Shown in pieces: positions 1-64,000 of a stretch of DNA of 64,000 bases (its first letter is position 1; every line of letters begins with the position of its first letter). The notes under the pieces are model-generated. The model searched no databases. It was given only the letters and a program-made list of their open reading frames with translations, and was not told the DNA's origin. The stretch is taken from NCBI GenBank assembly GCA_030041335.1, contig JASHOB010000137.1, positions 1 to 64,000 of the forward strand, given 5' to 3'. A program made the position numbers and the translations under genes. This DNA is from Alphaproteobacteria bacterium. Lineage in GTDB: Bacteria; Pseudomonadota; Alphaproteobacteria; ATCC43930; CGMCC-115725.

Positions 1-671
1 TTAATGTGTTTCACCATCCGCATTGGGTCGGCGGCCCCCACCCCAGCATTTACGTGAATGTTGCTGCTTTGCAGTTTTGGTACCCCTACACACATTTGTT
101 CGCCCGTCAAAAATGTTCCTGTGAGCCATCAAAAGGAGCAATCCGGAACAAAGATTGTTAACCCCTCTCAAATTGCCGAGGATGCGGATTCGCAGTGGTT
201 TAGCTTCGAGTTTGGGCGTTCCGGGTTCCGTGGGGCAACCGTGCGCAGGTGCCGGCTGGCAAATAAGATCGGTGAGCTGGAGTGTACTCAAATGAACGGT
301 ACATCGGGCGGCGATCAAACTGATTGCGCTGGAAGCAGCTCGGCGACTGCGGCGGCGGTGCAGAAGGCAGGCGCGAAGCCCGTAGCGGCGCCGCTGTTGG
401 CGCCGCGCAACGGTCATGGCGATATCGCCGACCAGTTTGCCCATGCGGGGAATCCTTCATCGTGACGACATCCGGTCAAAATGACGGTATTTCTACGCCT
501 GACGAGAGTCTGGTCGCCGGCAGCAATCTCAGGTTGGAGGTTGGAGGTTGGAGAAAGTGTCAGTGGCATTTAGGCCGCGCGTTCCTCGAACAAACCTGAT
601 GTCGCTGAGATGTACCGGTTTCCAAGACCCCCACCGTGCAGATCGACCTGGACATTGATGGAGGCGAACTG
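1..671. other. No recognisable gene
   Basis: Several overlapping open frames exist on both strands, but none has family-like sequence, a convincing ribosome binding site or a consistent amino-acid profile. They are rich in Arg, Ala and Ser, as is typical of chance frames in GC-rich DNA. A short GC-rich direct repeat occurs near 531-550 (GGTTGGAGGTTGGAG). The last bases carry the Shine-Dalgarno sequence of the next gene. Confidence 0.5.
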
Positions 672-1136
672 ATGAGCAAACACGTCACCATTTCCCCGGA
701 CGAAGCCGCGGACCGCCTCGCGATCCGGGAGCTCGTCGAAACGTATGCACACTGCGCCGATCGTCGTGATGCCAAAGGTCAGATGTCTCTCTTTACCGCA
801 GACACCCACTTTGTCGTCTTCATGAATGCTAGGGATGCAACACCGTCACAGGAACTCCATTCGCGCGACGCGTTGGCTCCAGTTTTAGCAGACCTGAACA
901 AATACGACGCCACCATGCACTTTGTCGGACAAAGCACGATCTCTGCGCTCACAGGCAACCGAGCCACCGGGGAAACGTACTGCCTGGCACATCACGTTAC
1001 GGTCGACGCCGGAAGACGAAGCCTGATGATTGCCGCGCTTCGCTACCTCGACACCTTCGTGAAAATGGACGGCGCTTGGCTCTTCGCCGAGCGGCTGCTC
1101 TACGTCGACTGGCTCGAGGAGCGCGCAATGGCATGA
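672..1136 (+). CDS. SnoaL-like / NTF2-fold protein
   Basis: A 154-residue protein with the pattern of the SnoaL_4 branch of the NTF2-like fold. The N-terminal helix reads AADRLAIRELVETYAHCADR, followed by a segment with a D-x-H around FTADTHFV, a central H-F-V-G strand and a C-terminal WLFAERLLYVDW. This fold forms a small cone-shaped pocket used by polyketide cyclases, dehydratases and ring-hydroxylating dioxygenase beta subunits. The substrate here cannot be told. The ATG at 672 was chosen over the upstream in-frame start at 636 because a GGAGG-like sequence sits about 8 bases before it and the domain begins soon after. No operon partner is obvious: about 540 bases without a clear gene follow. 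Confidence 0.8.
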   Translation: MSKHVTISPDEAADRLAIRELVETYAHCADRRDAKGQMSLFTADTHFVVFMNARDATPSQELHSRDALAPVLADLNKYDATMHFVGQSTISALTGNRATGETYCLAHHVTVDAGRRSLMIAALRYLDTFVKMDGAWLFAERLLYVDWLEERAMA

Positions 1137-1677
1137 CATTCCAATCAACAACCAATACGCTCTGGAGTCGTGGCTGAACTCAGAATTTTGCAGGAGGGCA
1201 TGCGATATCCTGCTATCCCGTCAGACGCAAGTGGACGTGCTGGGGCGACGAGGCCAAGGCGAAACTCGGCGGGACACCATTCAGGTGGAATATGTCGGTG
1301 TTCCGAAGAAACTGGGTGCACATGTCTTCAGGCTTATGTGGACAGGATGTTCATGATCCTGACTAAAGAGAGCGTCGATGCTGCGGCAAATGGGATGCAG
1401 GTCGACGGTAACAAGCGTTGACGCCATTGCCCGTGGCACGGATCGGCAGCCATCATCAGAGAACCGATCACGGCCTTTCTGGCCCGCGAGATGTGTAGTG
1501 TCCGCGAAGTTCCTTGACTTGTGCTACCCTATTCGCGGCATTGGACTCGTTAAGTTGTGGATTCGGCAGCGCTTAGGCCAGATGGGAAGGGATCACCCCG
1601 TCCAGGGATGAAGGGAAAGTCCGGAACGCAGTCATGAAAACTACGCGGCGCTCGGGCAACGATTGGGTTTGCCACTA
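1137..1677. other. Intergenic stretch, no firm gene
   Basis: No convincing gene. A plus-strand frame around 1255-1352 reads coding-like (DTIQVEYVGVPKKLGAHVF) but has stops close by and no start. It may be the remnant of a gene I cannot identify. Confidence 0.4.
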
Positions 1678-2667
1678 ATGGCCCTCAAAACGCCTGACAG
1701 CGGAGGGGTTGTTGACGACAAGGAGATCATCGAGGCGCTGGAAAGGCGACTCGGACGGCTCCACGCACGACAGCGATTAGGCATCGAAAACGACCATGAA
1801 ACCCAGATCTTCGGGCACGGACTGAACTTCTTTCACATCGAGAACTGGTATTCTGTCCATTCGTTGATCCGCAATTCGCTTTGGTTGGCGGGTCTCTACT
1901 CGCGCGGTCTGAGGAATGCCGAGCGGATTGTTATCAGACACAACCATGTCATTTCGCCCGTGCTTCCCACGGCTTTTGATGGGTTCGCAATCCTGCATCT
2001 CAGCGACTTGCACGTGGACATGAATCAGGGCGCCATGCAGCGCCTCGGCGAACTGGTGGCTGGCTTGGACTACGACCTTTGCGTTCTGACGGGCGACTAT
2101 CGCGGAAAGACGTTTGGCTCGTTCGACGAGACACTCGGCGGAATAGCGCGCGTGTGCGAGCGCCTGCGCGGGGTTATTTATGCGGTCCTAGGCAATCACG
2201 ACACGATCCGCATGGTGCCCGGCCTGGAGGCCTTGGGCATCCGCTTGCTCCTCAACGAATGCGACGTAATCGTGCGTGGCGATGATCGCATTTATCTTGC
2301 CGGCATCGACGATGCGCATTTCTTCCGCGTCGACAACATCGAAAAGGCTGCGTCGCCAATCCCAGTTGACGGATTCTCGATCCTGCTGTCGCATACGCCT
2401 GAGGTCTATCGCCAGGCTGCACACGCTGGCTTTAACCTTCTGCTGAGCGGCCATACGCATGGCGGGCAAATCTGCCTGCCAGGCTCGATTCCCATCACGC
2501 TCGATTCAGTCTTGCCCAGGCGGCTGGGATCGGGCGCGTGGCGGTATGGCAGCATGATGGGCTACACCTCGGCCGGGGCTGGATCGTCCATCGTGCCCGT
2601 GCGTCTCAATTGTCCACCCGAAATCACCGTGCACCACCTGCGGCATACCCAAAAGGGCCCTCTATAA
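1678..2667 (+). CDS. Calcineurin-like metallophosphoesterase
   Basis: A protein of about 329 residues with the ordered metal-binding motifs of the YkuE-type metallophosphoesterase branch: D-x-H in HLSDLHVD, GD in LTGDY, GNHD, a lone His in LLSHTPE, and GHTHGGQ near the C-terminus. These ligands hold two metal ions that hydrolyse phosphomono- or phosphodiesters. The first ~100 residues are a family-specific extension without a signal peptide or clear membrane helix, unlike many YkuE proteins that are membrane-anchored. ATG 1678 is used; an in-frame TTG at 1663 would add five residues, and neither has a strong Shine-Dalgarno. The natural substrate is unknown. It stands alone, followed by a broken gene on the opposite strand. 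Confidence 0.88.
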   Translation: MALKTPDSGGVVDDKEIIEALERRLGRLHARQRLGIENDHETQIFGHGLNFFHIENWYSVHSLIRNSLWLAGLYSRGLRNAERIVIRHNHVISPVLPTAFDGFAILHLSDLHVDMNQGAMQRLGELVAGLDYDLCVLTGDYRGKTFGSFDETLGGIARVCERLRGVIYAVLGNHDTIRMVPGLEALGIRLLLNECDVIVRGDDRIYLAGIDDAHFFRVDNIEKAASPIPVDGFSILLSHTPEVYRQAAHAGFNLLLSGHTHGGQICLPGSIPITLDSVLPRRLGSGAWRYGSMMGYTSAGAGSSIVPVRLNCPPEITVHHLRHTQKGPL

Positions 2668-2986
2668 GGGCGCGGCGCCCGATGTGGCGCCGTGGAACAA
2701 TTCCCTAGACCGACCTTCGCGCGGCGACCCAGTTCGGCCATCACCGCAATGAATGTATCGCGCCCGGCCTTGCTTTCATTTTGGCTCAGCTCAACCAGCA
2801 TCGCGCCCCATGGACGATGGACGGAAAATACATCGTCATCGGGTTGAAGCCCTCGTCGATCATCTCTTTCACGAAATCCAGCGTGGTGAGGAAACGATCG
2901 TCGAACAGCACTTCGTGCATCGCCCAATCGGGATGGGAAAGCGTTACCGTGTCCACCAGCCGCTCGCACGCATAATTGGCTTTCAC
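2668..2986 (-). pseudogene. Glycine dehydrogenase subunit 2 (GcvPB) C-terminal remnant
   Basis: Read on the minus strand from 2986, the sequence gives ANYACERL, then an MHE motif, TTLDFVKEMIDEGFNP and a YFPSIVHGA-like stretch. This is the characteristic C-terminal region of the PLP-dependent P-protein of the glycine cleavage system. Near 2810 the frame breaks after HGA. One frame over, the continuation reads MLVELSQNESKAGRDTFI and then APHRAPRP, again the family's tail. One extra base therefore disrupts it. The upstream ~400 residues with the PLP lysine are absent, so this is a fragment that cannot encode an active enzyme. No other gcv gene is nearby. Confidence 0.8.
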
Positions 2987-3215
2987 ACCCGATCTCCCGA
3001 AGCTTGGCGCAGGCCGTCAGAGCCGTGAATCAGGATAAACGCGAGGGCGCGTACGACGCGGCGCGGCCTCGACCCCTGATCGTGAGGGCCGCGCACTTTA
3101 GCGATGCGCCCTCCTCCACCAACACCTCGATACCGCAACTGGCCTAACGCCGGTCTTGCGCCGGTACCGTCTTCGGAATTTGGCGCGTGCTGTCCCGCTC
3201 TCGGACGGCGGTCTA

Positions 3216-4004
3216 TCACCGGCCGACAAATACTGGGGCGCGCTTTTCCGCGAAGGCGCGCACGGCTGCCTTGTGATCCTCGGTCTGCCCGGTCTCTATC
3301 TGATGCAGAGCCTCGAGATCGAGCAATTCGGCCAAGGTGCCGCTTTCCGCGGCGTTGAAATGCTGCTTCATCAGGCCGAGTGCGATGCGCGGCCCCTTCG
3401 CCAGCTTTCGGGCGAGCGCCATCGTGGCGTCGAGCAACTCGCCTTCCGGGACGACCACGTTGGCCACGCCTAGAGCAAGCGCCTGCGCGGCGTCCAGCGG
3501 CTCGGCGGTGTAATAGAGCTCCCGAGCCTTCCCAGTGCCGATAAGCTTCGACAGGAAAAAACTGCCGCCGAAATCGCCGGAAAATCCCACTTTTGCGAAG
3601 GCAGTGAGAAAAAGCGCAGACCGGGAAGCAACACGCAAATCGCAGGCCAGAGCCAGCGACAGCCCGGCGCCAGCGGCGGGCCCGTTCACCATGGCGATGG
3701 TCGGCTTCGGCATTTCGTGCAAGAGGCGCGAGACTTCCATTCGTCCGCGCAAATCCTTCACAGCCTGCGGCAAGCTGCGCTGCGTCGAACCTTCGGCCAT
3801 GCTCTTCACGTCGCCGCCCGAGCAAAACGCACGACCGGCGCCCGTTAGCACTACCACCCCCACGGCCGCGTCCTGCGCAAGCCGGGGCAAAGCTTCGAGT
3901 AGGCCCTCCATTATCGGGGTCGAGAGCGCATTGAGGCGCTCAGGCCGGTTGAACGTCAGTAAGGCAATGCCTTCCGAGATGCTCTCAAGCAGCTGCTGTT
4001 CCAT
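3216..4004 (-). CDS. Enoyl-CoA hydratase/isomerase (crotonase fold), PaaG-like
   Basis: A full-length 262-residue crotonase-superfamily protein. The oxyanion-hole segments are CSGGDVKSM (residues 61-69) and GPAAGAGLSLALACD (108-122). The two Glu residues of classical hydratases are not in place: the region reads FLTAFAKVGFSGDFGG, with Asp144 where PaaG-type ring-epoxide or double-bond isomerases carry their catalytic Asp. An isomerase acting on an aromatic-derived or unsaturated acyl-CoA is therefore more likely than a simple hydratase. It is divergent from nothing: the HxlR regulator upstream runs the same way, about 100 bases before it, and both could be transcribed together. The specific substrate is not determinable. 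Confidence 0.88.
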   Translation of the reverse strand: MEQQLLESISEGIALLTFNRPERLNALSTPIMEGLLEALPRLAQDAAVGVVVLTGAGRAFCSGGDVKSMAEGSTQRSLPQAVKDLRGRMEVSRLLHEMPKPTIAMVNGPAAGAGLSLALACDLRVASRSALFLTAFAKVGFSGDFGGSFFLSKLIGTGKARELYYTAEPLDAAQALALGVANVVVPEGELLDATMALARKLAKGPRIALGLMKQHFNAAESGTLAELLDLEALHQIETGQTEDHKAAVRAFAEKRAPVFVGR

Positions 4005-4102
4005 GGTGCTTTCTCCTTTGCCTGCTGTTTTGCCTCGACCATGGCGGCATCAACGGTACGGCCAGCTACTGGGTTCCCCGCCACTTGCGGCCTGCATTTT
4101 CC

Positions 4103-4609
4103 TCAACCAACACCGTTGTCGAGGCGCCGCTGCATGTGGTGCGGCCGCTCGCTCGACGGATCCGCTCCGGGACCAAGATGCACGTGCACCGCCTTAGGGG
4201 AAAGCGGCTCGCCGCATTCGGAGCAGGTCATCACCGGATCGAACATCTTGCCACAGAGTTTGTGTTGATGAAGCCGGGGGCGACCGCGCTCATCGATCAT
4301 ATGGACATCGCCCCAATGCACGATCGCCATCATAACCGGGTGGAGGTCGAGGCCTTTCTGCGTGAGGATGTATTCGTACCGCTTAGGGCGCTCCTGGTAG
4401 GGGACGCGGCGCAGCACGCCGTAGCGGACCAGCTTCTTCAGCCGATCGGCCAGCACGTGCCGCGTCACGCCGAGCCGCGCCTGGAAATCCTCGAAGCGCC
4501 GCACGCGCAAAAAGCAATCTCGAAGAATGAGCAGGGTCCACCGGTCGCCAATCACGGCCACCGTCCGCGCGACCGAACATTGCTCCTCCTCCAGCGCATT
4601 CCATTTCAT
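4103..4609 (-). CDS. HxlR-family transcriptional regulator
   Basis: A 168-residue protein with the hallmark HxlR winged helix. CSVARTVAVIGDRWTLLILR is followed by FEDFQARLGVTRHVLADRLK (recognition helix) and a wing with YQERPKRYEYILT. The C-terminal ~50 residues contain a C-x2-C (CSECGEP) and extra His residues, which may bind a metal. HxlR proteins are dimeric, usually ligand- or redox-responsive repressors or activators of adjacent genes. It is divergent from the DsbA-fold isomerase gene at 4931, with a clear sigma-70 promoter in the 320-base gap, so it probably controls that side, the crotonase gene, or both. Confidence 0.9.
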   Translation of the reverse strand: MKWNALEEEQCSVARTVAVIGDRWTLLILRDCFLRVRRFEDFQARLGVTRHVLADRLKKLVRYGVLRRVPYQERPKRYEYILTQKGLDLHPVMMAIVHWGDVHMIDERGRPRLHQHKLCGKMFDPVMTCSECGEPLSPKAVHVHLGPGADPSSERPHHMQRRLDNGVG

Positions 4610-4827
4610 CCGCTTCTCCGATTTCGTTCGTTTTCAGTTCATCATTCTTGGCCCGCGATGCGCGCTTGCTACCAGCCAGGCGGAGAGAGCGTACCGTTTT
4701 GATACTTACTATGCAAGGCTTGGGCAATATCGATAGCGTAATTAGTGCCATAGAAGCAATCCAATCCAGTGCTTGAGTTCGGCTCCGGATCTGTCGCTTG
4801 TTGGAAATGCCGGGGCGTGGATTATGT

Positions 4828-4856
4828 TTGACAGTGCTAAAATAGAACGTTATAGA
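4828..4856 (+). promoter_or_regulatory. Sigma-70 promoter for the 4931 gene
   Basis: TTGACA at 4828-4833, an exact 17-base spacer, then TATAGA at 4851-4856, placing transcription start near 4863 and about 70 bases before the ATG at 4931. The spacer and -10 region include AACGTT, a small palindrome that an HxlR dimer could cover. A consensus -35 is uncommon in this GC-rich genome. Confidence 0.6.
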
Positions 4857-4930
4857 GGCGATTGCGGCGAGGCGGCTGCCCGGTAACGCTCGGACGAAAT
4901 GGCGAACAGCAAATCGGAGCGGAGGCGAAG

Positions 4931-5578
4931 ATGGCACCCCCCAAGGTCGAGTTCATGTTCGACTTCGGCAGTCCGAATGCCTATCTGGCCGAGCTGGTCA
5001 TCCCACAAATCGAGAAACGCACCGGCGTCAAGTTCGATTATGTGCCGGTGCTGCTCGGCGGCATCTATAAGCTTACCAACAACCGCTCGCCGGCTGACTA
5101 TCTGCGCGGCGTCAGGAACAAGCCGGAATTCATGGAGCTCGAGACGCAACGCTTCCTTCGCCGGCACAACATCACCAGCTTTCACAAGAACCCCTTCTTC
5201 CCGGTCAACACCTTGCAATTGATGCGGGGCGCCGTCGCGGCGCAGTTCGAGGGCGTGTTCGAGCCCTATTTTCACGCCGCCTACCATCACATGTGGGAAG
5301 AGCCCAAGAAGATGGATGATCCGCAAGTCGCGCGGCAAGCCTTCACCACTTCGAATATCGACTATGACCGGCTCGCCCTGCGAGCGCAGGAAGCCGATGT
5401 CAAGAACCGCCTCATCGAGCTGACACAGAATGCCGTCGACCGCGGCGCCTTTGGCTCCCCCACCTTCTTCGTCGGAGAGGAAATATTTTTCGGCAAAGAC
5501 CAGCTGCGCGACGTCGAGGAAGCCCTTGTCGGGGCAAGCACGGCGCTGCCGGGCGAACCGAGAAAATCGCCGAGCTGA
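4931..5578 (+). CDS. DsbA-fold 2-hydroxychromene-2-carboxylate isomerase family protein
   Basis: A 215-residue protein of the HCCA isomerase / kappa-GST branch of the thioredoxin fold. The N-terminus reads FMFDFGSPNAYLAELVIPQI, where the Ser after FDFG is the glutathione-activating position. A central helical insertion (residues ~45-150) precedes GAFGSPTFFVGEEIFFGKDQ, the usual cis-Pro and C-terminal block. In naphthalene degradation such enzymes interconvert ring-fission products using glutathione, but many relatives have other or unknown substrates. ATG 4931 follows GGAGGCGA, a good ribosome binding site. It heads a plus-strand series running to 9469 and is preceded by a strong promoter. 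Confidence 0.85.
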   Translation: MAPPKVEFMFDFGSPNAYLAELVIPQIEKRTGVKFDYVPVLLGGIYKLTNNRSPADYLRGVRNKPEFMELETQRFLRRHNITSFHKNPFFPVNTLQLMRGAVAAQFEGVFEPYFHAAYHHMWEEPKKMDDPQVARQAFTTSNIDYDRLALRAQEADVKNRLIELTQNAVDRGAFGSPTFFVGEEIFFGKDQLRDVEEALVGASTALPGEPRKSPS

Positions 5579-5614
5579 TTTGCTATCAGCTGGTCTGCCA
5601 TGGAGGGCGCCCTG

Positions 5615-5830
5615 ATGAACGCGATCGATCGGCTGTCGGCGGCAGGCATTCTGAAAGGGCTGTCGTTACCGGTCCACGTCGTGGTTGCGAGACATATGGT
5701 GGAAAGACCCGACCACCCTGCCCTGGTCGAGTCCGACATCAGCTGCAGCTATCGCGCCTTTGCCGATGCGATCGACACCTACGTCGAGGATTTTCGGGGA
5801 TTAGTGATCCGGCCCGCCCGGCTGTCCTAG
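5615..5830 (+). pseudogene. Truncated N-terminus of an AMP-dependent acyl-CoA synthetase
   Basis: A 71-codon frame whose middle reads ERPDHPALVESD and then SYRAFADAID. This matches the conserved first strand-turn of adenylate-forming acyl-CoA ligases (P-x-x-P-A-L-V ... T/S-Y-x-E-L). A full enzyme has 500-600 residues with a Ser/Thr/Gly-rich P-loop, which is absent; the frame ends just upstream of the SDR. A GGAGGG precedes the ATG. This is best read as a ligase gene lost by internal deletion, leaving its start. A genuine 71-residue protein is the alternative. Confidence 0.5.
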
Positions 5831-5866
5831 GCTTGGCCCGGCAAGTCGGCGCACAGGAGGCAAGTC

Positions 5867-6610
5867 GTGACCACGAGAAATCACACGGTAGCCGTGATCG
5901 GAGCTGGCGACTTCATCGGCTCGGAGATTGCCAAGAAATTTGCCGCGGAAGGGTTCACTGTCTTCGTCGGGCGGCGCAACGGCGACAAGCTGGCGCCACT
6001 CGTTGCAGAAATCCAATCTGCCGGTGGCACTGCCCTTGCCCGTACTCTCGATGCGCGCAAGGAAGAGGAGATCGCCACCTTCCTGTCGGACGCGGACAAG
6101 CATGCTCCCCTCGAAGTGTGCGTTTTCAACATCGGCGCCAACGTCAATTTTCCGCTCCTTGAAACGACGGAACGCGTTTTTCGAAAGGTGTGGGAGATGG
6201 CCTGTTGTTCCGGCTTTCTCGCGGGAAGGGAAGCAGCACGGCTGATGTTGCCGCGCGGCCGCGGTAGCATCTTCTTCACCGGCGCCACCGCGAGCCTGCG
6301 CGGGGGCGTGGGCTATGCCGCCTTCGCCAGCGCCAAGTTCGGCTTGCGCGCGGTCGCTCAGGCGGCTGCGCGCGAACTCTGGCCGAAGAACATCCATGTC
6401 GCCCATCTCATCATCGACTCCGGCGTCGACACCGCCTGGGTAAGAGAGAGGATCAAGCAGCGCGAAGGGCAAGCGGCGCTGGACAATCTCGATCCGAACC
6501 GGCTCATGCCACCCGCTGCGGTCGCCGAGGCTTACTGGCAGCTCTACCTCCAGCCGCGTAACGCCTGGGTTTTCGAGCAGGAAATCCGTCCCTTCGGCGA
6601 GAAATGGTGA
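5867..6610 (+). CDS. Atypical short-chain dehydrogenase/reductase (Phe for Tyr)
   Basis: A 247-residue Rossmann-fold protein. It has the cofactor loop GAGDFIG (12-18), an Arg pair after strand 2 (GRRN) suggesting NADP(H), and NIGA (89-92) replacing NNAG. Where classical SDRs have Y-x-x-x-K, this one has Phe153-A-S-A-Lys157. The Tyr that normally donates the proton is therefore missing, though Tyr150 is three residues away. This belongs to a recurring SDR group with AFA-x-x-K. Activity may differ from ordinary alcohol/ketone oxidoreduction. The GTG start has ACAGGAGG eight bases upstream. It resembles the SDR at 8768 and shares its conserved ending (RPFGEKW versus RPYGETW). Confidence 0.88.
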   Translation: MTTRNHTVAVIGAGDFIGSEIAKKFAAEGFTVFVGRRNGDKLAPLVAEIQSAGGTALARTLDARKEEEIATFLSDADKHAPLEVCVFNIGANVNFPLLETTERVFRKVWEMACCSGFLAGREAARLMLPRGRGSIFFTGATASLRGGVGYAAFASAKFGLRAVAQAAARELWPKNIHVAHLIIDSGVDTAWVRERIKQREGQAALDNLDPNRLMPPAAVAEAYWQLYLQPRNAWVFEQEIRPFGEKW

Positions 6611-6780
6611 CGGGCTGCGGCGCGTGAAGCATGGGCAGAGAACCCTTGGAATTGACCCGATGCAAGAAGGGCTGGACCGGCCGCTGTGGCCCTACGAATA
6701 TGGCGGCTCTTACTGGACGATCACGCGATGCTGCATTTCTGAGCAGAAGACCTCCCGCGCCGCCACCCCTGCCTCCCTTG

Positions 6781-6912
6781 GCCTTCGGAAAAACGGCTCG
6801 GCTCGCGGGCCATCTCTTGATCGAAAGCCAGCGGCGCCGGCGCAAATACGGCGTCGTTGCCATGTGCGTTGCCGGCAGCATGGACGCTGCCGGCCACTCC
6901 GAAGCTATCCAT
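6781..6912 (+). pseudogene. Thiolase C-terminal remnant
   Basis: In one frame the sequence reads GKTARLAGHLLIE, then RRRRKYGVVAMCVAGSMDAA. This resembles the C-terminal signature of acetyl-CoA acetyltransferases (small-residue GAR-L-x-x-L-L, R-R-x-x-x-Y-G-x-x-x-x-C-x-G-G-x-G). The Cys of the second active-site block is present, but the G-H-P-x-G block before it and all of the N-terminal domain are missing. It lies between an SDR and a nitronate monooxygenase, as a thiolase might in a beta-oxidation cluster. The match is short, so this is a cautious call. Confidence 0.45.
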
Positions 6913-6944
6913 CGAGTTGGTCGCAACCGGGTCCGGAGGTTCGT

Positions 6945-7954
6945 CTGAAAACCGCCATCACCGAAATGTTTGGCATCCGCCACCCCATCATCCAGGGTGG
7001 CATGCATTATGTCGGGTTTGCGGAGCTTGCCGCGGCAGTTTCGAAGGCAGGCGGTCTCGGCATCATTACCGGGTTGACACAGAAGACGCCCGAGCTCCTG
7101 GCACGTGAGATCGCGCGCTGCCGCGGCATGACCGACAACCCCTTCGCGGTGAACCTGACGTTCCTGCGGACATTCGCCGACCCGCCCTATCCCGAATACA
7201 TCGCCGCCATTGTCGAGGGCGGGATCAAGATCGTTGAAACCGCCGGGCGCAGCCCTGAGCGATACATGGCGGCGCTCAAGACGGCCGACATCAAGGTCAT
7301 CCACGAATGCACCTCGGTTCGCCATTCGCTCAAGCGGAGCGCATCGGCTGCGACGCGGTCAGCGTCGACGGTTTCGAATGCGGTGGCCACCCCGGCGAGG
7401 ACGACATCCCCAATATGATCCTGCTGCCCCGCGTCGCCGACGAGCTAAAGATCCCATTCGTCGCCTCGGGCGGCATGGCGGATGCGCGCAGCCTGGTGGC
7501 GGCGCTGGCCTTGGGCGCCACCGGCATGGACATGGGCACGCGTTTCATCGCCACGAGGGAGGCGCCGGTGCACCAGAACGTCAAAGAGGCGATCGTAACG
7601 GCAACAGAACTTGATACGCGCCTCATCATGCGGGCGCTCCGCACTACCGAGCGCGTGCTGAGGAATCCCGGCGTCGATAAGTTGCTGGCGATCGAGCGCG
7701 AGAAAGGCGCCAATCTCACCATCAACGATATTCACGATCAGGTCGCCGGCGTCTATCCCAAGACCATGATCGACGGCGAGCTGAATGCTGGTGCCTGGAG
7801 CTGCGGCATGGTCGTGGGCTTGATCCGTGATACCCCGACCGTTGCCGAGCTGATCGATCGAATCATGCGCGAGGCAGAGCAGCTGATCCGCGGCCGCCTA
7901 GCCGCACTACTCGAGCGCGGCGAAGCACCGGCGACGGCTGTGGTCTGTGACTGA
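6945..7954 (+). pseudogene. Nitronate monooxygenase (2-nitropropane dioxygenase family), frameshifted
   Basis: The first segment gives EMFGIRHPIIQGGMHYVG and the FMN-binding beginnings of the nitronate monooxygenase barrel up to IKVIHECTSVRH. Around 7336 the frame breaks, and the adjacent frame continues with AERIGCDAVSVDGFECGGHP, FVASGGMADARS and TGMDMGTRFIATREAP, which are the phosphate-binding and flavin motifs of the family. Restoring one base (a G after CTCAAG) would join them into about 337 residues. Such FMN enzymes oxidise alkyl nitronates, or in related members act on unsaturated acyl-CoA. No ATG precedes the family's usual MKT-x-ITE start: the matching codon is CTG at 6945, seven bases after GGAGG, with the next ATG at 6966. 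It may be a true pseudogene or a sequencing error. Confidence 0.8.
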
Positions 7955-7973
7955 GCCGCAGGAGGAGGTTAGC

Positions 7974-8744
7974 ATGACGGATCACCTGAAGATCATACGC
8001 CACGGCGCGGTGCTCGAAATCACCTTCGCTCGCCCAGAGAAGAAGAACGCGCTGTCGAACGCGATGTACCGGGCCGCGACCGGGCAGCTGAACGCCGCCG
8101 AGAAGGATACGAGCGTACGTGTGTTGTTATTTAGCGCCGAAGGCGACGCCTTTACCGCCGGCAACGACATCGCTGATTTCGCCGCCGTCGCCTCGGGAAA
8201 AGGCGAGCCGCCGCAGGCTCATGCCTTTATTGATGCACTCGCGCGCGCCGAGAAGCCGATCGTGGCCGCCGTCCCGGGGCTCGCCGTCGGGGTTGGCACG
8301 ACGATGCTCCTGCACTGCGACCTGGTCTATCTCTCTGATACGGCCAAACTAACGACACCGTTCGTCAACTTGGCGCTGGTGCCGGAAGCAGCCTCCAGCC
8401 TGCTCTTGCCGGCACGCATTGGCCATCTCCGTGCCTTCGCCATGTTTGCGCTCGGTGAGGCCCTCTCCGCCGCCGAGGCCCTCACCTTGGGGCTTGCCAA
8501 CAAAGTTCTGCCCAAAGACGCGCTCCTCGATGCCGCGCGCGAAGCGGCGCAGGCGTTGGCCACCCGACCGCTTGGCTCGCTGGTCGCGACCAAGAAACTG
8601 ATGCGCGACGCAAACCGGATCCTCGCTCAAATCGCCAACGAGGGCGCGATCTTCAAGGAGCGACTCCAAACGCCCGAGGCGCGCGAGGCCTTCGCCGCCT
8701 TTGCCGAGCGGCGGCAGCCCGATTTCAGCAAGTTCGCATCTTAA
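7974..8744 (+). CDS. Enoyl-CoA hydratase/isomerase
   Basis: A 256-residue crotonase-fold protein. Motifs are FARPEKKNALS (N-terminal beta-strand and CoA contact), the oxyanion-hole segment FTAGNDIADF, GLAVGVGTTMLLHCD, and the catalytic Glu in VPEAASSLLLPARIG. This last pattern is typical of the delta3,delta2-enoyl-CoA isomerase/hydratase-like branch. The ATG at 7974 follows AGGAGGAGG. It overlaps nothing and is 19 bases after the nitronate monooxygenase stop and 23 bases before the next SDR, so the three are probably one transcript. The substrate is unknown, but neighbours point to CoA-thioester degradation. Confidence 0.9.
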   Translation: MTDHLKIIRHGAVLEITFARPEKKNALSNAMYRAATGQLNAAEKDTSVRVLLFSAEGDAFTAGNDIADFAAVASGKGEPPQAHAFIDALARAEKPIVAAVPGLAVGVGTTMLLHCDLVYLSDTAKLTTPFVNLALVPEAASSLLLPARIGHLRAFAMFALGEALSAAEALTLGLANKVLPKDALLDAAREAAQALATRPLGSLVATKKLMRDANRILAQIANEGAIFKERLQTPEAREAFAAFAERRQPDFSKFAS

Positions 8745-8767
8745 GGCGAGCAGCAGAGGAGCGTCAC

Positions 8768-9469
8768 ATGACACAAGCGGTGTGCGTCGTTACGGGTGTC
8801 GGTCCTGGAACCGGCTCGGCGCTGGCGCGGCGCTTTGCCGGGGGCGGGTACCGCGTCGCGATGTTGGCGCGAGACATGGAGCGCCTCTCCAGGCTCGAGC
8901 GCGAAATTCCCGGAACCAAAGGCTATGCCTGCGATGTCTCGGACGCGGCACAAGTCGACGCCACGGCCGATCGCATCGAGCGCGAGTTCGGCGCGCCCGA
9001 TGTCGTGGTGCACAACGCCGTCGGTGGCGCCTTCGGCACGTTCCTCGAAATCGATCCGGCAGTGCTCAACCGCAATTTTCAGATCAATACCATGGGCCTG
9101 CTGTATCTCGCGCGCCGCTTCGCGCCCGCCATGGTCAGCGCCGGCCGGGGCACGATCGTCGTCACCGGAAACACCTCCGCATTGCGCGGCAGGGCTGGGT
9201 TTGCCGGCTTCGCACCGACCAAGGCGGCGCAGCGCATCCTCGCGGAGTCCATGGCCCGGGATCTCGGACCCAAAGGCGTGCACGTCGCCTACATCGTCAT
9301 CGATGCGGTCATCGACGGGCCGCGCCAACGCGAGCGCTTTAGGAACAAGCCAGGCGAGTTTTTCGTCAAGCCCGCGGCGATTGCCGAGGAGGCCTTCCAC
9401 CTGACACAACAGGACCGCAGCACCTGGTCCTTCAACGTCGAGCTGCGTCCCTATGGCGAGACCTGGTGA
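8768..9469 (+). CDS. Atypical SDR (Phe for Tyr), second copy
   Basis: A 233-residue SDR with GVGPGTG (10-16) as cofactor loop and HNAVG (82-86) in the NNAG position. As in the SDR at 5867, the active-site region has Phe148-A-P-T-Lys152 instead of Tyr-x-x-x-Lys. The two proteins also share HVAY/HVAH-IxID and a Trp-ended tail (RPYGETW). A duplication or common subfamily is likely. AGGAGCG precedes the ATG. It ends the plus-strand catabolic series; about 690 bases without a gene follow. Confidence 0.88.
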   Translation: MTQAVCVVTGVGPGTGSALARRFAGGGYRVAMLARDMERLSRLEREIPGTKGYACDVSDAAQVDATADRIEREFGAPDVVVHNAVGGAFGTFLEIDPAVLNRNFQINTMGLLYLARRFAPAMVSAGRGTIVVTGNTSALRGRAGFAGFAPTKAAQRILAESMARDLGPKGVHVAYIVIDAVIDGPRQRERFRNKPGEFFVKPAAIAEEAFHLTQQDRSTWSFNVELRPYGETW

Positions 9470-10156
9470 GTCCGGCTATCGCAGCTCCGCATTTCCTCTT
9501 ATTTACCCAATCATCGCATCTCGGGAAGGCGACGATTGCCCTCGCCTTTCGGGCGGAGCGCGTCGGCGTGTCGGCTTCAGCAACAGCACGCCGTACAAGA
9601 CCACTGCTTTCCCGGAAGCGACAAACGCTGACGCCGAGAGCGTAGGGAAACTTGGCGGTATGACTGTGCGGTCAATCGGACAGATCGTGAAACTGCGGCG
9701 CGTCCGCGACAACGTGCCCCTATGTGTCGCCGCTCGAGATACCCTAGTGACTTTGGAGAAGACAACGGCAGTTGTCCGAACGGCTGCGCGAGACACACGC
9801 CTTATGTGACGAACATGGTCATCTTGCCATCACGGCCAGATCGAAAATTGGATCGACGAAGTGAACGGCTGCATGGTTTCTCGCGGAGGCCAGCAGTCAA
9901 AGATGGATTTTAATTAAGATAAATCAATTTTTTACGATAAGTGACCTCAGATTCGACTTTAGCTGTCGATTGATCGCTTCTGGATAGCACATTGGCCAAT
10001 GCAAGCGTGATTTGGCCAATGTATCACCTTCGCAGGCTAGAGCGCCGCCATTGGGCGGCAGCGATTGGATGCGCGGCGCTACTCAAGTCCGTCAACTCAC
10101 ATCTCCTTCGGTTAGTGCTGCGGGCTCCCTCGGGCGCGACATGCTAAACTTCGCGC
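9470..10156. other. Intergenic region upstream of the TIR-WD40 gene
   Basis: No supported gene. The stretch 9900-9970 is clearly AT-rich relative to its surroundings. It is followed by a repeated TTGGCCAATG element and a GCCGCC/GGCGGC hairpin near 10040-10062. This looks like a regulatory region rather than coding DNA. Confidence 0.5.
9992..10021. promoter_or_regulatory. Paired TTGGCCAATG repeats, possible operator
   Basis: TTGGCCAATG occurs at 9992-10001 and again at 10012-10021, exactly 20 bases apart (two helical turns). Each contains the palindrome TTGGCCAA. Two identical palindromic boxes on the same helix face, about 140-165 bases upstream of the TIR-WD40 start, are what a dimeric regulator bound in tandem would need. 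The binding protein is unknown. Confidence 0.4.
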
Positions 10157-12970
10157 ATGAGCGTGCTCGGGCTTCGGGGGCGGATCGTGCGGACGCGCGG
10201 CGCGTCGGTGCTCGCGGACAGAACGATTTTCGGCCGGTCCTACGATGCGTTCATCTCCTACAGTCACAGCCGTGACGCCGCCATCGCCTCAGCGCTGCAG
10301 GCCATCGTTCAGAAGCTCGGCAAGCCCTGGTACCGGTCGCGCGCATTACGCGTGTTTCGCGATGACACCAGCCTGTCAGCAAGCTCCCACCTCTGGGCAT
10401 CGATCGAAGAGGCGCTGACGCAGTCGCGCTATTTGATCCTGCTCGCATCGCCGGAATCTGCCGCATCAGTATGGGTCGAGCGTGAACTGGCCTGGTGGCT
10501 GACGCACAAGAGCGCCAAGACAGTGCTGATCGCGCTGACTGCGGGCGAGCTCGTGTGGGACCCGACGGCGGGCGGGTTTGCGGCGCCGGAGACGACGGCG
10601 CTGCCACCGTCGCTCAAGAAACATCTCGAGGACGAGCCGCGTTGGATCGACCTGCGACCCTTTCGCGATGCGGCTCGCGACCCCCGCTTCATCGAGCTCG
10701 CAGCCAATTTCGCCGCGGCGATCCATGGCATCGCCAAGGAAGATCTCCTGTCGCGCGAACTGTATCAGCGTCGCCGGGCGCTGCGCTTGGCTTGGTCGGC
10801 GGTCGCTTGCCTGGGGCTGCTGCTGGTGACTGCGGCGTGGGAATGGCACGTCGCGGTGAACGAGACGCGCGAGGCGCAGACACAGCGCAACAGCCTGGTG
10901 GCAGCGTTAGCAACGGCCGAGCAATCGAAAGGCGACAGCGATGGCGCGCTGCGCCTCGCCGTGCACGCGACGCGTCTCGAGGCTGCCCTCGATCCGAACG
11001 CGGTCACAACCTCGATCCCCGGTGCCGTGCTCGCCACCGTCGTAGGCCGGACGCAATGGCGCGTGCTGCTCGGCGGGCATGAGAAGATCGTGCGCACGGT
11101 CGCGTTCAGTCCGGACGGGAAACGGCTCGTTACCGCGTCGGAGGATCGCACCGCGCGGGTCTGGGACGACGCTGGAAAGATGCTCGGCATCTTGCGCGGG
11201 CATGACGACGCCGTCGCCTCGGCTTCGTTCAGCCCGGACGGCAGGCGCATCGTCACCGCTTCGGCCGACAAAACGGTGCGCATCTGGGACGCGGCAACGA
11301 TGAGGCCGATCGCCGTGCTCACCGGCCATGACGCGCCGGTGGCGAGCGCCGCCTACAGTCCGGACGGCAGGCGCATTGTCAGCGCCTCGGACGATACCAC
11401 CGCGATCGTGTGGGATGCCGTGACTGCCCGGCAAGTATCAGTCCTGCGCGGCCATACGCTTGGCGTGAGCTCCGCTATATTCAGTCCCGATGGACGGCGG
11501 GTGCTTACCGCCTCTGCGGACGCAACGCTGCGGATGTGGAATGCCGCGACCGGCGTCGCCTTGTCGTCATGGTCACAAGATGGCAATCCGATATTCGCCG
11601 CATCGTTCGATCCCGTCGGCAAGCGCGTCATCGGTGTCATGGGCGACAATTCGCTCCGAGTGTGGGACGCCGAGACCGGAAAGCAGTTGGCGCAGCTCCC
11701 CGGCGACGCAAACGCGATCGGCGCCGCTTCGTTCAGCCCCGATGGCGCCAGCATCCTTGCCGCGCTGTCGGATGGAACCGCACGGGTCTGGGATGCGCAG
11801 CTGACGAAAGAAGAAGCGGTCTATCGTGGCCATGAAGGTCCGCTATCCTGGGTCGCGTTCAGCCCGGACGGCAAACAATTCGCTACCGCCTCAGCGGACA
11901 AGACCGCCCGCGTCTGGCGTACGGGCAAGGCGGGCGGCGGTGTCGTTCTCGCAGGTCATCAAGGCGACGTGCGCTCAGTCGCATTCAGTCCCGATGGCAA
12001 GCGTGTCGCGACGGCGTCGCTCGATCGCACCGCGCGGCTGTGGGACCCGATGACGGGTAAAACGCTGATGACGCTCATCGGGCACGAGGGCGGCGTTGAT
12101 TGGATCGAGTTCAGCCGCGATGGTACGCGTATCGTCACCGCGTCCCTCGACGGCACCGCGCGGATCTGGGATGCCGCGACCGGCCGCACCACAGCGGTAC
12201 TGGGCGGCCATCAGGGCTTTGTCTATTCCGCCGCCTTCAATCCCAGCGGCACGCGCATCGTGACCGCGTCGGCCGACCACACGGCACGCGTCTGGGATGC
12301 CACGCGCGGTGTCGAACTCTTTGCGCTGCGCGGCCATACCAACGCGGTGTTCGCCGCGGCCTTTAGCCCGGACGGGACGCGCGTCGTCACCGGCTCGTCC
12401 GACGTCACGGTACGTATCTGGGATGCGAGAAGCGGGAAGCCGATCGCGACGCTAAACGGCGGCGCGCAGGTCGGCGCCAATTTCATTCAGCGAATCAACT
12501 CTGTCGCCTTTAGTCCCGACGGCGAGAACATCCTCACGACTTCGACCGATTTCACGGCAAGGATCTGGAATGCAGTAACCGGAGTCCAGCGGGCCGTGTT
12601 TAGGCATGACGTCGCCATCAAGAACGCGATCTATAGTCCCGATGGGCGGCGCATCGCCACCATTGCCGGCGACGGTGTGCTGCGTCTATGGGACATCGCG
12701 ACGCAACAAGAGATCGCGGTCCTGCGAAACGGCTTCGAGCTTAACGCCGAGGCGTTCAGCCCAGACGGTGCACTGATTGCTGTTGCCCTGGCGGACCGGA
12801 CCGCGCGGGTGGTGAATGTCCGCTCCGCCACGATGCCCGTCGCCGATTTGCTCACTGAAGCATGCGCGCGGCAACTCGGCCCGCTCGCGACGCTGAGCCG
12901 GAACGAGATGAACCTCGCCGGCTACGCAAGCAACGCCGCGGCGATCAATGTGTGTATGCCTGCCAACTAG
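10157..12970 (+). CDS. TIR - transmembrane - WD40 (14 repeats) protein
   Basis: A 937-residue protein. The TIR domain (residues ~28-170) begins YDAFISYSHSRD and has the BB-loop region FRDDTSL. Trp106-x-x-x-Glu110 sits where NAD-cleaving TIR domains have their catalytic Glu. A single hydrophobic helix at about 211-232 (WSAVACLGLLLVTAAW) anchors it, followed by a short helical linker. From about residue 310 come 14 WD40-like repeats of ~42 residues (GH...FSPDG..ivTAS.D.TaRVWDA), enough for two seven-bladed propellers; repeats 5 and 12-14 are the most diverged. There is no STAND ATPase, unlike many TIR-WD40 proteins. Inferred role: a membrane-anchored sensor or effector, with the propellers as ligand-binding surface and the TIR domain consuming NAD or making a nucleotide signal. 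Catalysis is not proven by sequence. Confidence 0.92.
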   Translation: MSVLGLRGRIVRTRGASVLADRTIFGRSYDAFISYSHSRDAAIASALQAIVQKLGKPWYRSRALRVFRDDTSLSASSHLWASIEEALTQSRYLILLASPESAASVWVERELAWWLTHKSAKTVLIALTAGELVWDPTAGGFAAPETTALPPSLKKHLEDEPRWIDLRPFRDAARDPRFIELAANFAAAIHGIAKEDLLSRELYQRRRALRLAWSAVACLGLLLVTAAWEWHVAVNETREAQTQRNSLVAALATAEQSKGDSDGALRLAVHATRLEAALDPNAVTTSIPGAVLATVVGRTQWRVLLGGHEKIVRTVAFSPDGKRLVTASEDRTARVWDDAGKMLGILRGHDDAVASASFSPDGRRIVTASADKTVRIWDAATMRPIAVLTGHDAPVASAAYSPDGRRIVSASDDTTAIVWDAVTARQVSVLRGHTLGVSSAIFSPDGRRVLTASADATLRMWNAATGVALSSWSQDGNPIFAASFDPVGKRVIGVMGDNSLRVWDAETGKQLAQLPGDANAIGAASFSPDGASILAALSDGTARVWDAQLTKEEAVYRGHEGPLSWVAFSPDGKQFATASADKTARVWRTGKAGGGVVLAGHQGDVRSVAFSPDGKRVATASLDRTARLWDPMTGKTLMTLIGHEGGVDWIEFSRDGTRIVTASLDGTARIWDAATGRTTAVLGGHQGFVYSAAFNPSGTRIVTASADHTARVWDATRGVELFALRGHTNAVFAAAFSPDGTRVVTGSSDVTVRIWDARSGKPIATLNGGAQVGANFIQRINSVAFSPDGENILTTSTDFTARIWNAVTGVQRAVFRHDVAIKNAIYSPDGRRIATIAGDGVLRLWDIATQQEIAVLRNGFELNAEAFSPDGALIAVALADRTARVVNVRSATMPVADLLTEACARQLGPLATLSRNEMNLAGYASNAAAINVCMPAN

Positions 12971-12972
12971 CG

Positions 12973-13794
12973 CTATCGCAGATATGGCGCTAAGAACGCG
13001 CGCGCCTGTGCGTAGGAATCTAGGGTCGCGGCGGCATTGTATTCGACGTGGTGGCCGAAATAGACGGTCGGTCGGCCGGTGCGGTCGTAGCCGTGATAAG
13101 CGCCGGGATAGATCTTGATCTTGACCGTCGCCGCATTCTCCGGCGCCGCCGCAAGGTCGGCGCAGCGCGACGCGACATTCCAATCGTCGAGCGCGCCCGC
13201 CAGGATCAGGAGCGGCATCTCCACCGGCACGCGCCCCGGATTTTCACAGTTGGGTGTGACGGCGACTGCCGCCTGCAGCTTGACGCCGGCAGCCTCGAGC
13301 ATCTGCTGTCCCTGGTTGACCGGCTGAAGGTTTCGCGACACGTACCAGACCAGGCTGTTGCTGCCGAGTGAGCGGCCGAGGACGGCGATCTTGTCCCGCT
13401 TGACGTCACGCCGGCCCGACAGCGCGTAAGCGGCGCGGAACACGTCCCGTGCGGACACTGCAATCATCGTCTTCATCATACTGAGGCTGCCGCAAATGTT
13501 GCCGAGGTTCCGCGACGCCGTGCTGTTGACGCGCAGCGTCGCATAGCCCCAGGAGTGCAGCTCGTTGATCCAGGCGCGGAGCCCGATGTCGAGCTCCGCC
13601 GAGCAACCCGGCAGCAAGATCACGACGGCGAATGGCCCCGATCCCAGCGGTTTTTCGAATTCCGTGTTGAGCGTTATTTGCTGACCCTGCCAATCGACCG
13701 GGATGTTGATCGATTCCGCTCGCGCAAAGGGCGCGGCGGCGATGCACGCTAGCGGAACCGTTAGCGCGCGCGCCAGGCGCGATATGATGTTCAT
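12973..13794 (-). CDS. Secreted alpha/beta hydrolase (dienelactone-hydrolase-like)
   Basis: A 273-residue protein with a signal peptide (charged start, hydrophobic core, cleavage likely after ARA at residue 26). The hydrolase core carries the nucleophile elbow GRSLGS with Ser142, an acid in GALDDWN (Asp203 or Asp204) and the catalytic His234 in YPGAYHGYD. This is the layout of periplasmic dienelactone-hydrolase-like esterases. It is convergent with the TIR-WD40 gene, the two stops being two bases apart. Substrate unknown; an ester- or lactone-cleaving role in the periplasm is the family expectation. Confidence 0.88.
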   Translation of the reverse strand: MNIISRLARALTVPLACIAAAPFARAESINIPVDWQGQQITLNTEFEKPLGSGPFAVVILLPGCSAELDIGLRAWINELHSWGYATLRVNSTASRNLGNICGSLSMMKTMIAVSARDVFRAAYALSGRRDVKRDKIAVLGRSLGSNSLVWYVSRNLQPVNQGQQMLEAAGVKLQAAVAVTPNCENPGRVPVEMPLLILAGALDDWNVASRCADLAAAPENAATVKIKIYPGAYHGYDRTGRPTVYFGHHVEYNAAATLDSYAQARAFLAPYLR

Positions 13795-14018
13795 GGAGCC
13801 CTCCGCGGAAACCGGGTAGCATAGGCACGCGCTGGAGTCACTTTAACGTGCGTGGGGTCGACGTATACAATCGTAGGAGCAACTCCACGCGGCGACACGC
13901 GACAGGGCCAAGAAACCGGCGCCCGAGCAATCTTAGTGCAGAGCAAAATTTCCGATCCCGTGCATGTGCAATCGAGCTAGATCATACCTGTTTAGAAGTT
14001 CGATACGCCGTACCCAGC

Positions 14019-15359
14019 CTAAGGGACCACTTCCACTTGCTGGGTCGTCGGGATTTCCTTGGCCACCTTGTTGATGTTTATCAGTTGGGTCAGCAACGCG
14101 AGAACCTGGAGCGTCCGGTCTTCGTCCGTCACCGGATGCACGAAATAGGTGGCATCCAGATAGTCGACACTAAACCGGGCACGGTCGGGTTTCGAGCTCA
14201 GATCGATCAATGAATAATGCAGATGCATTTTCACGATCCGCGCCGCTTCGGGATTCCGCAGCAATGCTCCGAGGTACTGAATGATGCCCTCGACCGAGCG
14301 GATGCCAATCGCCCCGAAATCAGCGGGATTGATCTGACTGCCGGCGCTCATGGGAGCGATTTCGGCGTTGCATACACTCTTCCAGGAATCGCGAATTTGG
14401 GCCTCGAACGATGGCATCAGTTGGCGCGCGTTATGCGGCATGGCGGATTTGCTCGATCGGCCGCCGGGCGAGGGCGCTGGCACCCGTGGTGCCAGCATCG
14501 GAAATTGGATTTTGCGCGATCGGACGTCGTCGTCCAGGCCGACCATCGGCAGCGGCACGTTAGCCCTGCAGAATACGATCTCCGGCTCGGCGTTCACCGA
14601 ATAGAGTTGGGCCTTCTCGTCTTTCGGCAGATAGGCAAGACGAAACTTGGCCGGATCGAGCGAGGCCAAAACCTTCAACTCATCGGACTTCGACGAAAAG
14701 GAAATCTGCGGACCAATTGGCATCAGCCGGGTATAGCGGTTCGCCTTTACCACGTGGTTGTCGGCCTCATTGCCGAAAATTTCGTCGATGTACGTTGCGT
14801 ATTGCTCCAAGAGCCTTGGTTGTGTCGGATCATTGAAGTATGTGCCAGGTCGCTGAGACACGGTGTTGGCCGCTCCCGGTCCGGGCTGACCGCTCGCGAT
14901 GTCGACCGTCTGGATCTGCGAGAACAGCAGGAACATGAGCATTTTCTGCGGAATCTCACGGTCGATGTAGTATTTGACCAAGACAGGATCGATCGGTGTC
15001 AGAATGCCTCTAGTGAAGTCCTGCGTGTCAAGTGGGGCGACGTCGAACGACGGACTGGACGAAGCAGCGATGCCGGACATGCCGGTACCGATGGTGGCGC
15101 GCGTCGTCGAATGGTCGAGCGGGCCGACCGGCCAGGTCGTGCCTAGCGATCCGCCCACCGTCATCTGATAGCGGATATCGGAAAGTGAGCTGAAATTGAG
15201 CGGCGCGTAATCGCGCGCGCGCAGGATATTGGTTACCAAACTGACGCCAGTCATTTCCTCATAGGTCTGCGTGTAGTCGGCCGTGGTCGACTTGACAAAA
15301 GTCGCTAGTGAACAGCCCCCGGCAAGTAGTGCGGCAGCAAGTGCCGTAACGATCTTCAT
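14019..15359 (-). CDS. Lipoprotein of unknown function
   Basis: A 446-residue protein whose N-terminus is a clear lipoprotein signal with lipobox LAGGC and Cys16 as the lipidation site. Residue 17 is Ser, so outer-membrane sorting is plausible. The mature protein is soluble-looking. It has an early conserved-looking segment (MTGVSLVTNILRARDYAPL), a helix-rich middle and a C-terminal ALLTQLININK. I do not recognise the family. It is divergent from the GAF gene at 15556 across about 200 bases, and so borders the protease/ABC/cyclase cluster; whether it belongs to that system is uncertain. Confidence 0.75.
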   Translation of the reverse strand: MKIVTALAAALLAGGCSLATFVKSTTADYTQTYEEMTGVSLVTNILRARDYAPLNFSSLSDIRYQMTVGGSLGTTWPVGPLDHSTTRATIGTGMSGIAASSSPSFDVAPLDTQDFTRGILTPIDPVLVKYYIDREIPQKMLMFLLFSQIQTVDIASGQPGPGAANTVSQRPGTYFNDPTQPRLLEQYATYIDEIFGNEADNHVVKANRYTRLMPIGPQISFSSKSDELKVLASLDPAKFRLAYLPKDEKAQLYSVNAEPEIVFCRANVPLPMVGLDDDVRSRKIQFPMLAPRVPAPSPGGRSSKSAMPHNARQLMPSFEAQIRDSWKSVCNAEIAPMSAGSQINPADFGAIGIRSVEGIIQYLGALLRNPEAARIVKMHLHYSLIDLSSKPDRARFSVDYLDATYFVHPVTDEDRTLQVLALLTQLININKVAKEIPTTQQVEVVP

Positions 15360-15555
15360 TCCCCCACCTTGGGAAGACGTTGCGCCACCAATTTATTTAA
15401 AACGTCGGGCTCGGCGCGGTGTAGTTGGTTAATTTGCGGGCTCGCCCCTCGACTCATCCGCACGCTATGATTAGCCTCGCCGTCTTGTCAGGGGATGTTG
15501 GCAGGATACCTGCCTATAAAACTTGGAAAAACTCGGTCCCGCGCCCGGGGGAAAC

Positions 15556-16248
15556 ATGGTCGGCACGCGGTCGCAACGATTAGTTTTCGGCGTGTCCGGT
15601 GCGGCGCCCGAGGCAGTGGAACTGCGATGGCTGCTGGACACTGGCATTCATTTGATCGGCGCCGACGAGGGCTCCCTGCTCGCCTATGATGAGGCGAAGC
15701 GGGCGCTGCGCTTCGTAATGACCGCGGGAAGCCACCGTTCGGAGCAAAAGTTGATCCGTCAAACAGTCCCCCTCAGTCGCGGACTGACCGGACTCGCTGC
15801 GCAATTGCGGGAAGTGCAGGTAGGGACGCCCAAATACCACAAGATTGAGCAGGTCGGACGGCGCGGCACCACGCCGGTCGAGCCCAGCAACGTGATCGCG
15901 GCACCGATGGTGGCCCGCGGCGTCTTGCTCGGAGTCATGACCGCCGTTCGTTTCTCTCCCCATCCCGTCTTCACAATGGAGGAGGGAAAACTGATTGGCC
16001 GCTTTGCGGCGGTCGCCGGCCTCGTTATCGAACAGCATCGCCGGCTCGAGGCATTGGCGGCCAAGGCAAGGGACCGCCCGGCTGTTGGGGCCGGGGTGAC
16101 GGGGGATCGCCATGAGCAAAGGATTCTGGCGGCAATAGCCGAGGTTCGGAGGCACCGGCCGGAGGCGATGGCCCGATTGGCCCGCACTATCGGTAACTTG
16201 GCCGCATTGATCGTTGGCGACGCGCGGGACGCCGATGCAATCCACTGA
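15556..16248 (+). CDS. GAF-domain protein
   Basis: A 230-residue protein. Residues ~15-170 fit a GAF fold: ELRWLLDTGIHLIGADEGSL, then LRFVMTAGS, the VPLSRGLTGLAAQ signature, VIAAPMVARGVLLGVM, and a closing helix through EEGKLIGRFAAVAGLVIEQH. GAF domains bind small ligands such as cyclic nucleotides, tetrapyrroles or metabolites. The remaining ~60 residues are helical, with no recognisable output domain. ATG 15556 is preferred over an in-frame TTG at 15523 because GGGGGAAA sits just before it. Its 3' end overlaps the start of the protease gene by 14 bases, so the two are translationally coupled. Confidence 0.8.
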   Translation: MVGTRSQRLVFGVSGAAPEAVELRWLLDTGIHLIGADEGSLLAYDEAKRALRFVMTAGSHRSEQKLIRQTVPLSRGLTGLAAQLREVQVGTPKYHKIEQVGRRGTTPVEPSNVIAAPMVARGVLLGVMTAVRFSPHPVFTMEEGKLIGRFAAVAGLVIEQHRRLEALAAKARDRPAVGAGVTGDRHEQRILAAIAEVRRHRPEAMARLARTIGNLAALIVGDARDADAIH

Positions 16249-17086
16249 ACTCCGACGGGCACTTGACACGCACATTGGTCGGCTGGCGCGACGCAAGCTC
16301 GCACCGGTCGACGTCGCGGTGATCGACAGCGGCATCGACGCGTCTCACCCCGATTTGGCGGGCCACGTTCATCAAGCGTTTCGCGTCCAATCGGATACGA
16401 CAGGCACCCGCCTCGTTTCGGCGCGAATGGGCGTCAATCAGGATGCGTTTGGCCACGGCACCGCAGTCGCCAGCATTATTCGCCGCGTTGCGCCAAACGC
16501 GCGGCTCATCGATGTCCGGATAGTGAGCGCGGACGAGGTCTTTACCAGCGACGCCCTGATTGCCGGCTTGACCGCGACCGTCGAACAAAGGTGGAAGGTC
16601 GCTAATATAAGTCTAGCCGCGTCGCGGGCGGTCGCGCGCCACTTGATGCCGCTGTGTGAACAGGCGCATTTCCAAGGGCAGGTGCTCGTGGCAGCGCAGC
16701 GCAATTTGGCAATCGAGGACGACGGATATCCGGCTGCATTCTCCTCGGTCTTCGGCGTGACCGCGAAAGATATCCGCGCGACTTACGAATATTTCTTTGA
16801 GGACGGCGCGGCGATCGAATGGCAGGCGGCCGGCGAGAAAATCCCGGTCGCGGCTAGCGGGGGCGGCTATACACTGAAGGCAGGAACCAGCTTCGCCGCG
16901 CCCGCGATCGCAGGCATCTGCGCATTGGTGTTGGGAGCCTTTCCCCGTCTGACGCCTTTCGAGATAAGGACCGTGCTAAAGGCCCATGCCCGGGCCGCGA
17001 CGCCGTCGCGACCCCATCGCGGCAGCCGAACGCACGCGCATCGCGGCAAGCTTCATCACTTCGAGATTAGGAGACACGGTTCATGA
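16235..17086 (+). CDS. Subtilisin-like serine protease (S8)
   Basis: A 283-residue protease with the complete subtilase triad in order: Asp in VAVIDSGID, His in FGHGTAVAS, Ser in AGTSFAAPAIAG. There is no signal peptide and no inhibitory propeptide of normal length (only ~28 residues precede the Asp strand), so it is probably cytoplasmic unless exported by the adjacent ABC protein. The usual oxyanion Asn region reads VLVAAQRN, less canonical than AAGN. The C-terminal ~30 residues are Arg/His-rich and beyond the fold. It overlaps the GAF gene (14 bases) and the next small gene (ATGA), so the order GAF-protease-small protein is one unit. It is a candidate maturation protease for the small protein or for a partner. 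Confidence 0.88.
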   Translation: MQSTELRRALDTHIGRLARRKLAPVDVAVIDSGIDASHPDLAGHVHQAFRVQSDTTGTRLVSARMGVNQDAFGHGTAVASIIRRVAPNARLIDVRIVSADEVFTSDALIAGLTATVEQRWKVANISLAASRAVARHLMPLCEQAHFQGQVLVAAQRNLAIEDDGYPAAFSSVFGVTAKDIRATYEYFFEDGAAIEWQAAGEKIPVAASGGGYTLKAGTSFAAPAIAGICALVLGAFPRLTPFEIRTVLKAHARAATPSRPHRGSRTHAHRGKLHHFEIRRHGS

Positions 17087-17319
17087 CGATCGCGCCTACC
17101 AAGACAAAGCTCATTCCCGCATCGCGGGCTAAGAACCTGAAAAAAGCCGATCAAGGCAAGGCCCTGAAAAACTCGCCGCGGGGTGCGGCGGTTGAGGCCC
17201 AGGAAGGGACCTACAAGCTGGTGACATGTCCTTCGGGCGATATGAATTTCATCGAATACGACCCGAACAAGTATCAGTGGTATCAGTGCACCGTGTGCGG
17301 CTGTTCCTTTGAGATGTAG
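17083..17319 (+). CDS. Small Cys-containing protein, coupled to protease and ABC fusion
   Basis: A 78-residue basic protein. Residues 1-40 are Lys/Ala-rich and probably unstructured. The second half carries Cys49 (TCPSGD) and Cys69, Cys72 and Cys74 (QCTVCGC), ending in a hydrophobic tail. The C-x2-C-G knuckle is zinc-ribbon-like, but the first knuckle has only one Cys. The start overlaps the protease stop (ATGA), and a 33-base gap leads to the ABC fusion gene. Two readings are possible: a small zinc-ribbon partner, or a peptide that is cut by the protease and exported by the ABC protein. No double-glycine leader site is visible, which weakens the second. Family not recognised. Confidence 0.7.
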   Translation: MTIAPTKTKLIPASRAKNLKKADQGKALKNSPRGAAVEAQEGTYKLVTCPSGDMNFIEYDPNKYQWYQCTVCGCSFEM

Positions 17320-17352
17320 TCCGAACGCCGTCGGCGCCGTACCGGGGACGGG

Positions 17353-20300
17353 ATGACCCAGCTGCCGGAGGTCGCCCGCACCGCGCTTGGGCGCGTCGGC
17401 ACGACACAACTCTCAGCCTCTTTGCAACCAGAGCGCCCGTGGTTCTGGCGGGTCGCTGGCGCGGGATGGCGCGTGGTGCGCGACCGACCCGTGTTGTTTT
17501 TCGGCGCGAGCATTCTGCTTCTTATCGTCGACCTGATCGGACTCTACAGCGTGCAACTGTTGTCGTCTTTGACGGCATCTCTGTCGGGACAGGGGACGTC
17601 TGCCGCGAATGTGTTCCATATCTGGGTGCCGAAGGGACCCAAGATCGAGAGTTTGCTGTTCCTGGCGCTGGTGGTTTCGATCGTGGGGCTTCGCATCGTC
17701 CAGCGCCGATTGGCGGCCCGGTCCGAAAACCAAACGCTCGCCGGACTTCGACTGGAAGTGCATAACCGGATCTTGAGTTTGAGCCCCGAATACTACAAGC
17801 GGACCACGCCGGAAAACCTCGAAGGCTTGGTGATGGGCGGCGCGCAAAGGGCGAACTTGCTGTTCCGCCAGTTGATCGCAGCGCCAATAACGCACCTTCT
17901 GCCACTCGGTACCGCCGTATGGCTGATCTACCACAACATCAATGTGGTGAAACAACAGAGCGGATTTGTCCTTCTGCTGTTGCTCTTGGTCCTGATCGCC
18001 CTGCCGGTGATCGGCTGGTTACTTTCCAAACGCGTCGATCGCGCGTTCGGTTACGCCGGGGCACGCGCCGCCGAGCTGACCACGGAAACCGCCAATTCGT
18101 TGTCAAAGCCCGAAGAAGTTCAGTTGATGGACGCGCTGCCGCAGCGCGCGCAGGCCTATCGGATACGACTCGACGAGCAGGCCAAGGCGCAAACTAAAGC
18201 GAGCGCCGATCAGGGATCGGCTGATCAAATCAAGAATGCGGTACAGCCAGTGCTGCAGGCTGTGTTCTTGGTCTATGGTGCCTATGCGGCCTTCGGTAAT
18301 CACGATCCCGCGACGGCAGGTGCCATTATTGGCCTCTACCTCTTCATTCCGCGGGCGATCAATCCTTTGCAGTCCGTTATCGACCTCGTGACTGGCATCA
18401 GCGGTGCCCATTCGACGATCGGCGGCCTGCTCGAAATCTTGGAGAGGGCGCCTCCCATTGTGTCCGAGAGCGGCGGTCTCGCACTCGCGCCGACGGACCG
18501 CTCGGTCACATTCTCAGGCGTCTCCCTGCATTATGACGGCGCCGGCGCACCGGTGTTGGACGACGTGTCGCTGCAGATCGTGCCGGGGAAGATCACCTCG
18601 ATCGTCGGCCGTTCTGGCGCAGGAAAATCGACCGTACTCAATCTCATCGCTGGCCTGGCGATGCCGGACCGGGGAACGATCGCCATCGGGGGAAAGAAGC
18701 TTACCGACATCGCGAGCCAGAGCCTGCGCCGGCAAGTCGTCAAGGTGTCGCAGGATCCACTTCTGATCACCGCCTCGGTGCGCGAGAATTTTCGCCTTGC
18801 CAAGGCCGATGCAAGTGACGCCGAAATCGAGGAAGTATGCCGGAGCACCGGGTTCTGGGAAATTCTGATCGGGCATCAGCCGAGCAACCCGCTCGATTAC
18901 GCGGTCGCACAAAAGTCCTCCGAAGGCCTGTCCGGCGGTGAGAGGCGGTTGTTGGCCTTAACACGCGCGCTATTGCTCAAGCCCAGTGTCCTGTTGCTCG
19001 ACGAGCCGACCACCGGTCTGGACCCCGATGCGCGCAAGAGCTTCGGCGAAATACTGGTCAAGGCATTCACCGACACCACGGTTGTCCTGACCGATCACCA
19101 CATGGAGTTCGTGCGGCATCTGGCGGATGCCGTCCATTGCCTCGATCGCGGCAAGGTGACCAGTTCTGGTCCGCCCGAGGTGTTGCTGGGGCGCAGTTCA
19201 TTGTTCGCTCAGTTGATGCAGGACGAACTCAATCCGATGCGCCGGGCGGAGGCGCAATCGCGGCCACGGGTCGAATGGATCGATTTGGTCAAGAAGGCCG
19301 AAAGCGCCGGAGAGTTTCTGGTCGCGTTCGATCTCGCCAATCATGCGATGGCCGAATTTCCCACGGAGATCGAATTACGATATCTCGCGGTGCGAGCGCT
19401 GGCGCGGAGCGGCGCCACCCAGCTTGCCGCGACTTTGTATGAGAAATTCCACCTGGCGCGCGAGCCGGACGACGACCCAATAGCGCTGGGCGCTCGGATA
19501 CTGAAGGACCAGGCATGGCAAGCAAGCGGTGAAGCGCGGCGTATGCTATTGCGCAAAGCCGCGGAAGCATACGCGGCGATATTCCGGCGCAGCACAAACT
19601 ACTACGTGGGCATTAACGCCGCCACGCTGTTCACCTTGGCCGGCGACACAGACCGGGCAGCGCCTTTCATCGAGGAGACAGCGAAGGCTTGCGAGATAGA
19701 TCATCCGACCAAGCCGCTCGACATCTACTACCTCGAAGCGACGCGCGCGGAACTCGCCCTGTTGCGCGGCGACGTAGCCGAAACGCAGGCGGCGCTAACG
19801 CGCGCCGCACCGCCTGACTTTAGGGACTGGGCGGCGCTGGCGACGACCCGGAAGCAATTGCTGGAGATTTGCCGCTTTCGCGGTTTGCCAGCGGACACGA
19901 TCAAACGGCTGAACTTGCCTCGGATCGTCAACTATGTTGGACACATGATCTCGCCGCCGGGGACGGCAGGCCGGTTTCCCGCAGACCAGGAACCAAAGGT
20001 TGCGCGAGCGATCGCGGATTATCTCGCAGAGAATGAAATCAGCGTCGCCTACGGTTCACTGGCCTGCGGCGCTGACATTCTGTTCGCGGAAGCCCTGTTG
20101 GCGCGCAACGGCGAACTTCATGTCGTGCTGCCGTTCGAACTGGAGGAATTCAAGCGCGTCTCCGTGCTCAGGGGCGGCGAAGGATGGGAGAAACGCTTCG
20201 ACGATTGTCTCGCGCGCGCCCGGTCCGTGCGCTATGCGACCGAGGATGCGTATCTCGGCGACGACAGCCTGTTCCCCTATGCCACACGTCTGGCCATGGG

Positions 20301-21042
20301 GCTTGCCATTCTCCGGTCGCAGAATCTCGGTGCGGAGGTCAACCAAGTCGCCGTCTGGGACAGGGCGCCACCGACTGGCCTCGCCGGTACCGCCGTGGAT
20401 GTCGCCTATTGGCGTAGTAAGGGTCGCCGCACGGATGTCATTCCAGTGACACCTTTCCCCGGGTTCGTCGCCGCCGCTGCCGCGTCCGCCGCTCGTGCCG
20501 GTGCAATGCCGCCTCGCCGAACTCACGCGTTGCTGTTCGGTGATTTTCATGGCTACAGCACGCTGCGCGACCGCGACATCGCCGCGTTCCAGCAGACTTT
20601 CATGAAAGCGGTGGCAGAAATTCTCGAGCAATTCGGTGCCGGCGTTCAATACCGCAATACTTGGGGTGACGCGATCTATGTCGTAATGGACGGTGTCGTC
20701 GAAGCCGCGCGGTGCGCCTTGGCGATCCGAGATTGCATCGCCCAGCGTGACCGCGGCGACTTGGCGGTGCGGCCGGAACTGCGGCTCGCTGGCCATTTCG
20801 GTCCCACCTTCGAGGGCTACGACGCCGTCCGGGGCGAGCCGACCTATTTCGGCGCCCAGGTGACGCGCGCGGCCCGCCTCGAACCCGTGACGCCAACCAA
20901 TTTGGTCTATGTCACCGAGCCGTTCGCCGCCGCATTGTTGCTGGAAAACGCAACCCAGTTCTCTTGCGACTATGTTGGGCAGCTCCCGGCGGCAAAGAAC
21001 TACGGTACGATGCCCATGTACATGCTGCGTGCGGCGTCCTGA
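17353..21042 (+). CDS. ABC exporter - TPR-like - SLOG-like - class III cyclase-like fusion
   Basis: A 1,229-residue multidomain protein. Residues ~40-370 are an ABC-exporter membrane domain with about six hydrophobic segments. Residues ~385-620 are the nucleotide-binding domain: Walker A GRSGAGKST (419-427), signature LSGGE (526-530), Walker B with Asp550-Glu551. Residues ~640-850 are helical repeats (TRAFs-binding/TPR-like). Residues ~860-1040 are a Rossmann-like segment with GSLACGAD (901-908) and ELHVVLPFE, resembling SLOG/LOG nucleotide-binding domains. Residues 1055-1229 are a class III nucleotide-cyclase fold with both metal Asp positions (Asp1064, Asp1106) and Arg1175. The purine-selecting Lys and Asp are replaced by Asn1102 and Thr1164, and the transition-state Asn by Thr1171. 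Substrate and even activity are therefore open. I know of no standard family with this exact order. Confidence 0.88.
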   Translation: MTQLPEVARTALGRVGTTQLSASLQPERPWFWRVAGAGWRVVRDRPVLFFGASILLLIVDLIGLYSVQLLSSLTASLSGQGTSAANVFHIWVPKGPKIESLLFLALVVSIVGLRIVQRRLAARSENQTLAGLRLEVHNRILSLSPEYYKRTTPENLEGLVMGGAQRANLLFRQLIAAPITHLLPLGTAVWLIYHNINVVKQQSGFVLLLLLLVLIALPVIGWLLSKRVDRAFGYAGARAAELTTETANSLSKPEEVQLMDALPQRAQAYRIRLDEQAKAQTKASADQGSADQIKNAVQPVLQAVFLVYGAYAAFGNHDPATAGAIIGLYLFIPRAINPLQSVIDLVTGISGAHSTIGGLLEILERAPPIVSESGGLALAPTDRSVTFSGVSLHYDGAGAPVLDDVSLQIVPGKITSIVGRSGAGKSTVLNLIAGLAMPDRGTIAIGGKKLTDIASQSLRRQVVKVSQDPLLITASVRENFRLAKADASDAEIEEVCRSTGFWEILIGHQPSNPLDYAVAQKSSEGLSGGERRLLALTRALLLKPSVLLLDEPTTGLDPDARKSFGEILVKAFTDTTVVLTDHHMEFVRHLADAVHCLDRGKVTSSGPPEVLLGRSSLFAQLMQDELNPMRRAEAQSRPRVEWIDLVKKAESAGEFLVAFDLANHAMAEFPTEIELRYLAVRALARSGATQLAATLYEKFHLAREPDDDPIALGARILKDQAWQASGEARRMLLRKAAEAYAAIFRRSTNYYVGINAATLFTLAGDTDRAAPFIEETAKACEIDHPTKPLDIYYLEATRAELALLRGDVAETQAALTRAAPPDFRDWAALATTRKQLLEICRFRGLPADTIKRLNLPRIVNYVGHMISPPGTAGRFPADQEPKVARAIADYLAENEISVAYGSLACGADILFAEALLARNGELHVVLPFELEEFKRVSVLRGGEGWEKRFDDCLARARSVRYATEDAYLGDDSLFPYATRLAMGLAILRSQNLGAEVNQVAVWDRAPPTGLAGTAVDVAYWRSKGRRTDVIPVTPFPGFVAAAAASAARAGAMPPRRTHALLFGDFHGYSTLRDRDIAAFQQTFMKAVAEILEQFGAGVQYRNTWGDAIYVVMDGVVEAARCALAIRDCIAQRDRGDLAVRPELRLAGHFGPTFEGYDAVRGEPTYFGAQVTRAARLEPVTPTNLVYVTEPFAAALLLENATQFSCDYVGQLPAAKNYGTMPMYMLRAAS

Positions 21043-21583
21043 ACGGTCCAAGGCACGCCCCGTTGTCCGATACCTGAGCTCGGTAAGCCCGACCCCATAA
21101 AGGAACGGGATTCGCCATAAGCATCTTGGGTCGCACGGTCACGAGCGCCTCGTGGCGCCCGTGGTCAAGGCGCGGGGGCGGTGCGCTGAATGTCTCCATA
21201 CGACCACATGCATCGGAACAACCCAAGCGAGCATAACCGAGTGGCTTGCCGGCACTTTGCGAGAAGAATTGACGTGCTACACCACCATTTGCCGGGCCGC
21301 GGGAACGGCCGAGCGCCGGCTCAATAATCGCCATGATTGCGAGAGGCCCCAAAGCTGCTGAACCGACTCCTTAACGCCTTTGAGGATGAACGCCGCCATT
21401 TTTCCATTTATTTTTCTAACGTCATGCACCTTGAGAGATTTTCAGCTGATGGGCTGTGGCTGATCGCTTCCGGAGGGCAAAGTCCATCCAAATGGTGCCT
21501 TGGACGAGAGCGCACTTAAGCCATAGGCTGAGATCAGGATGATGGTTCAGATCAGTATGCCTTAGGGGGTCAGCGAGGGGGCG
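21043..21583. other. Intergenic, nothing recognised
   Basis: About 540 bases between two large signalling genes. No frame has family-like sequence. An AT-richer patch at 21395-21425 could hold a promoter, but no clear -35/-10 pair is seen. Confidence 0.4.
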
Positions 21584-24500
21584 GTGCGGGTCTTCGTCAG
21601 CCACAGTACGGGCGATCACGAAAAGGCTCGGTCGGTTGAGGCGGCGCTCAGGGCGCGCCTGCCGGGCCACGAATGGTTCCTCGCGCCGCGCAATGTCGGC
21701 GGCGGCGCGTGGTGGGTGCCGAAACTGGCTACCGAGATCGCCGACAGCGATGCCGTGCTGTTCCTCGCCGGTCAAAGGATTGGCCCGTGGCAACAGCTCG
21801 AATATTACGAAGCATTGCGCCTGTCCCGGGAGCACGCCGGCCGCCCGAGGCTCATCCCCGTGGTGATCGCCGACCAGGCACCGGGCCTGCCGTTCTTTGC
21901 GCAACTGCATCACATCTTCGCCACCGATCCGACGGAGCGCGAGACCCTCAGCGCGATCGAGCGGGCGCTCGACGACACACTTCCGGCAGACGCAACACCG
22001 GCGTGGCGGCGCTTCCAGCCCTATAAGGGCTTGCCGGCCCTCGAAGAGGCCGATGCCGCCTTCTTCTTCGGCCGCAATGCCGAGACGGCGGCGATCCTAG
22101 ATCGGATGGCGCACCATCCCGACCGCATCGTCACCCTGATCGGCGATTCTGGGGTCGGCAAATCCTCGCTCGCCCGCGCCGGCGTCCTGGCCCGGCTGAA
22201 GTCGCAGCTGTGGCCGATCGAAACCGGCACCTGGCCGGCAGCGCTGGCCGACAGTCGCGCCTTTCTGCCACTGGTCGTTCGCCCGGGCGAGGAACCGCTG
22301 AAGGAATTGGCACGCGAGATCGCCCGGCTTTACACGCCGCGCAGCTACGAGCTTGACGAGGAAGCTGCGGGCTGGGCGCGACGCTTCGCCGACGGATCGG
22401 GGCTCCACGACCTGCTGCGCGCGGCTCGAGACAAGCTCGCTGAAGCGCTGGCCGCGGAGCCGCCGAAGCGGTTCGTCATCTATCTCGACCAGGGCGAGGA
22501 ACTCTACACTCGAGCCAAGCCCGACGAGGCGCGCCGTTTCTCCGAAGTAGTTGCCGAGGCCGCCGGCCACGAGTCGTTCTCGGTATTGCTGAGCCTGCGC
22601 AACGATTACTACTCGGCCTGGCAGAAGGACCGCGCCCTGTTCGGCATCGCCGAGCATGTCGACGTGCTGGCGCCGGCGGCTGGGACATTGGGCGAGATCA
22701 TCTACCGGCCGGCGGAGATGCTGAAGGCGCGTTTTGAGAGCAGCGAGATCGTCGAGCGCGCCGCCGACGCCACCGAGCGCGAGCCCGGCAGCCTGCCGTT
22801 GCTGTCAGACCTGCTACACGAGATGTGGGTCAACATGCAGGCGCGTGGCGATGGTGAGTTGCGCTGGGCCGACGTGCCCGGGATCATCGACGTCGCGGCA
22901 CCCTTGCGCCGCCGCGCCGAGGCATTTCTCGCCGACCCGGCCAATGACGCCGCCGTGGTGCGCCGCCTGTTCACGCTGCGCCTGGCGCAAGTGCCCGAGA
23001 TCGGTGAGCCGGTGCGCCGGCGCGCGCACCGCAGCGAATGCAGCGATGCCGAATGGGCGGCGGCGGAAAAACTCGCCGGCCAGGCGTGGCGCCTGCTAAC
23101 CCTGGCGCAGACTGCCGATGGCACTCCGGTCGTCGAAGTCGCACACGAGCAATTGCTGCGGCGCTGGCCGCGCCTCAAATCCTGGCTCGACGAAGAACGC
23201 GAGTTCCTAGTCTGGAGGGGCCAGCTCGAGCGCGAAGTCGCCCGGCGCGACCCCGAGCTTTTGACAGGGCGGCGGCTGGCCGTGGCACGTGGTTGGTTCG
23301 AGCGCCGCGCGGCCGATCTCGCGCCCGGCGCCCGCCAGTTCGTCTCTGTCTCGCTCGCGGCCGACCAACGGCGCCGACGTTTCGCGTTTTCCGCGGTTTC
23401 CGCGGCTTTAGGCGTGTTTGTGATCCTTTCGGCGTTTGCCGGCTGGAAGTGGTACGACGCCGATGCCCAAAGGAAGGACGTTGAGGCGCAAAGGAAGCTC
23501 GCTGAGGCGCAGACCAAGCAAGCACGGCTCGAGCGCGCGCGCGCCGAGCATAGCCTCGCCCTCGCAACGCAGACCGCCGACGCGCTGATCTTCGACATAG
23601 TGCAGAAAATCCGGAACGCGGCCGGTGTGCCGACGGCCACAATCGAAGGGATTCTCGACAGTACCCGCAAGCTTCAGGAGCAACTGTCTGCCTACGGCGA
23701 AAACTCGCCAGGGCTGCGTCGTAGTCAGGCGGCAGCAGAAATGGAGCGTTCAAACACCTTGCTGGCGGCCGGCGATAGGCGCGGCGCCCTCGCGGCGGCG
23801 CAGCGATCCCGAGCAATCCTGGAAGCCTTGCTGAAATCGGCTCCCGCCAGCACCGACTACCAACGGGAGCTGTCTGTATCCTATGAGAAGGTCGGAGACG
23901 TGCTGGTGGCACAGGGCAATCTGTCCGACGCGCTCAAATCCTACCACGATGCACTGGTGATCAGAGACCGGTTGGCCAAGTCCGACCCCCGCAACGCCGG
24001 CTGGAAAGACGATCTCGCAGTGTCTTATGGGAAGGTCGGGGACGTGCTGGCGACACAGGGCAAGCTGCCCGAGGCGCTGCAATATTATCGGGCAGAACTC
24101 GCGATGGCCGAACCGCTAGCTAGGTCTGACCCCGGCAACGCCGCCGTGCAAGGCCATCTAGCAGTGTCCTATGAGAGGGTCGCAGATGTGCTGGCGGAGC
24201 AGGGCAATTTGCGCGATGCACTCAAATCCTACCGCGACGAACTGGCGATCATAGACCGGCTTGCCAAGTTGGACCCTGGCAACGCCAGCTGGCAGCGCAG
24301 TGTTTCGGTGTCAGAAAACAAGGTCGGAGACGTGCTTGTGGCACAGGGCAATCTGTCCGAGGCGCTAAACTCCTACCGCGATGGGCTGGCGATCATAGAC
24401 CGGCTAACCAAGTCTGACCCTGGCAACGCGAGTTGGCTTAGCGATCTGTCTGTGTCCGATGAGGACGTCGCGGACGTACTGGTGGCGCAGGGCAATCTGC

Positions 24501-25351
24501 CCGAGGCGCTAAAATCCTATCTGGGAGCGCTCTCGATAACCGAACGGCTGGCCAAATCCGACCCCGGCAACGCCGGCTGGCAGCGCAGTCTGTCGGTGTC
24601 CTACAATAAGGTAGGAGATGTGCGGGAGGCGCAGGGCAATCCGTCCGAGGCGCTGAAATCCTATCTGGCAGCGCTCTCGATAATCGAACGGCTGGCCAAG
24701 TCCGACCCCGGCAATGCCGCCTGGCAGCGCGATCTGTCGGTGTCATATGAACTGGTCGGCAATGTACTCGTGGCCCAGGGCAATCTGCCCGAGGCGCTGA
24801 ATTCCTACCGTTACGCGCTGGCGATCAGGGACCGGCTGGCCAAGTCCGATCCCGGCAACGCCGGCTGGCAGCGCGATCTGTCGGTGTCCTATGAGAAGGT
24901 CGGGAATGTGCAGGTGGCGCAGAGCAATCTGCCCGAGGCGTTGAAATCCTACCGCGACGCGCTGGCGATCAGGGACCGGCTGGCCAATGCCGGCCCCGGC
25001 AACGCCGGCTGGCAACGTGATCTTTCGGTGTCCTATGAGAAGGTCGGGAATGTGCTGGTGGCACAAGGCAATCTGCCCGAGGCGCTGAAATCCTACCGGG
25101 CAGACCTCGCGATAGCCCAGCGGCTGGCCAAGTCCGATCCCGGGAACCCCAGCTGGCAGCGTGATTTGGCGGTGTCCTATGCGCAGTACAGCAGCCTATC
25201 TCAAAGATTGGGCAACAAGTTGGAGGCCATGATCATGTTGACCAAAGGTCGGACCATAATGGCCCGCCTCTGTCAAATCTCTCCTGACAACGCCCGATGG
25301 CGACAGGATCTCGCTTGGTTCGACCAACAACTGCAATCACTAGACAAATAG
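21584..25351 (+). CDS. TIR - STAND ATPase - TM - TPR protein
   Basis: A 1,255-residue protein. A TIR-like domain (1-135) begins RVFVSHSTGD and has Trp69-x-x-x-Glu73 at the catalytic position. FQPYKGLPALEEADAAFFFG then introduces an nSTAND1-type NTPase with Walker A GDSGVGKSS (187-195) and a Walker B-like VIYLDQGEEL, followed by a winged-helix-like region to ~580. One TM helix lies at about 598-620, next to a Lys/Ala-rich coiled coil (620-665). From residue ~763 come nine 48-residue TPR-like repeats and a tenth, diverged one. STAND proteins switch between ADP-closed and ATP-open oligomers when the repeat sensor binds a trigger. With TIR as output this is the layout of NLR-like bacterial immune sensors. 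The GTG start has GAGGGG just upstream. Role in defence is inference. Confidence 0.92.
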   Translation: MRVFVSHSTGDHEKARSVEAALRARLPGHEWFLAPRNVGGGAWWVPKLATEIADSDAVLFLAGQRIGPWQQLEYYEALRLSREHAGRPRLIPVVIADQAPGLPFFAQLHHIFATDPTERETLSAIERALDDTLPADATPAWRRFQPYKGLPALEEADAAFFFGRNAETAAILDRMAHHPDRIVTLIGDSGVGKSSLARAGVLARLKSQLWPIETGTWPAALADSRAFLPLVVRPGEEPLKELAREIARLYTPRSYELDEEAAGWARRFADGSGLHDLLRAARDKLAEALAAEPPKRFVIYLDQGEELYTRAKPDEARRFSEVVAEAAGHESFSVLLSLRNDYYSAWQKDRALFGIAEHVDVLAPAAGTLGEIIYRPAEMLKARFESSEIVERAADATEREPGSLPLLSDLLHEMWVNMQARGDGELRWADVPGIIDVAAPLRRRAEAFLADPANDAAVVRRLFTLRLAQVPEIGEPVRRRAHRSECSDAEWAAAEKLAGQAWRLLTLAQTADGTPVVEVAHEQLLRRWPRLKSWLDEEREFLVWRGQLEREVARRDPELLTGRRLAVARGWFERRAADLAPGARQFVSVSLAADQRRRRFAFSAVSAALGVFVILSAFAGWKWYDADAQRKDVEAQRKLAEAQTKQARLERARAEHSLALATQTADALIFDIVQKIRNAAGVPTATIEGILDSTRKLQEQLSAYGENSPGLRRSQAAAEMERSNTLLAAGDRRGALAAAQRSRAILEALLKSAPASTDYQRELSVSYEKVGDVLVAQGNLSDALKSYHDALVIRDRLAKSDPRNAGWKDDLAVSYGKVGDVLATQGKLPEALQYYRAELAMAEPLARSDPGNAAVQGHLAVSYERVADVLAEQGNLRDALKSYRDELAIIDRLAKLDPGNASWQRSVSVSENKVGDVLVAQGNLSEALNSYRDGLAIIDRLTKSDPGNASWLSDLSVSDEDVADVLVAQGNLPEALKSYLGALSITERLAKSDPGNAGWQRSLSVSYNKVGDVREAQGNPSEALKSYLAALSIIERLAKSDPGNAAWQRDLSVSYELVGNVLVAQGNLPEALNSYRYALAIRDRLAKSDPGNAGWQRDLSVSYEKVGNVQVAQSNLPEALKSYRDALAIRDRLANAGPGNAGWQRDLSVSYEKVGNVLVAQGNLPEALKSYRADLAIAQRLAKSDPGNPSWQRDLAVSYAQYSSLSQRLGNKLEAMIMLTKGRTIMARLCQISPDNARWRQDLAWFDQQLQSLDK
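23870..25165 (+). repeat. Nine 144-bp tandem repeats encoding TPR-like units
   Basis: The unit begins CTG/CTC-TC-GTG-TC and encodes the pattern L-S-V-S-Y-x-K-V-G-D-V-L-V-A-Q-G-N-L. Consecutive units start exactly 144 bases apart (23870, 24014 and so on) for nine copies; a diverged tenth runs to the stop. Units 5-9 are the most alike at DNA level, suggesting recent expansion or gene conversion. All keep frame, so copy-number change would lengthen or shorten the sensor without breaking the gene. Confidence 0.9.
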
Positions 25352-25599
25352 ATTGCCGTCGCGCCGAACGGTACTCGCCGCCCGAGCGACCGGGCTTGAC
25401 CGGGCCGAGCGGCATCCCACTCACCTATCGCTCCATAGCGAAGACAAAGGGGAAAAATGTGTGCTCCCTGCCGGTCCCCTCCGAGCGCGATGCCCGTCGC
25501 CGCGGTCGGGCGGGAACCGAGCCGTAATATGGCGCGGAGAGTGGTGGTATTTTCGATACGACCACAACTGATGAGGTCCCGGGGAAGCGGAGGGTTCGG

Positions 25600-26709
25600 A
25601 TGACGCAAGGGCGCGACGAGCCAGCGGGTCAACATCGGTTCAATACCGATCTCTTGGTCAATCCCGGTGATCTCGAAACCGCGCGGCAAGCATTTCCGCA
25701 AACGTTTCACGTCCTCGACCACGCTGCGCTGCGAGCGGCCTTTCTGCGCTACGACCGACCGGCCAACGCGGCCAAGAGGCGGGGCCGAATGGCAGGATTG
25801 CTGGCGATCGGCTTCGGTATGATTGCGCTTTTCACCGCCGCGGCCTCTCCGAGCGCCCGTTGGCAAGGCATCCTTGCCGCCGTTTGCGGGCTGATTTCCA
25901 TTACCGTTGGGCTGGGCGGAGTGCTTTACGCGGGTGCCAAGCGGCGCTGGCTTCTAAACCGCATCGCCACCGAACGCTTGCGCCAATACCACTTCCAAGC
26001 CTTTGTGTGCCGGTGGCGTGCGATCGCCGCCTCTTTCGTCAGCGGCGAAGCGGCCGGGGCCTATGCCGACGAGCGGGAAATCGGATTGCATCGCCTGATA
26101 ACGCGCTATCCGGGCCAACTGGATTCGGAGCTCACCGACCTCCTCGAAGACGAAAGCAATGCCCAATGCTGGCTGCACCAGCAGCAGCCGCTGCCTGCTG
26201 ACGATGAAACCATTCCCGACCTCGAAGAACTCTTTGTCGCCTATCGCGAACTGCGGATTAAACATCAGCTCGACTACGCCAATTACAAATTGCGCAGCGA
26301 GCAGAACCCGTTTGCTTGGTCGCTCCGCCTGCAAGAGGTGATTTTTTCCTATACGAGCTTGATTTGTATTTTGGTGATTTTCGCAATTCATCTGTGGATT
26401 GCGGCTTGGCTGTCGTGGGTAGGGCATGCCGAACAGCTTCGGCTGCTCGGGTTCGACATCCATGTCTGGGTAATCTGGATCGCGATTCTGGTCCTCGGGC
26501 TTCGTGCTTTGCAGGAGGGACTCCGGCCCGGGCGTGAGATCGAACGCTACCGCCATTATCGCGCTGGGGTGCGCGCTGTGCGCGACCGCTTCGACCAAGC
26601 GCAATTCACCGCCGAGAAGCTTGAAATCATGCAGGAGATGGAGCGGCTCTCCTTCGACGAATTCCGCAACTTCCTCCGTTCCTGCAACGACGCCCGCTTT
26701 ATCATTTAA
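25600..26709 (+). CDS. Four-TM membrane protein with SLATT-like features
   Basis: A 369-residue protein. A soluble start leads to FHVLDHAALRAAFLRYD, then a TM pair at ~65-110 (LLAIGFGMIALFTAAAS; ILAAVCGLISITVGLGGVL). A basic, aromatic stretch with WLLNRIATERLRQYHF follows. The middle is cytoplasmic (~130-245), a second TM pair lies at ~255-310, and the C-terminal helix is charged. The TM-hairpin followed by R-x-x-x-E-R-L-R-x-x-x-F resembles the SLATT (SMODS- and SLOG-associating 2TM) effector family, which are proposed pore-formers triggered by nucleotide signals. This would fit the SLOG-like and cyclase-like domains upstream. The family call is from pattern only. GGAGGG precedes the ATG, 248 bases after the TIR-STAND gene. 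Confidence 0.75.
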   Translation: MTQGRDEPAGQHRFNTDLLVNPGDLETARQAFPQTFHVLDHAALRAAFLRYDRPANAAKRRGRMAGLLAIGFGMIALFTAAASPSARWQGILAAVCGLISITVGLGGVLYAGAKRRWLLNRIATERLRQYHFQAFVCRWRAIAASFVSGEAAGAYADEREIGLHRLITRYPGQLDSELTDLLEDESNAQCWLHQQQPLPADDETIPDLEELFVAYRELRIKHQLDYANYKLRSEQNPFAWSLRLQEVIFSYTSLICILVIFAIHLWIAAWLSWVGHAEQLRLLGFDIHVWVIWIAILVLGLRALQEGLRPGREIERYRHYRAGVRAVRDRFDQAQFTAEKLEIMQEMERLSFDEFRNFLRSCNDARFII

Positions 26710-27110
26710 CGTCTTCCCGCCCTTAAGGGTTGGGATTTCTGCCAGCAGCGGCTGACGTTCCAGCCCGAGAAGTAGGTTGAGGCAGCGTTGGAATCCCGGT
26801 CATCGACGACAACGCACGCACTGCAAGCCCACTCTGTCATTCGCAGACCTGCGATACCGGGGCCGCTGCGTGCACCGCACGCAGGACAGGTCGCGGAACG
26901 CCCACGTTCGTTGGCCTCGACATATTGCGCGCCCCGTGCCTCATGACTTGAAGCGGAGCATTTGCCGAAAACTGGACCACGACGCATCAAGAACGGACTT
27001 GGCCATTCTTGGTTTGCGTCGTTTTCCCAGCCTTCACGTCGCCGACCACGATCACCTGTAGGTGATGTCGGAGGGCATTGGTGACCTTCGCATGGATCAC
27101 CCGTGCCCGG
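26706..27110 (-). pseudogene. TnpB (IS200/IS605-type) C-terminal remnant
   Basis: On the minus strand the sequence contains, in pieces and different frames, IVVGDVKAGK, MAKSVLDASWSSFRQMLRFK, VEANERGRSATCPACGARSG, and REW-like TEWACSAC with DDRDSNAA. These match the end of the RuvC II region, the zinc-finger (C-x2-C ... C-x2-C) and the final D-R-D-x-N-A-A of RuvC III in TnpB proteins. At least two frameshifts separate the pieces, and a stop follows FKS. No intact transposase, tnpA or element end was found. It is a dead insertion-element fragment. Confidence 0.8.
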
Positions 27111-27151
27111 TTCTCGTAGAGCGGCACCAATCCCACATAAGCCTCCTCGGA

Positions 27152-27450
27152 TTACCAGCCATCCGTATCCGTGCCGGCGGTCAACCAATTGAAGCCGAGT
27201 GCCTCGATGAACGTGTCGAGATCGGCTTTGTGATGGCTCGAATACGTCCGTGACAGATCGGCGATAGCAACCGGACCCGACCCGCCATCGTTCTGGTATT
27301 TCTTTGACGGTATGACGCCGAGCGCCTGGCACATATCTTCTTGATGGATGCGCGCGATGCCGTTGCCCTCCGCCAGCAGTCCAAGTTTGTAGACGAGGCC
27401 AGATAAGAATACTCGTTCTCGGCATGACCGAAATGGCGGTTGCCGGCTTC
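27152..27450 (-). pseudogene. HipA-family toxin kinase remnant
   Basis: Minus-strand translation shows RHFGHAENEYSYL in one frame. After a shift it shows LVYKLGLLAEGNGIARIHQE, DMCQALGVIPSKKYQNDGG and FIEALGFNWLTAGTD. The RxHQED-x-CQALG ... KYQ-x-x-GG ... N-W-L-x-A-G-T-D chain is the signature of HipA serine/threonine kinases, the toxin part of HipBA. The sequence stops just where the catalytic D-A-H-x-K-N should follow (TDTDGW, stop), and the N-terminal lobe is missing. No hipB is seen. It abuts the TnpB remnant, suggesting past insertion or deletion. Confidence 0.75.
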
Positions 27451-28252
27451 ATGATCTGGGTTGTTGCAATTCGCAAGGGTGCCGATACCGGCATTGTCGA
27501 TGGGGCGACCATGTCGTCGTCGCCCGGGAACGTATTACAAGCGCCTTGCCGAACGTGCGGCGGCGGCGCCGCGAGCGTAGAACAAGCGACGAGCGGCATG
27601 ACGGCCAACAGGAAGAAGCCCACCGCTCCTGGGGGAGGTTGCGGTGGGCCCTTTACTAATCGTCGACGATTGAACGATGTTTCCCCGAGGAACCCATGGG
27701 ACCGCTGGCGGTACCTACCTGCGATCGGATCAACGTTACCGCCCCGCAGCCGGTGATCAAAGGCAATAAGAGGCATTATCCACAGATTAATGAACGAGTA
27801 AGATACTTGGGCCGTTTGTATCCAGGGCGTCCGACGGCGTCAGTCCTTTTTAGTACAAAAAAGGAACGCCAAGGCTTCTATGCAATCGATCCAACAGCGA
27901 TCGCGACCGAGCGCAACGCGGAGCGATATTTGCGGAGCGCATCGGCGTCGCGCCCGCGATCGAATCGGGTGCGATTGCCAATACCAGGACGTGCGCCAAA
28001 GGCCACAGGCGAGCATATCGGCGCAAACCGCTGCCTCATGCTGTAACACGGGCTGCCGAGCTTGCCCGCGACCCTGCACTTCTGCTTCGTCGCGGTCGCT
28101 GACGCTCAAGGCTTCGTCCACCCGTTCGCAGCTGCGAGTGGCTGCCCGGAGGCAGGGCGCCGCCTATCAAGAGGTGACAATATGATGGCCGGGCGACGTG
28201 GACAGCACGCGTTAAGCTTCGTCCGTTTGGGGATTGGTCGGCAGCAGTGTAA
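27451..28252. other. No intact gene
   Basis: No supported gene in about 800 bases between the HipA remnant and the next small gene. A minus-strand frame (27655 to 27437) has a lipoprotein-like FFLLAVMPLVACSTL, but it merges into the HipA remnant and lacks a convincing remainder. An AT-rich strip lies at 27760-27800. Confidence 0.4.
27618..27649. terminator. Hairpin, possible terminator
   Basis: A perfect 9-bp stem, GCCCACCGC at 27618-27626 with GCGGTGGGC at 27641-27649, and a 14-base loop. Both flanks are only mildly T-rich on their respective 3' sides (CCTTTACT on plus, TTCTTCCTG on minus). It could serve the remnant genes around it; no live gene ends right here. Confidence 0.3.
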
Positions 28253-28522
28253 ATGTCAGGGACGATGCGTCCTTTCCACTCCGACCCAAAATTCATGCGC
28301 TGGCTCAAAAGTCTATCGCCCCGAGACGAGCTGATCGCCCGGATGGCCTTGCGCGACGACATCCGGGATCCGGCGGCTGCCAAGAAATGGGAAGCCCGAG
28401 CCGCGGAGTTGCAGTTGAAGGTAGTCAAGACCGAAGACGACTGGGTTGACCTGATTCCGGCCGTGCAGCGAGCCAAGCGCGAGATCGCCCGGCAATGGCC
28501 GTTAAGGTTCCTTGGCCACTGA
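28253..28522 (+). CDS. Small hypothetical protein
   Basis: An 89-residue, charged, helical protein with no recognised domain (FMRWLKSLSPRDELIARMAL; later DDWVDLIPAVQRAKREIARQ). The amino-acid profile is protein-like, unlike the Arg/Ser-rich frames opposite it. It has a weak ribosome binding site. Its end overlaps by 21 bases the end of the convergent minus-strand gene. I cannot assign a function. Confidence 0.5.
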   Translation: MSGTMRPFHSDPKFMRWLKSLSPRDELIARMALRDDIRDPAAAKKWEARAAELQLKVVKTEDDWVDLIPAVQRAKREIARQWPLRFLGH

Positions 28523-28840
28523 GAGATCGTCGAGGATTTTTATTATCAAACGTGCGGCGCGATCCGCTTCGTCGTCGCTCATTTGATCCGTTGAGGCATC
28601 GGCGTTTCCCTCGCGCTCAGTCCGGGGCGGTCTATGAGTTAACATGTGATGCAGTTCGGCCATATCGCGGCGCGACCCGTCTGGGATGTTTTCGTCGTGC
28701 ACGTAAACGAGATGATTGACGTAGGCATCGCGCAATCGTTGCCGTAATGGCCGTGCGCTCTGGGCCATGCCGAGTACTGCAAGGTAAAATTTTTCCCAGC
28801 CGTAAGAGATGTCCACAAATTGCCTCCCATCCGTTTCCAT
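28502..28840 (-). CDS. Small hypothetical protein
   Basis: A 112-residue protein with a well-ordered N-terminal half (FVDISYGWEKFYLAVLGMAQ, then LRQRLRDAYVNHLVYV) and an acidic C-terminal helix. No signal peptide or membrane segment. The pattern looks like a genuine small cytoplasmic protein of the kind found as conserved hypotheticals in Rhizobiales, but I do not know a function. Convergent with the 28253 gene. Confidence 0.6.
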   Translation of the reverse strand: METDGRQFVDISYGWEKFYLAVLGMAQSARPLRQRLRDAYVNHLVYVHDENIPDGSRRDMAELHHMLTHRPPRTEREGNADASTDQMSDDEADRAARLIIKILDDLSVAKEP

Positions 28841-29001
28841 TTCTGTTACCGCCTATCTCGCTAGCGGGTCCACATCAAGGGCGTTAAAGAGCCTCCGACT
28901 TGCAACGCGATTGTCACTTGGCAGACCAAGGGATGGGCAACCGCGCACTGCTTTAACGAACCGCGCCTTGCTGGGCGACGCGTCCACGGCATACTCCGCG
29001 G

Positions 29002-29175
29002 ATGGTTGTCTATCGTGTTGTCGAGCGCGGGCCGGGTAAGTTTGTCGTCGAAGCTTTCAGCGATGATCACGGCTCATGGCGATTTGTGGACGAGTTTCCC
29101 ACGCTTGAAGAGGCGAACGCGCGCGTGGCCAAATTGGAGCAAATCTTGCGCGCCTCGCGGGGTGAATTGGGCTGA
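29002..29175 (+). CDS. 57-residue hypothetical protein
   Basis: A short frame starting MVVYRVVERGPGKFVVEAF and continuing through WRFVDEFPTLEEANARVAK to LEQILR. The beta-hairpin followed by an amphipathic helix (F-x-T-L-E-E-A-x-x-x-V-x-x-L) is a common layout of small DUF-type proteins that pack as a beta-beta-alpha unit. Codon use is GC3-rich and consistent with a real gene. No strong ribosome binding site. Confidence 0.6.
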   Translation: MVVYRVVERGPGKFVVEAFSDDHGSWRFVDEFPTLEEANARVAKLEQILRASRGELG

Positions 29176-29649
29176 CAAGCCGGCGAAGCAAAAAAAGCTC
29201 TGGGCAAGACCGAGAAAGGTAGTCGAGGTAAACCTTCCAGGAAAAACGAGTTGCGCCCAGTACGATGCCATGCGCTGGCCACATTCTTCAGTAATTCCGT
29301 TCAGCATTAACCAATGAGTTGCTGAACAAACGCTGCGCCTAGCGCTATCGCATCGCGATTTCATGACGCGCAGCCGCTGCAACAGATGCAGGTTTCGGTC
29401 CGGGTCGGGCCAATTCACATTGGCGGCGTGCGAGGTTGACGCGCGAAACTTTGGACGATGTTCGGGGAATTTTGCCCATCGCGCAACAGCGCCGATCGAA
29501 ATAGGAAAGGGCGCTAACCAGGAAAAGAGACGCCTACTCAGCGTGGCGATTCCCTATCAAGAGCCAATGAGGATGCGTGTAAGCGGGGACCTGATTCCCT
29601 GCGGTGAAGATCGGCAGGTTCAGTTCTGACCCGTTTGTGCATGAAAGAG

Positions 29650-29684
29650 AGACGGCCCACCGAGGGTCAATCGGTGAGCCGTCT
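29650..29684 (-). terminator. Rho-independent-like terminator of the glycine-zipper gene
   Basis: AGACGGCCCACCGA (29650-29663) pairs with TCGGTGAGCCGTCT (29671-29684), 13 of 14 positions complementary, across a 7-base loop. On the minus strand the stem is followed by TCTCTTTCAT, a T-rich tail. It lies 50 bases beyond the stop of the 29734-30069 gene. Confidence 0.7.
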
Positions 29685-29733
29685 AAAGCGAGTTAGCCCC
29701 CGATAACACCGCACTTATGGCGGCGAGAGCGAA

Positions 29734-30069
29734 CTAGTAGCCCGGAGGCGGTGGCGGAGGGTAGTAGGCCGGCGGCGGCGGCGGTGTCGAGGCAGCCCCC
29801 ACCACGGCGCCAGTGCCCCCGCCTATCGCCGCACCGACGGCCGCACCAGGGGCACAACCAATCGGAATCGTCACGATACACCCGATTGCCGCGCCCAAGG
29901 CCGCTCCGCCTACTCCACCCCCAACCGCGTTAGCGCCAGGGTTTGGGCCGGGCGGAGTGACCGGCTGGGTCACCGTCGTTGTCGTGGTCGAGGAATAGGT
30001 GTCTTGGGCGAAGGCTACACTCGCCGTCAGCGCGAGCACAGCAATGCCCGTGACGAAATAACGAATCAT
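29734..30069 (-). CDS. Secreted glycine-zipper protein
   Basis: A 111-residue protein with a signal peptide (MIRYFVTGIAVLALTASVAFA, cleavage before QDTYSS) and a Thr/Pro-rich linker. A Gly/Ala zipper follows (GANAVGGGVGGAALGAAIG and a second GAAVGAAIGGGTGAVVGAA), with two Cys between, and then a Pro/Tyr-rich tail. Glycine zippers pack helices or form outer-membrane-associated oligomers, as in SlyB/OmpA-like small proteins. The start was placed at 30069 because AGGAGAG precedes it; an upstream in-frame start would add 14 unrelated residues. A strong terminator follows. Confidence 0.75.
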   Translation of the reverse strand: MIRYFVTGIAVLALTASVAFAQDTYSSTTTTTVTQPVTPPGPNPGANAVGGGVGGAALGAAIGCIVTIPIGCAPGAAVGAAIGGGTGAVVGAASTPPPPPAYYPPPPPPGY

Positions 30070-30638
30070 ATTAGCTCTCCTAGAGCTGTGACGCGGGCAA
30101 AAGGCCCACATGCGTTGACCAACGGCGATACGATCGCATTATTCCGCATGCATGGCTGCTTCAACCCGGGACCGGCGAAGGCTTACGTCCTAGCGCAACC
30201 GAGTGAAGCAAATATCTGCGACAACATTAGAGAAGGGCGATTACCTGCCCGCAAAACGATGTCGGAGAATGACGAGCGCGAGCGGCTTTTCGGGCGTCGT
30301 CCGATCCAGGACGGGTAGACGCAGGGCTTTGTCGCAAGATCTCCCCCGTGAGTTTCTGGTACCGCCTATTTTTGGTAGTGCGCCCACATCGAGGAGCGCC
30401 AAAGAAAAGCCCTGCGCGAAGACAGGCCGTTTACTTTCAGCTACCATTGATGTGAAGAGCAAAACTTCGCTGATTTGACGTGGCAGAAAGGATAGGCCTA
30501 ATCGCATCCGCCGCGATTGACCGATGACACTCGCCTGCCGTCCAGCCTCGCACAGCCAGCGTCCTAAACCGTCAAGGTGCGAAAGCAATAGACGACCCCT
30601 CCTCCTTGGAGGGCAGCATGAGCGGCTTTATTTGCGCT
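30070..30638. other. No recognisable gene
   Basis: About 570 bases with only chance-like frames on both strands. The first 30 bases hold the leader of the glycine-zipper gene. Nothing else could be supported. Confidence 0.4.
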
Positions 30639-32450
30639 TCATTTCCAACGCTCGAGAACGATTGAAGTTGGCCAGTTGGGATCATGCAAGTCGACGAAGA
30701 CGCTGATCAGCGTCCGTTCGATCCAAGCGCGGCGTACCAGCTCTTCCACTTCATGTTCGCGACCTCGGAACCAACGCTCCTCTCCATTTTTGCACAGTAT
30801 CGTAAAGCCCTCAAAATCTCCAAAACGGTCGTAGCGAATGCCAATCACCTTTCCGGTATGGCAGTGCTCGCCAGCATGCTTACCGGGAACGCGTGAAGGC
30901 TGCGGATAACCTCCAGCAGGTGGCTGCTGATAACCGTCGGAAGAAGGCGGAATCTGGGAAGCGTTGCCTCCCATGCCCTTGATCCGCCCGGCGAGATAAC
31001 TGATGTGGCGCAAGAGTACCGGGTACCAACGATCACCGGGACCGATCAGGCCCAGCCGCCATTTCAGTATCGCCAGCGGGTTCTCGTCGACGGGACGAAT
31101 CTCGCGCTCTCTCTGAACGGAAATCTTCGCTAGAAAGAATCCCGTGATATAGCGCCACAGAAGCTGACTATCATTCGCGGCATCAGCTGCGCGACGTGGT
31201 GCTTGCCCAGGCGCAACATTGGACCCGCTTGGTCTGGTAACCTGTTTGGTGGTGATGCGACGCACGACCACGTCGAACTCATCGCCGTATCTCACCGAGG
31301 CGGGCAGATCAACTGTCAGCAACCCGCCGAAACTGCCACCGACACCGCTAGAAATTGGTACATAGGTTACTCGACTGACCACTTTACATTGGATGGCATT
31401 GGCGTCGGCTGCTGAAAGCGTTTGCGCGGGATAAAGCTGCGCCGCTAGTTGTAATACCGATGCAGCGTTCACCGCGGGCCAATAGATGCTAGCCGTGCTG
31501 CCGAGCGGCACCTTGCCCCAATCGATCATTATTTCATCGGGATAGCTCAGAATACTGCGCTTGTCGGTGGACTGGGCCGGCGGGCTTGGACGGACATCGA
31601 TCGTCTGCGGAACCCGGTGGGTTGCAGGGAAGCCCGGATTATCCGATGTCGTTACCTGCCGCAAGCACTCCGGTCGCTCCCTGCACAGCCGGGTGTGATG
31701 GAACCAATACAGTCAGCGGCGGCGGAATATCGTCCTGTTGATCGTCGAAGTTAAAGATAGGGACGTTGTCGATATTGACATGAGTATCGGTTGGACTTCG
31801 CTGCAAGCTGTCCGCCCGCATGGTCCCGCCCCCCGGCCAGTTCCCAACCGCCAACGGCGGTTTCCCGGCACTCGCGTCGCCCATTGCGTACCATTTGCGC
31901 ATATAGCGCACGCGGGGAATGCGGCCGCACGTCCCGGCGCCCAGACCGTCATGATCGCCTGTGGCACACACCCCCCCGCCCGCGTCCATGAACTTCGTGA
32001 TCGCGGCTAATTCAGAATCAGTAAGAGCGCCGGGCTCTCCGGGTCCTGCGGGACCGGCTATGAACCCGTCGTTCATACCCTCATAACCGAAGAGCCAGAT
32101 TTCGTCGTAAACGGTAAGGTCAAGGCCAGGATCGTCAAAAAATGAAAGGGGGTCGGATTGCTCGGCTCCGGCCCTTTAAGGGTGGCGTCCGGGTCGGCCG
32201 TGGCATTCGTAAGGGCCTCATTCTCGAAGGCGCCGGCGGCGTTGAATCCACGGCTGGCCGGGTCAACCGCAAATGTCGGGGACGAGCTATTGCGCAGGGT
32301 GCTGATCAGGTGCGACACCGTAAACCATGGGTCGGGCCCATAAGTTGGGTCGGCTTCAGGTCCACAAGGTGGAACGGTCGGGTTAATGGGATAGGTGGTC
32401 GTCAGCGAGAAGATGCCGTCGACAACGATCAAGATGCTGATGTCGGCCAT
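30639..32450 (-). pseudogene. ThuA/GATase-like hypothetical protein, split over three segments
   Basis: Reading from ATG 32450 (GGGAG upstream), the protein begins MADISILIVVDGIF. It leaves frame after PFHF at a T6 run near 32137-32142, and continues one frame over with DDPGLDLTVYDEIWLFGYEG, then LTDSELAAITKFMDAGGGV and CATGDHDGLGAG. This part resembles the ThuA-like type 1 glutamine-amidotransferase fold (yD-x-x-W-x-x-G ... L-t-x-x-e-l-x-x-l-x-x-f-m-x-x-G-G-G). Near 31640 it returns to the first frame for another ~340 residues of beta-rich sequence. The first shift is -1 and the second +1, so they compensate. The whole would be about 600 residues. Either two indels or recoding could explain it. 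Confidence 0.65.
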
Positions 32451-32874
32451 GGCGTCACTCCCAAGTATGAGTCGATGATATTCGACACAAACCCTCCCGA
32501 GTGTGATCACACTGCTGGCGTCGCGTCCGCACGGTGACGCGAGAAGGTCACGTGATCCGGTGGGGTCGGACGGGACGCGCTCGAAGCGACTCTCGTCGAC
32601 GGCAGCCATGTTGTCGCAACCGGGGACGCGCAAGAAACGCGAGCCGATCTCGGCGCGGCGCAATCGGAGGCTCAGGTTGGGCCGGCAGACCGACCGCGAG
32701 TGACCCGCATCGGCTCGGCACCGAACCCAGTCTTCCGACATGAGGGCTCCCAGCCGCCTCTTCTGCGATCCGTGGTAGCAGCTCCACGAGCGCCACGATA
32801 CCCAGCGAATCCGACAACAAGACGCGGAACAAGATCGCGGGGCGAAAAGCCGAGGCGCGCGGAGCGGGGCTTCG
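32451..32874. other. No recognisable gene
   Basis: A gap of about 420 bases between the split gene and the end of the ABC transporter operon. The frames seen are Arg-rich chance frames. No terminator hairpin with a T-tail was found. Confidence 0.4.
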
Positions 32875-33651
32875 TCAGGCTCTCGGCGCAGGCGGCGTGC
32901 CGGTCATGATCATGTGAGCGAGGTCGTCGGCGGTGAGATCGCCAAGGGGTGCATCGTAAATTTTTACGCCGGTTTTCAACACCGCGACGCGGGTCGCGAC
33001 CGCGACAATGTCGGCCATGTTGTGGCTGATCAGCACGACCGCGGTGCCACCGTCGCGCAGGCTGCGGATCAGGTCGAGCACACGCGCGCTTTCGGTGACG
33101 CCGAGCGCCGCGGTCGGCTCGTCCATGATGACCAGCCGCGCCTCCCAGTGCAGCGCCCGGGCAATCGCCACCGCCTGGCGCTGACCGCCAGAAAGTCGTT
33201 CGACCGCCCGATTGACGTCGGATAACTCGATCCTGAGCCGGGCCAGATAGCGCGCCGCGTTCACGCGCATGCGTCGCTTGTCGAGTAGCCCCAGCCTGTT
33301 TTTCAGTTCGGCGCCGATGAACACGTTTTGCCAAATCGTCAGACGTGGCGCGAGCGCGAGGTCCTGATAGATCGTGGCGATGCCGGCACGAAGCGCGTCG
33401 AGCGGTGAACCGAGGGCGATTGGCTCGCCCTCGAACTCGACTGCGCCTGCGCTCGGCTCCAATGCGCCGGCGGCAACACGGATCAGCGTTGATTTGCCGG
33501 CGCCGTTGTCGCCGCATACCGCGACCACCTCGCCAGCGTCGACCGCGAGGTCGATGCCCTTCAGCGCTTCAACCGCACCGTAGCTCTTTCGAATACCCGC
33601 GAGGCGAAGGATCGGCGCGGCCGCGCGCATGTGCCGCGCGGTATCCGTCAC
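32875..33651 (-). CDS. Sugar ABC transporter ATP-binding protein
   Basis: A 258-residue single-domain ATPase of the ribose/monosaccharide type: Walker A GDNGAGKST, Q-loop in IATIYQDLALAP, signature LSGGQRQAVAIARAL, Walker B LVIMDEPTAALG, and the switch His in LISHN. Most RbsA-type ATPases have two fused ATPase domains (~500 residues); this is the half-size FrcA-like form. A GTG start at 33651 overlaps the stop of the binding-protein gene (GTGA-type overlap); ATG 33630 is an alternative. It energises import through the permease encoded upstream in the same operon. Confidence 0.92.
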   Translation of the reverse strand: MTDTARHMRAAAPILRLAGIRKSYGAVEALKGIDLAVDAGEVVAVCGDNGAGKSTLIRVAAGALEPSAGAVEFEGEPIALGSPLDALRAGIATIYQDLALAPRLTIWQNVFIGAELKNRLGLLDKRRMRVNAARYLARLRIELSDVNRAVERLSGGQRQAVAIARALHWEARLVIMDEPTAALGVTESARVLDLIRSLRDGGTAVVLISHNMADIVAVATRVAVLKTGVKIYDAPLGDLTADDLAHMIMTGTPPAPRA

Positions 33652-34589
33652 GGCTTCATCATCGTGTCGACATTGCTCGCATCGACCAGGGTCGCGTTGA
33701 GCAGGATGTACGGGCCCGACGCGAGCTGCTGCTTCGGCACATGGTGGACGACGATTTTGTCGACCGCATCGACCGCCGTTTGGCCGATCTGCTCGAACGG
33801 AATCGCCACTGTCGCGCTAAGGAGGCTGTTGGGGTCCTTGATGCGGCGATATGTCTCCGGCCCGCCATCGAGGCTAACCAGCACGACGTCGCCCTTCTTC
33901 ATGCCCTGCGCCTGCAAGATGTCGTCGATGATGTAGGCTTGGCCGTCGAACGACGCCCAGATGCCCTGGACGTTGCCCTTGTTCTGGAGAATCAGCGCGT
34001 GCATGCCATTGCGCACATCCTGCTGCCAGGTCTTAGTGCGCGCCATGGTGTGGACGCCGATCACTTTCACCGCTTGGTTCTCCGATAGTACCGCATCGAG
34101 CACCTTATCGCGCTCGCGCGTCGCGACATTTTGCTCGAAGCGCTCTTCGAGAATGTTGCCACGATAGTCGATCTTGCTCAGGAGATAGGCAGCGGCTACC
34201 GCGCCGTTCTGGAACTCGTTGACCTCGACGTCAAACAGCGTGTGCGGGCTGGCACCAGCGACGGCGGTGACGACCGGAATGCCGGCTTTCTGCGCGTCGG
34301 CGAGCTGCGAGTCGGTCTCGACCGGCTTGCCCATACAGATAATGAGTGCGTCAACCTTCTTTTGGATCAAGTCCTCGATTTGGGCCGCGTGCGTGGGCAA
34401 GCTGCCGCCGGAATTGAGGACCTCCACGGTCCAGCTCTTCTTTTTTGCCTCGTCCGCCGCTGCGTTGGCGCATCGCGCATGCGTCTCGGACGACATCTGG
34501 AAAGCGATGATGCCCAATGTGAAGGCGTGCGCCGGCGCCGCCAATGTCAAAGCACCCAGGATCGTCATCGAACAGACTATTTTCTTCAT
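33648..34589 (-). CDS. Periplasmic sugar-binding protein
   Basis: A 313-residue periplasmic binding protein of the ribose/LacI-like fold with a signal peptide (MKKIVCSMTILGALTLAAPAHA). It has two lobes: a first beta-strand reading LGIIAFQMSSETHA, IEDLIQKKVDALIICM, then the second lobe with VVLVSLDGG and the hinge return. It delivers a sugar or polyol to the permease. The ATG at 34589 has AGGGGAG before it. The gene order binding protein-ATPase downstream, permease upstream is typical of CUT2 systems. The ligand is not predictable from sequence alone; the adjacent kinase suggests a pentose, pentulose or polyol. Confidence 0.9.
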   Translation of the reverse strand: MKKIVCSMTILGALTLAAPAHAFTLGIIAFQMSSETHARCANAAADEAKKKSWTVEVLNSGGSLPTHAAQIEDLIQKKVDALIICMGKPVETDSQLADAQKAGIPVVTAVAGASPHTLFDVEVNEFQNGAVAAAYLLSKIDYRGNILEERFEQNVATRERDKVLDAVLSENQAVKVIGVHTMARTKTWQQDVRNGMHALILQNKGNVQGIWASFDGQAYIIDDILQAQGMKKGDVVLVSLDGGPETYRRIKDPNSLLSATVAIPFEQIGQTAVDAVDKIVVHHVPKQQLASGPYILLNATLVDASNVDTMMKP

Positions 34590-34608
34590 CGTGCTCCCCT
34601 GAAAAGAA

Positions 34609-35562
34609 TCACAAGCCAAACGCCGCCTTTTTCAGTGTGGCCGCGGACAGGCCGACCGATGCCACCAGGATGACGCCGATCAAGATGTCCTGAACGTAAT
34701 AAGGTGCGCCCAGCAACACCAGCCCATTGCCCAGCATACCAATCATGAACGCGCCGAGCAGCGTGCCCGGAACATTGACGCGACCGGGCTGGAACATGGT
34801 CATGCCGACCAGCACCGCTGCGATGGAGGTGAGCAAGAAGTCGCCGGCCATGTTTGGCGCGGCTGAGTTGAGATGCGCGGTCAGCAACACCGCGACGAAA
34901 CCCGCGGTCAGGCCCGACAGGCTGAGGCCCATGAACTTCATCCAGCGCACCTTCACCCCGGCGAGGCGCGCGGCTTCGTCGGCCTCGCCCACGAAGATCA
35001 TGCGCATGCCGAGCCGCGTCGCAGTCAGCAGAAATTGCACCAACGCAGCGGCCACCGCGGTCCACAGCACAAGGTTTGGGATGCCGAGCACCGAGCCGCG
35101 CGCCACGCCGAGAAAAGTCGGGTCCCAGCGGCCGACAAACGCGACGCCCCCAGTCTCGGCAAAGGCCAGTCCGTTTGCCGCCGACGCCGTGCCCAAGGTC
35201 GCGATCAACGACGGAATCTTCAGCCGTGTCACCAGGAAGCCGTTGAGTGCGCCGCCGGCAATGCCGGTCACCAAGCCGGCTAGCACCGCGAGCCATGGTG
35301 AAACCTCCTCATGGATTAGGCCGCCGGTCACAACCGCTGCGAGACTGCAGATATTGGCGAAAGACAGATCCAGCTCGGCGGTGACGAACGAGAGGCTGAA
35401 GCCAAGTCCGAGAATTGCGAGAAAACTGCTGTCTTTCAAAATCTCGAGCAGATTGCTGATATGGATGAAGTTGGGCGCAGCGACAGCGAACAGCACGAAG
35501 ATCGCCGCTGCCGCAATCGCGGTACCATAACACGCGAGAGTATGTTCCACTCGCTGCGACAT
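34609..35562 (-). CDS. Sugar ABC transporter permease (RbsC-like)
   Basis: A 317-residue integral membrane protein with about eight to ten hydrophobic helices. It has the family's early LSFVTAELDLSFANICSLAA motif (the G-x-D-L-S-x-G region of ribose permeases, here with variant residues) and LNGFLVTRLKIPSLIATLGT. The typical late segment GRVNVPGTLLGAFMIGMLGNGL is also present. One copy suffices for a homodimeric CUT2 transporter. It lies two bases from the kinase gene and 19 bases before the binding-protein gene, so the four genes form an operon. Confidence 0.92.
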   Translation of the reverse strand: MSQRVEHTLACYGTAIAAAAIFVLFAVAAPNFIHISNLLEILKDSSFLAILGLGFSLSFVTAELDLSFANICSLAAVVTGGLIHEEVSPWLAVLAGLVTGIAGGALNGFLVTRLKIPSLIATLGTASAANGLAFAETGGVAFVGRWDPTFLGVARGSVLGIPNLVLWTAVAAALVQFLLTATRLGMRMIFVGEADEAARLAGVKVRWMKFMGLSLSGLTAGFVAVLLTAHLNSAAPNMAGDFLLTSIAAVLVGMTMFQPGRVNVPGTLLGAFMIGMLGNGLVLLGAPYYVQDILIGVILVASVGLSAATLKKAAFGL

Positions 35563-35563
35563 A

Positions 35564-37009
35564 TCAGCCCGCCAACGCCGCAGCCTTGGCGTCGGTGTAG
35601 CGTGCCGCCCGTTCAGCGAAGAGTGCGGCGTGCGCCGGGCGCGGGTTGAAGACGTGCCCCACCTTGGACATGGCGGTCACTGCGCTCGCGATGTCGGGAT
35701 AATACGAGGCGCCCACGGCGGCGGCGGCGACGGCACCGGTCAATCCGGTCTCGGGTTCGATAGTTCGGACAACCGGCACGCCGAGCGCGTCGGCCTTGAG
35801 TTGGCACCACGCGTCGGAGCGCGCGCCGCCGCCGGCGATGCGCACTTCCGTTACCGGTTCACCGCTGCGGCGTGCGGCATGATCGAGAATATCGTGCCCG
35901 GCCAACGCGACGCCTTCGAGAACCGCCCACAACAGGTCGTCTGCGCTGTGATCGCGGCTGACACCGTGAAACGCGGCGCGCAGATCGGCACGCCAGACCG
36001 GTGTGCGCTCACCGGCGAGATAGGGCAAGAACAGCGGCAGATCGAGGCGAGGCGAAATCGACGCCGCGCGCTCGACTGCCTCGGCCAGGCGGCCGCGCAC
36101 GCGCAGATTTCGGTATGCCCAGGCGGCGCTTTCGGCACCGGCCTCGGTTGGACCGCCGAGATGAAATGCGCCCTCGGTCCAGCGCAGCGAGACGAGACCG
36201 GGCGCGTGAGCGCGCGTCGCGGTGATCTGCCCGACGACCTCGGAGGTACCGGCGATGTCGTAGCCTTGTCCCGGCGTCGCCGCCCCGGCACCGATCGCGG
36301 CCATCCACGCGTCCATCGCGCCCGCGAGCACCGGCACGTCCTTCAACCGTTCGAACGGACTTTCGACGCTGACGCACGGTCCAAGCACCGCCCAGGGATC
36401 GATGCGCTCGACATGCAGCCGGTCGAGACAGGCGCCTAGCCAGTCCGGCACGGCGTCTGGCGTCACCAAACTGTCGTAGCGCGAATAGGTGACGGTATCG
36501 GCTGCGATCCGCCCGGTCAGGCGGAAATTGAGATAGTCCTTCGGCTCGCACACGAACCGCAGCCGAGCGGCTTTCGGGGCATGGCGATGAAACCACGCGA
36601 TGCGGGCAAGGGGATGAAACGCGGTAATCGCATCGGCGGGATCGCGGTCGGGAAAGCAGGCGGCAATCTCGCGCGCCTCGTCAACGGCGCGGCGATCGCG
36701 GAACAACAAAGCCGGCCCAAGCGAGTTGCCTTTCGCGTCAAGAAAGACCTGCGCCCGTGTCGCGCCGCCGATGCAGATGCCGGCGATGGATTGCCCGAGC
36801 GGCGCACGGTCGAGAAGCTGCGCCGCCGCCCGTCGCAACGCCCGCCACCAGGCTTGCGGCGCGGTCTCATGCCAGGCCGGCGAAGGCTCGTTATCGCGGA
36901 TCGGGATCGACGTTTGCAGCACGGTCGCGCCCCTGCCCGTCACCAGCGCGCCGCGCAGCGCGCTCGTCCCCAAATCGAATGCCAGGAACAACGGAGTCGG
37001 CTCCCCCAA
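35564..37009 (-). CDS. FGGY-family carbohydrate kinase
   Basis: A 481-residue sugar kinase starting LFLAFDLGTSALRG (phosphate-1 motif). The second phosphate motif is near IAGTSEVVG, the adenosine motif IAGGGARSDAWCQLKADALG is near residue 395, and an active-site Asp lies in the GAMDAWMAAIGAGA region. The family phosphorylates xylulose, ribulose, glycerol, erythritol and similar compounds; xylulokinase-like or polyol kinase activity is the best guess. First gene of the minus-strand operon with the ABC transporter. Intact, normal length. Confidence 0.88.
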   Translation of the reverse strand: MGEPTPLFLAFDLGTSALRGALVTGRGATVLQTSIPIRDNEPSPAWHETAPQAWWRALRRAAAQLLDRAPLGQSIAGICIGGATRAQVFLDAKGNSLGPALLFRDRRAVDEAREIAACFPDRDPADAITAFHPLARIAWFHRHAPKAARLRFVCEPKDYLNFRLTGRIAADTVTYSRYDSLVTPDAVPDWLGACLDRLHVERIDPWAVLGPCVSVESPFERLKDVPVLAGAMDAWMAAIGAGAATPGQGYDIAGTSEVVGQITATRAHAPGLVSLRWTEGAFHLGGPTEAGAESAAWAYRNLRVRGRLAEAVERAASISPRLDLPLFLPYLAGERTPVWRADLRAAFHGVSRDHSADDLLWAVLEGVALAGHDILDHAARRSGEPVTEVRIAGGGARSDAWCQLKADALGVPVVRTIEPETGLTGAVAAAAVGASYYPDIASAVTAMSKVGHVFNPRPAHAALFAERAARYTDAKAAALAG

Positions 37010-37207
37010 GACAGTCCCTTGTTATTCTAGAAACTATTGGCGCCCTGCAACACGAAGAGTCGGAATTCGGGAAAGCAGCATGACAACTTTCGGCCAACCG
37101 CGACGCCCAATGAGATAACAAAAAAGTATCATGCCGTCGATTTAGTGATCTTTTATTTTCAGGGGGTCAGCGGTATCGCCAGTTGGTCCAGCCACAGGGA
37201 GACGCGC

Positions 37208-38632
37208 ATGCCTCCGCAAGCACCGGGAACGGCCAACAGCAAGCAACGCCTGGTTCTGAGCGGCGTCACGATTATCGATACGCGCAACGGCGCGAAGTCG
37301 CCCGATCGCGCGGTCGTGATCGAGAACGGCAAGATTGCCGCCGTCGTGCAGAGCAATGCCGCTGACACCACTTCGGCGCGGATTGTAGAAGCGCGCGGCA
37401 AGTTCGTCGTGCCTGGCTATCTCGACATGCATTGCCATCCGCTCGGATCGCGAGACGACGAGGGCAATCTCAATATGATGCTGGCTTATGGCATCACCGG
37501 CGTGCGGCAGATGTCGGGTTCACCTGATCTTTTGGCGGCACGCCGCGCGGGCACATTGATCCCGACTGAGGCCGCGCCGGAATTGGTGCTCATTCCCGGG
37601 ATGATCCTGATGCCACTCAATGCCGGCTCGCCTGACGCCGCGAGGGCCGAAGTGAACCGGCAGAAGGAGGCTGGCGCCGACTTCATTAAGGTCGTGTTCG
37701 TGCCGCCGCCGGTTTTCTTCGCCGCGTTGGAGGAAGCCAAGCGCGTTGGCCTGCCTTATGCGGGGCACATCCCGCCCGGAGTCAACGTGGTCGAGGCGGC
37801 GCGTGCCGGCATGTACGCTGTCGAGCATCTCCTAGGTAGTTTCGAGGTTTGCTCCAGCGAGGAAGATGCCTTGCGGCATTCCGAGGGCAGCATGCCGAAC
37901 CTGCCGCAGATGCCCGAGGGCTTTAAGCTCACCGAGATTTTCGAGCGCGCGATCTCCAACCCGATTCTGATGCGCCCGCCCTCGTTCGAATTCGAGCGCC
38001 GAATGATCGACACCTATAGCGGGGACAAGGCCAAGCGTCTCGCCGAGCAATTCGCAGCGGCCGGCACCTGGCAGGTAGCGACGCTGATCCGCCTCCGCAC
38101 CATGCAGCTAGGCGACGATCCGCAGTATCGCAACGACCCTAATCTGCGCTTCATGCCTCAGGGAACCCGCCAAATGTGGAAAAGCCTGGCGCAACAGTTC
38201 GGCGTGCGAGTGGGTGCGGGCGCAAAGAAGACGCTGGCCGATCTGTCGGCGCTTCAAATCACGCTGGTCCGGGCGTTTCGCGAAGGGGGTGTGAAAATGG
38301 TGGCGGGATCGGACATGGGCGGACAGTGGTGCATCCCCGGCGCGTCGCTGCATCAGGAATTCGCGCTGCTCGCCGAAGCCGGCTATTCGCCGCTCGAAGT
38401 CCTGCAAATGACGACACTCAACGCCGCCAGGTTCCTTGGGCGGGAGGACCGCATGGGTACGGTCGAAACGGGGAAGAACGCCGACCTCGCCGTGCTCGAT
38501 GCAGATCCGCTAGCAGGTGTCGCGAATCTCGCGCGGCTTCACGGCGTCTTGCGCGCCGGCGCCTACTACTCTGGCGACATGCTGGAGGGGCTTAAGCGCA
38601 AGACCGAACAGCGGCACGCGACTGCGGCTTGA
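37208..38632 (+). CDS. Amidohydrolase family protein
   Basis: A 474-residue metal-dependent hydrolase of the imidazolonepropionase/prolidase-like amidohydrolase group. It has the first metal motif YLDMHCHP (H-x-H) and later His ligands in LPYAGHIPPG and AVEHLLGS. The metal Asp is in MVAGSDMGG, and the C-terminal beta-sandwich reads GTVETGKNADLAVLDADPL. These enzymes cleave C-N or C-O bonds in cyclic or amide substrates. ATG 37208 follows AGGGAG; a longer frame from 37037 lacks any conserved sequence. It starts a plus-strand cluster with extradiol dioxygenase subunits, so a ring-fission or upstream hydrolytic step is plausible. Confidence 0.88.
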   Translation: MPPQAPGTANSKQRLVLSGVTIIDTRNGAKSPDRAVVIENGKIAAVVQSNAADTTSARIVEARGKFVVPGYLDMHCHPLGSRDDEGNLNMMLAYGITGVRQMSGSPDLLAARRAGTLIPTEAAPELVLIPGMILMPLNAGSPDAARAEVNRQKEAGADFIKVVFVPPPVFFAALEEAKRVGLPYAGHIPPGVNVVEAARAGMYAVEHLLGSFEVCSSEEDALRHSEGSMPNLPQMPEGFKLTEIFERAISNPILMRPPSFEFERRMIDTYSGDKAKRLAEQFAAAGTWQVATLIRLRTMQLGDDPQYRNDPNLRFMPQGTRQMWKSLAQQFGVRVGAGAKKTLADLSALQITLVRAFREGGVKMVAGSDMGGQWCIPGASLHQEFALLAEAGYSPLEVLQMTTLNAARFLGREDRMGTVETGKNADLAVLDADPLAGVANLARLHGVLRAGAYYSGDMLEGLKRKTEQRHATAA

Positions 38633-38642
38633 GGTGACGGAC

Positions 38643-38942
38643 ATGATTGACCGCGCCGAGGTCGACAAAGTCGCGTTGGTCGACTACTGGCTGAGCCGCA
38701 TGATTTTCGATCTGAGCCGCGATCCCGCGAATGTCGCGGCATGGCGAAAGGACCGAAACGCCTTCATGGACCGATATCCGCTGCGGCCGCAAATCCGCGA
38801 AGCGGTGCTAGCGGATGACCTGAAGATCCTGACGCGCCATGTCAATGCGTACCTGCTGCGCTTCTATTTTGGCATCTGCGGTATGAGCGAACCCGAATTG
38901 CTCGCGCGCCTGCACGCACTCAAGGAGAAAACAGATGGCTGA
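38643..38942 (+). CDS. LigA-like extradiol dioxygenase small subunit
   Basis: A 99-residue helical protein of the protocatechuate 4,5-dioxygenase alpha-subunit type: YWLSRMIFDLSRDPANVAAW, then the D-R-Y-x-L-x-P-x-x-x-E-A-V segment and HVNAYLLRFYFGICG. LigA-type subunits cap the active site of the LigB catalytic subunit. It begins 11 bases after the amidohydrolase stop and overlaps the LigB-like gene by eight bases, as expected for a paired complex. Confidence 0.85.
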   Translation: MIDRAEVDKVALVDYWLSRMIFDLSRDPANVAAWRKDRNAFMDRYPLRPQIREAVLADDLKILTRHVNAYLLRFYFGICGMSEPELLARLHALKEKTDG

Positions 38943-39768
38943 GTTCGTCGGCTCTTTTGCCGCCAGTCACGGACCGCTGATCGCGCGCGACTGGGACAAG
39001 CTGACGCCAAGGGTGCGTGACTGGCTTGGCGGCTCGTTTGCGGAGCTTGGCCGACGCGTCGCGGCATCGCGTCCCGATGTTCTGGTGATCGTCGCTCCCG
39101 ACCACTGGACCAATTTCTTCATCGACAATCTTCCGACGGTGTGCGTCGGGATCGGTGCCGAGCATGACGGGCCGCCCGAGCCCTTTCTCAAACCACGCTT
39201 CCCGCACCGGAAATTGCCCGGCGACGGCCGCTTTGCGCGCCATTTGTTGCGTACCGCGCTGACGAGCGGGTTCGATCCCGCTCTGTCGCACCATCTCGCG
39301 CTCGATCACGGCTTCTGCCTGCCGCTGTGGCTGATGAAGCTTGATCCGTTGCCCGCGATCGTGCCGTTCGTCCTCAACAGCCTCGAAGACCCGATGCCGA
39401 GCTTCGCTCGGTGTCTCGATTGGGGCCGTCTCATCGCCAAGGCGGTGGCCAGCTACCCGGAGGAGGTGCGCGTCGCGGTGCTCGGCAGCGGCGGGCTCAG
39501 CCATTCCATCGGCGAGCCGACCATGGGTGAGGTCGAAGAAGATCTGGACCGCGACTGCTTGCGCCTGCTGCGCGAGGCACCCGACGCGAGTTTGGCATCG
39601 TCGCTCGAGGAAAAACTGCGCAACGCCGGTAACGGCGGGCATGAAATCCGCAATTGGGTGGTCGCGCATGCCGCCGCCGGCAGCCGTGGATTCGACGCTT
39701 TCGCCTACGCTGCACTGCCGGAAGTGTTCGTCGGCTGCGGCTTCGCCGAATGGAAGACGGCGTCATGA
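38935..39768 (+). CDS. LigB-like class III extradiol dioxygenase catalytic subunit
   Basis: A 277-residue LigB-family protein. The Fe(II) ligand positions are visible as His in AASHGP, His in VAPDHWTNFF, and a Glu further on. A catalytic His is in LDHGFCLPL, and GSGGLSHSIG near residue 190 is also characteristic. With LigA it would form an (alpha-beta)2 enzyme cleaving a catecholic ring next to the hydroxyls (protocatechuate, gallate or similar). It overlaps LigA by eight bases and the next flavoprotein by ATGA. The substrate cannot be fixed from sequence. Confidence 0.9.
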   Translation: MAEFVGSFAASHGPLIARDWDKLTPRVRDWLGGSFAELGRRVAASRPDVLVIVAPDHWTNFFIDNLPTVCVGIGAEHDGPPEPFLKPRFPHRKLPGDGRFARHLLRTALTSGFDPALSHHLALDHGFCLPLWLMKLDPLPAIVPFVLNSLEDPMPSFARCLDWGRLIAKAVASYPEEVRVAVLGSGGLSHSIGEPTMGEVEEDLDRDCLRLLREAPDASLASSLEEKLRNAGNGGHEIRNWVVAHAAAGSRGFDAFAYAALPEVFVGCGFAEWKTAS

Positions 39769-40925
39769 TCGAACTCAAGGAGCGCCGTCTCGATCGCGCC
39801 GAAATTCTGAAACGAGCTGGCAGCCTAATTCCGGCGTTCCGCAAGCGCGCGGCGCAATGCGAGACATTGCGGTGCGTCCCCGACGACACCATTGCCGATC
39901 TCATCGACACTAAGCTATTGCGCATCTGCCAACCGGCGCGCTTCGGCGGCAGCGAACTCGGCTGGGAGATGTTGTGCGAAATGTCGATCGAAATGGCGCG
40001 CGGCGACGGCTCGCAGGCCTGGGTCGCCAACGTTTATGCCGAGCATCCGTACATCGTTGCGATGTTCGCGGACGAGGCGCAGCACGAGGTTTGGGACGAT
40101 AACGGCGACGTGCTGATCGCCGCATCGCTGCTGCCGGTCGGCGGCCGGGTCGAGAAGGTTGATGGCGGGTATCGCCTCAGTGGCAAATGGCCCTTCGCCA
40201 GCGGGATTCATCATGCTGGCTGGGCGATCATCGGCGAAATCGGCGAAATCGGCGGCCGGCGCGACCATCTTCTCCATCTGATTCCGCGCGAGGATTTCAC
40301 CATCGATGACGATTGGTTCACAGTCGGCATGACCGGTACAGGCAGTGCGTCGGTGGTGCTTGACGGTGCGTTCGTACCCGCGCACCGCGTGATCCAGGCC
40401 GCAGACATTCTCGCGGGAACGACGCCCGGAGCGCGCATTAACGAGGCGCCGCTTTATCGCATGCCGGTCATGGGATTTGCCCAGACCGCGTTGGCCGCGG
40501 TGCCGATCGGCGTGGCACTCAGCATGGTCGACGACTTTAAGGACTTCATCCGTGCCAAGAGCAAAAGCCCGGCGCCGGCGATCGGACTGGAACTGTTGCA
40601 TGCTCGGTTCAGCGAATCCGCGGCAGAGGCTCACGCGGCATCGATGCTGGTGGTCGAAGCCTCGCGACGGAACATGAGCAAGCTCGCTGCTGGACTCGTG
40701 TTGGCCGATGAGGATGCGGCTGAGACCATGCGCGACAGCGGTTACGCCTTGTTGCTGGCAAAGCGCGCGTCAACGCGCGTGTTCGAGGCGACGGGCGCGC
40801 ACGGCACCTATCTCTCGACGCCAATCCAGCGCGGTTTTCGTGACGTTGAGGTCGCCGGCAACCACGGCTCCCTCACCTGGGACCGCAGCGCCATGCGCTA
40901 TGCCCAAGCCGTACTCAAAAGCTGA
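39765..40925 (+). CDS. Acyl-CoA-dehydrogenase-fold flavin monooxygenase-like protein
   Basis: A 386-residue protein with the fold of the HsaA / HpaC-dependent hydroxylase (group D flavin monooxygenase) branch. The N-terminal helical domain has ARFGGSELGWEMLCEM, the middle beta-domain GGYRLSGKWPFASGIHHAGW, and the C-terminal helices end in RDVEVAGNHGSLTWDRSAMR. These enzymes use reduced FMN from a partner reductase to hydroxylate phenols; no reductase gene is seen here. The catalytic-base Glu of true acyl-CoA dehydrogenases is not evident. The ATGA overlap with LigB argues that it hydroxylates an aromatic to the catechol that LigAB opens. This is inference. Confidence 0.85.
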   Translation: MIELKERRLDRAEILKRAGSLIPAFRKRAAQCETLRCVPDDTIADLIDTKLLRICQPARFGGSELGWEMLCEMSIEMARGDGSQAWVANVYAEHPYIVAMFADEAQHEVWDDNGDVLIAASLLPVGGRVEKVDGGYRLSGKWPFASGIHHAGWAIIGEIGEIGGRRDHLLHLIPREDFTIDDDWFTVGMTGTGSASVVLDGAFVPAHRVIQAADILAGTTPGARINEAPLYRMPVMGFAQTALAAVPIGVALSMVDDFKDFIRAKSKSPAPAIGLELLHARFSESAAEAHAASMLVVEASRRNMSKLAAGLVLADEDAAETMRDSGYALLLAKRASTRVFEATGAHGTYLSTPIQRGFRDVEVAGNHGSLTWDRSAMRYAQAVLKS

Positions 40926-40949
40926 CCCAATGAGAGGGCGTTTTTCGAG

Positions 40950-42146
40950 ATGAGGCGCAGCGACGATCGCATTCTGACGACGCATGCCGGCAGCTTGACG
41001 CGGCCCACGCCCCTGCGCGAGGCATGGTCGAAGCCGATAGAAAACGCGGCGCAGGATGCCGCACTTCAGGCGCTGTTACGCAAATCCGTCTCTGACATCG
41101 TTTTCGAGCAGGTCGCTGCCGGCATTGACATTCCCAACGATGGCGAATTCGGTAAACCTATGCGTGCGGCCCACGATCTGGCGGCGTGGGGCACGTACAT
41201 TTTCGGGCGTCTCTCCGGTCTGGGAAAGGCGACTGACCCGGCACCCGAACGTGCCGTTCCCGGGCAGAAAATGCGGATCGTCGGACAGCGCTGGGAGCTG
41301 CGTGAGTTCGCCGACTTTTATGCCGCAGCGATGCAGAACGTACCAAGCGTCGCGTCCCGGCCAGCTTGCATCGGCCCTCTTGGCTATTCGGGAACGGCGG
41401 CCCTTTTGGCCGACCTGGCCAACCTCAAAGCCGCGACCGCAGCGGCGAAGGTTCCCGAAGCCTTCGTCACGTCGATCAGTGTTGGCAGTCTGGAAACGTT
41501 CTGTCGCGGCCAGAATGAACATTATCCCTCGGACGAAGCCTATCTCGAAGGCATTGCCCAGGCCCTCCGCGTCGAGTACCGCGCCATCGTCGATGCGGGG
41601 TTCATCCTTCAGCTCGACGATCCTGGACTGCCCGACACCTGGGACATGCTTGATCCGCATCCGACCGTGAAGGAATACCAGCGCTACGCCCTACTGCGTG
41701 TGGAGGCGCAGAACCACGCGCTCGAGGGCATTTCCGAAGACCGTGTCCGCTATCACATGTGCTGGGGAAGCTGGCAAGGGCCGCACACCACCGACATTGC
41801 GCTGCGCGACATTGTCGAGGTGATGCTGAAGGTCAACGCGCAGGCATATTCAGTCGAGGCGGGCAATGTCCGCCACGAACATGAGTATAAGGTCTGGCGC
41901 GATGTCAAATTGCCGACGGGGAAAATCTTGATTCCGGGCGTCGTCAGCCATGCGACCAACGTGATCGAGCATCCGGAACTCGTCGCCGACCGCATTGTGA
42001 CATACGCCAATACTGTCGGCCGCGAAAACGTGATCGCGGGAACCGATTGCGGCCTCGGGGGTCGGGTTCATCCGCAAATCGCACAGGCCAAGCTCAAGGC
42101 ACTGCACGAAGGCGCTGAGCTGGCCTCGAGACAACTGTGGCACTGA
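40950..42146 (+). CDS. MetE-like (cobalamin-independent methionine synthase II family) protein 1
   Basis: A 398-residue TIM-barrel protein of the UROD/MetE superfamily. It starts ILTTHAGSLTRP, carries DGEFGKP near the active site, and has zinc-ligand motifs H-x-C in RYHMCWGSW and Cys in AGTDCGLGG. It lacks the N-terminal domain of full MetE (~750 residues). Stand-alone proteins of this type include epoxyalkane:coenzyme M transferase-like and methyl-transfer enzymes, so a role in thiol or methyl transfer of a pathway intermediate is possible. It follows the flavoprotein by 24 bases in the same direction. Two further relatives lie at 43192 and 48707. Confidence 0.85.
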   Translation: MRRSDDRILTTHAGSLTRPTPLREAWSKPIENAAQDAALQALLRKSVSDIVFEQVAAGIDIPNDGEFGKPMRAAHDLAAWGTYIFGRLSGLGKATDPAPERAVPGQKMRIVGQRWELREFADFYAAAMQNVPSVASRPACIGPLGYSGTAALLADLANLKAATAAAKVPEAFVTSISVGSLETFCRGQNEHYPSDEAYLEGIAQALRVEYRAIVDAGFILQLDDPGLPDTWDMLDPHPTVKEYQRYALLRVEAQNHALEGISEDRVRYHMCWGSWQGPHTTDIALRDIVEVMLKVNAQAYSVEAGNVRHEHEYKVWRDVKLPTGKILIPGVVSHATNVIEHPELVADRIVTYANTVGRENVIAGTDCGLGGRVHPQIAQAKLKALHEGAELASRQLWH

Positions 42147-42439
42147 CTGGCACCGATGTCGGCTAGAACCGACTTTCAGAAAGGGCTGATTCGGATTTTC
42201 TAGGCATTTTCGTATCAGCGATTTCTGATTCCGGGTACTAAGTGCCGGCGGGCGATGATCGGTTTGCCGTCAACGACGCGGGCAGGAAGAATCGGATAGG
42301 TTGGCGATCGGTTCGCGTCGCAGCTGAAGAGCGGGGTGACGGCGTTTTTGATTGTTAGGCGCCTTCCCCGGGGTCGCCCACGAGGCCCAGAAAGGCCGGT
42401 CTCGACGCCTGTCCGCCGCAAATGATACGCATGTTCGGA

Positions 42440-43160
42440 TCGATTCTAGCCTGACGGAGTTGGACGAATTCGCGGATACCAGCGGAATGGAATCCAGAAA
42501 CATGGCGTCGATCTTTTCGTTGGCGAGCTTGGTCGTCACCCCGGCGAAATTCGTTTCCTGGGCACCGATGCCGTCGACTGAAAACGACTTCACCCCATGC
42601 ACCTTGAAGATGCCGGTTAGGATGTCTCGCAGACGCGCCTACGCGTCATACCCCCGATCGTAGACCAGGGCGCTGTCGCGGACGTGTAGTTGGTCGACGG
42701 CAACCGCGCCGATGGCGGTGGTCTGCGTCGTCGGCGTCTCCACGATGCTCGGACCGTGGGACCGATTGTGCGACCGCCGGCGACGATGCGATTGCGAGCA
42801 GCGGCGCCTTGTGGCGTTGGCGACCAGCGCGGTCGGCAGCGACAGCGCGCTACAGAGAACGCCGAACGCCGCGATGACATGATCTGCTACAGCGACGCGG
42901 CTCATCAACGCGATCGACCGTTTCACGTCGCCGGCGTTGTCTTCGATCAGCACCTTGAGGGTCCGTTGCTTGCCGGCCAGTTCCGCGTCTTAGACGCGTC
43001 TGACCGCGATCTCGGTACCGATGCGGACGGATGGGCTGGCAATCGACGCCAGCGGACCGGACAAGGGATACTGCCTGCCAACCACGATCTCTTCCGCGAA
43101 AGCTGGGGTCGACACCGCGACCAGCAATCCTACCGGCGGGCCTCGGGTCCCCAACTTGCC
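42440..43160 (-). pseudogene. LivK-type ABC substrate-binding protein, decayed
   Basis: Minus-strand translation gives a signal-like LLVAVSTPAFAEEIVVGRQY and PLSGPLASIASPSV. It runs into an in-frame TAA after AVRRV, and then continues with RTLKVLIEDNAGDVKRSI and ALSLPTALVANA. A frame change follows to KAPLLAIASSPAVAQSV, then ETPTTQTTAIGAVAVDQL, and, one frame away again, NFAGVTTKLANEKIDAMF. These are the ordered blocks of leucine/isoleucine/valine-type binding proteins. There are at least one nonsense codon and three frameshifts, and the C-terminal third is missing. This is a true pseudogene between two MetE-like genes. Confidence 0.85.
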
Positions 43161-43191
43161 AATGTCACCGAGCGTGCGGCCGTGCCGCTAT

Positions 43192-44346
43192 TCACATCCA
43201 CAATCGCTTCGAGGCGATCCGCGCGCCTTCCGCCATCGCCCTGAACTTCTCCCAGATCACCGTGGGGTGAACCTCAGTATGATAACAGGCCTGGGAAGAG
43301 AAACCGCAATCCGCACCCGCGATTACGTTCTCGCGCCCAACCAGCTTGGCATAGCGCGTGAGGCGCTCAGCAATCAGCTCGGGATGCTCGACGATGTTGC
43401 TGGCGTGCGTGACCACGCCAGGGATCAGAATCTTTCCGTCCGGCACCTTCACGTTCTCGAAGACGTGATACTCATGCTCGTGCCGCGCGTTGGCGCCCTC
43501 GAAGGAATAGGCCTGGGCCTTCACCTTCAGCATGTGACCTACGACGTCCTTCAGCGCCGCTTCGTAAATGCGCGGCCCTTCATTGATGCCGTAGCAGGTA
43601 TGGAAACGCACCCGATCCTCGGGAATGCCGCGAAGGGAATGGTTGATCGATTCCACGTACATGTCCGCGCGCTTGCGTCGTGCAGCATTATCGAACCTGG
43701 AATCGCCGAAAATGTCGGACAGGAACGGATCATCGACTTGGAGCAGGAAACCCGCCTCAACGATAGCGAGATATTCGTTGCGCATCGCTTCGCCGACGGC
43801 GTGAAAATATTCTTCTTCTGACTTGTAGTATTCGTTGTTGCCGACACCGCTCGGCGCCGTGGAGGGGATAAAAGCCTCGACCGGTTTCGTCGCCTCGGCT
43901 GCGGTCTTCAAATTGTCGATGTCCCGCTTCACCTCCGCTTGTCCGGTATAAGTAACCGGGCCGACGCAATAGAGGGGCGCCGCGGGCGCGACGGTGGCGC
44001 CGAACATCGCGCGCTCGAAATATTCTTTGTAGTATTCTGGAAAGTGCGAGACCTCGTCGGCGAACATTGCGAATTTTTCGCCCGGACGCTGCTCGAACCC
44101 GTTGAGCCGGCTTCGCACATAGACGAAGAACCCCGCCTTTGACATCTCGCCGTCAGCGACGACGTCGATGCCGATGTCGACCTGCCTTTTCACGGTTGCG
44201 GCAACGGCATTCCGGATTTCGCGCTCATAGCCTTTCGCGTCGTAGGCTTGTCCGGCGAGCTTCGCCTTCATCATGTCCAATACCGCGCGCGGCCGCGGCA
44301 GCGAGCCCACATGGGTCACGAGAATGCGGTCTGTGCTTCGCTTCAT
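43192..44346 (-). CDS. MetE-like (cobalamin-independent methionine synthase II family) protein 2
   Basis: A 384-residue relative of the 40950 protein. It starts RILVTHVGSLPRP, has the zinc H-x-C in RFHTCYG and Cys in GADCGFSS, and shows the same HEHEYHVFENVKVPDGKILI block (HEHEYKVWRDVKLPTGKILI in the first copy). No N-terminal MetE domain. GGGAGG precedes the ATG. It is divergent from the LysR regulator at 44440, with a small palindrome between them, so LysR control is likely. The true substrate is unknown; the clear split into three paralogues suggests different acceptors. Confidence 0.85.
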   Translation of the reverse strand: MKRSTDRILVTHVGSLPRPRAVLDMMKAKLAGQAYDAKGYEREIRNAVAATVKRQVDIGIDVVADGEMSKAGFFVYVRSRLNGFEQRPGEKFAMFADEVSHFPEYYKEYFERAMFGATVAPAAPLYCVGPVTYTGQAEVKRDIDNLKTAAEATKPVEAFIPSTAPSGVGNNEYYKSEEEYFHAVGEAMRNEYLAIVEAGFLLQVDDPFLSDIFGDSRFDNAARRKRADMYVESINHSLRGIPEDRVRFHTCYGINEGPRIYEAALKDVVGHMLKVKAQAYSFEGANARHEHEYHVFENVKVPDGKILIPGVVTHASNIVEHPELIAERLTRYAKLVGRENVIAGADCGFSSQACYHTEVHPTVIWEKFRAMAEGARIASKRLWM

Positions 44347-44409
44347 GCGATCCTCCCGACAAAGCCCCGTAACCTAGCACGATCGACGCGATACCTCGTG
44401 ATGGCAGTT

Positions 44410-44427
44410 TTAGCGTAGCGATGCTAA
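44410..44427. promoter_or_regulatory. LysR-type operator candidate
   Basis: TTAGC (44410-44414) and GCTAA (44423-44427) form an inverted repeat with an 8-base spacer, 12 bases upstream of the lysR-type start at 44440 and in the divergent gap to the MetE-like gene. The T-N11-A core expected for LysR binding fits this spacing. Position close to the start suits autorepression. Confidence 0.45.
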
Positions 44428-44439
44428 TCAGGTATCGAG

Positions 44440-45351
44440 ATGAAGCTGAACCACATACGCGATGTCATCGCGGTAGCGGAACGCGGTAGCCTGCGCAGCG
44501 CCGCACGGCATCTTGGCATTGCCCAACCCGCGATCACGCGCAGCATCCGCGAACTCGAGCACGAGTTGGGCGCGATGTTGTTCATCCGTCATGTCAACGG
44601 GGTCGCCCTGACGCCGATGGGCGAAGCGTTCGTGCGGCGGGCAACTGCGATCCAGCTGGAACTTGAGCGAACCAAGGACGAAATCCGGCAACTCAAGGGC
44701 GTCAAGACCGGCACGGTCGCCGTCGGCCTCTCCACTGCCGCTCACGTCGCCCTGCTGCCGCGCGTTTTGAAGCCTTTCGGCAAGAGCTTTCCCGAGGTGC
44801 AGCTTCGCATCGTCGAGGGGCTCTTTCCGACCATGGAGGCGGAACTCTGGGACGGATTGATTGACTTCTATGTCGGGCCGCTCGCCGAAGATTCGGCATC
44901 GAGCGATTTCGTGGTTGAGAAACTGTTCGACAATCGGCGCATCGTCGTTGGCCGGCGGAATCACCCGTTGGTGCGCGCCAAGTCGCTCGCCGATCTGAGG
45001 GGCGCGAAATGGGTCGCCACGTCGGTTACGATCTCGAGCGAGGCGGAACTGGGACCGGTGTTTGCGCGGTTCAAACTTCGTCCGCCCGTGGTGGCGGCGC
45101 AAACGCAAACGGCGCTCAGCATGATCGTGCTCGCGGCCTATTCCGATTATCTCGCCATGCTGCCGGAACAATGGTTGGATTTCGTCAAGACCGGCCGGAT
45201 GCTGCAACACATCGACGTGCGCGAGGAACTCGTGGCGCCGTCGATCTGCATCGTCCAGCGTGCGAGGCTGCCGTTGACGCCGGTGGCCGAGCATCTATGT
45301 GACCTGTTCCGCCGCGCCGCCGCGCATCAGACCACGCCCACGCGATCCTGA
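44440..45351 (+). CDS. LysR-family transcriptional regulator
   Basis: A 303-residue LysR regulator. Its N-terminal winged helix (residues 1-60) reads MKLNHIRDVIAVAERGSLRS and then IAQPAITRSIRELEHELGAM. A linker helix with LELERTKDEIRQL and a two-lobed periplasmic-binding-type effector domain (~90-290) follow. Such proteins sense a pathway intermediate and activate a divergent gene, here the MetE-like gene at 43192-44346. Effector unknown. Confidence 0.92.
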   Translation: MKLNHIRDVIAVAERGSLRSAARHLGIAQPAITRSIRELEHELGAMLFIRHVNGVALTPMGEAFVRRATAIQLELERTKDEIRQLKGVKTGTVAVGLSTAAHVALLPRVLKPFGKSFPEVQLRIVEGLFPTMEAELWDGLIDFYVGPLAEDSASSDFVVEKLFDNRRIVVGRRNHPLVRAKSLADLRGAKWVATSVTISSEAELGPVFARFKLRPPVVAAQTQTALSMIVLAAYSDYLAMLPEQWLDFVKTGRMLQHIDVREELVAPSICIVQRARLPLTPVAEHLCDLFRRAAAHQTTPTRS

Positions 45352-45426
45352 CCTGAGGGCAGCCCACTGAGGGCCGCGGTTTGTCCTCAGAGACCCGACA
45401 TTCACGTATCGGATCAGGCGATTGCT

Positions 45427-46074
45427 TCAGCCCTGTTCGAGACCGCTGAGGTAGGCGCAAAACATGTCGGCCATCGCGTCAGCGTAGGTTTCGATCTCTG
45501 CGGTGGTTCGAGAGGTTTCAGACAAGCGCTTTCCCGCCAGGCTAAGCAGGGTTGTGATCAAGTCGCCGGCCAAAGCACGAGTCGCTTCCGAGGCCGTGGG
45601 CAGCGCTTCCTGCAGGAAGACCTGGACAGCGCGAGTTCCCGACACCCTCGCCTCTTGCGCCTCCGGCGCATTGCGATAGAGGGGAGCGACATCATTGAGC
45701 GCAACACGTATCTCGGCCTCATCACATTCCGAGCGGATGAAGGCGTGAACTAGGGTGCGCAGCCGCTCATGCGGCGATTTCTGGTCGTCCTCCAGGATTC
45801 CGCGCAGCAACTCGCTCGTCCGCCGCCATTCGTCGCTCTGGAGCCGGAAGAGGATCGCCGCCTTGTTCGGAAAATACTGATACAGCGAGCCGACGCTGAC
45901 ACCGGCCTTCTCGGCCACCCGGGCCGTGGTAAAGCGTTGTGCGCCTTCCTTCACCAAAACCTGAACGGCGGCCTCCAAAAGCGCGGTGACGAGCTCGGCC
46001 GAACGTGCCTGTTTGGGCTGCTTTCGTGAGGAAATCCGGGCACTTCGGCGATCGATCATGGCGTTGGATGGCAA
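45427..46074 (-). CDS. TetR-family regulator
   Basis: A 215-residue TetR regulator. The helix-turn-helix is near residues 45-70 (FTTARVAEKAGVSVGSLYQY, then FPNKAAILF), followed by an all-helical ligand domain. It is divergent from an O-methyltransferase gene at 46154 (79-base gap), its likely target. The ligand is unknown. Confidence 0.92.
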   Translation of the reverse strand: MPSNAMIDRRSARISSRKQPKQARSAELVTALLEAAVQVLVKEGAQRFTTARVAEKAGVSVGSLYQYFPNKAAILFRLQSDEWRRTSELLRGILEDDQKSPHERLRTLVHAFIRSECDEAEIRVALNDVAPLYRNAPEAQEARVSGTRAVQVFLQEALPTASEATRALAGDLITTLLSLAGKRLSETSRTTAEIETYADAMADMFCAYLSGLEQG

Positions 46075-46153
46075 TGCGAATAGTAAACCCGATCAATTGT
46101 TCGTATTTTCTAAACCAGCGCAAGAACGCGCTCATTTCAGGCCGGAGACGCGA

Positions 46154-46819
46154 ATGACCACCCTGACAACCACCCCGCTGGCGCCCTTGCTGCATCGCTT
46201 GTTCGAAGAGGCGGATGCGGCGTCGCCGGGGGTGAGCACGGCCATGGCCCGTCTCTCCGCCGAAGAGCGGGAACGGCTGATGCGGAGCAAGACGGATTAT
46301 CTCGACTACTATCGGCACCTGAAGGATCTTCCGCTCCCGGTCTCGCGCGAGACTGGTGCGCTGCTCTATATATTGGCGCGTGGCTGCAACGCCCGGTCGA
46401 TCGTCGAGTTCGGGACCTCGTTCGGCATTTCGACGCTGCACCTCGCCGCGGCCCTGCGCGATAACGGTGGCGGCAACCTCATCACCACCGAGTTCGAGCC
46501 GTCCAAGGTGGCACGGGCGCGGGCCAATCTCACGGCCGGGGGTCTCATCGACCTCGTGGAGATCCGAGTGGGCGACGCCCTGCAGACGCTGAAGGTCAAT
46601 CCCCCCGAAACAGTCGACCTATTGCTGCTCGACGGCGCTAAGGCCCTCTATCCGGATATCCTGAGCTTGGTTGAGAGCCGCCTCAGGCCGGGCGCCTTCA
46701 TCGTTGCCGACAACGCCGACTATTGCCCCGACTATTTGGCGTACGTGCGCTCGCCCGCAAACGGCTACATGTCCACGCCATTCGCCGAAGACGTCGAGTT
46801 GTCCATGCGGGTCGGCTAG
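46154..46819 (+). CDS. Class I SAM-dependent O-methyltransferase-like protein
   Basis: A 221-residue methyltransferase. It has SAM motif I SIVEFGTSFGISTLHLA, the acidic strand-2 end in LITTEFEPSK, and motif DLLLLDGAK, where catechol O-methyltransferase-type enzymes have their metal Asp. ADNADY replaces the more usual DN-x-L-W region. The size suits the small catechol/caffeoyl-CoA O-methyltransferase-like group. ATG 46154 has GGAGACG upstream; the frame extends further 5' without conserved sequence. Divergent from TetR at 45427-46074, probably regulated by it. Confidence 0.85.
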   Translation: MTTLTTTPLAPLLHRLFEEADAASPGVSTAMARLSAEERERLMRSKTDYLDYYRHLKDLPLPVSRETGALLYILARGCNARSIVEFGTSFGISTLHLAAALRDNGGGNLITTEFEPSKVARARANLTAGGLIDLVEIRVGDALQTLKVNPPETVDLLLLDGAKALYPDILSLVESRLRPGAFIVADNADYCPDYLAYVRSPANGYMSTPFAEDVELSMRVG

Positions 46820-47810
46820 AGCCGACCTCAGTCGCGGCATATGCCGGAGCATCCTCGCAATTTCGACAGCATCTCCGCCGAACTGAAACGGGTCGCGCGA
46901 AAACCTGGAAGACACCGCGCGCGGTTTGCTCCGTCCTTCTCGAGCGGCTCACGGCCGCAAGAAAAACGTCGTGCGCGAAGCTGACTGACTTTTCCATGGG
47001 CCGCCGCGGTCGAGACGGGATTCGCCGCAGTATTCGCATTCGGATGTACCCACCGTGCTCGTTCGGCGATCGCTTCCCTCGGGAAACCGTGGGCGGTTGC
47101 TGCTTCAACAACGGGGTCGATCGAGCCGGCTCGGGCGCGACCAGACGCTGATCGCGCAGTCTCGTAGATGAGCGTCAACATCGGTCCGTGGGCTACGACC
47201 TCGACTCTGCGCTGACACTTCCGATGCAAGCTAGAAGCCACCCCCTCCTAGACATCGAGCACGCGCGCTCGTCGGTCCTGCCTAAGAGCCAGACAACGCC
47301 GTAGACCAAGGACCCGCGTTTAGATGCACTACCGTTGCGTAACCCGAGCGGCCACGCGAAATTGATAATCGCGAGGGAGCGCAGCCCTAAGAGATTTCGA
47401 GGTCGGACACCGAATCGCCATTTGTTCGAATACCATTTTGGAGGCATGGCCGAAAATAAGGCTGCAAACGTCCCGTCTGCTGACTCGCGGCACTTTCATT
47501 TACCCGATTCTCCGCCGTTTCGCCGACTATCGTCCACGCGCCCGAGCACAGCCGCAGCCAGCATTCCCACTTTACTGACGAGTGCCGCGTCAGCTGCCGG
47601 TGCGAACGTCGGCACCGGGCAACCGCCATTGGTGCCGCGGACGATATTGTATCCCGCAATTTTGTCAGCCGGACTTGACCAATGGTGAAAACCGATGTTT
47701 CGCCCCGATCATCACCGGTCGATTATCTCGCTCTGATGTTTTGTGAGCACTGCCAGCAGTTCCTACCCTCTTATATTCGACCGCGCGGTGCCAGGAGCGG
47801 TAACCGCCCT
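46820..47810. other. No recognisable gene
   Basis: Nearly 1 kb without a supported gene. A minus-strand stretch at about 47080-47200 looks weakly coding (YETARSASGRARAGSID, EAATAHGFPREAIAERARW), like part of an oxidoreductase helix region, but has no start and degenerates on both sides. It may be a gene remnant. Confidence 0.4.
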
Positions 47811-48482
47811 TTACCTGCGCGGCGCCGGCTTGCGAGCTTGGCGCGCGCGCTTCCAGCCTTGAAGAACCAGCCGGGCCGCACACTTTGCTTGGCGTGCGGC
47901 GTTCCGGTTGCCTTCGCCCGCGGAGACAATCGCGCCTTTCATCAACATGTGCCAGGCCTGCGCGAATTTCTCGGGTTCGCGCAAGTTTGCTTCCTCGGCC
48001 AACCCACGCACGATGGCGCGGATCCTTGCAAGATGAATGGCGGCGGCGCGGCGGACCGGGCTGTCTGCGCTCGATTCCAACAGGACGTTGATGAAAGAAC
48101 AGCCCTCGAACGACCTTTTGTGAAACCATCCATCAAAGACGTCGAAAATCGCCAACAGGCGGCCTTCCGGGGTGGTCGCGCGGCGCTTAATTTCGGTTTC
48201 AAGCCAAGCGCGGGTCCATACCGCTTCCCGCCGATCGAGGAACGCGATCGCAAGCTCGACCTTTGTCTTGAAGTTGCCGTAAAGGCTGGCTTTGGCGCAG
48301 CCGGACTTGGCGAGGATCGCATCGATGCCAACCTGGTTGACACCATCCCTCGAAAACAAGTCATACGCGGCATCGATAAGCCGTTCACGCGGTCTGCCTT
48401 CTGTTTGCCTCGTCGTCAAATATTGGTCCTTCGTTCGCAGCCCAGCAGGGGTGTCTTCAACATGCCACGGCATTTCTAACAT
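47811..48482 (-). CDS. TetR-family regulator
   Basis: A TetR protein of about 223 residues with helix-turn-helix RLIDAAYDLFSRDGVNQVGI and AILAKSGCAKASLYGNF followed by KTKVELAIAFLDRRE. The ligand domain has the GCSFINVLLE segment of the YcdC/AcrR-like group. The C-terminus is very basic. The start is uncertain: ATG 48482 is used, GTG 48530 and ATG 48473 are in frame, and none has a strong ribosome binding site. Divergent from the third MetE-like gene; a perfect palindrome at 48623-48644 lies between and is the likely operator. Confidence 0.88.
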   Translation of the reverse strand: MLEMPWHVEDTPAGLRTKDQYLTTRQTEGRPRERLIDAAYDLFSRDGVNQVGIDAILAKSGCAKASLYGNFKTKVELAIAFLDRREAVWTRAWLETEIKRRATTPEGRLLAIFDVFDGWFHKRSFEGCSFINVLLESSADSPVRRAAAIHLARIRAIVRGLAEEANLREPEKFAQAWHMLMKGAIVSAGEGNRNAARQAKCAARLVLQGWKRARQARKPAPRR

Positions 48483-48622
48483 TTGGTCATCGAGCGATGC
48501 AAAGGGCCACCTTTTGATCATCGCAAGCACTTGCCAGAAACATGACCGCGGGTTGACCGGCTGATAAAATTGCTGATAGCCGACGGGATTGCAACTTGAC
48601 CACCCGACTTGACTCGGAATAT

Positions 48623-48644
48623 ATAGACAGACTTGTCTGTCTAT
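48623..48644. promoter_or_regulatory. Perfect 22-bp palindrome, TetR operator candidate
   Basis: Left arm ATAGACAGAC (48623-48632), centre TT, right arm GTCTGTCTAT (48635-48644). Ten bases of perfect symmetry with internal AGAC repeats is a classic TetR operator form. It lies 63 bases upstream of the MetE-like start at 48707, where it could overlap the promoter, and upstream of the divergent TetR gene. Confidence 0.7.
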
Positions 48645-48706
48645 TAGACCGAATCAAATGGACGGTCAAAGAGCGCGCACGATAAACAGCCCAAGGGAGG
48701 CTATCG

Positions 48707-49876
48707 ATGAACTTCGACTTACGCGCCGCCACGGGTATTCCAACGGAGCCAGTCGGCTCGATCCCGCGGCCGCTCAAGCTGCAACAGGCTTACGCGGCTT
48801 ATGACGCCAAGAAAGTTACCAAGGCTCAGCTTGAGGCCGAACAGGATGCCGCTGTCGCCGACACGATCAAGCGGTTCGAAGCGACCGGATCGCCGATCAT
48901 CACCGATGGCGAGCAACGGGTCTCGAGCTTCGCTACATATCCGATCGCCGACACTCTCGCCGGCACCGGATTGGCCCGGAACCTGGCGCCAGGAGGGCAA
49001 TATTTCGCGATCTTTGCAGACGGCCACAATCGCCAGCTGCCCAAAATCACCGGCGGTCCATTCCGCTACAATTTCTACGCGGGCGAACTCGTCAAGAAGG
49101 CGGTCACGATGACCAGCAAGCCGCTCCATCAGGCGGTTATCGCACCATCAATGATGTATCTGCTCTACCCACTCGACGGCGAAGTGTCGGGTTATCCGCG
49201 CAAGCAGTTTGAGGAGGACATTGTCAACGAATGCGAGAAGGACATCCGCTCTTGCTTCGCGGCCGGCGCCACCCACGTTGTCACGGACTTCACGGAAGGC
49301 CGCTTGGCGCCGCGCAATGATCCGCGCAACCCCTGGACCACGCGCAACCTTCTTCCCTTCTTTATTGAACTAGACAATCGGGTGCTAGATCGCTTTTCAG
49401 CGGACGAGCGCAAGAACATCGGCGTTCACGTCTGTCCGGGGGGCGATGTCGATTCGGTTCACAGTGCCGATGTCCCCTACGAGGAACTCCTGAAGCACCT
49501 CTTCAAGCTCAATGCCGGCTACTTCCAGATGGAAATGGCTGGCGAGCGCGATCGTGAAGCCGCGTGCAAGCTCGTCGGCAAGCACCTTCGGGAGGATGCG
49601 AAGGGCGTCTCGCAAATGGCCTACATCGGCGTCATTGTGACGCAAAGCCCACGTCCCGAGTCCGCCCAGGAAGTCTGCGATCAGCTGGTTGCTGCCGCCA
49701 AGTACGTCGACAAAGAGCGCCTCGGTTCGACCGACGATTGCGGCTTCTCTCCATTCAGCATCGACAGCAAGCCGAACCACGGCTCGCCTGACTATGCGCG
49801 CGATATCGCATTCCAGAAGATCGCAAACCGCGTCGCTGGTACCAAAATGGCGGCCGAGAAGCTCGGGGTGCACTGA
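48707..49876 (+). CDS. MetE-like (cobalamin-independent methionine synthase II family) protein 3
   Basis: A 389-residue UROD/MetE-superfamily barrel that is more distant from the 40950 and 43192 proteins than they are from each other. It begins GIPTEPVGSIPRP and has ITDGEQRVSS, zinc H-x-C in GVHVCPGGD, and Cys in STDDCGFSPF. It lacks the MetE N-terminal domain. AGGGAGG precedes the ATG. It is divergent from a TetR regulator through a perfect palindrome, so expression is probably substrate-induced rather than constitutive methionine synthesis. The reaction is unknown; thiol/methyl transfer is the family expectation. Confidence 0.85.
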   Translation: MNFDLRAATGIPTEPVGSIPRPLKLQQAYAAYDAKKVTKAQLEAEQDAAVADTIKRFEATGSPIITDGEQRVSSFATYPIADTLAGTGLARNLAPGGQYFAIFADGHNRQLPKITGGPFRYNFYAGELVKKAVTMTSKPLHQAVIAPSMMYLLYPLDGEVSGYPRKQFEEDIVNECEKDIRSCFAAGATHVVTDFTEGRLAPRNDPRNPWTTRNLLPFFIELDNRVLDRFSADERKNIGVHVCPGGDVDSVHSADVPYEELLKHLFKLNAGYFQMEMAGERDREAACKLVGKHLREDAKGVSQMAYIGVIVTQSPRPESAQEVCDQLVAAAKYVDKERLGSTDDCGFSPFSIDSKPNHGSPDYARDIAFQKIANRVAGTKMAAEKLGVH

Positions 49877-49966
49877 AGGCCGCCCTGCCCGCTTGGCAGT
49901 CTGGCGGCCTTTGCACACAATGGCTTGGACCGGTATGGCAGCCGTTTGGCCAGTGTGTCACGCTCG

Positions 49967-50467
49967 TCAGCCGGAGCGGCGAAGATCGTAGACGGATTCG
50001 TCTCGGATGGCGTCCGCGAACTTTCGCATGAGCCGGGCCAGTTCGTCGATGTCACGCGCATCCCACGTCTTGAAGATGGCGCGGCCGATCCGCTCGCGCG
50101 CAGCATCGACCAGATCGGTCATCGCCTTGCCCTTCGGAGTGACGGCCGCTTCGCGAACGCGGCGATCGGCAGCACCTCCCCGGCGCTCCACCAGACCCAG
50201 GCTTTCAAGCTTTGCGAGCTGCCGACTGACGGTCGTGTAATCGCGTGCCACGCGGTCGGCCAATTCCACAACGCCGATCGGCCCAAACCTCTCGATACCG
50301 ACGAGCAGCGGGAACAACGCTCTGTCGAGCGGTATCCCGGCTTCTTCGATCAGCAACTTGTCCCGCTGCGGCCGGTTCATCGTGCTGACAATGTCGAGGG
50401 TGGCGCCGTGAAGGGCGCGGAGCCGCTCGCCAATATGTGTATTTTGCACCTTCTTTCTTGACGCCAT
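49967..50467 (-). CDS. MarR-family regulator
   Basis: A 166-residue MarR protein: dimerisation helices at both ends and a winged helix in the middle with LADRVARDYTTVSRQLAKLE, LGLVERRGGAADRRVREAAV (wing with D-R-R) and TPKGKAM. Start ATG 50467 leaves a normal MarR length; the frame extends upstream without conserved sequence and across the operator. It is divergent from the quinone-oxidoreductase-like gene at 50530. MarR proteins usually respond to phenolic compounds or oxidants. Confidence 0.9.
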   Translation of the reverse strand: MASRKKVQNTHIGERLRALHGATLDIVSTMNRPQRDKLLIEEAGIPLDRALFPLLVGIERFGPIGVVELADRVARDYTTVSRQLAKLESLGLVERRGGAADRRVREAAVTPKGKAMTDLVDAARERIGRAIFKTWDARDIDELARLMRKFADAIRDESVYDLRRSG

Positions 50468-50480
50468 TGGGGGATTCCAT

Positions 50481-50501
50481 ATATGTGCATTATGCACATA
50501 T
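50481..50501. promoter_or_regulatory. Perfect 21-bp palindrome, MarR operator candidate
   Basis: Arms ATATGTGCAT (50481-50490) and ATGCACATAT (50492-50501) around a single central T. It sits 14 bases upstream of the MarR start and 28 bases upstream of the divergent oxidoreductase start, so one bound dimer would block both promoters. Confidence 0.72.
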
Positions 50502-50529
50502 CTTCGCCAGCCGCAAAGGAAAGACCATC

Positions 50530-51510
50530 TTGAAAGCTGCAATTGTTCGGTCACCCGGACATACTCCTGTCTATGGAGACTTCCCGGAACCGAAGCCCTC
50601 CCCGGGCGAGAACTGCGTCACGGTCACCGCCGCGGCGCTCAGCCATGTCACCAGAAGCCGTGCCTCCGGTACGCACTATAGCGTGTCCAGTCTGGTCCCC
50701 TTCGTCGTCGGAATCGATGGGGTAGGACGGCTCGACGACGAAAGGCGGGTGTACTTCGTCCTGCCGCGCCCGCCATACGGTAGCATGGCCGAAAGAACAG
50801 TAGTGCCTTCCGCACTGTGCCTGGCGATCCCCGATGACGTGGATGACGTGACGGCTGCCGCCATCACCAATCCCGGTGTGTCGTCCTGGGCCGCCTATAC
50901 GGAACGCGCTCGACTCAAGGTGGGTGAGACCGTTCTGGTCAACGGGGCCACTGGCACAGCGGGCCGTCTCGCCGTGCAGATCGCCCGGCACCTTGGCGCG
51001 AGGAAGGTCATCGCGACTGGCCGCAACGCCAATGCTCTGCGTGCGCTCGCGACCCTTGGCGCCGATGTAACGATCCCCCTTGTCGAGGACGAGACAGCCT
51101 TGGAGGCGAGCTTCAGGGAACAGTTCGCCGAAGGAGTCGATGTCGTCATCGACTACCTATGGGGGAGGAGTGCCCATTGTATTTTAATCGCTGGTGCCAA
51201 GGCCGGAACGGATGGCGTGCCCATCCGCTTCGTCCACGTTGGCTCGGTCAGTGGACCAGACATTATCCTGCCGAGCGCCGTTCTCCGCTCGTCGGCGATC
51301 GAACTTATGGGCAGTGGCATCGGCAGCGTTCCTCTGGATCGCTTCGTCGCCGCCATCGGCAGGCTGCTGCAAGCGGCCGTGCCTGGCGACTTCAAAATCG
51401 CGACCAATCCCGTCCCCCTGTCGGACGTCGAACAGGCATGGTTCAAGGATGACAGCGACCGGCGTACCGTCTTCATCGTGGGCTCCAAGCCACAGAAGGG
51501 GGTTTGCTAA
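50530..51510 (+). CDS. Quinone-oxidoreductase-like medium-chain dehydrogenase (zinc-less)
   Basis: A 326-residue MDR-superfamily protein. The N-terminal GroES-like domain includes FVVGIDGVGRL, and the Rossmann domain GETVLVNGATGTAGRLAVQI has G-A-T-G-x-x-G. GRNANALRALATLGAD suggests NADPH binding. Catalytic zinc-binding Cys and His are not seen, as in quinone oxidoreductases. The TTG start at 50530 gives MKAAIV, the normal family beginning, with AGGAAAG upstream; earlier in-frame starts would run through the operator. Probably induced when the MarR repressor releases. Confidence 0.86.
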   Translation: MKAAIVRSPGHTPVYGDFPEPKPSPGENCVTVTAAALSHVTRSRASGTHYSVSSLVPFVVGIDGVGRLDDERRVYFVLPRPPYGSMAERTVVPSALCLAIPDDVDDVTAAAITNPGVSSWAAYTERARLKVGETVLVNGATGTAGRLAVQIARHLGARKVIATGRNANALRALATLGADVTIPLVEDETALEASFREQFAEGVDVVIDYLWGRSAHCILIAGAKAGTDGVPIRFVHVGSVSGPDIILPSAVLRSSAIELMGSGIGSVPLDRFVAAIGRLLQAAVPGDFKIATNPVPLSDVEQAWFKDDSDRRTVFIVGSKPQKGVC

Positions 51511-51931
51511 GACCCGAATGCCGTTCTACGCTGCGACCATCGGGCTGCACCAGCCTGCGACCGGGATTTCGATTGCGGGTGGCGGCGATCGAAGATTTTC
51601 ACGGATTTTGGCGCCGCCATCAAAGAACGATCGGATCTTAGAGCGCAGCGCGCTCCGCGAGGGCGCGCCTGCCGAAGATTCGGTCTGATCGAATCGCAGC
51701 GGAGTTCAGAATCGCGGGATGGCGCCGTGCTGTGATTGCGCTGCTCCGACTCCCTTTGGTTTTCCTGGGCCACGGTTTCCGATCACGCGCTGCCGGCGTC
51801 AAAATCGTCTTGCGTCACCGGCTCAATATCCAACGACAACGGATGCTTGCTACCGAAGGTCTCACGGGTGCCGACAACGGGCCGAATTCCGCAGTTGCTG
51901 CGGCCCGGTCGGTTTCGGTCTCATCAAGCAA
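51511..51931. other. No recognisable gene
   Basis: About 420 bases between the oxidoreductase and the adenosine-kinase-type gene, with chance frames only. No clear terminator was seen. Confidence 0.4.
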
Positions 51932-52417
51932 CTAAAACTTGTAGCCGATCCCTCGCAGCAGCCCTTTGCGCCACGCGATATCGGCGTCTGTTTCGACACC
52001 AAGCGGCGAAGCGCCGTCCACCACGCCGAGCACGCCGCGGCCCTGTTCGGTTTGCGCGACGATCACTTGTGTCGGATTGGCTGTTGCGCAATAGATGCGG
52101 CAAACCTCGGGCACCGCGCGCACTGCCGCCAGCACGTTGACGGGGAAGAACCCGTCGCCCAGAAAGATCAGGAAGATGTGGCCAGCGCCGATCGCCAATG
52201 CATTGTCGCGCGCCAGGGCGAGGGTGGCTTCGTCAGTGCCGGACCAGCGCACCAACCGCTTACCGGAGGCCTCGCAGAACGCGAGCCCGAACCTGATGCC
52301 CGGAACCGCGCCGACCAGGGCCTCATGCAGATCTTCCACGGTCTTGATGAAATGCGATTGGCCGAAAATGAAGTTGACGGCGTCCGGCTTGATGATGGGG
52401 ACCACGGCGAGTTCCAT
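51932..52417 (-). CDS. Adenosine-specific kinase family protein (PF04008 type)
   Basis: A 161-residue protein closely following the small family first described from archaea as adenosine-specific kinase: NFIFGQSHFIKTVEDLHEAL, VPGIRFGLAFCEASG, RWSGTDEA, IGAGHIFLIFLGDGFFPVNV, PEVCRIYCATANPTQVIVAQ, GRGVLGVVDG. It is a compact trimeric alpha/beta protein unrelated to ribokinases; reported members bind adenosine. It is divergent from the SAM hydroxide adenosyltransferase at 52718, which releases adenosine, so a joint role in adenosine salvage or removal is a reasonable inference. Confidence 0.88.
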   Translation of the reverse strand: MELAVVPIIKPDAVNFIFGQSHFIKTVEDLHEALVGAVPGIRFGLAFCEASGKRLVRWSGTDEATLALARDNALAIGAGHIFLIFLGDGFFPVNVLAAVRAVPEVCRIYCATANPTQVIVAQTEQGRGVLGVVDGASPLGVETDADIAWRKGLLRGIGYKF

Positions 52418-52553
52418 AGCTGCGCTCCTCTAGAGTAGGCTACCCAATCCACGCTAAGGTGCCGGAGCGTGATTGCAACCCGCTCCAGGCCACCGATTTC
52501 GCAGGCAATCGGGCGTACCAGTGGATCCTGGAAACCAAGGAGGAGCGGTCAAG

Positions 52554-52721
52554 ATGAAATTTCGTCCCCTGCATCTCGGCGTTATGGTGTCAATCCCTTC
52601 GAACGCGACCCGGAACGGCCTGGCGGCACCGGTGCAAGTGATTGCGCGTAACGAGTCGGACCTCCACCGACTGGTCTGTCTGCCTGGGGCGGACCGCCCC
52701 GCAACTAAGCTGGCAACATGA
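52554..52721 (+). CDS. 55-residue leader ORF with GroES-like start
   Basis: A short frame preceded by a strong AGGAGGAG ribosome binding site, overlapping the start of the SAM hydrolase gene by ATGA. It begins MKFRPLHLGVMV, nearly the first strand of GroES (M-K-F-R-P-L-H-D-R-V-V-V), then departs. Either it is the stump of a groES copy or a small coupled leader that helps translation of the next gene. Confidence 0.45.
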   Translation: MKFRPLHLGVMVSIPSNATRNGLAAPVQVIARNESDLHRLVCLPGADRPATKLAT

Positions 52722-53443
52722 TTGTGCTGTTCACGGACTTTGGGTTGCACGGTCCCTATACGGGTCAGATGAAGGCGGTGCTGCACCAGATGGCGCCGGG
52801 CACACCCATTGTTGATCTGTTCGCTGATGCGCCGGCCGGCAACCCGAAGGCATCAGCCTACCTGTTGGCGGCTTATGCTATGTGGTTCCCGGCCGGAACC
52901 ATCTTTCTCTGCGTCGTCGACCCCGGCGTCGGTGGCGCCCGCCCGCCCGTTATCGTGGAGGCCGACGGCCGGTGGTATGTCGGCCCCGGCAATGGATTGT
53001 TCGAGCTGATTCAACGTCGTGCCCGGGCGACTCGCCGCTGGCATATCGACTGGAAGCCAGAGCGGCTATCGGCAAGTTTTCATGGGCGCGATCTCTTCGC
53101 ACCGGTTGCAGCCATGTTGGGACGCGGAGAGCCGCCGCTGGGCCGGCCTTACCAAGATGGCGTGCATCGCCAGGCAGAATGGCCTGATGATTTTTGCGCG
53201 ATCGTTTACATCGACCATTTCGGCAACGCCATGACGGGGCTGAGGGCGGCAATGCTGCCCTCCGATGCCAGGCTTGCGGCGGCCGATCGGGTATTCGAAC
53301 GCGCGAGAACATTCGGCGACCTGCCGCCCGGCGCGGGTTTCTGGTACGAGAATTCGAACGGGCTTGCGGAGATTGCCGTCAATCTGGGACGCGCCGACGA
53401 TGAGTTCGGTTTGACGATCGGCATTCCGGTCCAGATCGTCTAA
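52718..53443 (+). CDS. SAM hydroxide adenosyltransferase (DUF62 / chlorinase-fluorinase family)
   Basis: A 241-residue protein of the SAM hydrolase family. The N-terminus IVLFTDFGLHGPYTGQMKAV carries the Asp and Tyr of the active site. VVDPGVGG and FHGRDLFAPVAAML hold the water-positioning Arg-Asp region, and IVYIDHFGNAMTG starts the C-terminal beta-barrel. Members lacking the halogenase loop hydrolyse S-adenosylmethionine to adenosine and methionine. No long halogenase-type insertion is evident. Overlaps the leader ORF (ATGA). The divergent adenosine-specific-kinase gene may handle the adenosine produced. Confidence 0.9.
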   Translation: MIVLFTDFGLHGPYTGQMKAVLHQMAPGTPIVDLFADAPAGNPKASAYLLAAYAMWFPAGTIFLCVVDPGVGGARPPVIVEADGRWYVGPGNGLFELIQRRARATRRWHIDWKPERLSASFHGRDLFAPVAAMLGRGEPPLGRPYQDGVHRQAEWPDDFCAIVYIDHFGNAMTGLRAAMLPSDARLAAADRVFERARTFGDLPPGAGFWYENSNGLAEIAVNLGRADDEFGLTIGIPVQIV

Positions 53444-53649
53444 GATCGTCTCCTGCATCGATAGGTAACACCGCACCAGGCCGCTCCGCTTGCGGCAGGC
53501 GCCAGAGAGCCCCATTCTCCTATTGTCTCTACTGGAAACCCAATCCATCGGGTCAGCCCCGACGAAGCGGCTAATGGCCGCTCGGCGATAGCGGTCGCTG
53601 CCTACTGGTCGGGTGGCCGCTGGCTGGGGTGTTCTGTCTGACAACGGCC

Positions 53650-54249
53650 TTACGATGCGCTCCCCAACAAGGGAACGATCGCGCCCGCCAGTTTGGCCCC
53701 GGATTCCGAGGAGGGCAAGAATTTGAGGAACTTACCCGTGCCGCTCATAACGTAAATCAGCGAGGAATGATCCATCAAATAGCTGCCGTCGGGCTCGTCG
53801 CGCCGTTTGTAATAAACGCCGAACTCCTTGGCAACCGTAGCGGTGGCCGCCGCGTTGCCCACTAAGCCTTGGATGCGCGGGTCGAATGCCTTGACGTAGT
53901 TCGCCATCACTTTCGGCGTGTCGCGCGCCGGATCGATTGAGATGAAAAGGGGAACTACATTTTTCGCATCCGGGCCGAGCTTCGCCATCGCTTGAGCGAT
54001 GTTGTTGAGCGCAGTTGGGCAAGCGTCCGGACAATAGGTGTAGCCGAAATAGATCAGCATCGTCTTGCCGCGGTAGGTCTGATCGGTCACGGTCATACCG
54101 GTGTTGGCATCGGTCAACTTGAAAGGCCCGCCGATGTCGGGTGAAGCGGCTGAGGGCCGCTCCAGCCATACGACCGCGCCTGCCACGGCAATCGCCGCCG
54201 TGATGGCAATCAGCACCAGCAGAATGCCGATCCGGAACTTTTGAGCCAT
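53650..54249 (-). CDS. SCO1/SenC copper chaperone-like protein
   Basis: A 199-residue membrane-anchored thioredoxin-fold protein. It has one N-terminal TM helix (IGILLVLIAITAAIAVAGAVVW), the copper/redox motif Cys73-P-D-A-Cys77 in FGYTYCPDACPTAL, and the third copper ligand His161 in LMDHSSL. SCO proteins deliver copper to the CuA site of cytochrome c oxidase or act as periplasmic thiol reductases. No oxidase genes are in the window, so this is an orphan copy. Confidence 0.93.
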   Translation of the reverse strand: MAQKFRIGILLVLIAITAAIAVAGAVVWLERPSAASPDIGGPFKLTDANTGMTVTDQTYRGKTMLIYFGYTYCPDACPTALNNIAQAMAKLGPDAKNVVPLFISIDPARDTPKVMANYVKAFDPRIQGLVGNAAATATVAKEFGVYYKRRDEPDGSYLMDHSSLIYVMSGTGKFLKFLPSSESGAKLAGAIVPLLGSAS

Positions 54250-54616
54250 GGCGGCATACTACACCCACCAATGGCCACGCCAATCTGCTCGCTTGCGGCA
54301 ATTTGGCCAGCTAACAGCGAATTTAGGCATGCCGACCGCTTGCGCCGTGCTTTCCTGCTGAAAAAAGTGTGCATCGTCGCACCCAAGGAGAATATTTGTC
54401 GTGATTTCAAATACCCTAGGTTCGATTTTGTAGTTCAAGACCGGGGCGAACTGGACGGTTGGACACGATCATGCGCGATTCATTCGCCTGTGCCCGCGAT
54501 TGTGACCGCCATCGGCGGCTGGTATTGCTAAGGTCCCGGCGCGTTCGTTGGGCAAGATCCGCCTAATTGCGTCCCGATATCGCCAACGCGGACGTCGCGA
54601 CTGCAGGAGGCATGAC
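54250..54616. other. Intergenic, nothing recognised
   Basis: About 370 bases between divergent genes. It must hold promoters for the SCO1-like and dehalogenase-like genes, but no clear consensus is seen. Confidence 0.4.
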
Positions 54617-55294
54617 ATGACCGCTCGGCTTCCCGGGATTCGCGCCTGGGTCTTCGATGCCTATGGGACCGTGTTCGATTTCAGGTCGGCAGTGGCTCGT
54701 TGTGGGGCAGCATTGGGTGATCGGGCCGGCGCTCTCACCATGCTATGGCGCGAAAAGCAATTGCAGTACAGCTGGCTACGCTCGCTGCAAGGACGTCACG
54801 CCGATTTCTGGAAGGTGACGGGCGATGCACTCGACTATGCACTTGAAGCCCTTGCCATCGATCAACCTGACCTACGTGATACATTGATGGAACTTTATAA
54901 GACACTCGATGTCTTCCCAGAAGTTCCGTCGGTCCTCGAGCAACTTAAATCACGCGGGTTCAAGACGGCAATTCTCTCAAATGGAACGTCGATCATGCTT
55001 AGCGCGGCAATCGATCATGCCGGCATCGGGCCATTCCTTGATTGTGCGCTCTCTATTGAGGAAGTCGGCATCTATAAGCCCGCACCCCAAGTTTATCAGC
55101 TAGCCGTCGACAGGCTCGGCGTAACGCCAGAAGAAATCTCTTTCCAATCCTCGAATGCTTGGGATGTGTATGCAGCATCGGCATTCGGCATGCGGACGGT
55201 CTGGTGTAACCGGAATCGGCAAAACCACGAGCGCCTTCCCGGACGCCCCGATCGAGAAGTTAGCGATCTTGGGGGCCTACTCGAGCTCGTTTAA
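54617..55294 (+). CDS. HAD-superfamily haloacid dehalogenase type II-like protein
   Basis: A 225-residue HAD protein. Motif I is WVFDAYGTVFDF with nucleophile Asp14, motif II AILSNGTS, the motif III Lys is in EVGIYKPAPQVYQLA, and motif IV is in SSNAWDVYAASAFGM. The F-D-A-Y-G-T-x-F-D form and SSNAWD are specific to L-2-haloacid dehalogenases and close relatives; classical phosphatases have D-x-D at motif I. It would hydrolyse L-2-haloalkanoates, though physiological substrates of many homologues are unknown. Start ATG 54617 with AGGAGG upstream. Confidence 0.88.
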   Translation: MTARLPGIRAWVFDAYGTVFDFRSAVARCGAALGDRAGALTMLWREKQLQYSWLRSLQGRHADFWKVTGDALDYALEALAIDQPDLRDTLMELYKTLDVFPEVPSVLEQLKSRGFKTAILSNGTSIMLSAAIDHAGIGPFLDCALSIEEVGIYKPAPQVYQLAVDRLGVTPEEISFQSSNAWDVYAASAFGMRTVWCNRNRQNHERLPGRPDREVSDLGGLLELV

Positions 55295-55574
55295 TCGTCT
55301 TGTTCTGGGATGAGCGCCGCTTCGCAGGTCTCACTGGCTGAGTCGGTGCTTGTTTCACATCGCCGATCGGCGCCACGTCCAATCTCGTGGCAGCACGAAA
55401 TCACGATCGCAGCGCTCTCCCAATGACTGCTCGAACAAAGCGCTCGGCGCTGCCCTTCGACGCGGGATCGCAAGCCATTTGGGGTCGGGACCAAGCACGG
55501 CGGGAGTTGGCTGAAAGAGGACGAACCGCATTCAGCAACGGAGACAGCCGCCCGAGGCCGCGTATCCGGTGACT

Positions 55575-56783
55575 CTATTCCGCCGAAATGAGCTGACCGA
55601 TCGGCACCATCTTCTTGCCGTCGAAACGAGCGATCTGCGCCTGATGGAACGCGTCATAATTGTAGGGCGTGATGCGGAAGCGGATGCCCGGCAGTGACAT
55701 CGGTACGGGGACATCGAGATGTGTCGCAACCTTGACGACGTTCGCTCGCGTCAGATTGTCGCCGCAGCCTTTCAATACGTCGATCAGCAAGTTGGCGGCA
55801 CCGAACGCGACGGAATTCAACACGGAACTGGGGTCAGGGCTCGATGTGTTATATTTTTCCATCCATGCCTGGAACGCCTTGAAATCGGGTGAATCGCCCC
55901 ATTGCGCCTTGTCGGTCGGATCCTTGAGCGCGGTAAGCGAAATGGTGCCGACCGCGTTTTCGTATCCAACGGGTTTGAAGGCCGCCTCAGGGATCGCGGC
56001 GATCGCCGGGATTATGTGCAGCGGATGCCAGCCGAGATCGATCGCCTTATGCAGCGCCTGCGCCACCGCCTTCGGCAGCGCATAGTCCGCGAACACCGTC
56101 GCATGGGTCTGCGCCAGGCTGATAATCTGTGAATCCACGGTCGGGTCCGTCGGCTCGAAGCTAAGCGCAGCCACGATCATCTTGGGCGCCTTGTCGCCGA
56201 GCCCGAGGCGCAGACCCTTGAGGAAACTGCCGCCGAGATCACCGTTCTGATACAGTACGGCTATCGTCGCAGCGGGCTTGTTCTTCAAGATGTATTCTGC
56301 GTCGATGCGCCCTTCCGTCACATAATCGAGTCCGCCCGGAATGCTCCAGGGAAAATTCTTCGGATCGTTGAATTGCGGCGCCCCAGAGACAAGAAAGAGC
56401 TGAGGCACTTTCTGGGCATTGAGGTATTTGCGGACGGCGAGGTTGGTCGGTGTCCCGGTCGAGCCGAAGACCACGAAAACTTTGTCCTCCTCGACCAACT
56501 TGCGGGTCTGCTCGACAGTTCGCGCTGGGTTGTAGCCGTCGTCATAGAGGATGAAATCGATCTTGCGGCCGTTCACGCCGCCCTGGTCATTGATCATCTT
56601 GAAGAAGGTGATCTGCGCCTTGGCAGCGTTGCCATTCGCGGAAACCGGGCCGGACAGCGGCGCCGTTTGACCGATCTTGATCTCAGTGTCGGTGACGCCT
56701 GGATCATAATGCTTTTGCGCAAACGATGGCGACGCGGCCAGAGCACAAAAAGCCAGCGCTCTGGCCAAGATCGAAAACCGCAT
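55575..56783 (-). CDS. Branched-chain-amino-acid-type ABC substrate-binding protein
   Basis: A 402-residue periplasmic binding protein with a signal peptide (MRFSILARALAFCALAASPSFA) and the LivK-type blocks IKIGQTAPLSGPVSANGN, IDFILYDDGYNPARTVEQTR, VFVVFGSTGTPTNLAVRKYL and IAVLYQNGDLGGSFLKGL. Proteins of this family next to aromatic oxygenases often bind aromatic acids rather than amino acids. It starts 10 bases after the Rieske oxygenase stop, so the two are one operon. No cognate permease or ATPase genes are present in the window. Confidence 0.9.
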   Translation of the reverse strand: MRFSILARALAFCALAASPSFAQKHYDPGVTDTEIKIGQTAPLSGPVSANGNAAKAQITFFKMINDQGGVNGRKIDFILYDDGYNPARTVEQTRKLVEEDKVFVVFGSTGTPTNLAVRKYLNAQKVPQLFLVSGAPQFNDPKNFPWSIPGGLDYVTEGRIDAEYILKNKPAATIAVLYQNGDLGGSFLKGLRLGLGDKAPKMIVAALSFEPTDPTVDSQIISLAQTHATVFADYALPKAVAQALHKAIDLGWHPLHIIPAIAAIPEAAFKPVGYENAVGTISLTALKDPTDKAQWGDSPDFKAFQAWMEKYNTSSPDPSSVLNSVAFGAANLLIDVLKGCGDNLTRANVVKVATHLDVPVPMSLPGIRFRITPYNYDAFHQAQIARFDGKKMVPIGQLISAE

Positions 56784-56793
56784 TGAAAGGTGC

Positions 56794-58125
56794 CTACTCC
56801 GCCGCCATGCGCCAGCCTTTTGTCTTCTCGAGGAATCTGGCCTGCTGCTCGCCATAGGCGCTGGCAAGATCCTGGTCCTTGGGCGCGAGGAAGTAGCCGC
56901 CCGTCACCTCGGAATAGATGCCTGGCCGCGACACCGTGGCCGGCATCTCGCCGGCATCGCGCAGCTTGATCGCGGCGTCGATCAGGTGACGCCGGGTTAC
57001 CATGATCATGCGATCGCTGATAGTGAGGTGCTCCTTGGTGCGATTGGCGATCGCCCCCATGCTCTCGGTGACGGCATGGTCCTGTTGCGTGATGCCGTCG
57101 ATGCCCGAATAGGAATCGATGCGTTGCCGCCCTCGGTCGATCAGGTAATCGTTCTCGGCGCTCTGGATCAGACGGTCGCGACCGTACCAGTCGGTCGTGT
57201 TCGGCAGGAACTTGTCACTCGCTGCGCCCCGCGCCGGCGGACGCCCCGCCCGCTTGCGGCTGATCGCGAAGACCCGCACATGCGTATCGTCGAGCGGCAC
57301 CCACGCACGCAGCGACGTGCGGTCCTCGATCGGCGAGGTCGGCGTAATGGTCCAGAACGGAAAGATGAATTGCGCAAGCCGCCAGTAATTGGTCCTGTCG
57401 TCGATCGGCCGGTAGGCGCCGTACATCGCGCCCCAATCGGTCGCCGAGCCTTCGAACATGTACGGCTGGTCGGTGTAGCCGTAGCGCAGCGGATCGTAAC
57501 GCACCGGATCGTCTTCTGCTTCGTTCGGCTGACGGTTCAGCCCGTTGCCGTGAGCCGGCCCAAACATGCCGCCGTGAAGGAAGCCGGCATGCGAAGTATC
57601 GATGTCGCCTTCGAGCGCCTGGAGCCAGTTGCAGTTGCGCAGGAAGCCGCCGATATCGACTTCGTCTTCAGGGAAGAAATTGACCAAGAGCGCGGGCAGC
57701 GCCGGTGCCTGACCTGGGCCCATATAGGTCCATACCACGCCGTTGCGCTCGACGACTTTGTAGGCGGTGGCGCGAACCTTGTCCTTGAATTGGTATTGCG
57801 GCGGCACGTTCGGCATGTCGAGGCACTCGCCGTTCACGTCGAACTTCCAGCCGTGATAGATGCAGCGCAGGCCGCCCTGCTCGTTTCGTCCGTAAAACAG
57901 CGAGGCACAGCGATGTGGACATTCGTGGTCCATAATGCCAACGCGGCCTTGCGAGTCGCGCCACGCGATCAGCTTCTCGCCCAGCAGCAACAGCCGCACC
58001 GGCTCGCCCGCGGCCTTCAGGTCGCGCGAGGCAACCGCCGGGATCCAGTGGCGTCGCATCAGCTCGCCCATCGGCGTGCCTGGCCCGACGCGGCAGATCA
58101 GTTCGTTATCGGCTTGAGACAGCAT
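56794..58125 (-). CDS. Rieske aromatic ring-hydroxylating oxygenase, large subunit type
   Basis: A 443-residue Rieske non-heme iron oxygenase. The Rieske cluster ligands are Cys69-x-His71 and Cys88-x2-His91 (CPHRC ... CIYHGW). Mononuclear iron ligands are His179 and His184 in DIDTSHAGFLH, with a later Asp. The LQALEGDIDTSHAGFLHGG form and length resemble phthalate 4,5-dioxygenase or vanillate/3-chlorobenzoate-type single-component oxygenases, which need a separate reductase; none is adjacent. An upstream in-frame extension lacks conserved sequence, hence ATG 58125. Divergent from the IclR regulator at 58272. Confidence 0.92.
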   Translation of the reverse strand: MLSQADNELICRVGPGTPMGELMRRHWIPAVASRDLKAAGEPVRLLLLGEKLIAWRDSQGRVGIMDHECPHRCASLFYGRNEQGGLRCIYHGWKFDVNGECLDMPNVPPQYQFKDKVRATAYKVVERNGVVWTYMGPGQAPALPALLVNFFPEDEVDIGGFLRNCNWLQALEGDIDTSHAGFLHGGMFGPAHGNGLNRQPNEAEDDPVRYDPLRYGYTDQPYMFEGSATDWGAMYGAYRPIDDRTNYWRLAQFIFPFWTITPTSPIEDRTSLRAWVPLDDTHVRVFAISRKRAGRPPARGAASDKFLPNTTDWYGRDRLIQSAENDYLIDRGRQRIDSYSGIDGITQQDHAVTESMGAIANRTKEHLTISDRMIMVTRRHLIDAAIKLRDAGEMPATVSRPGIYSEVTGGYFLAPKDQDLASAYGEQQARFLEKTKGWRMAAE

Positions 58126-58210
58126 GGCGCGCCCACTCCCTTCCAGTTCTGCTAACCTGCCGTGCGGATTACGCGCAGATTTTTTTTGCTTGATCGCGCG
58201 CCCCACCAAA

Positions 58211-58248
58211 TGTTCGAATAACGAACAGGATTACGTAATCATCGAACA
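58211..58248. promoter_or_regulatory. IclR-type operator with three half-sites
   Basis: TGTTCG (58211-58216), 5-base spacer, CGAACA (58222-58227) form a perfect inverted repeat. A third CGAACA lies at 58243-58248, 21 bases (two turns) from the second. GTTCG half-sites arranged as a palindrome plus a direct repeat are known for IclR regulators of the PcaU/PobR group. It sits between the divergent Rieske oxygenase and IclR genes. Confidence 0.65.
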
Positions 58249-58271
58249 CTATAGCCAGACCGATTCAAGGG

Positions 58272-59060
58272 ATGTCAAGGATTTTGCCTATTCGTCCCAC
58301 AACTGCCGGCGCGCCGCATCGACGCGAAACCATGCATGGGTTGGCGAAGGGGCTCGCCATCATTGAGGCGTTTCGCGCGAAGCCGGAACTGACGATTGCT
58401 GGAGCTGCAGCCGCCTCCGGCGCGACGCGTGCGGCTGCACGGCGGTGCCTGCTGACGTTGGTGGAGCTCGGTTACATTGAGATGCGAGGCAAGTCATTCC
58501 GGTCGCTGCCCCGCCTCTCGCGACTCGGGTGTGTCTCCGATACGATCAGCTTGCCGCGCGCAGCGCAACCGATTTTAGAACGGCTGCGCGACGCAGTTGA
58601 GGAATCAATCTCGCTGGCGGTTCTGGAAGGTGACGAGGTGCTGTTCGTCGCGCGCGCCGAGGCGATTCGGATGGTATCGACTGGCATGCGGCTCGGCGCC
58701 ATGCTACCCGCCGCTATCACTGCTTCCGGCCGTGTCCTGCTGGCATCCTTACCCGACGGGGCATTAACGGAGAAGCTATCGGCGACCTCGGTCACTCGTC
58801 GCACGCCAAAAACCGTTGTCTCTATCAGCGGGCTTCGCAAAGCAATCGGTGAGGCTCGGACGCGCGGCTACGCCATGAACGACGAGGAGCTTGAGCTAGG
58901 TCTGCGTGCGCTCGCGGTTCCGGTGATCGATCATTCCGGCCGCACGGTCGCGGCGATCAGCGTCTCTGCTTCAGCTGCCCGCGTCACCGCTGCCTACATG
59001 GTGCGTGAGCTCTTCCCGCTGCTGCGCAAGCACGCCAGCCTTCTCGGCCGTATGTTGTAG
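58272..59060 (+). CDS. IclR-family regulator (PcaR/PobR-like)
   Basis: A 262-residue IclR protein. The N-terminal winged helix has GLAKGLAIIEAF and LTIAGAAAASGATRAAARRC (recognition helix). The GAF-like effector domain (~95-255) has VLEGDEVLFVARAE, LPAAITASGRVLLAS, ARTRGYAMNDEELELGLRAL and VPVIDHSGRTVAAISVSAS. That GR-x-LLA and E-x-x-x-G-x-R-x-x-A-V-P pattern is typical of aromatic-acid regulators such as PcaR, PobR and PcaU. Probable targets are the divergent Rieske oxygenase operon and pobA downstream. ATG 58272 is used; ATG 58332 is possible. Confidence 0.9.
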   Translation: MSRILPIRPTTAGAPHRRETMHGLAKGLAIIEAFRAKPELTIAGAAAASGATRAAARRCLLTLVELGYIEMRGKSFRSLPRLSRLGCVSDTISLPRAAQPILERLRDAVEESISLAVLEGDEVLFVARAEAIRMVSTGMRLGAMLPAAITASGRVLLASLPDGALTEKLSATSVTRRTPKTVVSISGLRKAIGEARTRGYAMNDEELELGLRALAVPVIDHSGRTVAAISVSASAARVTAAYMVRELFPLLRKHASLLGRML

Positions 59061-60587
<1,527 letters not shown>

Positions 60588-60589
60588 AT

Positions 60590-61264
60590 TCAACCTGACC
60601 GAATACTGCCGGCACCGATCGCCGAAAGCGGCGGGTGTGGCGCGGCTGCCGTCCTCACGCTCCCAAGACGCACCAACATTAAAAGTGCGGTGAAAGCGAT
60701 CAGTTCGGGTATGGCGCTCAGGAGGAACAGCGTTCGGCCGCTCAAGTGCATGGCCAGCATGACACCGCCGACGGCAGGACCGACTACCGCGCCGATGCGA
60801 CCGATGCCAAGCGCCCAACCGACGCCGGACGCGCGTATATAGGTGGGATAGTAGGCAGCGGCCAGGGCATTGGCGGTGTTCCGTCCGCAAATGATCCCAA
60901 TACCGGCTAGGGCCGCAGCGACCACGATAAACGCGACAGAACCGGATGCGCCAATCGCCGCAATTCCGATTGCGGCGACGACATAGGCCGACAGCAGGAC
61001 GACAAACAGGCTGCGGTGCTCGAGCACAGGCCCGATCACCCCACATGCAACCACGCCGCTCAATTGCAGCACGGCCAGAATAACGATCGACAGCGAGATT
61101 GAGAGCCCCGTATCGCTCAGCAGTCTGGAGCACATTTGGTGCTTACGCGATAACCCTGCCAAGCGCAGTACAGGGCTTTGACACCTTGGTGCCTTCTGAA
61201 ATTTCAATCTGATCGCGTTTGCGGAGAAGTTCGCCTCGGCTTTTTCGGTGAGTCCTCGAACCAA
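60590..61264 (-). pseudogene. Aromatic-acid MFS transporter (PcaK-type), C-terminal half only
   Basis: Homology starts only around residue 45: LSDTGLSISLSIVILAVLQL, then VLEHRSLFVVLLSAYVVAA, GIGIICGRNTANALAAAYYP, TYIRASGVGWALGIGRIGAV. This is the C-terminal six-helix half of the aromatic acid:H+ symporter (AAHS) family, with its YP-x-x-x-R-A-x-G-v-G-W signature. The N-terminal half with D-x-x-x-D/R motifs is absent and replaced by unrelated sequence. An AAHS transporter next to pobA fits 4-hydroxybenzoate uptake. The truncated copy is probably inactive. Confidence 0.8.
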
Positions 61265-61425
61265 ACTGTTATCGTAACAGACGGAATGTCGCCGTTAACC
61301 GTCGAGGCCGTGTTGACCGCCGCAATGTCGTCTGCCTTCGGAATGCGTTTGAGCCAGCTATTGATCTCATGCTCCAGATCGTGAATTTGCTGCGCGCCTG
61401 ACGCGTAAAAGAGCTTCATCCTCAT
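61204..61425 (-). CDS. Small hypothetical protein
   Basis: A 73-residue protein starting MRMKLFYASGAQQIHDLEHE and continuing INSWLKRIPKAD, then a beta-hairpin SVTITVWFE and a basic tail. The K-L-F ... L-E-x-E-I-N-x-W-L layout resembles small conserved proteins often located near universal stress protein genes in proteobacteria, but I do not know a function. An upstream in-frame extension looks non-coding. Two FNR-like boxes lie upstream (61635 and 61778). Confidence 0.6.
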   Translation of the reverse strand: MRMKLFYASGAQQIHDLEHEINSWLKRIPKADDIAAVNTASTVNGDIPSVTITVWFEDSPKKPRRTSPQTRSD

Positions 61426-61634
61426 CGCTGACTTTCCATTGGGGATCTGTCGGCCTGTTGCGTGGTTCGAAGTTGTTCGAGGTGTTCCGCATGCTGGATG
61501 CGAGCTCCGCGGAAATCCGAGCGCCCGACTTCGGCAAACTCGAGTTCCCAGGCCGCGACGTCTCGAAAACTGCTTTTCATCCGAGTATTGTTGAAGGCCA
61601 TGCGCCACAGTTGCACGGCGCAGCACAAAAATGT

Positions 61635-61648
61635 TTGATCTAGATCAG
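61635..61648. promoter_or_regulatory. FNR/FixK-type box (one mismatch)
   Basis: TTGAT CTAG ATCAG at 61635-61648 matches the FNR/FixK consensus TTGAT-N4-ATCAA except for the last base. It is about 210 bases upstream of the minus-strand small gene and about 205 bases before the universal stress protein gene. Confidence 0.5.
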
Positions 61649-61777
61649 GGAAACACGCATTCCTACCCAACCGGACGCTCGGAGGTTACGGGTTTAACGC
61701 GCCCGCGATCTGCGGTGGAGAAATCTACGACGCCTTCAGCATTGCAAATGAGACGGCGAGGTCTTTAGTCTGGGCCG

Positions 61778-61791
61778 TTGATTTGGATCAA
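61778..61791. promoter_or_regulatory. Perfect FNR/FixK-type box
   Basis: TTGAT TTGG ATCAA at 61778-61791 is an exact match to the FNR/FixK/ANR consensus. It is centred about 69 bases before the ATG of the universal stress protein gene at 61853, a spacing that allows the -41.5 activating position with a short leader. Confidence 0.75.
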
Positions 61792-61852
61792 TGTTGATAC
61801 CGCCTCATTGGATAGGGTGAATAGCGAAGGCGTCTTCAAAGGGAAAACCTCA

Positions 61853-62719
61853 ATGACCATCAAAGACCTTCTGGTTCATTTTGGCGACTCGGAACGCGCC
61901 GAATATCATTTGGCCGTGGCCAGCGAGCTCGCGAAGCGCCACTCGGCTCGTCTGACAGGTCTCTTTGTCGTCGAACCAAGCGTGGGCCCGCAAGCCCAAT
62001 TTGAATTTGCTCCGGGCGCGATTGGCGCAGCGAGCGGGGCCACGTCCCGAAGTCCCACAGCCGCGCCTCAGGCTCGTTTTGATTCAGCGGCAGTTGAGAG
62101 CCTTGAGGCCCGTTTCTTGGCTGTGACAAAGGAAAGCGGAATTCATGCCGAGTGGAACGCGGTAGTCGGGTCGGCGGCAACGGTGGCGGAATACGCACTC
62201 TACACTGATCTCACAATCGTCGGCCAACGGGATCCGGACCGGGCCGCTTCTAACGACTTTGGCAAGGTACCGGAGGCGGTTCTATTGGCGAGCGGCCGGC
62301 CTGTCTTGGTCATTCCATATGCGGGGAATTTTCGAACGATTGGCCATCGGGTAATGGTTGCGTGGAAGCGCGGACGCGAGGCCGCGCGGGCCGTCAACGA
62401 CGCGTCGCCAATTCTCGCCAAAGCCGACATTGTTACTTTGGTTGCCGTCAACCCAGACGCACCTGGGGCAGACGGCCTGGATTCGGCGAGCCGGATCGCC
62501 CAGCACCTGGCTCGACATGGCGTTAAGGTCCAGGTCGAGCGGCCTATAATCAAAGGCATCGACGACGCAACGGCCCTCCTTAATGCCGCAAGCGATACGG
62601 CGGCAGACCTTATTGTCGCTGGCGGCTACGGCCATTCTCGAATTCGCGAGTTGGCTTTGGGAGGCGTGACCAGGGCACTACTCAATGAGATGGTCGCCCC
62701 AATTCTCATGTCTCATTAA
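61853..62719 (+). CDS. Tandem-domain universal stress protein
   Basis: A 288-residue protein with two UspA-like domains. Domain 1 (1-150) starts IKDLLVHFGDSE, has LAKRHSARLTGLFVVE and a long Ala/Gly-rich insert. Domain 2 (~165-288) has VMVAWKRGREAARAVNDA and VAGGYGHSRIRELALGGVTR, where G-x2-G-x9-G-(S/T) ATP-binding residues are partly kept (GGYGHSR ... GGVTRALL). Such proteins help survival under low oxygen or stasis. The perfect FNR/FixK box upstream predicts oxygen-controlled expression. ATG 61853 follows AAAGGGAAA; an upstream extension would run into the FNR box. Confidence 0.9.
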   Translation: MTIKDLLVHFGDSERAEYHLAVASELAKRHSARLTGLFVVEPSVGPQAQFEFAPGAIGAASGATSRSPTAAPQARFDSAAVESLEARFLAVTKESGIHAEWNAVVGSAATVAEYALYTDLTIVGQRDPDRAASNDFGKVPEAVLLASGRPVLVIPYAGNFRTIGHRVMVAWKRGREAARAVNDASPILAKADIVTLVAVNPDAPGADGLDSASRIAQHLARHGVKVQVERPIIKGIDDATALLNAASDTAADLIVAGGYGHSRIRELALGGVTRALLNEMVAPILMSH

Positions 62720-62965
62720 TTCGCGCATTTGCCCGATTTAGCCGAGTCTTGATTTGAAGTTGGGTACGCCGGGTAACGGTGATGTGCCGGGAGGTGGCTC
62801 TGTCTTTTCGCCGAACGCTTGATGAGCTTGGCGATGCGGCCGAAACAGGCTTGTCCGAGATTGTCCAAGTCCGCAGGCGACGCCCGAAAACCTCGCTATT
62901 GATCGCGCGGCACACGATCCGGCATCGAAGCTGGCAGCGCGCCAACGCAACGTCGGGCGGCGGCG

Positions 62966-63215
62966 TGCTCGCTCACGGCACCTCTGCAGCACACTCTGGA
63001 ACCAGGTTCGCATCGAGTGTACGCTTTGTAGGTCGATCGAGGGCATCGCCTATAAAGGCATCAATGGTGATGCCGGTATCGTCAAAGCGGAGACCGATCG
63101 CCGCCGCGGCTATGTCGAAATTTCTCTATCAACACATGGGGTCGCCACAGAGGCGCTTGATCTACTGGTCGGCACGGCCGGCTATCACCCTGGCACCTTC
63201 GATCGGTTCCCTTAG
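62966..63215 (+). pseudogene. fdhE (formate dehydrogenase accessory protein) C-terminal remnant
   Basis: The plus-strand frame ending at 63215 reads WNQVRIECTLCRSIEGIAYK, GINGDAGIVKAETDRRRGYV, EISLSTHGVATEALDLLVG and TAGYHPGTFDRFP. FdhE proteins have the same order: C-x2-C-x6-W-x3-R-x3-C-x2-C, G-I-x-Y, V-K-A-E-T-C-x-x-C-x-x-Y, A-x-x-x-L-D-L-L-V-x-x-x-G-Y. The first Cys pair sits one frame over (CSL at 62966), and the C-x-x-C after KAET is gone (DRRRG). The gene is broken and truncated. Its position directly before selB fits the usual fdh-fdhE-selA-selB grouping. Confidence 0.7.
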
Positions 63216-63319
63216 GCCATTGACCAAAAGGGTGTCTATGACCGCCGAAGCGAATCTGCGGCTACCATCCCAATTGTTGTTGAGCCGATAGATCGCGGGT
63301 GATCGAGCCCGGACGCCTC

Positions 63320-64000
63320 ATGATCATCGGCACGGCGGGACATGTCGACCATGGCAAGACGACGCTGGTACGGGCGTTGACTGGCATCGATACCGACCGG
63401 CTCAAGGAAGAGAAGGCGCGCGGTATATCGATCGATCTCGGCTTTGCTTATTTGCCCGCACCGGATGGCGAAGTCATCGGCTTCGTTGATGTGCCCGGGC
63501 ATGAGCGCTTCATCCACAACATGTTGGCGGGCGCCTCCGGTATCGATTTTGCTGTGCTGGTCGTTGCCGCCGATGACGGCGTCATGCCTCAGACAGTCGA
63601 ACACCTGGCGATTCTTGATCTCCTGGGGATAAGGCGTGGGCTTGTTGTTCTAGGCAAGATCGATCTGGTATCCGCCGTGGAACGCGCGCAAAGGCACGCC
63701 GAGATCACCAACCTCTTGGCCGCGACGCCGTTTGCCGGTGCCGCCGTCCTCGAGGCTTCGCCTGCAAACGGCGAGGGCATCGACGCGGTTCGCGCGCATC
63801 TCTTTGCGGCCGCCGCGGAGACCCATCGTCGGCCCGCGCATGGTCGCTTTCGCCTGGCGGTCGACCGCTCCTTCACCTTAGCCGGCGCAGGTACGATCGT
63901 GACCGGCACCGCGCTATCGGGGGCAGTCGAAATCGGTGACCGGCTCGCCATCAGTCCTTCGGGACTGGCGGCTCGTGTTCGCTCGATCCACGCCCAGAAT
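63320..64000 (+). CDS. selB: Selenocysteine-specific elongation factor SelB (5' part)
   Basis: The first 227 codons of a translation GTPase that runs off the window end. G1 is [14 protein letters not shown], the switch region is [17 protein letters not shown]3 is [20 protein letters not shown], and G4 is LGKIDL. Domain II begins with [20 protein letters not shown]. The I-D-L-G-F (rather than T-I-x-G) switch and FIHNMLAGA are SelB-specific. SelB binds Sec-tRNA and the SECIS hairpin to insert selenocysteine, usually in formate dehydrogenase. selA is not visible between the fdhE remnant and this gene. The ATG at 63320 lacks a strong ribosome binding site. Confidence 0.93.

What the first reader, a model, noticed from the sequence alone, without database searches (positions are those of the whole stretch)
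15556..26709. Candidate undescribed signalling/conflict system: GAF, subtilisin, small Cys protein, ABC-SLOG-cyclase fusion, TIR-STAND-TPR, SLATT-like membrane protein
Six plus-strand genes in a row combine sensor (GAF, TPR repeats), protease, a small Cys-rich protein, nucleotide-signal domains (SLOG-like, class III cyclase-like), NAD-targeting TIR and a possible pore-forming SLATT-like protein. The first three overlap or abut, and the fourth starts 33 bases later. Seen: domain motifs and overlaps. Known: SLOG, SLATT, TIR and STAND domains are recurrent in prokaryotic immunity. Inferred: the genes work as one nucleotide-signal-driven defence or self/non-self module. The gaps of 541 and 248 bases mean the last two genes may be separately transcribed.
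Basis: partly seen in the sequence, partly recalled or inferred. Interest (0 to 1): 0.85.

Follow-up and report, generated by a model that had tools for sequence, protein, structure and literature searches.

The report
Cyclase sensor wired to peptide export
A rare bacterial gene cluster joins a protease, a small cysteine-bearing protein and an export pump to a sensor that probably makes a cyclic-nucleotide signal, next to an immune-receptor-like gene, which suggests that bacteria may use alarm-signal chemistry to control release of a small protein.

Summary
The first four form a conserved unit. GAF, S8 protease and ABC exporter recur in this order in 8 alphaproteobacterial genomes: this genus, Zavarzinia and a 'Candidatus Odyssella' MAG. 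In the MAG one run of genes reads cyclase-GAF-S8-small Cys protein-ABC-CRP. In this window the cyclase protein is fused to the exporter instead. Its TPR part resembles the ASK1 regulatory region (Z 19.4). Separately, this protein lies within about 0.55 kb of a rare nSTAND1 receptor gene in 5 of 28 loci, window included, so the TIR-STAND link is supported. SLATT is weakly supported. Best reading: S8 trims and the exporter secretes the small protein, as QhpE/QhpF do for QhpC, under cyclic-nucleotide control; the TIR-STAND is a second partner of the cyclase. Cargo, nucleotide and any anti-phage role are untested. No description was found in the open-access papers searched. New variant of a known kind.

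The parts
15556..16248 (+). GAF-domain protein (230 aa), first gene of the cassette
   Evidence: GAF_2 above cut-off; 84% identical in G002, 42-44% in three Zavarzinia genomes, 45% over 162 aa in the Odyssella MAG; dN/dS 0.085
16235..17086 (+). Subtilisin-like S8 protease, predicted cytosolic (no N-terminal hydrophobic segment); Asp-His-Ser motifs intact
   Evidence: Peptidase_S8 86 bits; closest curated models are mycosin and QhpE (97.7 and 97.3 bits, both below cut-off); D31, H74, S219 invariant in 7 sequences, window included; hydropathy
17083..17319 (+). 78-aa protein with a C-terminal Cys motif (CPSG...CTVCGCS), zinc-ribbon-like; candidate S8 substrate and exporter cargo
   Evidence: 85% identical in G002; relative in the same place in L052, 25% over 64 aa, pairwise E 6e-4, 0 of 5000 shuffles score as high; dN/dS 0.098
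17353..19227 (+). ABC exporter part of the fusion (residues 1 to about 625)
   Evidence: ABC_tran 110.6 bits; type I secretion / CydDC / MsbA-type NCBIfam hits, those shown all below their cut-offs; hydrophobic segments; 33-35% identical to the separate ABC of Zavarzinia and L052
19267..19902 (+). TPR-S sensor part of the fusion (helical, ASK1-regulatory-region-like)
   Evidence: PF20308 47.1 bits; AlphaFold2 model mean pLDDT 87.9; matches 5ulm at Z 19.4, rmsd 2.9 over 220 residues
19921..20445 (+). SLOG-like alternating alpha/beta domain with YGSLAxGAD
   Evidence: Model secondary structure; G286, D288, E293 invariant in 14 sequences; weak DprA hit; no SLOG profile hit
20506..21033 (+). Class III nucleotide cyclase domain; two metal Asp, Lys and Arg kept, Asn replaced by Thr/Ser
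   Evidence: PDB profile hits, fold Z about 19-22, residues in 14 of 14
21584..25351 (+). TIR - nSTAND1 NTPase - one TM - TPR array; second recurrent partner of the cyclase protein
   Evidence: TIR_2 and nSTAND1 above cut-off; hydrophobic segment 599-622; nSTAND1 next to the cyclase gene in 5 of 28 loci
23870..25181 (+). 144-bp (48-aa) TPR repeat array, 9.1 copies, 76% match
   Evidence: Tandem Repeats Finder
25600..26709 (+). Membrane protein with about four TM segments, weakly SLATT/DUF4231-like; membership in the system unproven
   Evidence: SLATT_1 E 0.0017 and DUF4231 E 0.006, both below cut-off; hydrophobic segments

Best explanation
Two modules share one signalling protein. (1) An export cassette: GAF protein, cytosolic S8 protease, small Cys protein, ABC exporter. 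The protease cuts an N-terminal leader from the small protein and the exporter moves the C-terminal Cys part across the inner membrane. (2) A control protein, TPR-S - SLOG-like - class III cyclase, senses a cell-state cue through its TPR-S/SLOG part, with GAF as a second sensor, and makes a cyclic mononucleotide. In Zavarzinia and the Odyssella MAG a CRP-type regulator next to it reads that signal. In this genome the cyclase protein is instead fused to the exporter, which would couple sensing to export directly. The neighbouring TIR-nSTAND1-TM-TPR receptor is a separate, recurrent partner of the cyclase protein and probably the cell-damaging arm or a second sensor of the same stress. Shown: gene order, recurrence, predicted domain folds, kept catalytic residues, selection on the small gene. 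Inferred: leader cleavage, export, signal direction, nucleotide, stress or defence role.
For: GAF-S8-ABC order in 8 genomes of three lineages. One six-gene run, cyclase-GAF-S8-Cys-ABC-CRP, in L052. The cyclase protein is present in 6 of 8 cassette genomes; the 2 without it are drafts whose cassette contig ends inside ABC. Background: 25 of 372 class genomes, 4 of them cassette genomes. CRP lies directly upstream of the cyclase in 4 of 4 Zavarzinia loci. The CRP has cNMP_binding above cut-off and its best solved relatives are Crp/Fnr-family regulators, E. coli CAP among the hits. Published precedent: QhpE cleaves the leader of QhpC before export by QhpF (PMC7876137, passages). S8 matches 215 of the 219 positions of the QhpE model. 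nSTAND1 lies next to the cyclase in 5 of 28 loci although it is rare.
Against: In 5 of 5 Zavarzinia cassettes no small Cys gene was seen between S8 and ABC, which abut or overlap where read. One of them, G306, has an 85-aa CPWCG...CGHCG protein divergent from GAF (L044 9321-9575) that aligns end to end with the Odyssella small protein, only modestly (45 of 5000 shuffles score as high); it was not found in the other fetched Zavarzinia loci. Its classical zinc-ribbon pattern favours a zinc-ribbon reading of the small protein. CRP is not local in the window; the nearest homologue is 37-39% identical on another contig. In 2 of 4 Zavarzinia genomes with the cyclase it lies away from the cassette. 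The ABC-cyclase fusion is seen in one genome only; G001 and G002 contigs end before they can show it. The small protein's structure could not be predicted (pLDDT 50.8). The cyclase lacks the usual transition-state Asn (Thr/Ser in 14 of 14).
Confidence: 0.47

Rival explanations
1. One six-gene anti-phage defence system: infection sensed by GAF/TPR, cyclase makes a signal, TIR depletes NAD and the SLATT-like protein opens the membrane.
For: Cyclase-nSTAND1 linkage in 5 of 28 loci; DUF4231/weakly SLATT-like gene 9 nt after the cyclase in G001; a TIR gene, a DUF4062-STAND gene and an RyR fusion at other cyclase loci.
Against: No STAND or SLATT-like homologue by tblastn in the Zavarzinia and Odyssella cassette loci; gaps of 541 and 248 nt; SLATT below cut-off; PADLOC profiles hit mostly generic ATPase, subtilase, TIR-like, TPR and repeat models plus weak candidate hits, with no complete system apparent; export genes have no place in this scheme.
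Confidence: 0.2
2. A quinohemoprotein-amine-dehydrogenase-like maturation operon or other enzyme-cofactor export route: the small protein is an enzyme subunit, and the cyclase merely regulates.
For: S8-small Cys protein-ABC exporter is the qhpE-qhpC-qhpF logic; S8 hits the QhpE model at 8e-28.
Against: No radical-SAM QhpD over cut-off in any of 7 cassette genomes searched (G784 not searched); QhpE score 97.3 of 165 needed.
Confidence: 0.08
3. The small Cys protein is not cargo but a zinc-ribbon regulator or adaptor of the protease, and the ABC exports something else (lipid, peptide, polysaccharide).
For: Weak zinc-ribbon-type hits (rubredoxin, RpoM-like 7oqy; E 0.4-0.8); CxCG...CxCG in L052 and CPWCG...CGHCG in the G306 protein, which is divergent from GAF rather than between S8 and ABC; Zavarzinia keeps S8 and ABC without a gene between them.
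Against: Its position between S8 and ABC in two lineages; N-terminal half predicted with low confidence (residues 1-34 pLDDT under 50) as expected of a leader.
Confidence: 0.23

Closest known systems
QHNDH maturation operon (QhpE protease, QhpC small Cys subunit, QhpF exporter)
   Same: Cytosolic S8 protease, small Cys-bearing protein and ABC exporter as a set
   Different: No QhpD radical SAM enzyme over cut-off in 7 genomes; GAF, cyclase and CRP instead; S8 below the QhpE cut-off
Nucleotide-signal conflict systems with cNMP cyclase, SLOG, TIR and STAND-type domains (eLife 2020, PMC7159879, passages seen; the 2015 NAR paper recalled, not held)
   Same: Signal-making enzyme plus NTPase/TIR and repeat sensors
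   Different: A passage there says most of those systems show no sign of secreting their effectors; here a protease-exporter cassette is the conserved partner
Pycsar (pyrimidine cyclase with CNBD effector; PMC11224242, passages)
   Same: Class III-type cyclase near TIR and membrane proteins
   Different: No cNMP-binding domain hit in the window's TIR or membrane protein; cyclase sits behind TPR-S and SLOG-like domains
NHLM-type bacteriocin export with a cNMP-binding partner (TIGR03896; association recalled)
   Same: cNMP-binding protein tied to peptide export; the CRPs hit this model weakly
   Different: No C39 peptidase seen; S8 protease and cyclase instead; ABC below the NHLM cut-offs

Membership tests
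QHNDH (qhp) operon | Radical SAM maturase QhpD (TIGR03906) in the genome | tested here: not met
   0 of 7 cassette genomes over cut-off; one sub-threshold hit in G000
QHNDH (qhp) operon | S8 protease passing the QhpE equivalog cut-off | tested here: not met
   97.3 bits against 165
Peptidase family S8 | Profile match and Asp-His-Ser triad | tested here: met
   86.1 bits; D31, H74, S219 invariant in 7 sequences
Class III nucleotide cyclase | Fold and two metal-binding Asp | tested here: met
   Predicted fold, Z about 19-22; Asp in 14 of 14 at both places
Class III nucleotide cyclase | Transition-state Asn and Arg | tested here: inconclusive
   Arg in 14 of 14, Asn replaced by Thr/Ser in 14 of 14
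Class III nucleotide cyclase | Cyclase activity | not testable with these tools
   Needs a biochemical assay
TPR-S (PF20308) | Profile above curated cut-off | tested here: met
   47.1 bits against 27.6
SLOG superfamily | Match to a SLOG profile or fold | tested here: inconclusive
   No SLOG profile hit; DprA E 0.056; the domain was not searched as a separate model
nSTAND1 STAND NTPase | Profile above cut-off | tested here: met
   247.1 bits against 27.1
SLATT | Profile above curated cut-off | tested here: not met
   SLATT_1 18.3 of 41, DUF4231 17.4 of 24.7
Pycsar | Effector with a cyclic-nucleotide-binding domain in the locus | tested here: not met
   No cNMP_binding hit among the 9 window proteins (for P0010 only 25 of 59 hits shown); found as CRP in relatives
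IetAS anti-phage system | S8 passing the IetS cut-off | tested here: not met
   18.2 of 900 bits; the AAA partner IetA was not sought

The most novel reading that the evidence does not exclude
A nucleotide-gated protein-release alarm: cyclase signalling triggers S8 maturation and ABC export of a small Cys protein, which the TPR array of the TIR-nSTAND1 receptor, predicted to lie beyond its TM on the outer face of the inner membrane, reads as a self or neighbour signal, so that export, cyclic nucleotide and TIR-driven cell suicide form one circuit.
Probability: 0.11. Interest if true: 0.92.

Novelty: new variant of a known kind. Interest (0 to 1): 0.67.

Why it matters
It would link two fields that are mostly treated apart: nucleotide-second-messenger conflict systems, whose effectors mostly act inside the cell, and protease/ABC systems that mature and export small proteins. 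The cyclase protein carries an ASK1-like sensor region, so it would also give a bacterial setting in which that kind of sensor can be studied. The parts can be tested one by one, also in named Zavarzinia strains.

Tried and rejected
Small Cys protein elsewhere: only G000 and G002 among 39 family genomes, only G000 among 385 class genomes, no match in 72,556 plasmid records. The Odyssella relative was found by position, not by search, so these searches miss divergent members. On re-checking I saw an 85-aa Cys protein in G306 that I had first passed over; one search tested it (45 of 5000 shuffles as good against the Odyssella protein, 114 of 5000 against the window's).

S8 of the cassette type: among 289 class genomes only G000 and three genomes of one genus (Zavarzinia) score below 1e-60; among 398 phylum genomes G000 and G084; among 96 relatives of G782 G782 and G837 (same contig number and coordinates as G084). 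The cassette is rare in these samples. The one named-genome scan used two GAF peptide patterns, so more divergent cassettes can be missed.

Structure of the small protein: pLDDT 50.8, Foldseek nothing at E<=0.001; not used. SLOG by fold: the list is filled by cyclases, so the middle domain was not tested alone. P0006 against the G001 SLOG/SLATT-type protein: BLASTP E 0.076, not enough for homology. Rfam: 0 matches at gathering threshold. ARAGORN: no tRNA. Promoter scan: 0 found against 2.7 expected, uninformative.

CRP in the window's genome: E 2.1e-57 hit on contig C51, but no GAF, S8, small Cys, ABC or cyclase homologue in the 14 kb around it; treated as a general relative.

nSTAND1 base rate: 15 matches in 11 of 28 genomes at E<=1e-10. 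The tool scored at most 46 candidates per genome, so counts are lower bounds; the adjacency was noticed before the rate was measured. My rough estimate is that even ten times more nSTAND1 genes would leave about 0.3 adjacencies expected in 28 loci.

Literature: searches listed no paper whose title or abstract start describes this cassette; I opened passages of four papers only. The library lacks most subscription papers, and the NAR 2015 SLOG/SLATT paper is not held.
Full report
Observation. The six ORFs, their spacing and most domain calls are right. The large fusion is better described as ABC exporter - TPR-S - SLOG-like - class III cyclase. TPR-S (PF20308) scores 47.1 bits against a cut-off of 27.6. 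The window lies in a 5.17-Mb, 262-contig genome; genomes reached from the same cassette are titled Alphaproteobacteria bacterium, Zavarzinia and 'Candidatus Odyssella'.

The cyclase protein is usually free-standing. Searching its 609-residue part found homologues at E below 1e-50 in 9 of 61 genomes, the window's own included, and in 25 of 372 class genomes. In the other loci where its N-terminal side could be read it is a protein of about 590-820 residues without an ABC part, with an RyR domain in front in L113. A 14-sequence alignment gave a model with mean pLDDT 87.9 and pTM 0.87: helices from 19 to 230, alternating strands and helices 237-411, then the cyclase from about 432. The helical part matches the ASK1 central regulatory region (5ulm, Z 19.4, rmsd 2.9, 220 residues) and the last part matches class III cyclases (Z 18.9-21.7 in the rows shown). 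Both metal Asp, the Lys and the Arg are kept in 14 of 14 sequences. The usual Asn is Thr or Ser in 14 of 14, and the base-selecting Asp position is Thr, Gly, Asn or Ile (residue roles are recalled, positions were read from the alignment to 3mr7). Activity is plausible but not shown, and the nucleotide is open.

The GAF-S8-ABC cassette is conserved and tied to the cyclase protein. Eight genomes carry it: G000 (window), G002, Z. aquatilis (G210), G306, Z. marina (G084), two Zavarzinia MAGs (G783, G784) and the Odyssella MAG (G782). GAF is 42-44% and S8 42-44% identical between this window and Zavarzinia, and ABC 33-35%. The ABC gene runs off the contig in G002 and G784. A small Cys gene sits between S8 and ABC in 3 of 8 (G000, G002, G782). 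In the Zavarzinia loci none was seen there; G306 alone has an 85-aa CPWCG...CGHCG protein divergent from GAF (L044 9321-9575), a modest match to the Odyssella protein (45 of 5000 shuffles as good) and a weaker one to the window's (114 of 5000). The cyclase protein is found in 6 of 8. It is fused in G000, in the same run of genes in G782, about 1.9-2.3 kb downstream in G084 and G306, and on another contig in G210 and G783. G002 and G784 gave none.

A cyclic-nucleotide reader is present in relatives. A CRP-type protein lies directly upstream of the cyclase gene in 4 of 4 Zavarzinia loci, including the two away from the cassette. It closes the gene run in the Odyssella MAG (L052 6565-7269). It has cNMP_binding and HTH_Crp_2 domains, and its best solved relatives are Crp/Fnr-family regulators, with E. 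coli CAP also hit. A Thr-Ser pair (residues 143-144 of the L052 CRP) may lie where E. coli CRP has its adenine-reading Ser; PMC11224242 (passages) names S128, but I did not check the register against E. coli CRP. The window has no local CRP found; a 37-39% identical one lies on contig C51.

The small protein is real: dN/dS against G002 is 0.098 over 78 codons, with 24 of 38 differences at third positions. It aligns to the Odyssella small protein better than any of 5000 shuffles, pairwise E 6e-4, with shared Cys in the C-terminal half. In the qhp operon, QhpE cuts a 28-residue leader from QhpC in the cytoplasm before export through QhpF (PMC7876137, passages). The parallel of S8, small Cys protein and ABC suggests the same logic, but QhpD is absent over cut-off and S8 fails the QhpE cut-off, so this is a likeness of function, not membership. 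The Cys patterns also fit a zinc ribbon, so an adaptor role is a live rival.

The STAND gene is a second partner of the cyclase protein. Among 28 cyclase loci whose flanks I read (window, L024-L031, L044, L045, L052, L063, L064, L101-L114), an nSTAND1 gene lies beside it in 5: the window (541 nt, same strand), L027 (157 nt, divergent), L101 (4-nt overlap, same strand), L106 (divergent, start codon uncertain, open frames nearly abut) and L107 (17 nt, convergent). Seven loci (L024, L026, L028, L030, L104, L105, L110) show less than about 1.3 kb on one side because the contig ends. nSTAND1 is rare: 15 matches in 11 of 28 genomes, and in G000, G034, G354, G134 and G163 the one beside the cyclase is the only match reported. 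Counts are lower bounds because the tool scored at most 46 candidates per genome. The partners begin with TIR (window), a TIR-like N-terminus by eye (L107), DUF4062 (L027, below the Pfam cut-off) or similar N-termini by eye (L101, L106), and end with TPR or WD40 repeats. L025 has a TIR gene and L113 a DUF4062-STAND gene nearby, and L024 a DUF4231 gene 9 nt downstream. G002 has an nSTAND1/TPR-like gene by tblastn 3.4 kb from the cassette on the other side. In Zavarzinia, G084 and G306 nSTAND1 genes lie far from the cassette, G210 and G783 gave none, and G782 gave none. So the STAND goes with the cyclase, not with the protease-exporter set.

Mechanism. Best reading (0.47): GAF and TPR-S/SLOG sense a state, the cyclase makes a cyclic mononucleotide, CRP (or, here, direct fusion) passes it to a maturation-export unit for the small protein, and the TIR-STAND receptor is a linked alarm arm. 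In the STAND protein one hydrophobic segment separates TIR-nSTAND1 from a 9-copy, 76%-match TPR array, so the array may face the periplasm. That permits, but does not show, the bold circuit in the section on the most novel reading. The SLATT-like gene is left out: its profile scores fail, and tblastn found no homologue at the other loci (at thresholds from 1e-6 to 1; the only hit, E 0.36, is not significant).

Verdict. A conserved, rare and, in the papers I could search, undescribed combination built from known domain kinds. It is a new variant of a known kind, worth bench work, with defence function unproven.

Noticed in passing
10157-12970: TIR-like - hydrophobic segment - WD40-repeat protein (937 aa) about 2.6 kb upstream of the cassette, similar in layout to the STAND-TPR receptor without the NTPase (WD40; ThsB/TIR-like hits; the hydrophobic segment is by eye).
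   Followed up: partly
14019-15359: Minus-strand gene without any Pfam hit, conserved next to the cassette in G002 (shared block 14020-18784 is 78.7% identical; dN/dS 0.136); its N-terminus looks by eye like a lipoprotein signal.
   Followed up: partly
L031 (G055) 6349-11915: Cyclase gene flanked by a protein that looks P450-like by eye and carries two CRP-like stretches, and by a gene that looks patatin-like by eye; another setting in which its signal may be read.
   Followed up: no
L113 (G224) 7967-10354: Cyclase-family protein with an N-terminal RyR domain in place of the ABC part, near a DUF4062-STAND gene.
   Followed up: partly
L043, L044, L045, L050, L051: Zavarzinia ABC proteins carry a Pro/Gly-rich N-terminal extension of roughly 100 residues; a large protein of about 920-1050 aa with no clear Pfam family (two examples) lies upstream of the cassette.
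   Followed up: partly
L044 9321-9575: 85-aa zinc-ribbon-type protein divergent from GAF in G306, a modest match to the Odyssella small Cys protein; not found in the other fetched Zavarzinia loci.
   Followed up: partly
26706-27776: Minus-strand 356-aa ORF that overlaps the end of the membrane-protein gene by 4 nt; its composition looks unlike a real protein by eye and it is probably not a gene.
   Followed up: no

Follow-up and report, generated by a model that had tools for sequence, protein, structure and literature searches.

A proposed natural fusion of a peptide-cassette ABC exporter with a TPR-S, SLOG-like and cyclase-like protein, seen in a single alphaproteobacterial assembly

Gene fusions show which proteins work together, and the question raised by this locus is whether an ABC exporter and a nucleotide-signalling module have been joined in one protein, and to what end. 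In the window (the whole 64,000-nucleotide stretch analyzed here), the open reading frame at 17353..21042 (+) was translated into 1229 codons without an internal stop, confirming that the 1229-residue ORF is real. The original prediction placed ~600 further residues, made up of helical repeats, a SLOG-like segment and a cyclase-like domain, behind the ATPase of an exporter, and Pfam, translation and profile comparisons bore out this order: an ABC half-exporter fills residues 1-628, and TPR-S, SLOG-like and class III cyclase-like parts continue to residue 1229. In the exporter half, ABC_tran matched residues 402-554 (E 1e-31) of an ATPase spanning ~residues 390-625 (18520..19227, +), whose Walker A, signature, Walker B and H-loop motifs are complete as read in translation. 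The membrane domain (~residues 45-320; 17485..18312, +), a six-helix unit in ABC exporters, scored 16 bits against ABC_membrane, below the cut-off of 28; it was placed from this weak match, from four strong hydrophobic segments and from alignment to exporter families over most of its length.

In the C-terminal half, the predicted helical repeats stood and can be named a TPR-S domain, since PF20308 matched residues 661-759 (19333..19629, +; 47 bits versus a cut-off of 27.6; E 4e-12). The cyclase-like domain covers ~residues 1055-1226 (20515..21030, +), with the metal-binding residues Asp1064 and Asp1106: the A1 profile matched 3mr7 (E 2.6e-15) and 3et6 (E 5e-12), and Guanylate_cyc at residues 1098-1225 reached 16 bits, below its cut-off in this protein and above it in several homologues. 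Between the two lies a Rossmannoid region carrying the GSLACGAD motif (residues 849-1026 by the span of the family profile; 19897..20430, +), for which the SLOG assignment came from low-confidence fold matches to DprA, LOG and YpsA and is, by its modelled fold, probable. Pfam and PDB sequence profiles gave no match to this region. A single-sequence model of residues 855-1036 was of low confidence (pLDDT 52, pTM 0.52), and in a Foldseek search with it DprA, LOG, YvdD and YpsA filled almost all of the first 24 places, the best E-value being 0.013, none falling under 0.001 and the ThsA SLOG domain ranking lower. VIA-align scored YpsA at Z 6.2 and LOG at Z 5.2, where values below 8 can reflect a common arrangement only. 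HHalign of the region against LOG and DprA failed, and because the positive control (LOG against DprA) failed too, nothing follows from it for the SLOG region; a model of the whole C-terminal half (single-sequence; pLDDT 45) was set aside. In a small BLAST comparison the region also resembled the N-terminal part of a Caballeronia DUF4231 protein (E 0.001), which is encoded near a homologue of the C-terminal half.

That half is widely distributed. A search with residues 640-1229 recovered proteins of the same domain order (TPR-S-SLOG-cyclase, hereafter TSC), mostly ~560-790 aa long: among 385 genomes sampled from the class, 27 had such a protein (in a few as a partial match), and further ones came from the same taxonomic order and from other classes of the phylum. 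None of ~45 TSC homologues was fused to an exporter, the few that run off contig ends being unjudgeable; there was likewise no further exporter-TSC fusion in family f44. Scanned directly against the genome contigs, the whole fused protein retrieved generic exporters only, and a search of viral contigs and phage records found no relative. One standalone protein, WP_165106814.1 from Caballeronia plasmid NZ_CP049320.1, shares the three domains in the same order and is 30% identical over its whole length; unlike the fused protein, those of its type are free, ~590-620 aa long and without an exporter. TSC genes on Caballeronia plasmids are annotated as encoding a tetratricopeptide repeat-containing protein, and no paper on TPR-S combined with SLOG and cyclase was found in the literature. 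Since the C-terminal module exists widely as a separate protein, the novelty lies in its fusion to an exporter alone. Thus the claim of a new kind of protein holds in a narrower form than first made: it is unusual for a transporter to be joined to a nucleotide-signalling module, and the domain order recurred behind no other exporter among the homologues that could be judged, but the C-terminal half is not new, and what is new is a fusion of known modules. A different partner for the module was observed in L122:4038-7796 (+) (G424), where a VWA-TPR-SLOG-cyclase protein of 1252 aa resembles the fused protein in coupling TPR, SLOG and cyclase domains to a large N-terminal part, but that part is a von Willebrand A domain.

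How, then, did the two halves come together? We tentatively favor a natural fusion between the exporter of a peptide-export cassette and a module that serves nucleotide signalling in conflict-type systems with TIR and STAND proteins. The chief competing account, which we consider rather unlikely, is a one-off fusion or a sequence error, with exporter and TSC functioning as separate proteins and the latter perhaps made from an internal start. The junction bears on both. The similarity to other exporters continues in frame as far as ~residue 622, and by ~residue 640 the sequence clearly matches TSC proteins; residues 620-650, singled out in the original prediction as the place to look for a stop or an assembly join, contain no stop and no frame change. 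At 19219..19239 (+) an AGGA is followed, about a dozen nucleotides on, by an in-frame ATG (Met629), which in the alignment of homologous N-termini is the very place where standalone TSC proteins begin: from Met629 to the end of the conserved GEF/GEL motif there are 27 residues, counting the Met, as there are from the start of the standalone L078 protein. Because the junction coincides with the standalone start, loss of the exporter stop codon between two neighboring genes is probably the simplest history of the fusion. The AGGA may be a leftover Shine-Dalgarno sequence, and internal translation of the TSC part from Met629 is possible. A scan of 15200-21700 found no sigma-70 type promoter and was uninformative.

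Several observations favor the one-off account: i) the junction is seen in a single genome, as the contig of sister G035 breaks inside the exporter at residue 477 and that of sister G033 inside the TSC at residue 764, so that each sister carries one half (75% and 67% identical), both contigs end before the junction and the fusion rests on one assembly; ii) Met629 sits exactly at the standalone start with AGGA upstream; iii) all complete relatives are split. On the other hand, the two homologies share one frame with no break and no remnant between them, the exporter and TSC halves are each under purifying selection in the sister species (pN/pS 0.28 and 0.33), and the cassette around the exporter is syntenic in G035 as far as the contig end.

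If the fusion is natural, its predicted nucleotide output would come from the cyclase domain. The residues pointed to in the original prediction (the two metal Asp and the Arg, which are Asp1064, Asp1106 and Arg1175, together with Asn1102, Thr1164 and Thr1171) were all identified correctly, and we counted the corresponding positions in 42 aligned TSC members, 38 of which have a recognizable cyclase domain. Both metal Asp residues and the Arg were kept in 38 of 38 and the phosphate Lys (Lys1215 here) in 37 of 38. The purine-selecting pair (Lys/Asp for ATP, Glu/Cys for GTP) is absent from the fused protein, which has Asn1102 and Thr1164: across the 38, the position of the ATP-cyclase Lys holds Asn in 27 members and Glu in seven, while that of the Asp holds Asn or Thr in most and Asp in none. 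The transition-state Asn is replaced by Thr1171, a position with Ser or Thr in 26 members and Asn in eight. Since these odd residues are largely family-wide, they are no mark of a dead enzyme in this copy, and a dead cyclase peculiar to the fused protein was rejected; the residue counts point instead to altered nucleotide choice or chemistry in the TSC cyclases as a family. An active enzyme that selects its nucleotide differently is more likely than a dead cyclase. With purine-selecting and transition-state residues lost and the metal site kept, these proteins make up a class III cyclase group whose putative product should be directly measurable.

It is unlikely, in our estimate, that the cyclase-like and SLOG domains are instead binding-only sensors of a nucleotide, for example a TIR product, that gate the exporter. 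SLOG domains such as that of ThsA bind TIR products, and PDB 7uxs, of the ThsA type, was among the fold matches; the transition-state Asn and the purine pair are missing, and some TIR-linked members of the family do without the cyclase, as in L132, L133, L134, L135 and L136, where TPR-S-SLOG proteins with a lost or degraded cyclase lie beside TIR genes. However, the metal Asp residues, the Arg and, in all but one protein, the Lys are invariant in the members that have the domain, for which binding alone is hardly a sufficient reason, and the CRP-type receptors that several lineages encode next to TSC point to a cyclic product.

Among known systems, the pyrimidine cyclase PycC of Pycsar, which works with TIR effectors, is likewise a class III cyclase without the ATP/GTP-selecting pair and with TIR genes nearby (PMC11224242). 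It differs from TSC, which carries TPR-S and SLOG; the PycC profile matched neither the fused protein (P0001) nor the TSC of L082, and cNMP_binding, the domain to be expected in a Pycsar effector beside the cyclase, was not among the matches listed for the neighboring window proteins scanned, TIR ones included (for the WD40 protein, the best 25). Apicomplexan guanylate cyclases are fused to a P4-ATPase-like domain. They share with the fused protein the union of a transporter-type membrane protein and a class III cyclase in one chain; they differ in having a P4-ATPase rather than an ABC transporter, in being eukaryotic and in lacking TPR-S and SLOG.

The exporter half belongs to a cassette that also encodes a candidate substrate. 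Its first gene encodes a GAF protein (15523..16248, +; GAF_2 E 1e-8), followed by a cytoplasmic-type S8 subtilase with its catalytic Asp, His and Ser motifs (16214..17086, +; Peptidase_S8 E 3e-24) and a 78-aa Cys-containing peptide (17083..17319, +) whose ATG overlaps the subtilase stop codon. This peptide, a candidate RiPP-like or zinc-ribbon-like export substrate, is encoded in synteny in G035, 85% identical and under purifying selection (pN/pS 0.15); no peptide similar to it was found in the other cassettes. GAF-S8-exporter sets with an unfused exporter occur in L081, L082, L137 and L138, with GAF proteins 42-44% identical to that of the window, and the resemblance of L234 to L082 adds a further set there; the exporters of the unfused cassettes are ~33-35% identical to the exporter half. 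The arrangement recalls QhpE/QhpF, a cytoplasmic protease and an ABC exporter of a modified peptide in the biogenesis of quinohemoprotein amine dehydrogenase, where the gene of a subtilisin-like protease likewise lies close to that of the ABC exporter handling a small peptide subunit (PMC7876137). The best models for the S8 protease were mycosin and QhpE, both below cut-off (97 bits for the QhpE equivalog, against 165), and the GAF gene and the TSC fusion are features of this cassette not described for qhp.

The cassette and TSC also meet outside the fusion. In five genomes of family f44 a CRP gene directly precedes TSC, and in G084, G306 and G782 CRP and TSC genes follow GAF-S8-exporter within ~8 kb (in G084 with an opposite-strand ORF between exporter and CRP). 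Of the five genomes of one genus, three thus had cassette and CRP-TSC near each other; in G210 and G783 the two do not adjoin, and in G382, which has the cassette, no TSC was detected. In G529, which belongs to another class, the gene immediately upstream of a standalone TSC, and on its strand, encodes an ABC exporter whose C-terminus is a cyclic-nucleotide-binding domain (L139:9717-11948, -), an arrangement to which, as a putative split version of the exporter-TSC coupling, we give moderate weight. ABC genes are abundant (>150 matches in this genome), so a nearby one is by itself weak evidence; accordingly, exporter-TSC proximity was rejected as a statistic because of this density, and the ABC gene before TSC in L079, which encodes an oligopeptide-importer-type ATPase, was not counted.

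TIR genes, on the other hand, accompany TSC without any exporter. Of 30 TSC genomes, 15 had a TIR gene no more than 5 kb from TSC, versus 0.16 expected from the 55 TIR_2 genes across those 30 genomes, which were chosen from ~45 with their neighbors partly known and include related, non-independent species; the TIR-TSC cases come from several families, and the enrichment holds with 45 as denominator. In the window, a TIR-nSTAND1-TPR protein (Pfam) is encoded downstream of the fused gene (21584..25351, +) and a TIR-WD40 protein upstream (10157..12970, +; WD40 repeats, with TIR_2 at 10250-10537); a related TIR-STAND-WD40 protein adjoins TSC in L085. Two more neighbors are a 446-aa lipoprotein-like protein with no Pfam match (14019..15359, -) and a membrane protein with a weak, SLATT-like DUF4231 match (25600..26709, +; E 0.006, below cut-off). 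The lipoprotein-like protein has a Caballeronia homologue (BLAST E 5e-30) whose gene overlaps the TSC start on the plasmid, suggesting a conserved TSC partner. That plasmid unites TSC with TIR, STAND-WD40 and DUF4231 genes and the lipoprotein homologue, and proteins of all these types surround the fused gene in the window, the DUF4231 match being the weak one. We hold it quite unlikely that TSC is here a TIR/STAND conflict-system component for which the exporter is a mere membrane anchor or oligomerization scaffold, exporting no peptide in that role: TIR and STAND-WD40/TPR neighbors occur without an exporter in many lineages, the Caballeronia set among them, and VWA can replace the exporter as fusion partner, but the exporter ATPase motifs are intact and a sister species has kept the cassette, S8 protease and peptide included.

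A natural fusion of export pump and signalling module would work as follows. The exporter of the GAF-S8-peptide-exporter cassette would have been fused to a TSC that is elsewhere free; the S8 protease would mature the 78-aa peptide and the exporter secrete the mature product. Dimers are the working form of half-exporters and of class III cyclases alike, so the fusion would bring two cyclase domains together under the paired ATPases and link nucleotide output to transport. Sensing would fall to TPR-S and SLOG, and the output nucleotide, probably not a product of ordinary ATP-specific chemistry, would signal to the adjacent TIR-STAND proteins. As the fusion joins a pump to a signal protein that is elsewhere separate and often beside TIR, it suggests that pump and signal are one machine. 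A bolder version, which we judge improbable, is an exporter with its own second-messenger enzyme, in which ATP-driven dimerization would switch a non-canonical cyclase on or off and the TIR/STAND proteins would be told of, or would license, peptide secretion through a nucleotide other than ordinary cAMP.

By tying a peptide-export pump to a widespread, uncharacterized sensor-cyclase with TIR neighbors, the fusion proposes a partner, and with it a test, for proteins that occur in ~7% of the genomes sampled from the class; although its modules are known, their new combination offers a useful prediction for an uncharacterized cyclase family. Two minor observations concern the family and its neighbors. 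L141:6798-8630 (-) encodes a SLOG-cyclase protein in which TPR-S found no match and the cyclase is followed by a C-terminal ATPase of histidine-kinase type. Moreover, positions 23870-25181 of the window, inside the TIR-nSTAND1-TPR gene, hold nine 144-bp tandem repeats, consistent with rapid repeat turnover.
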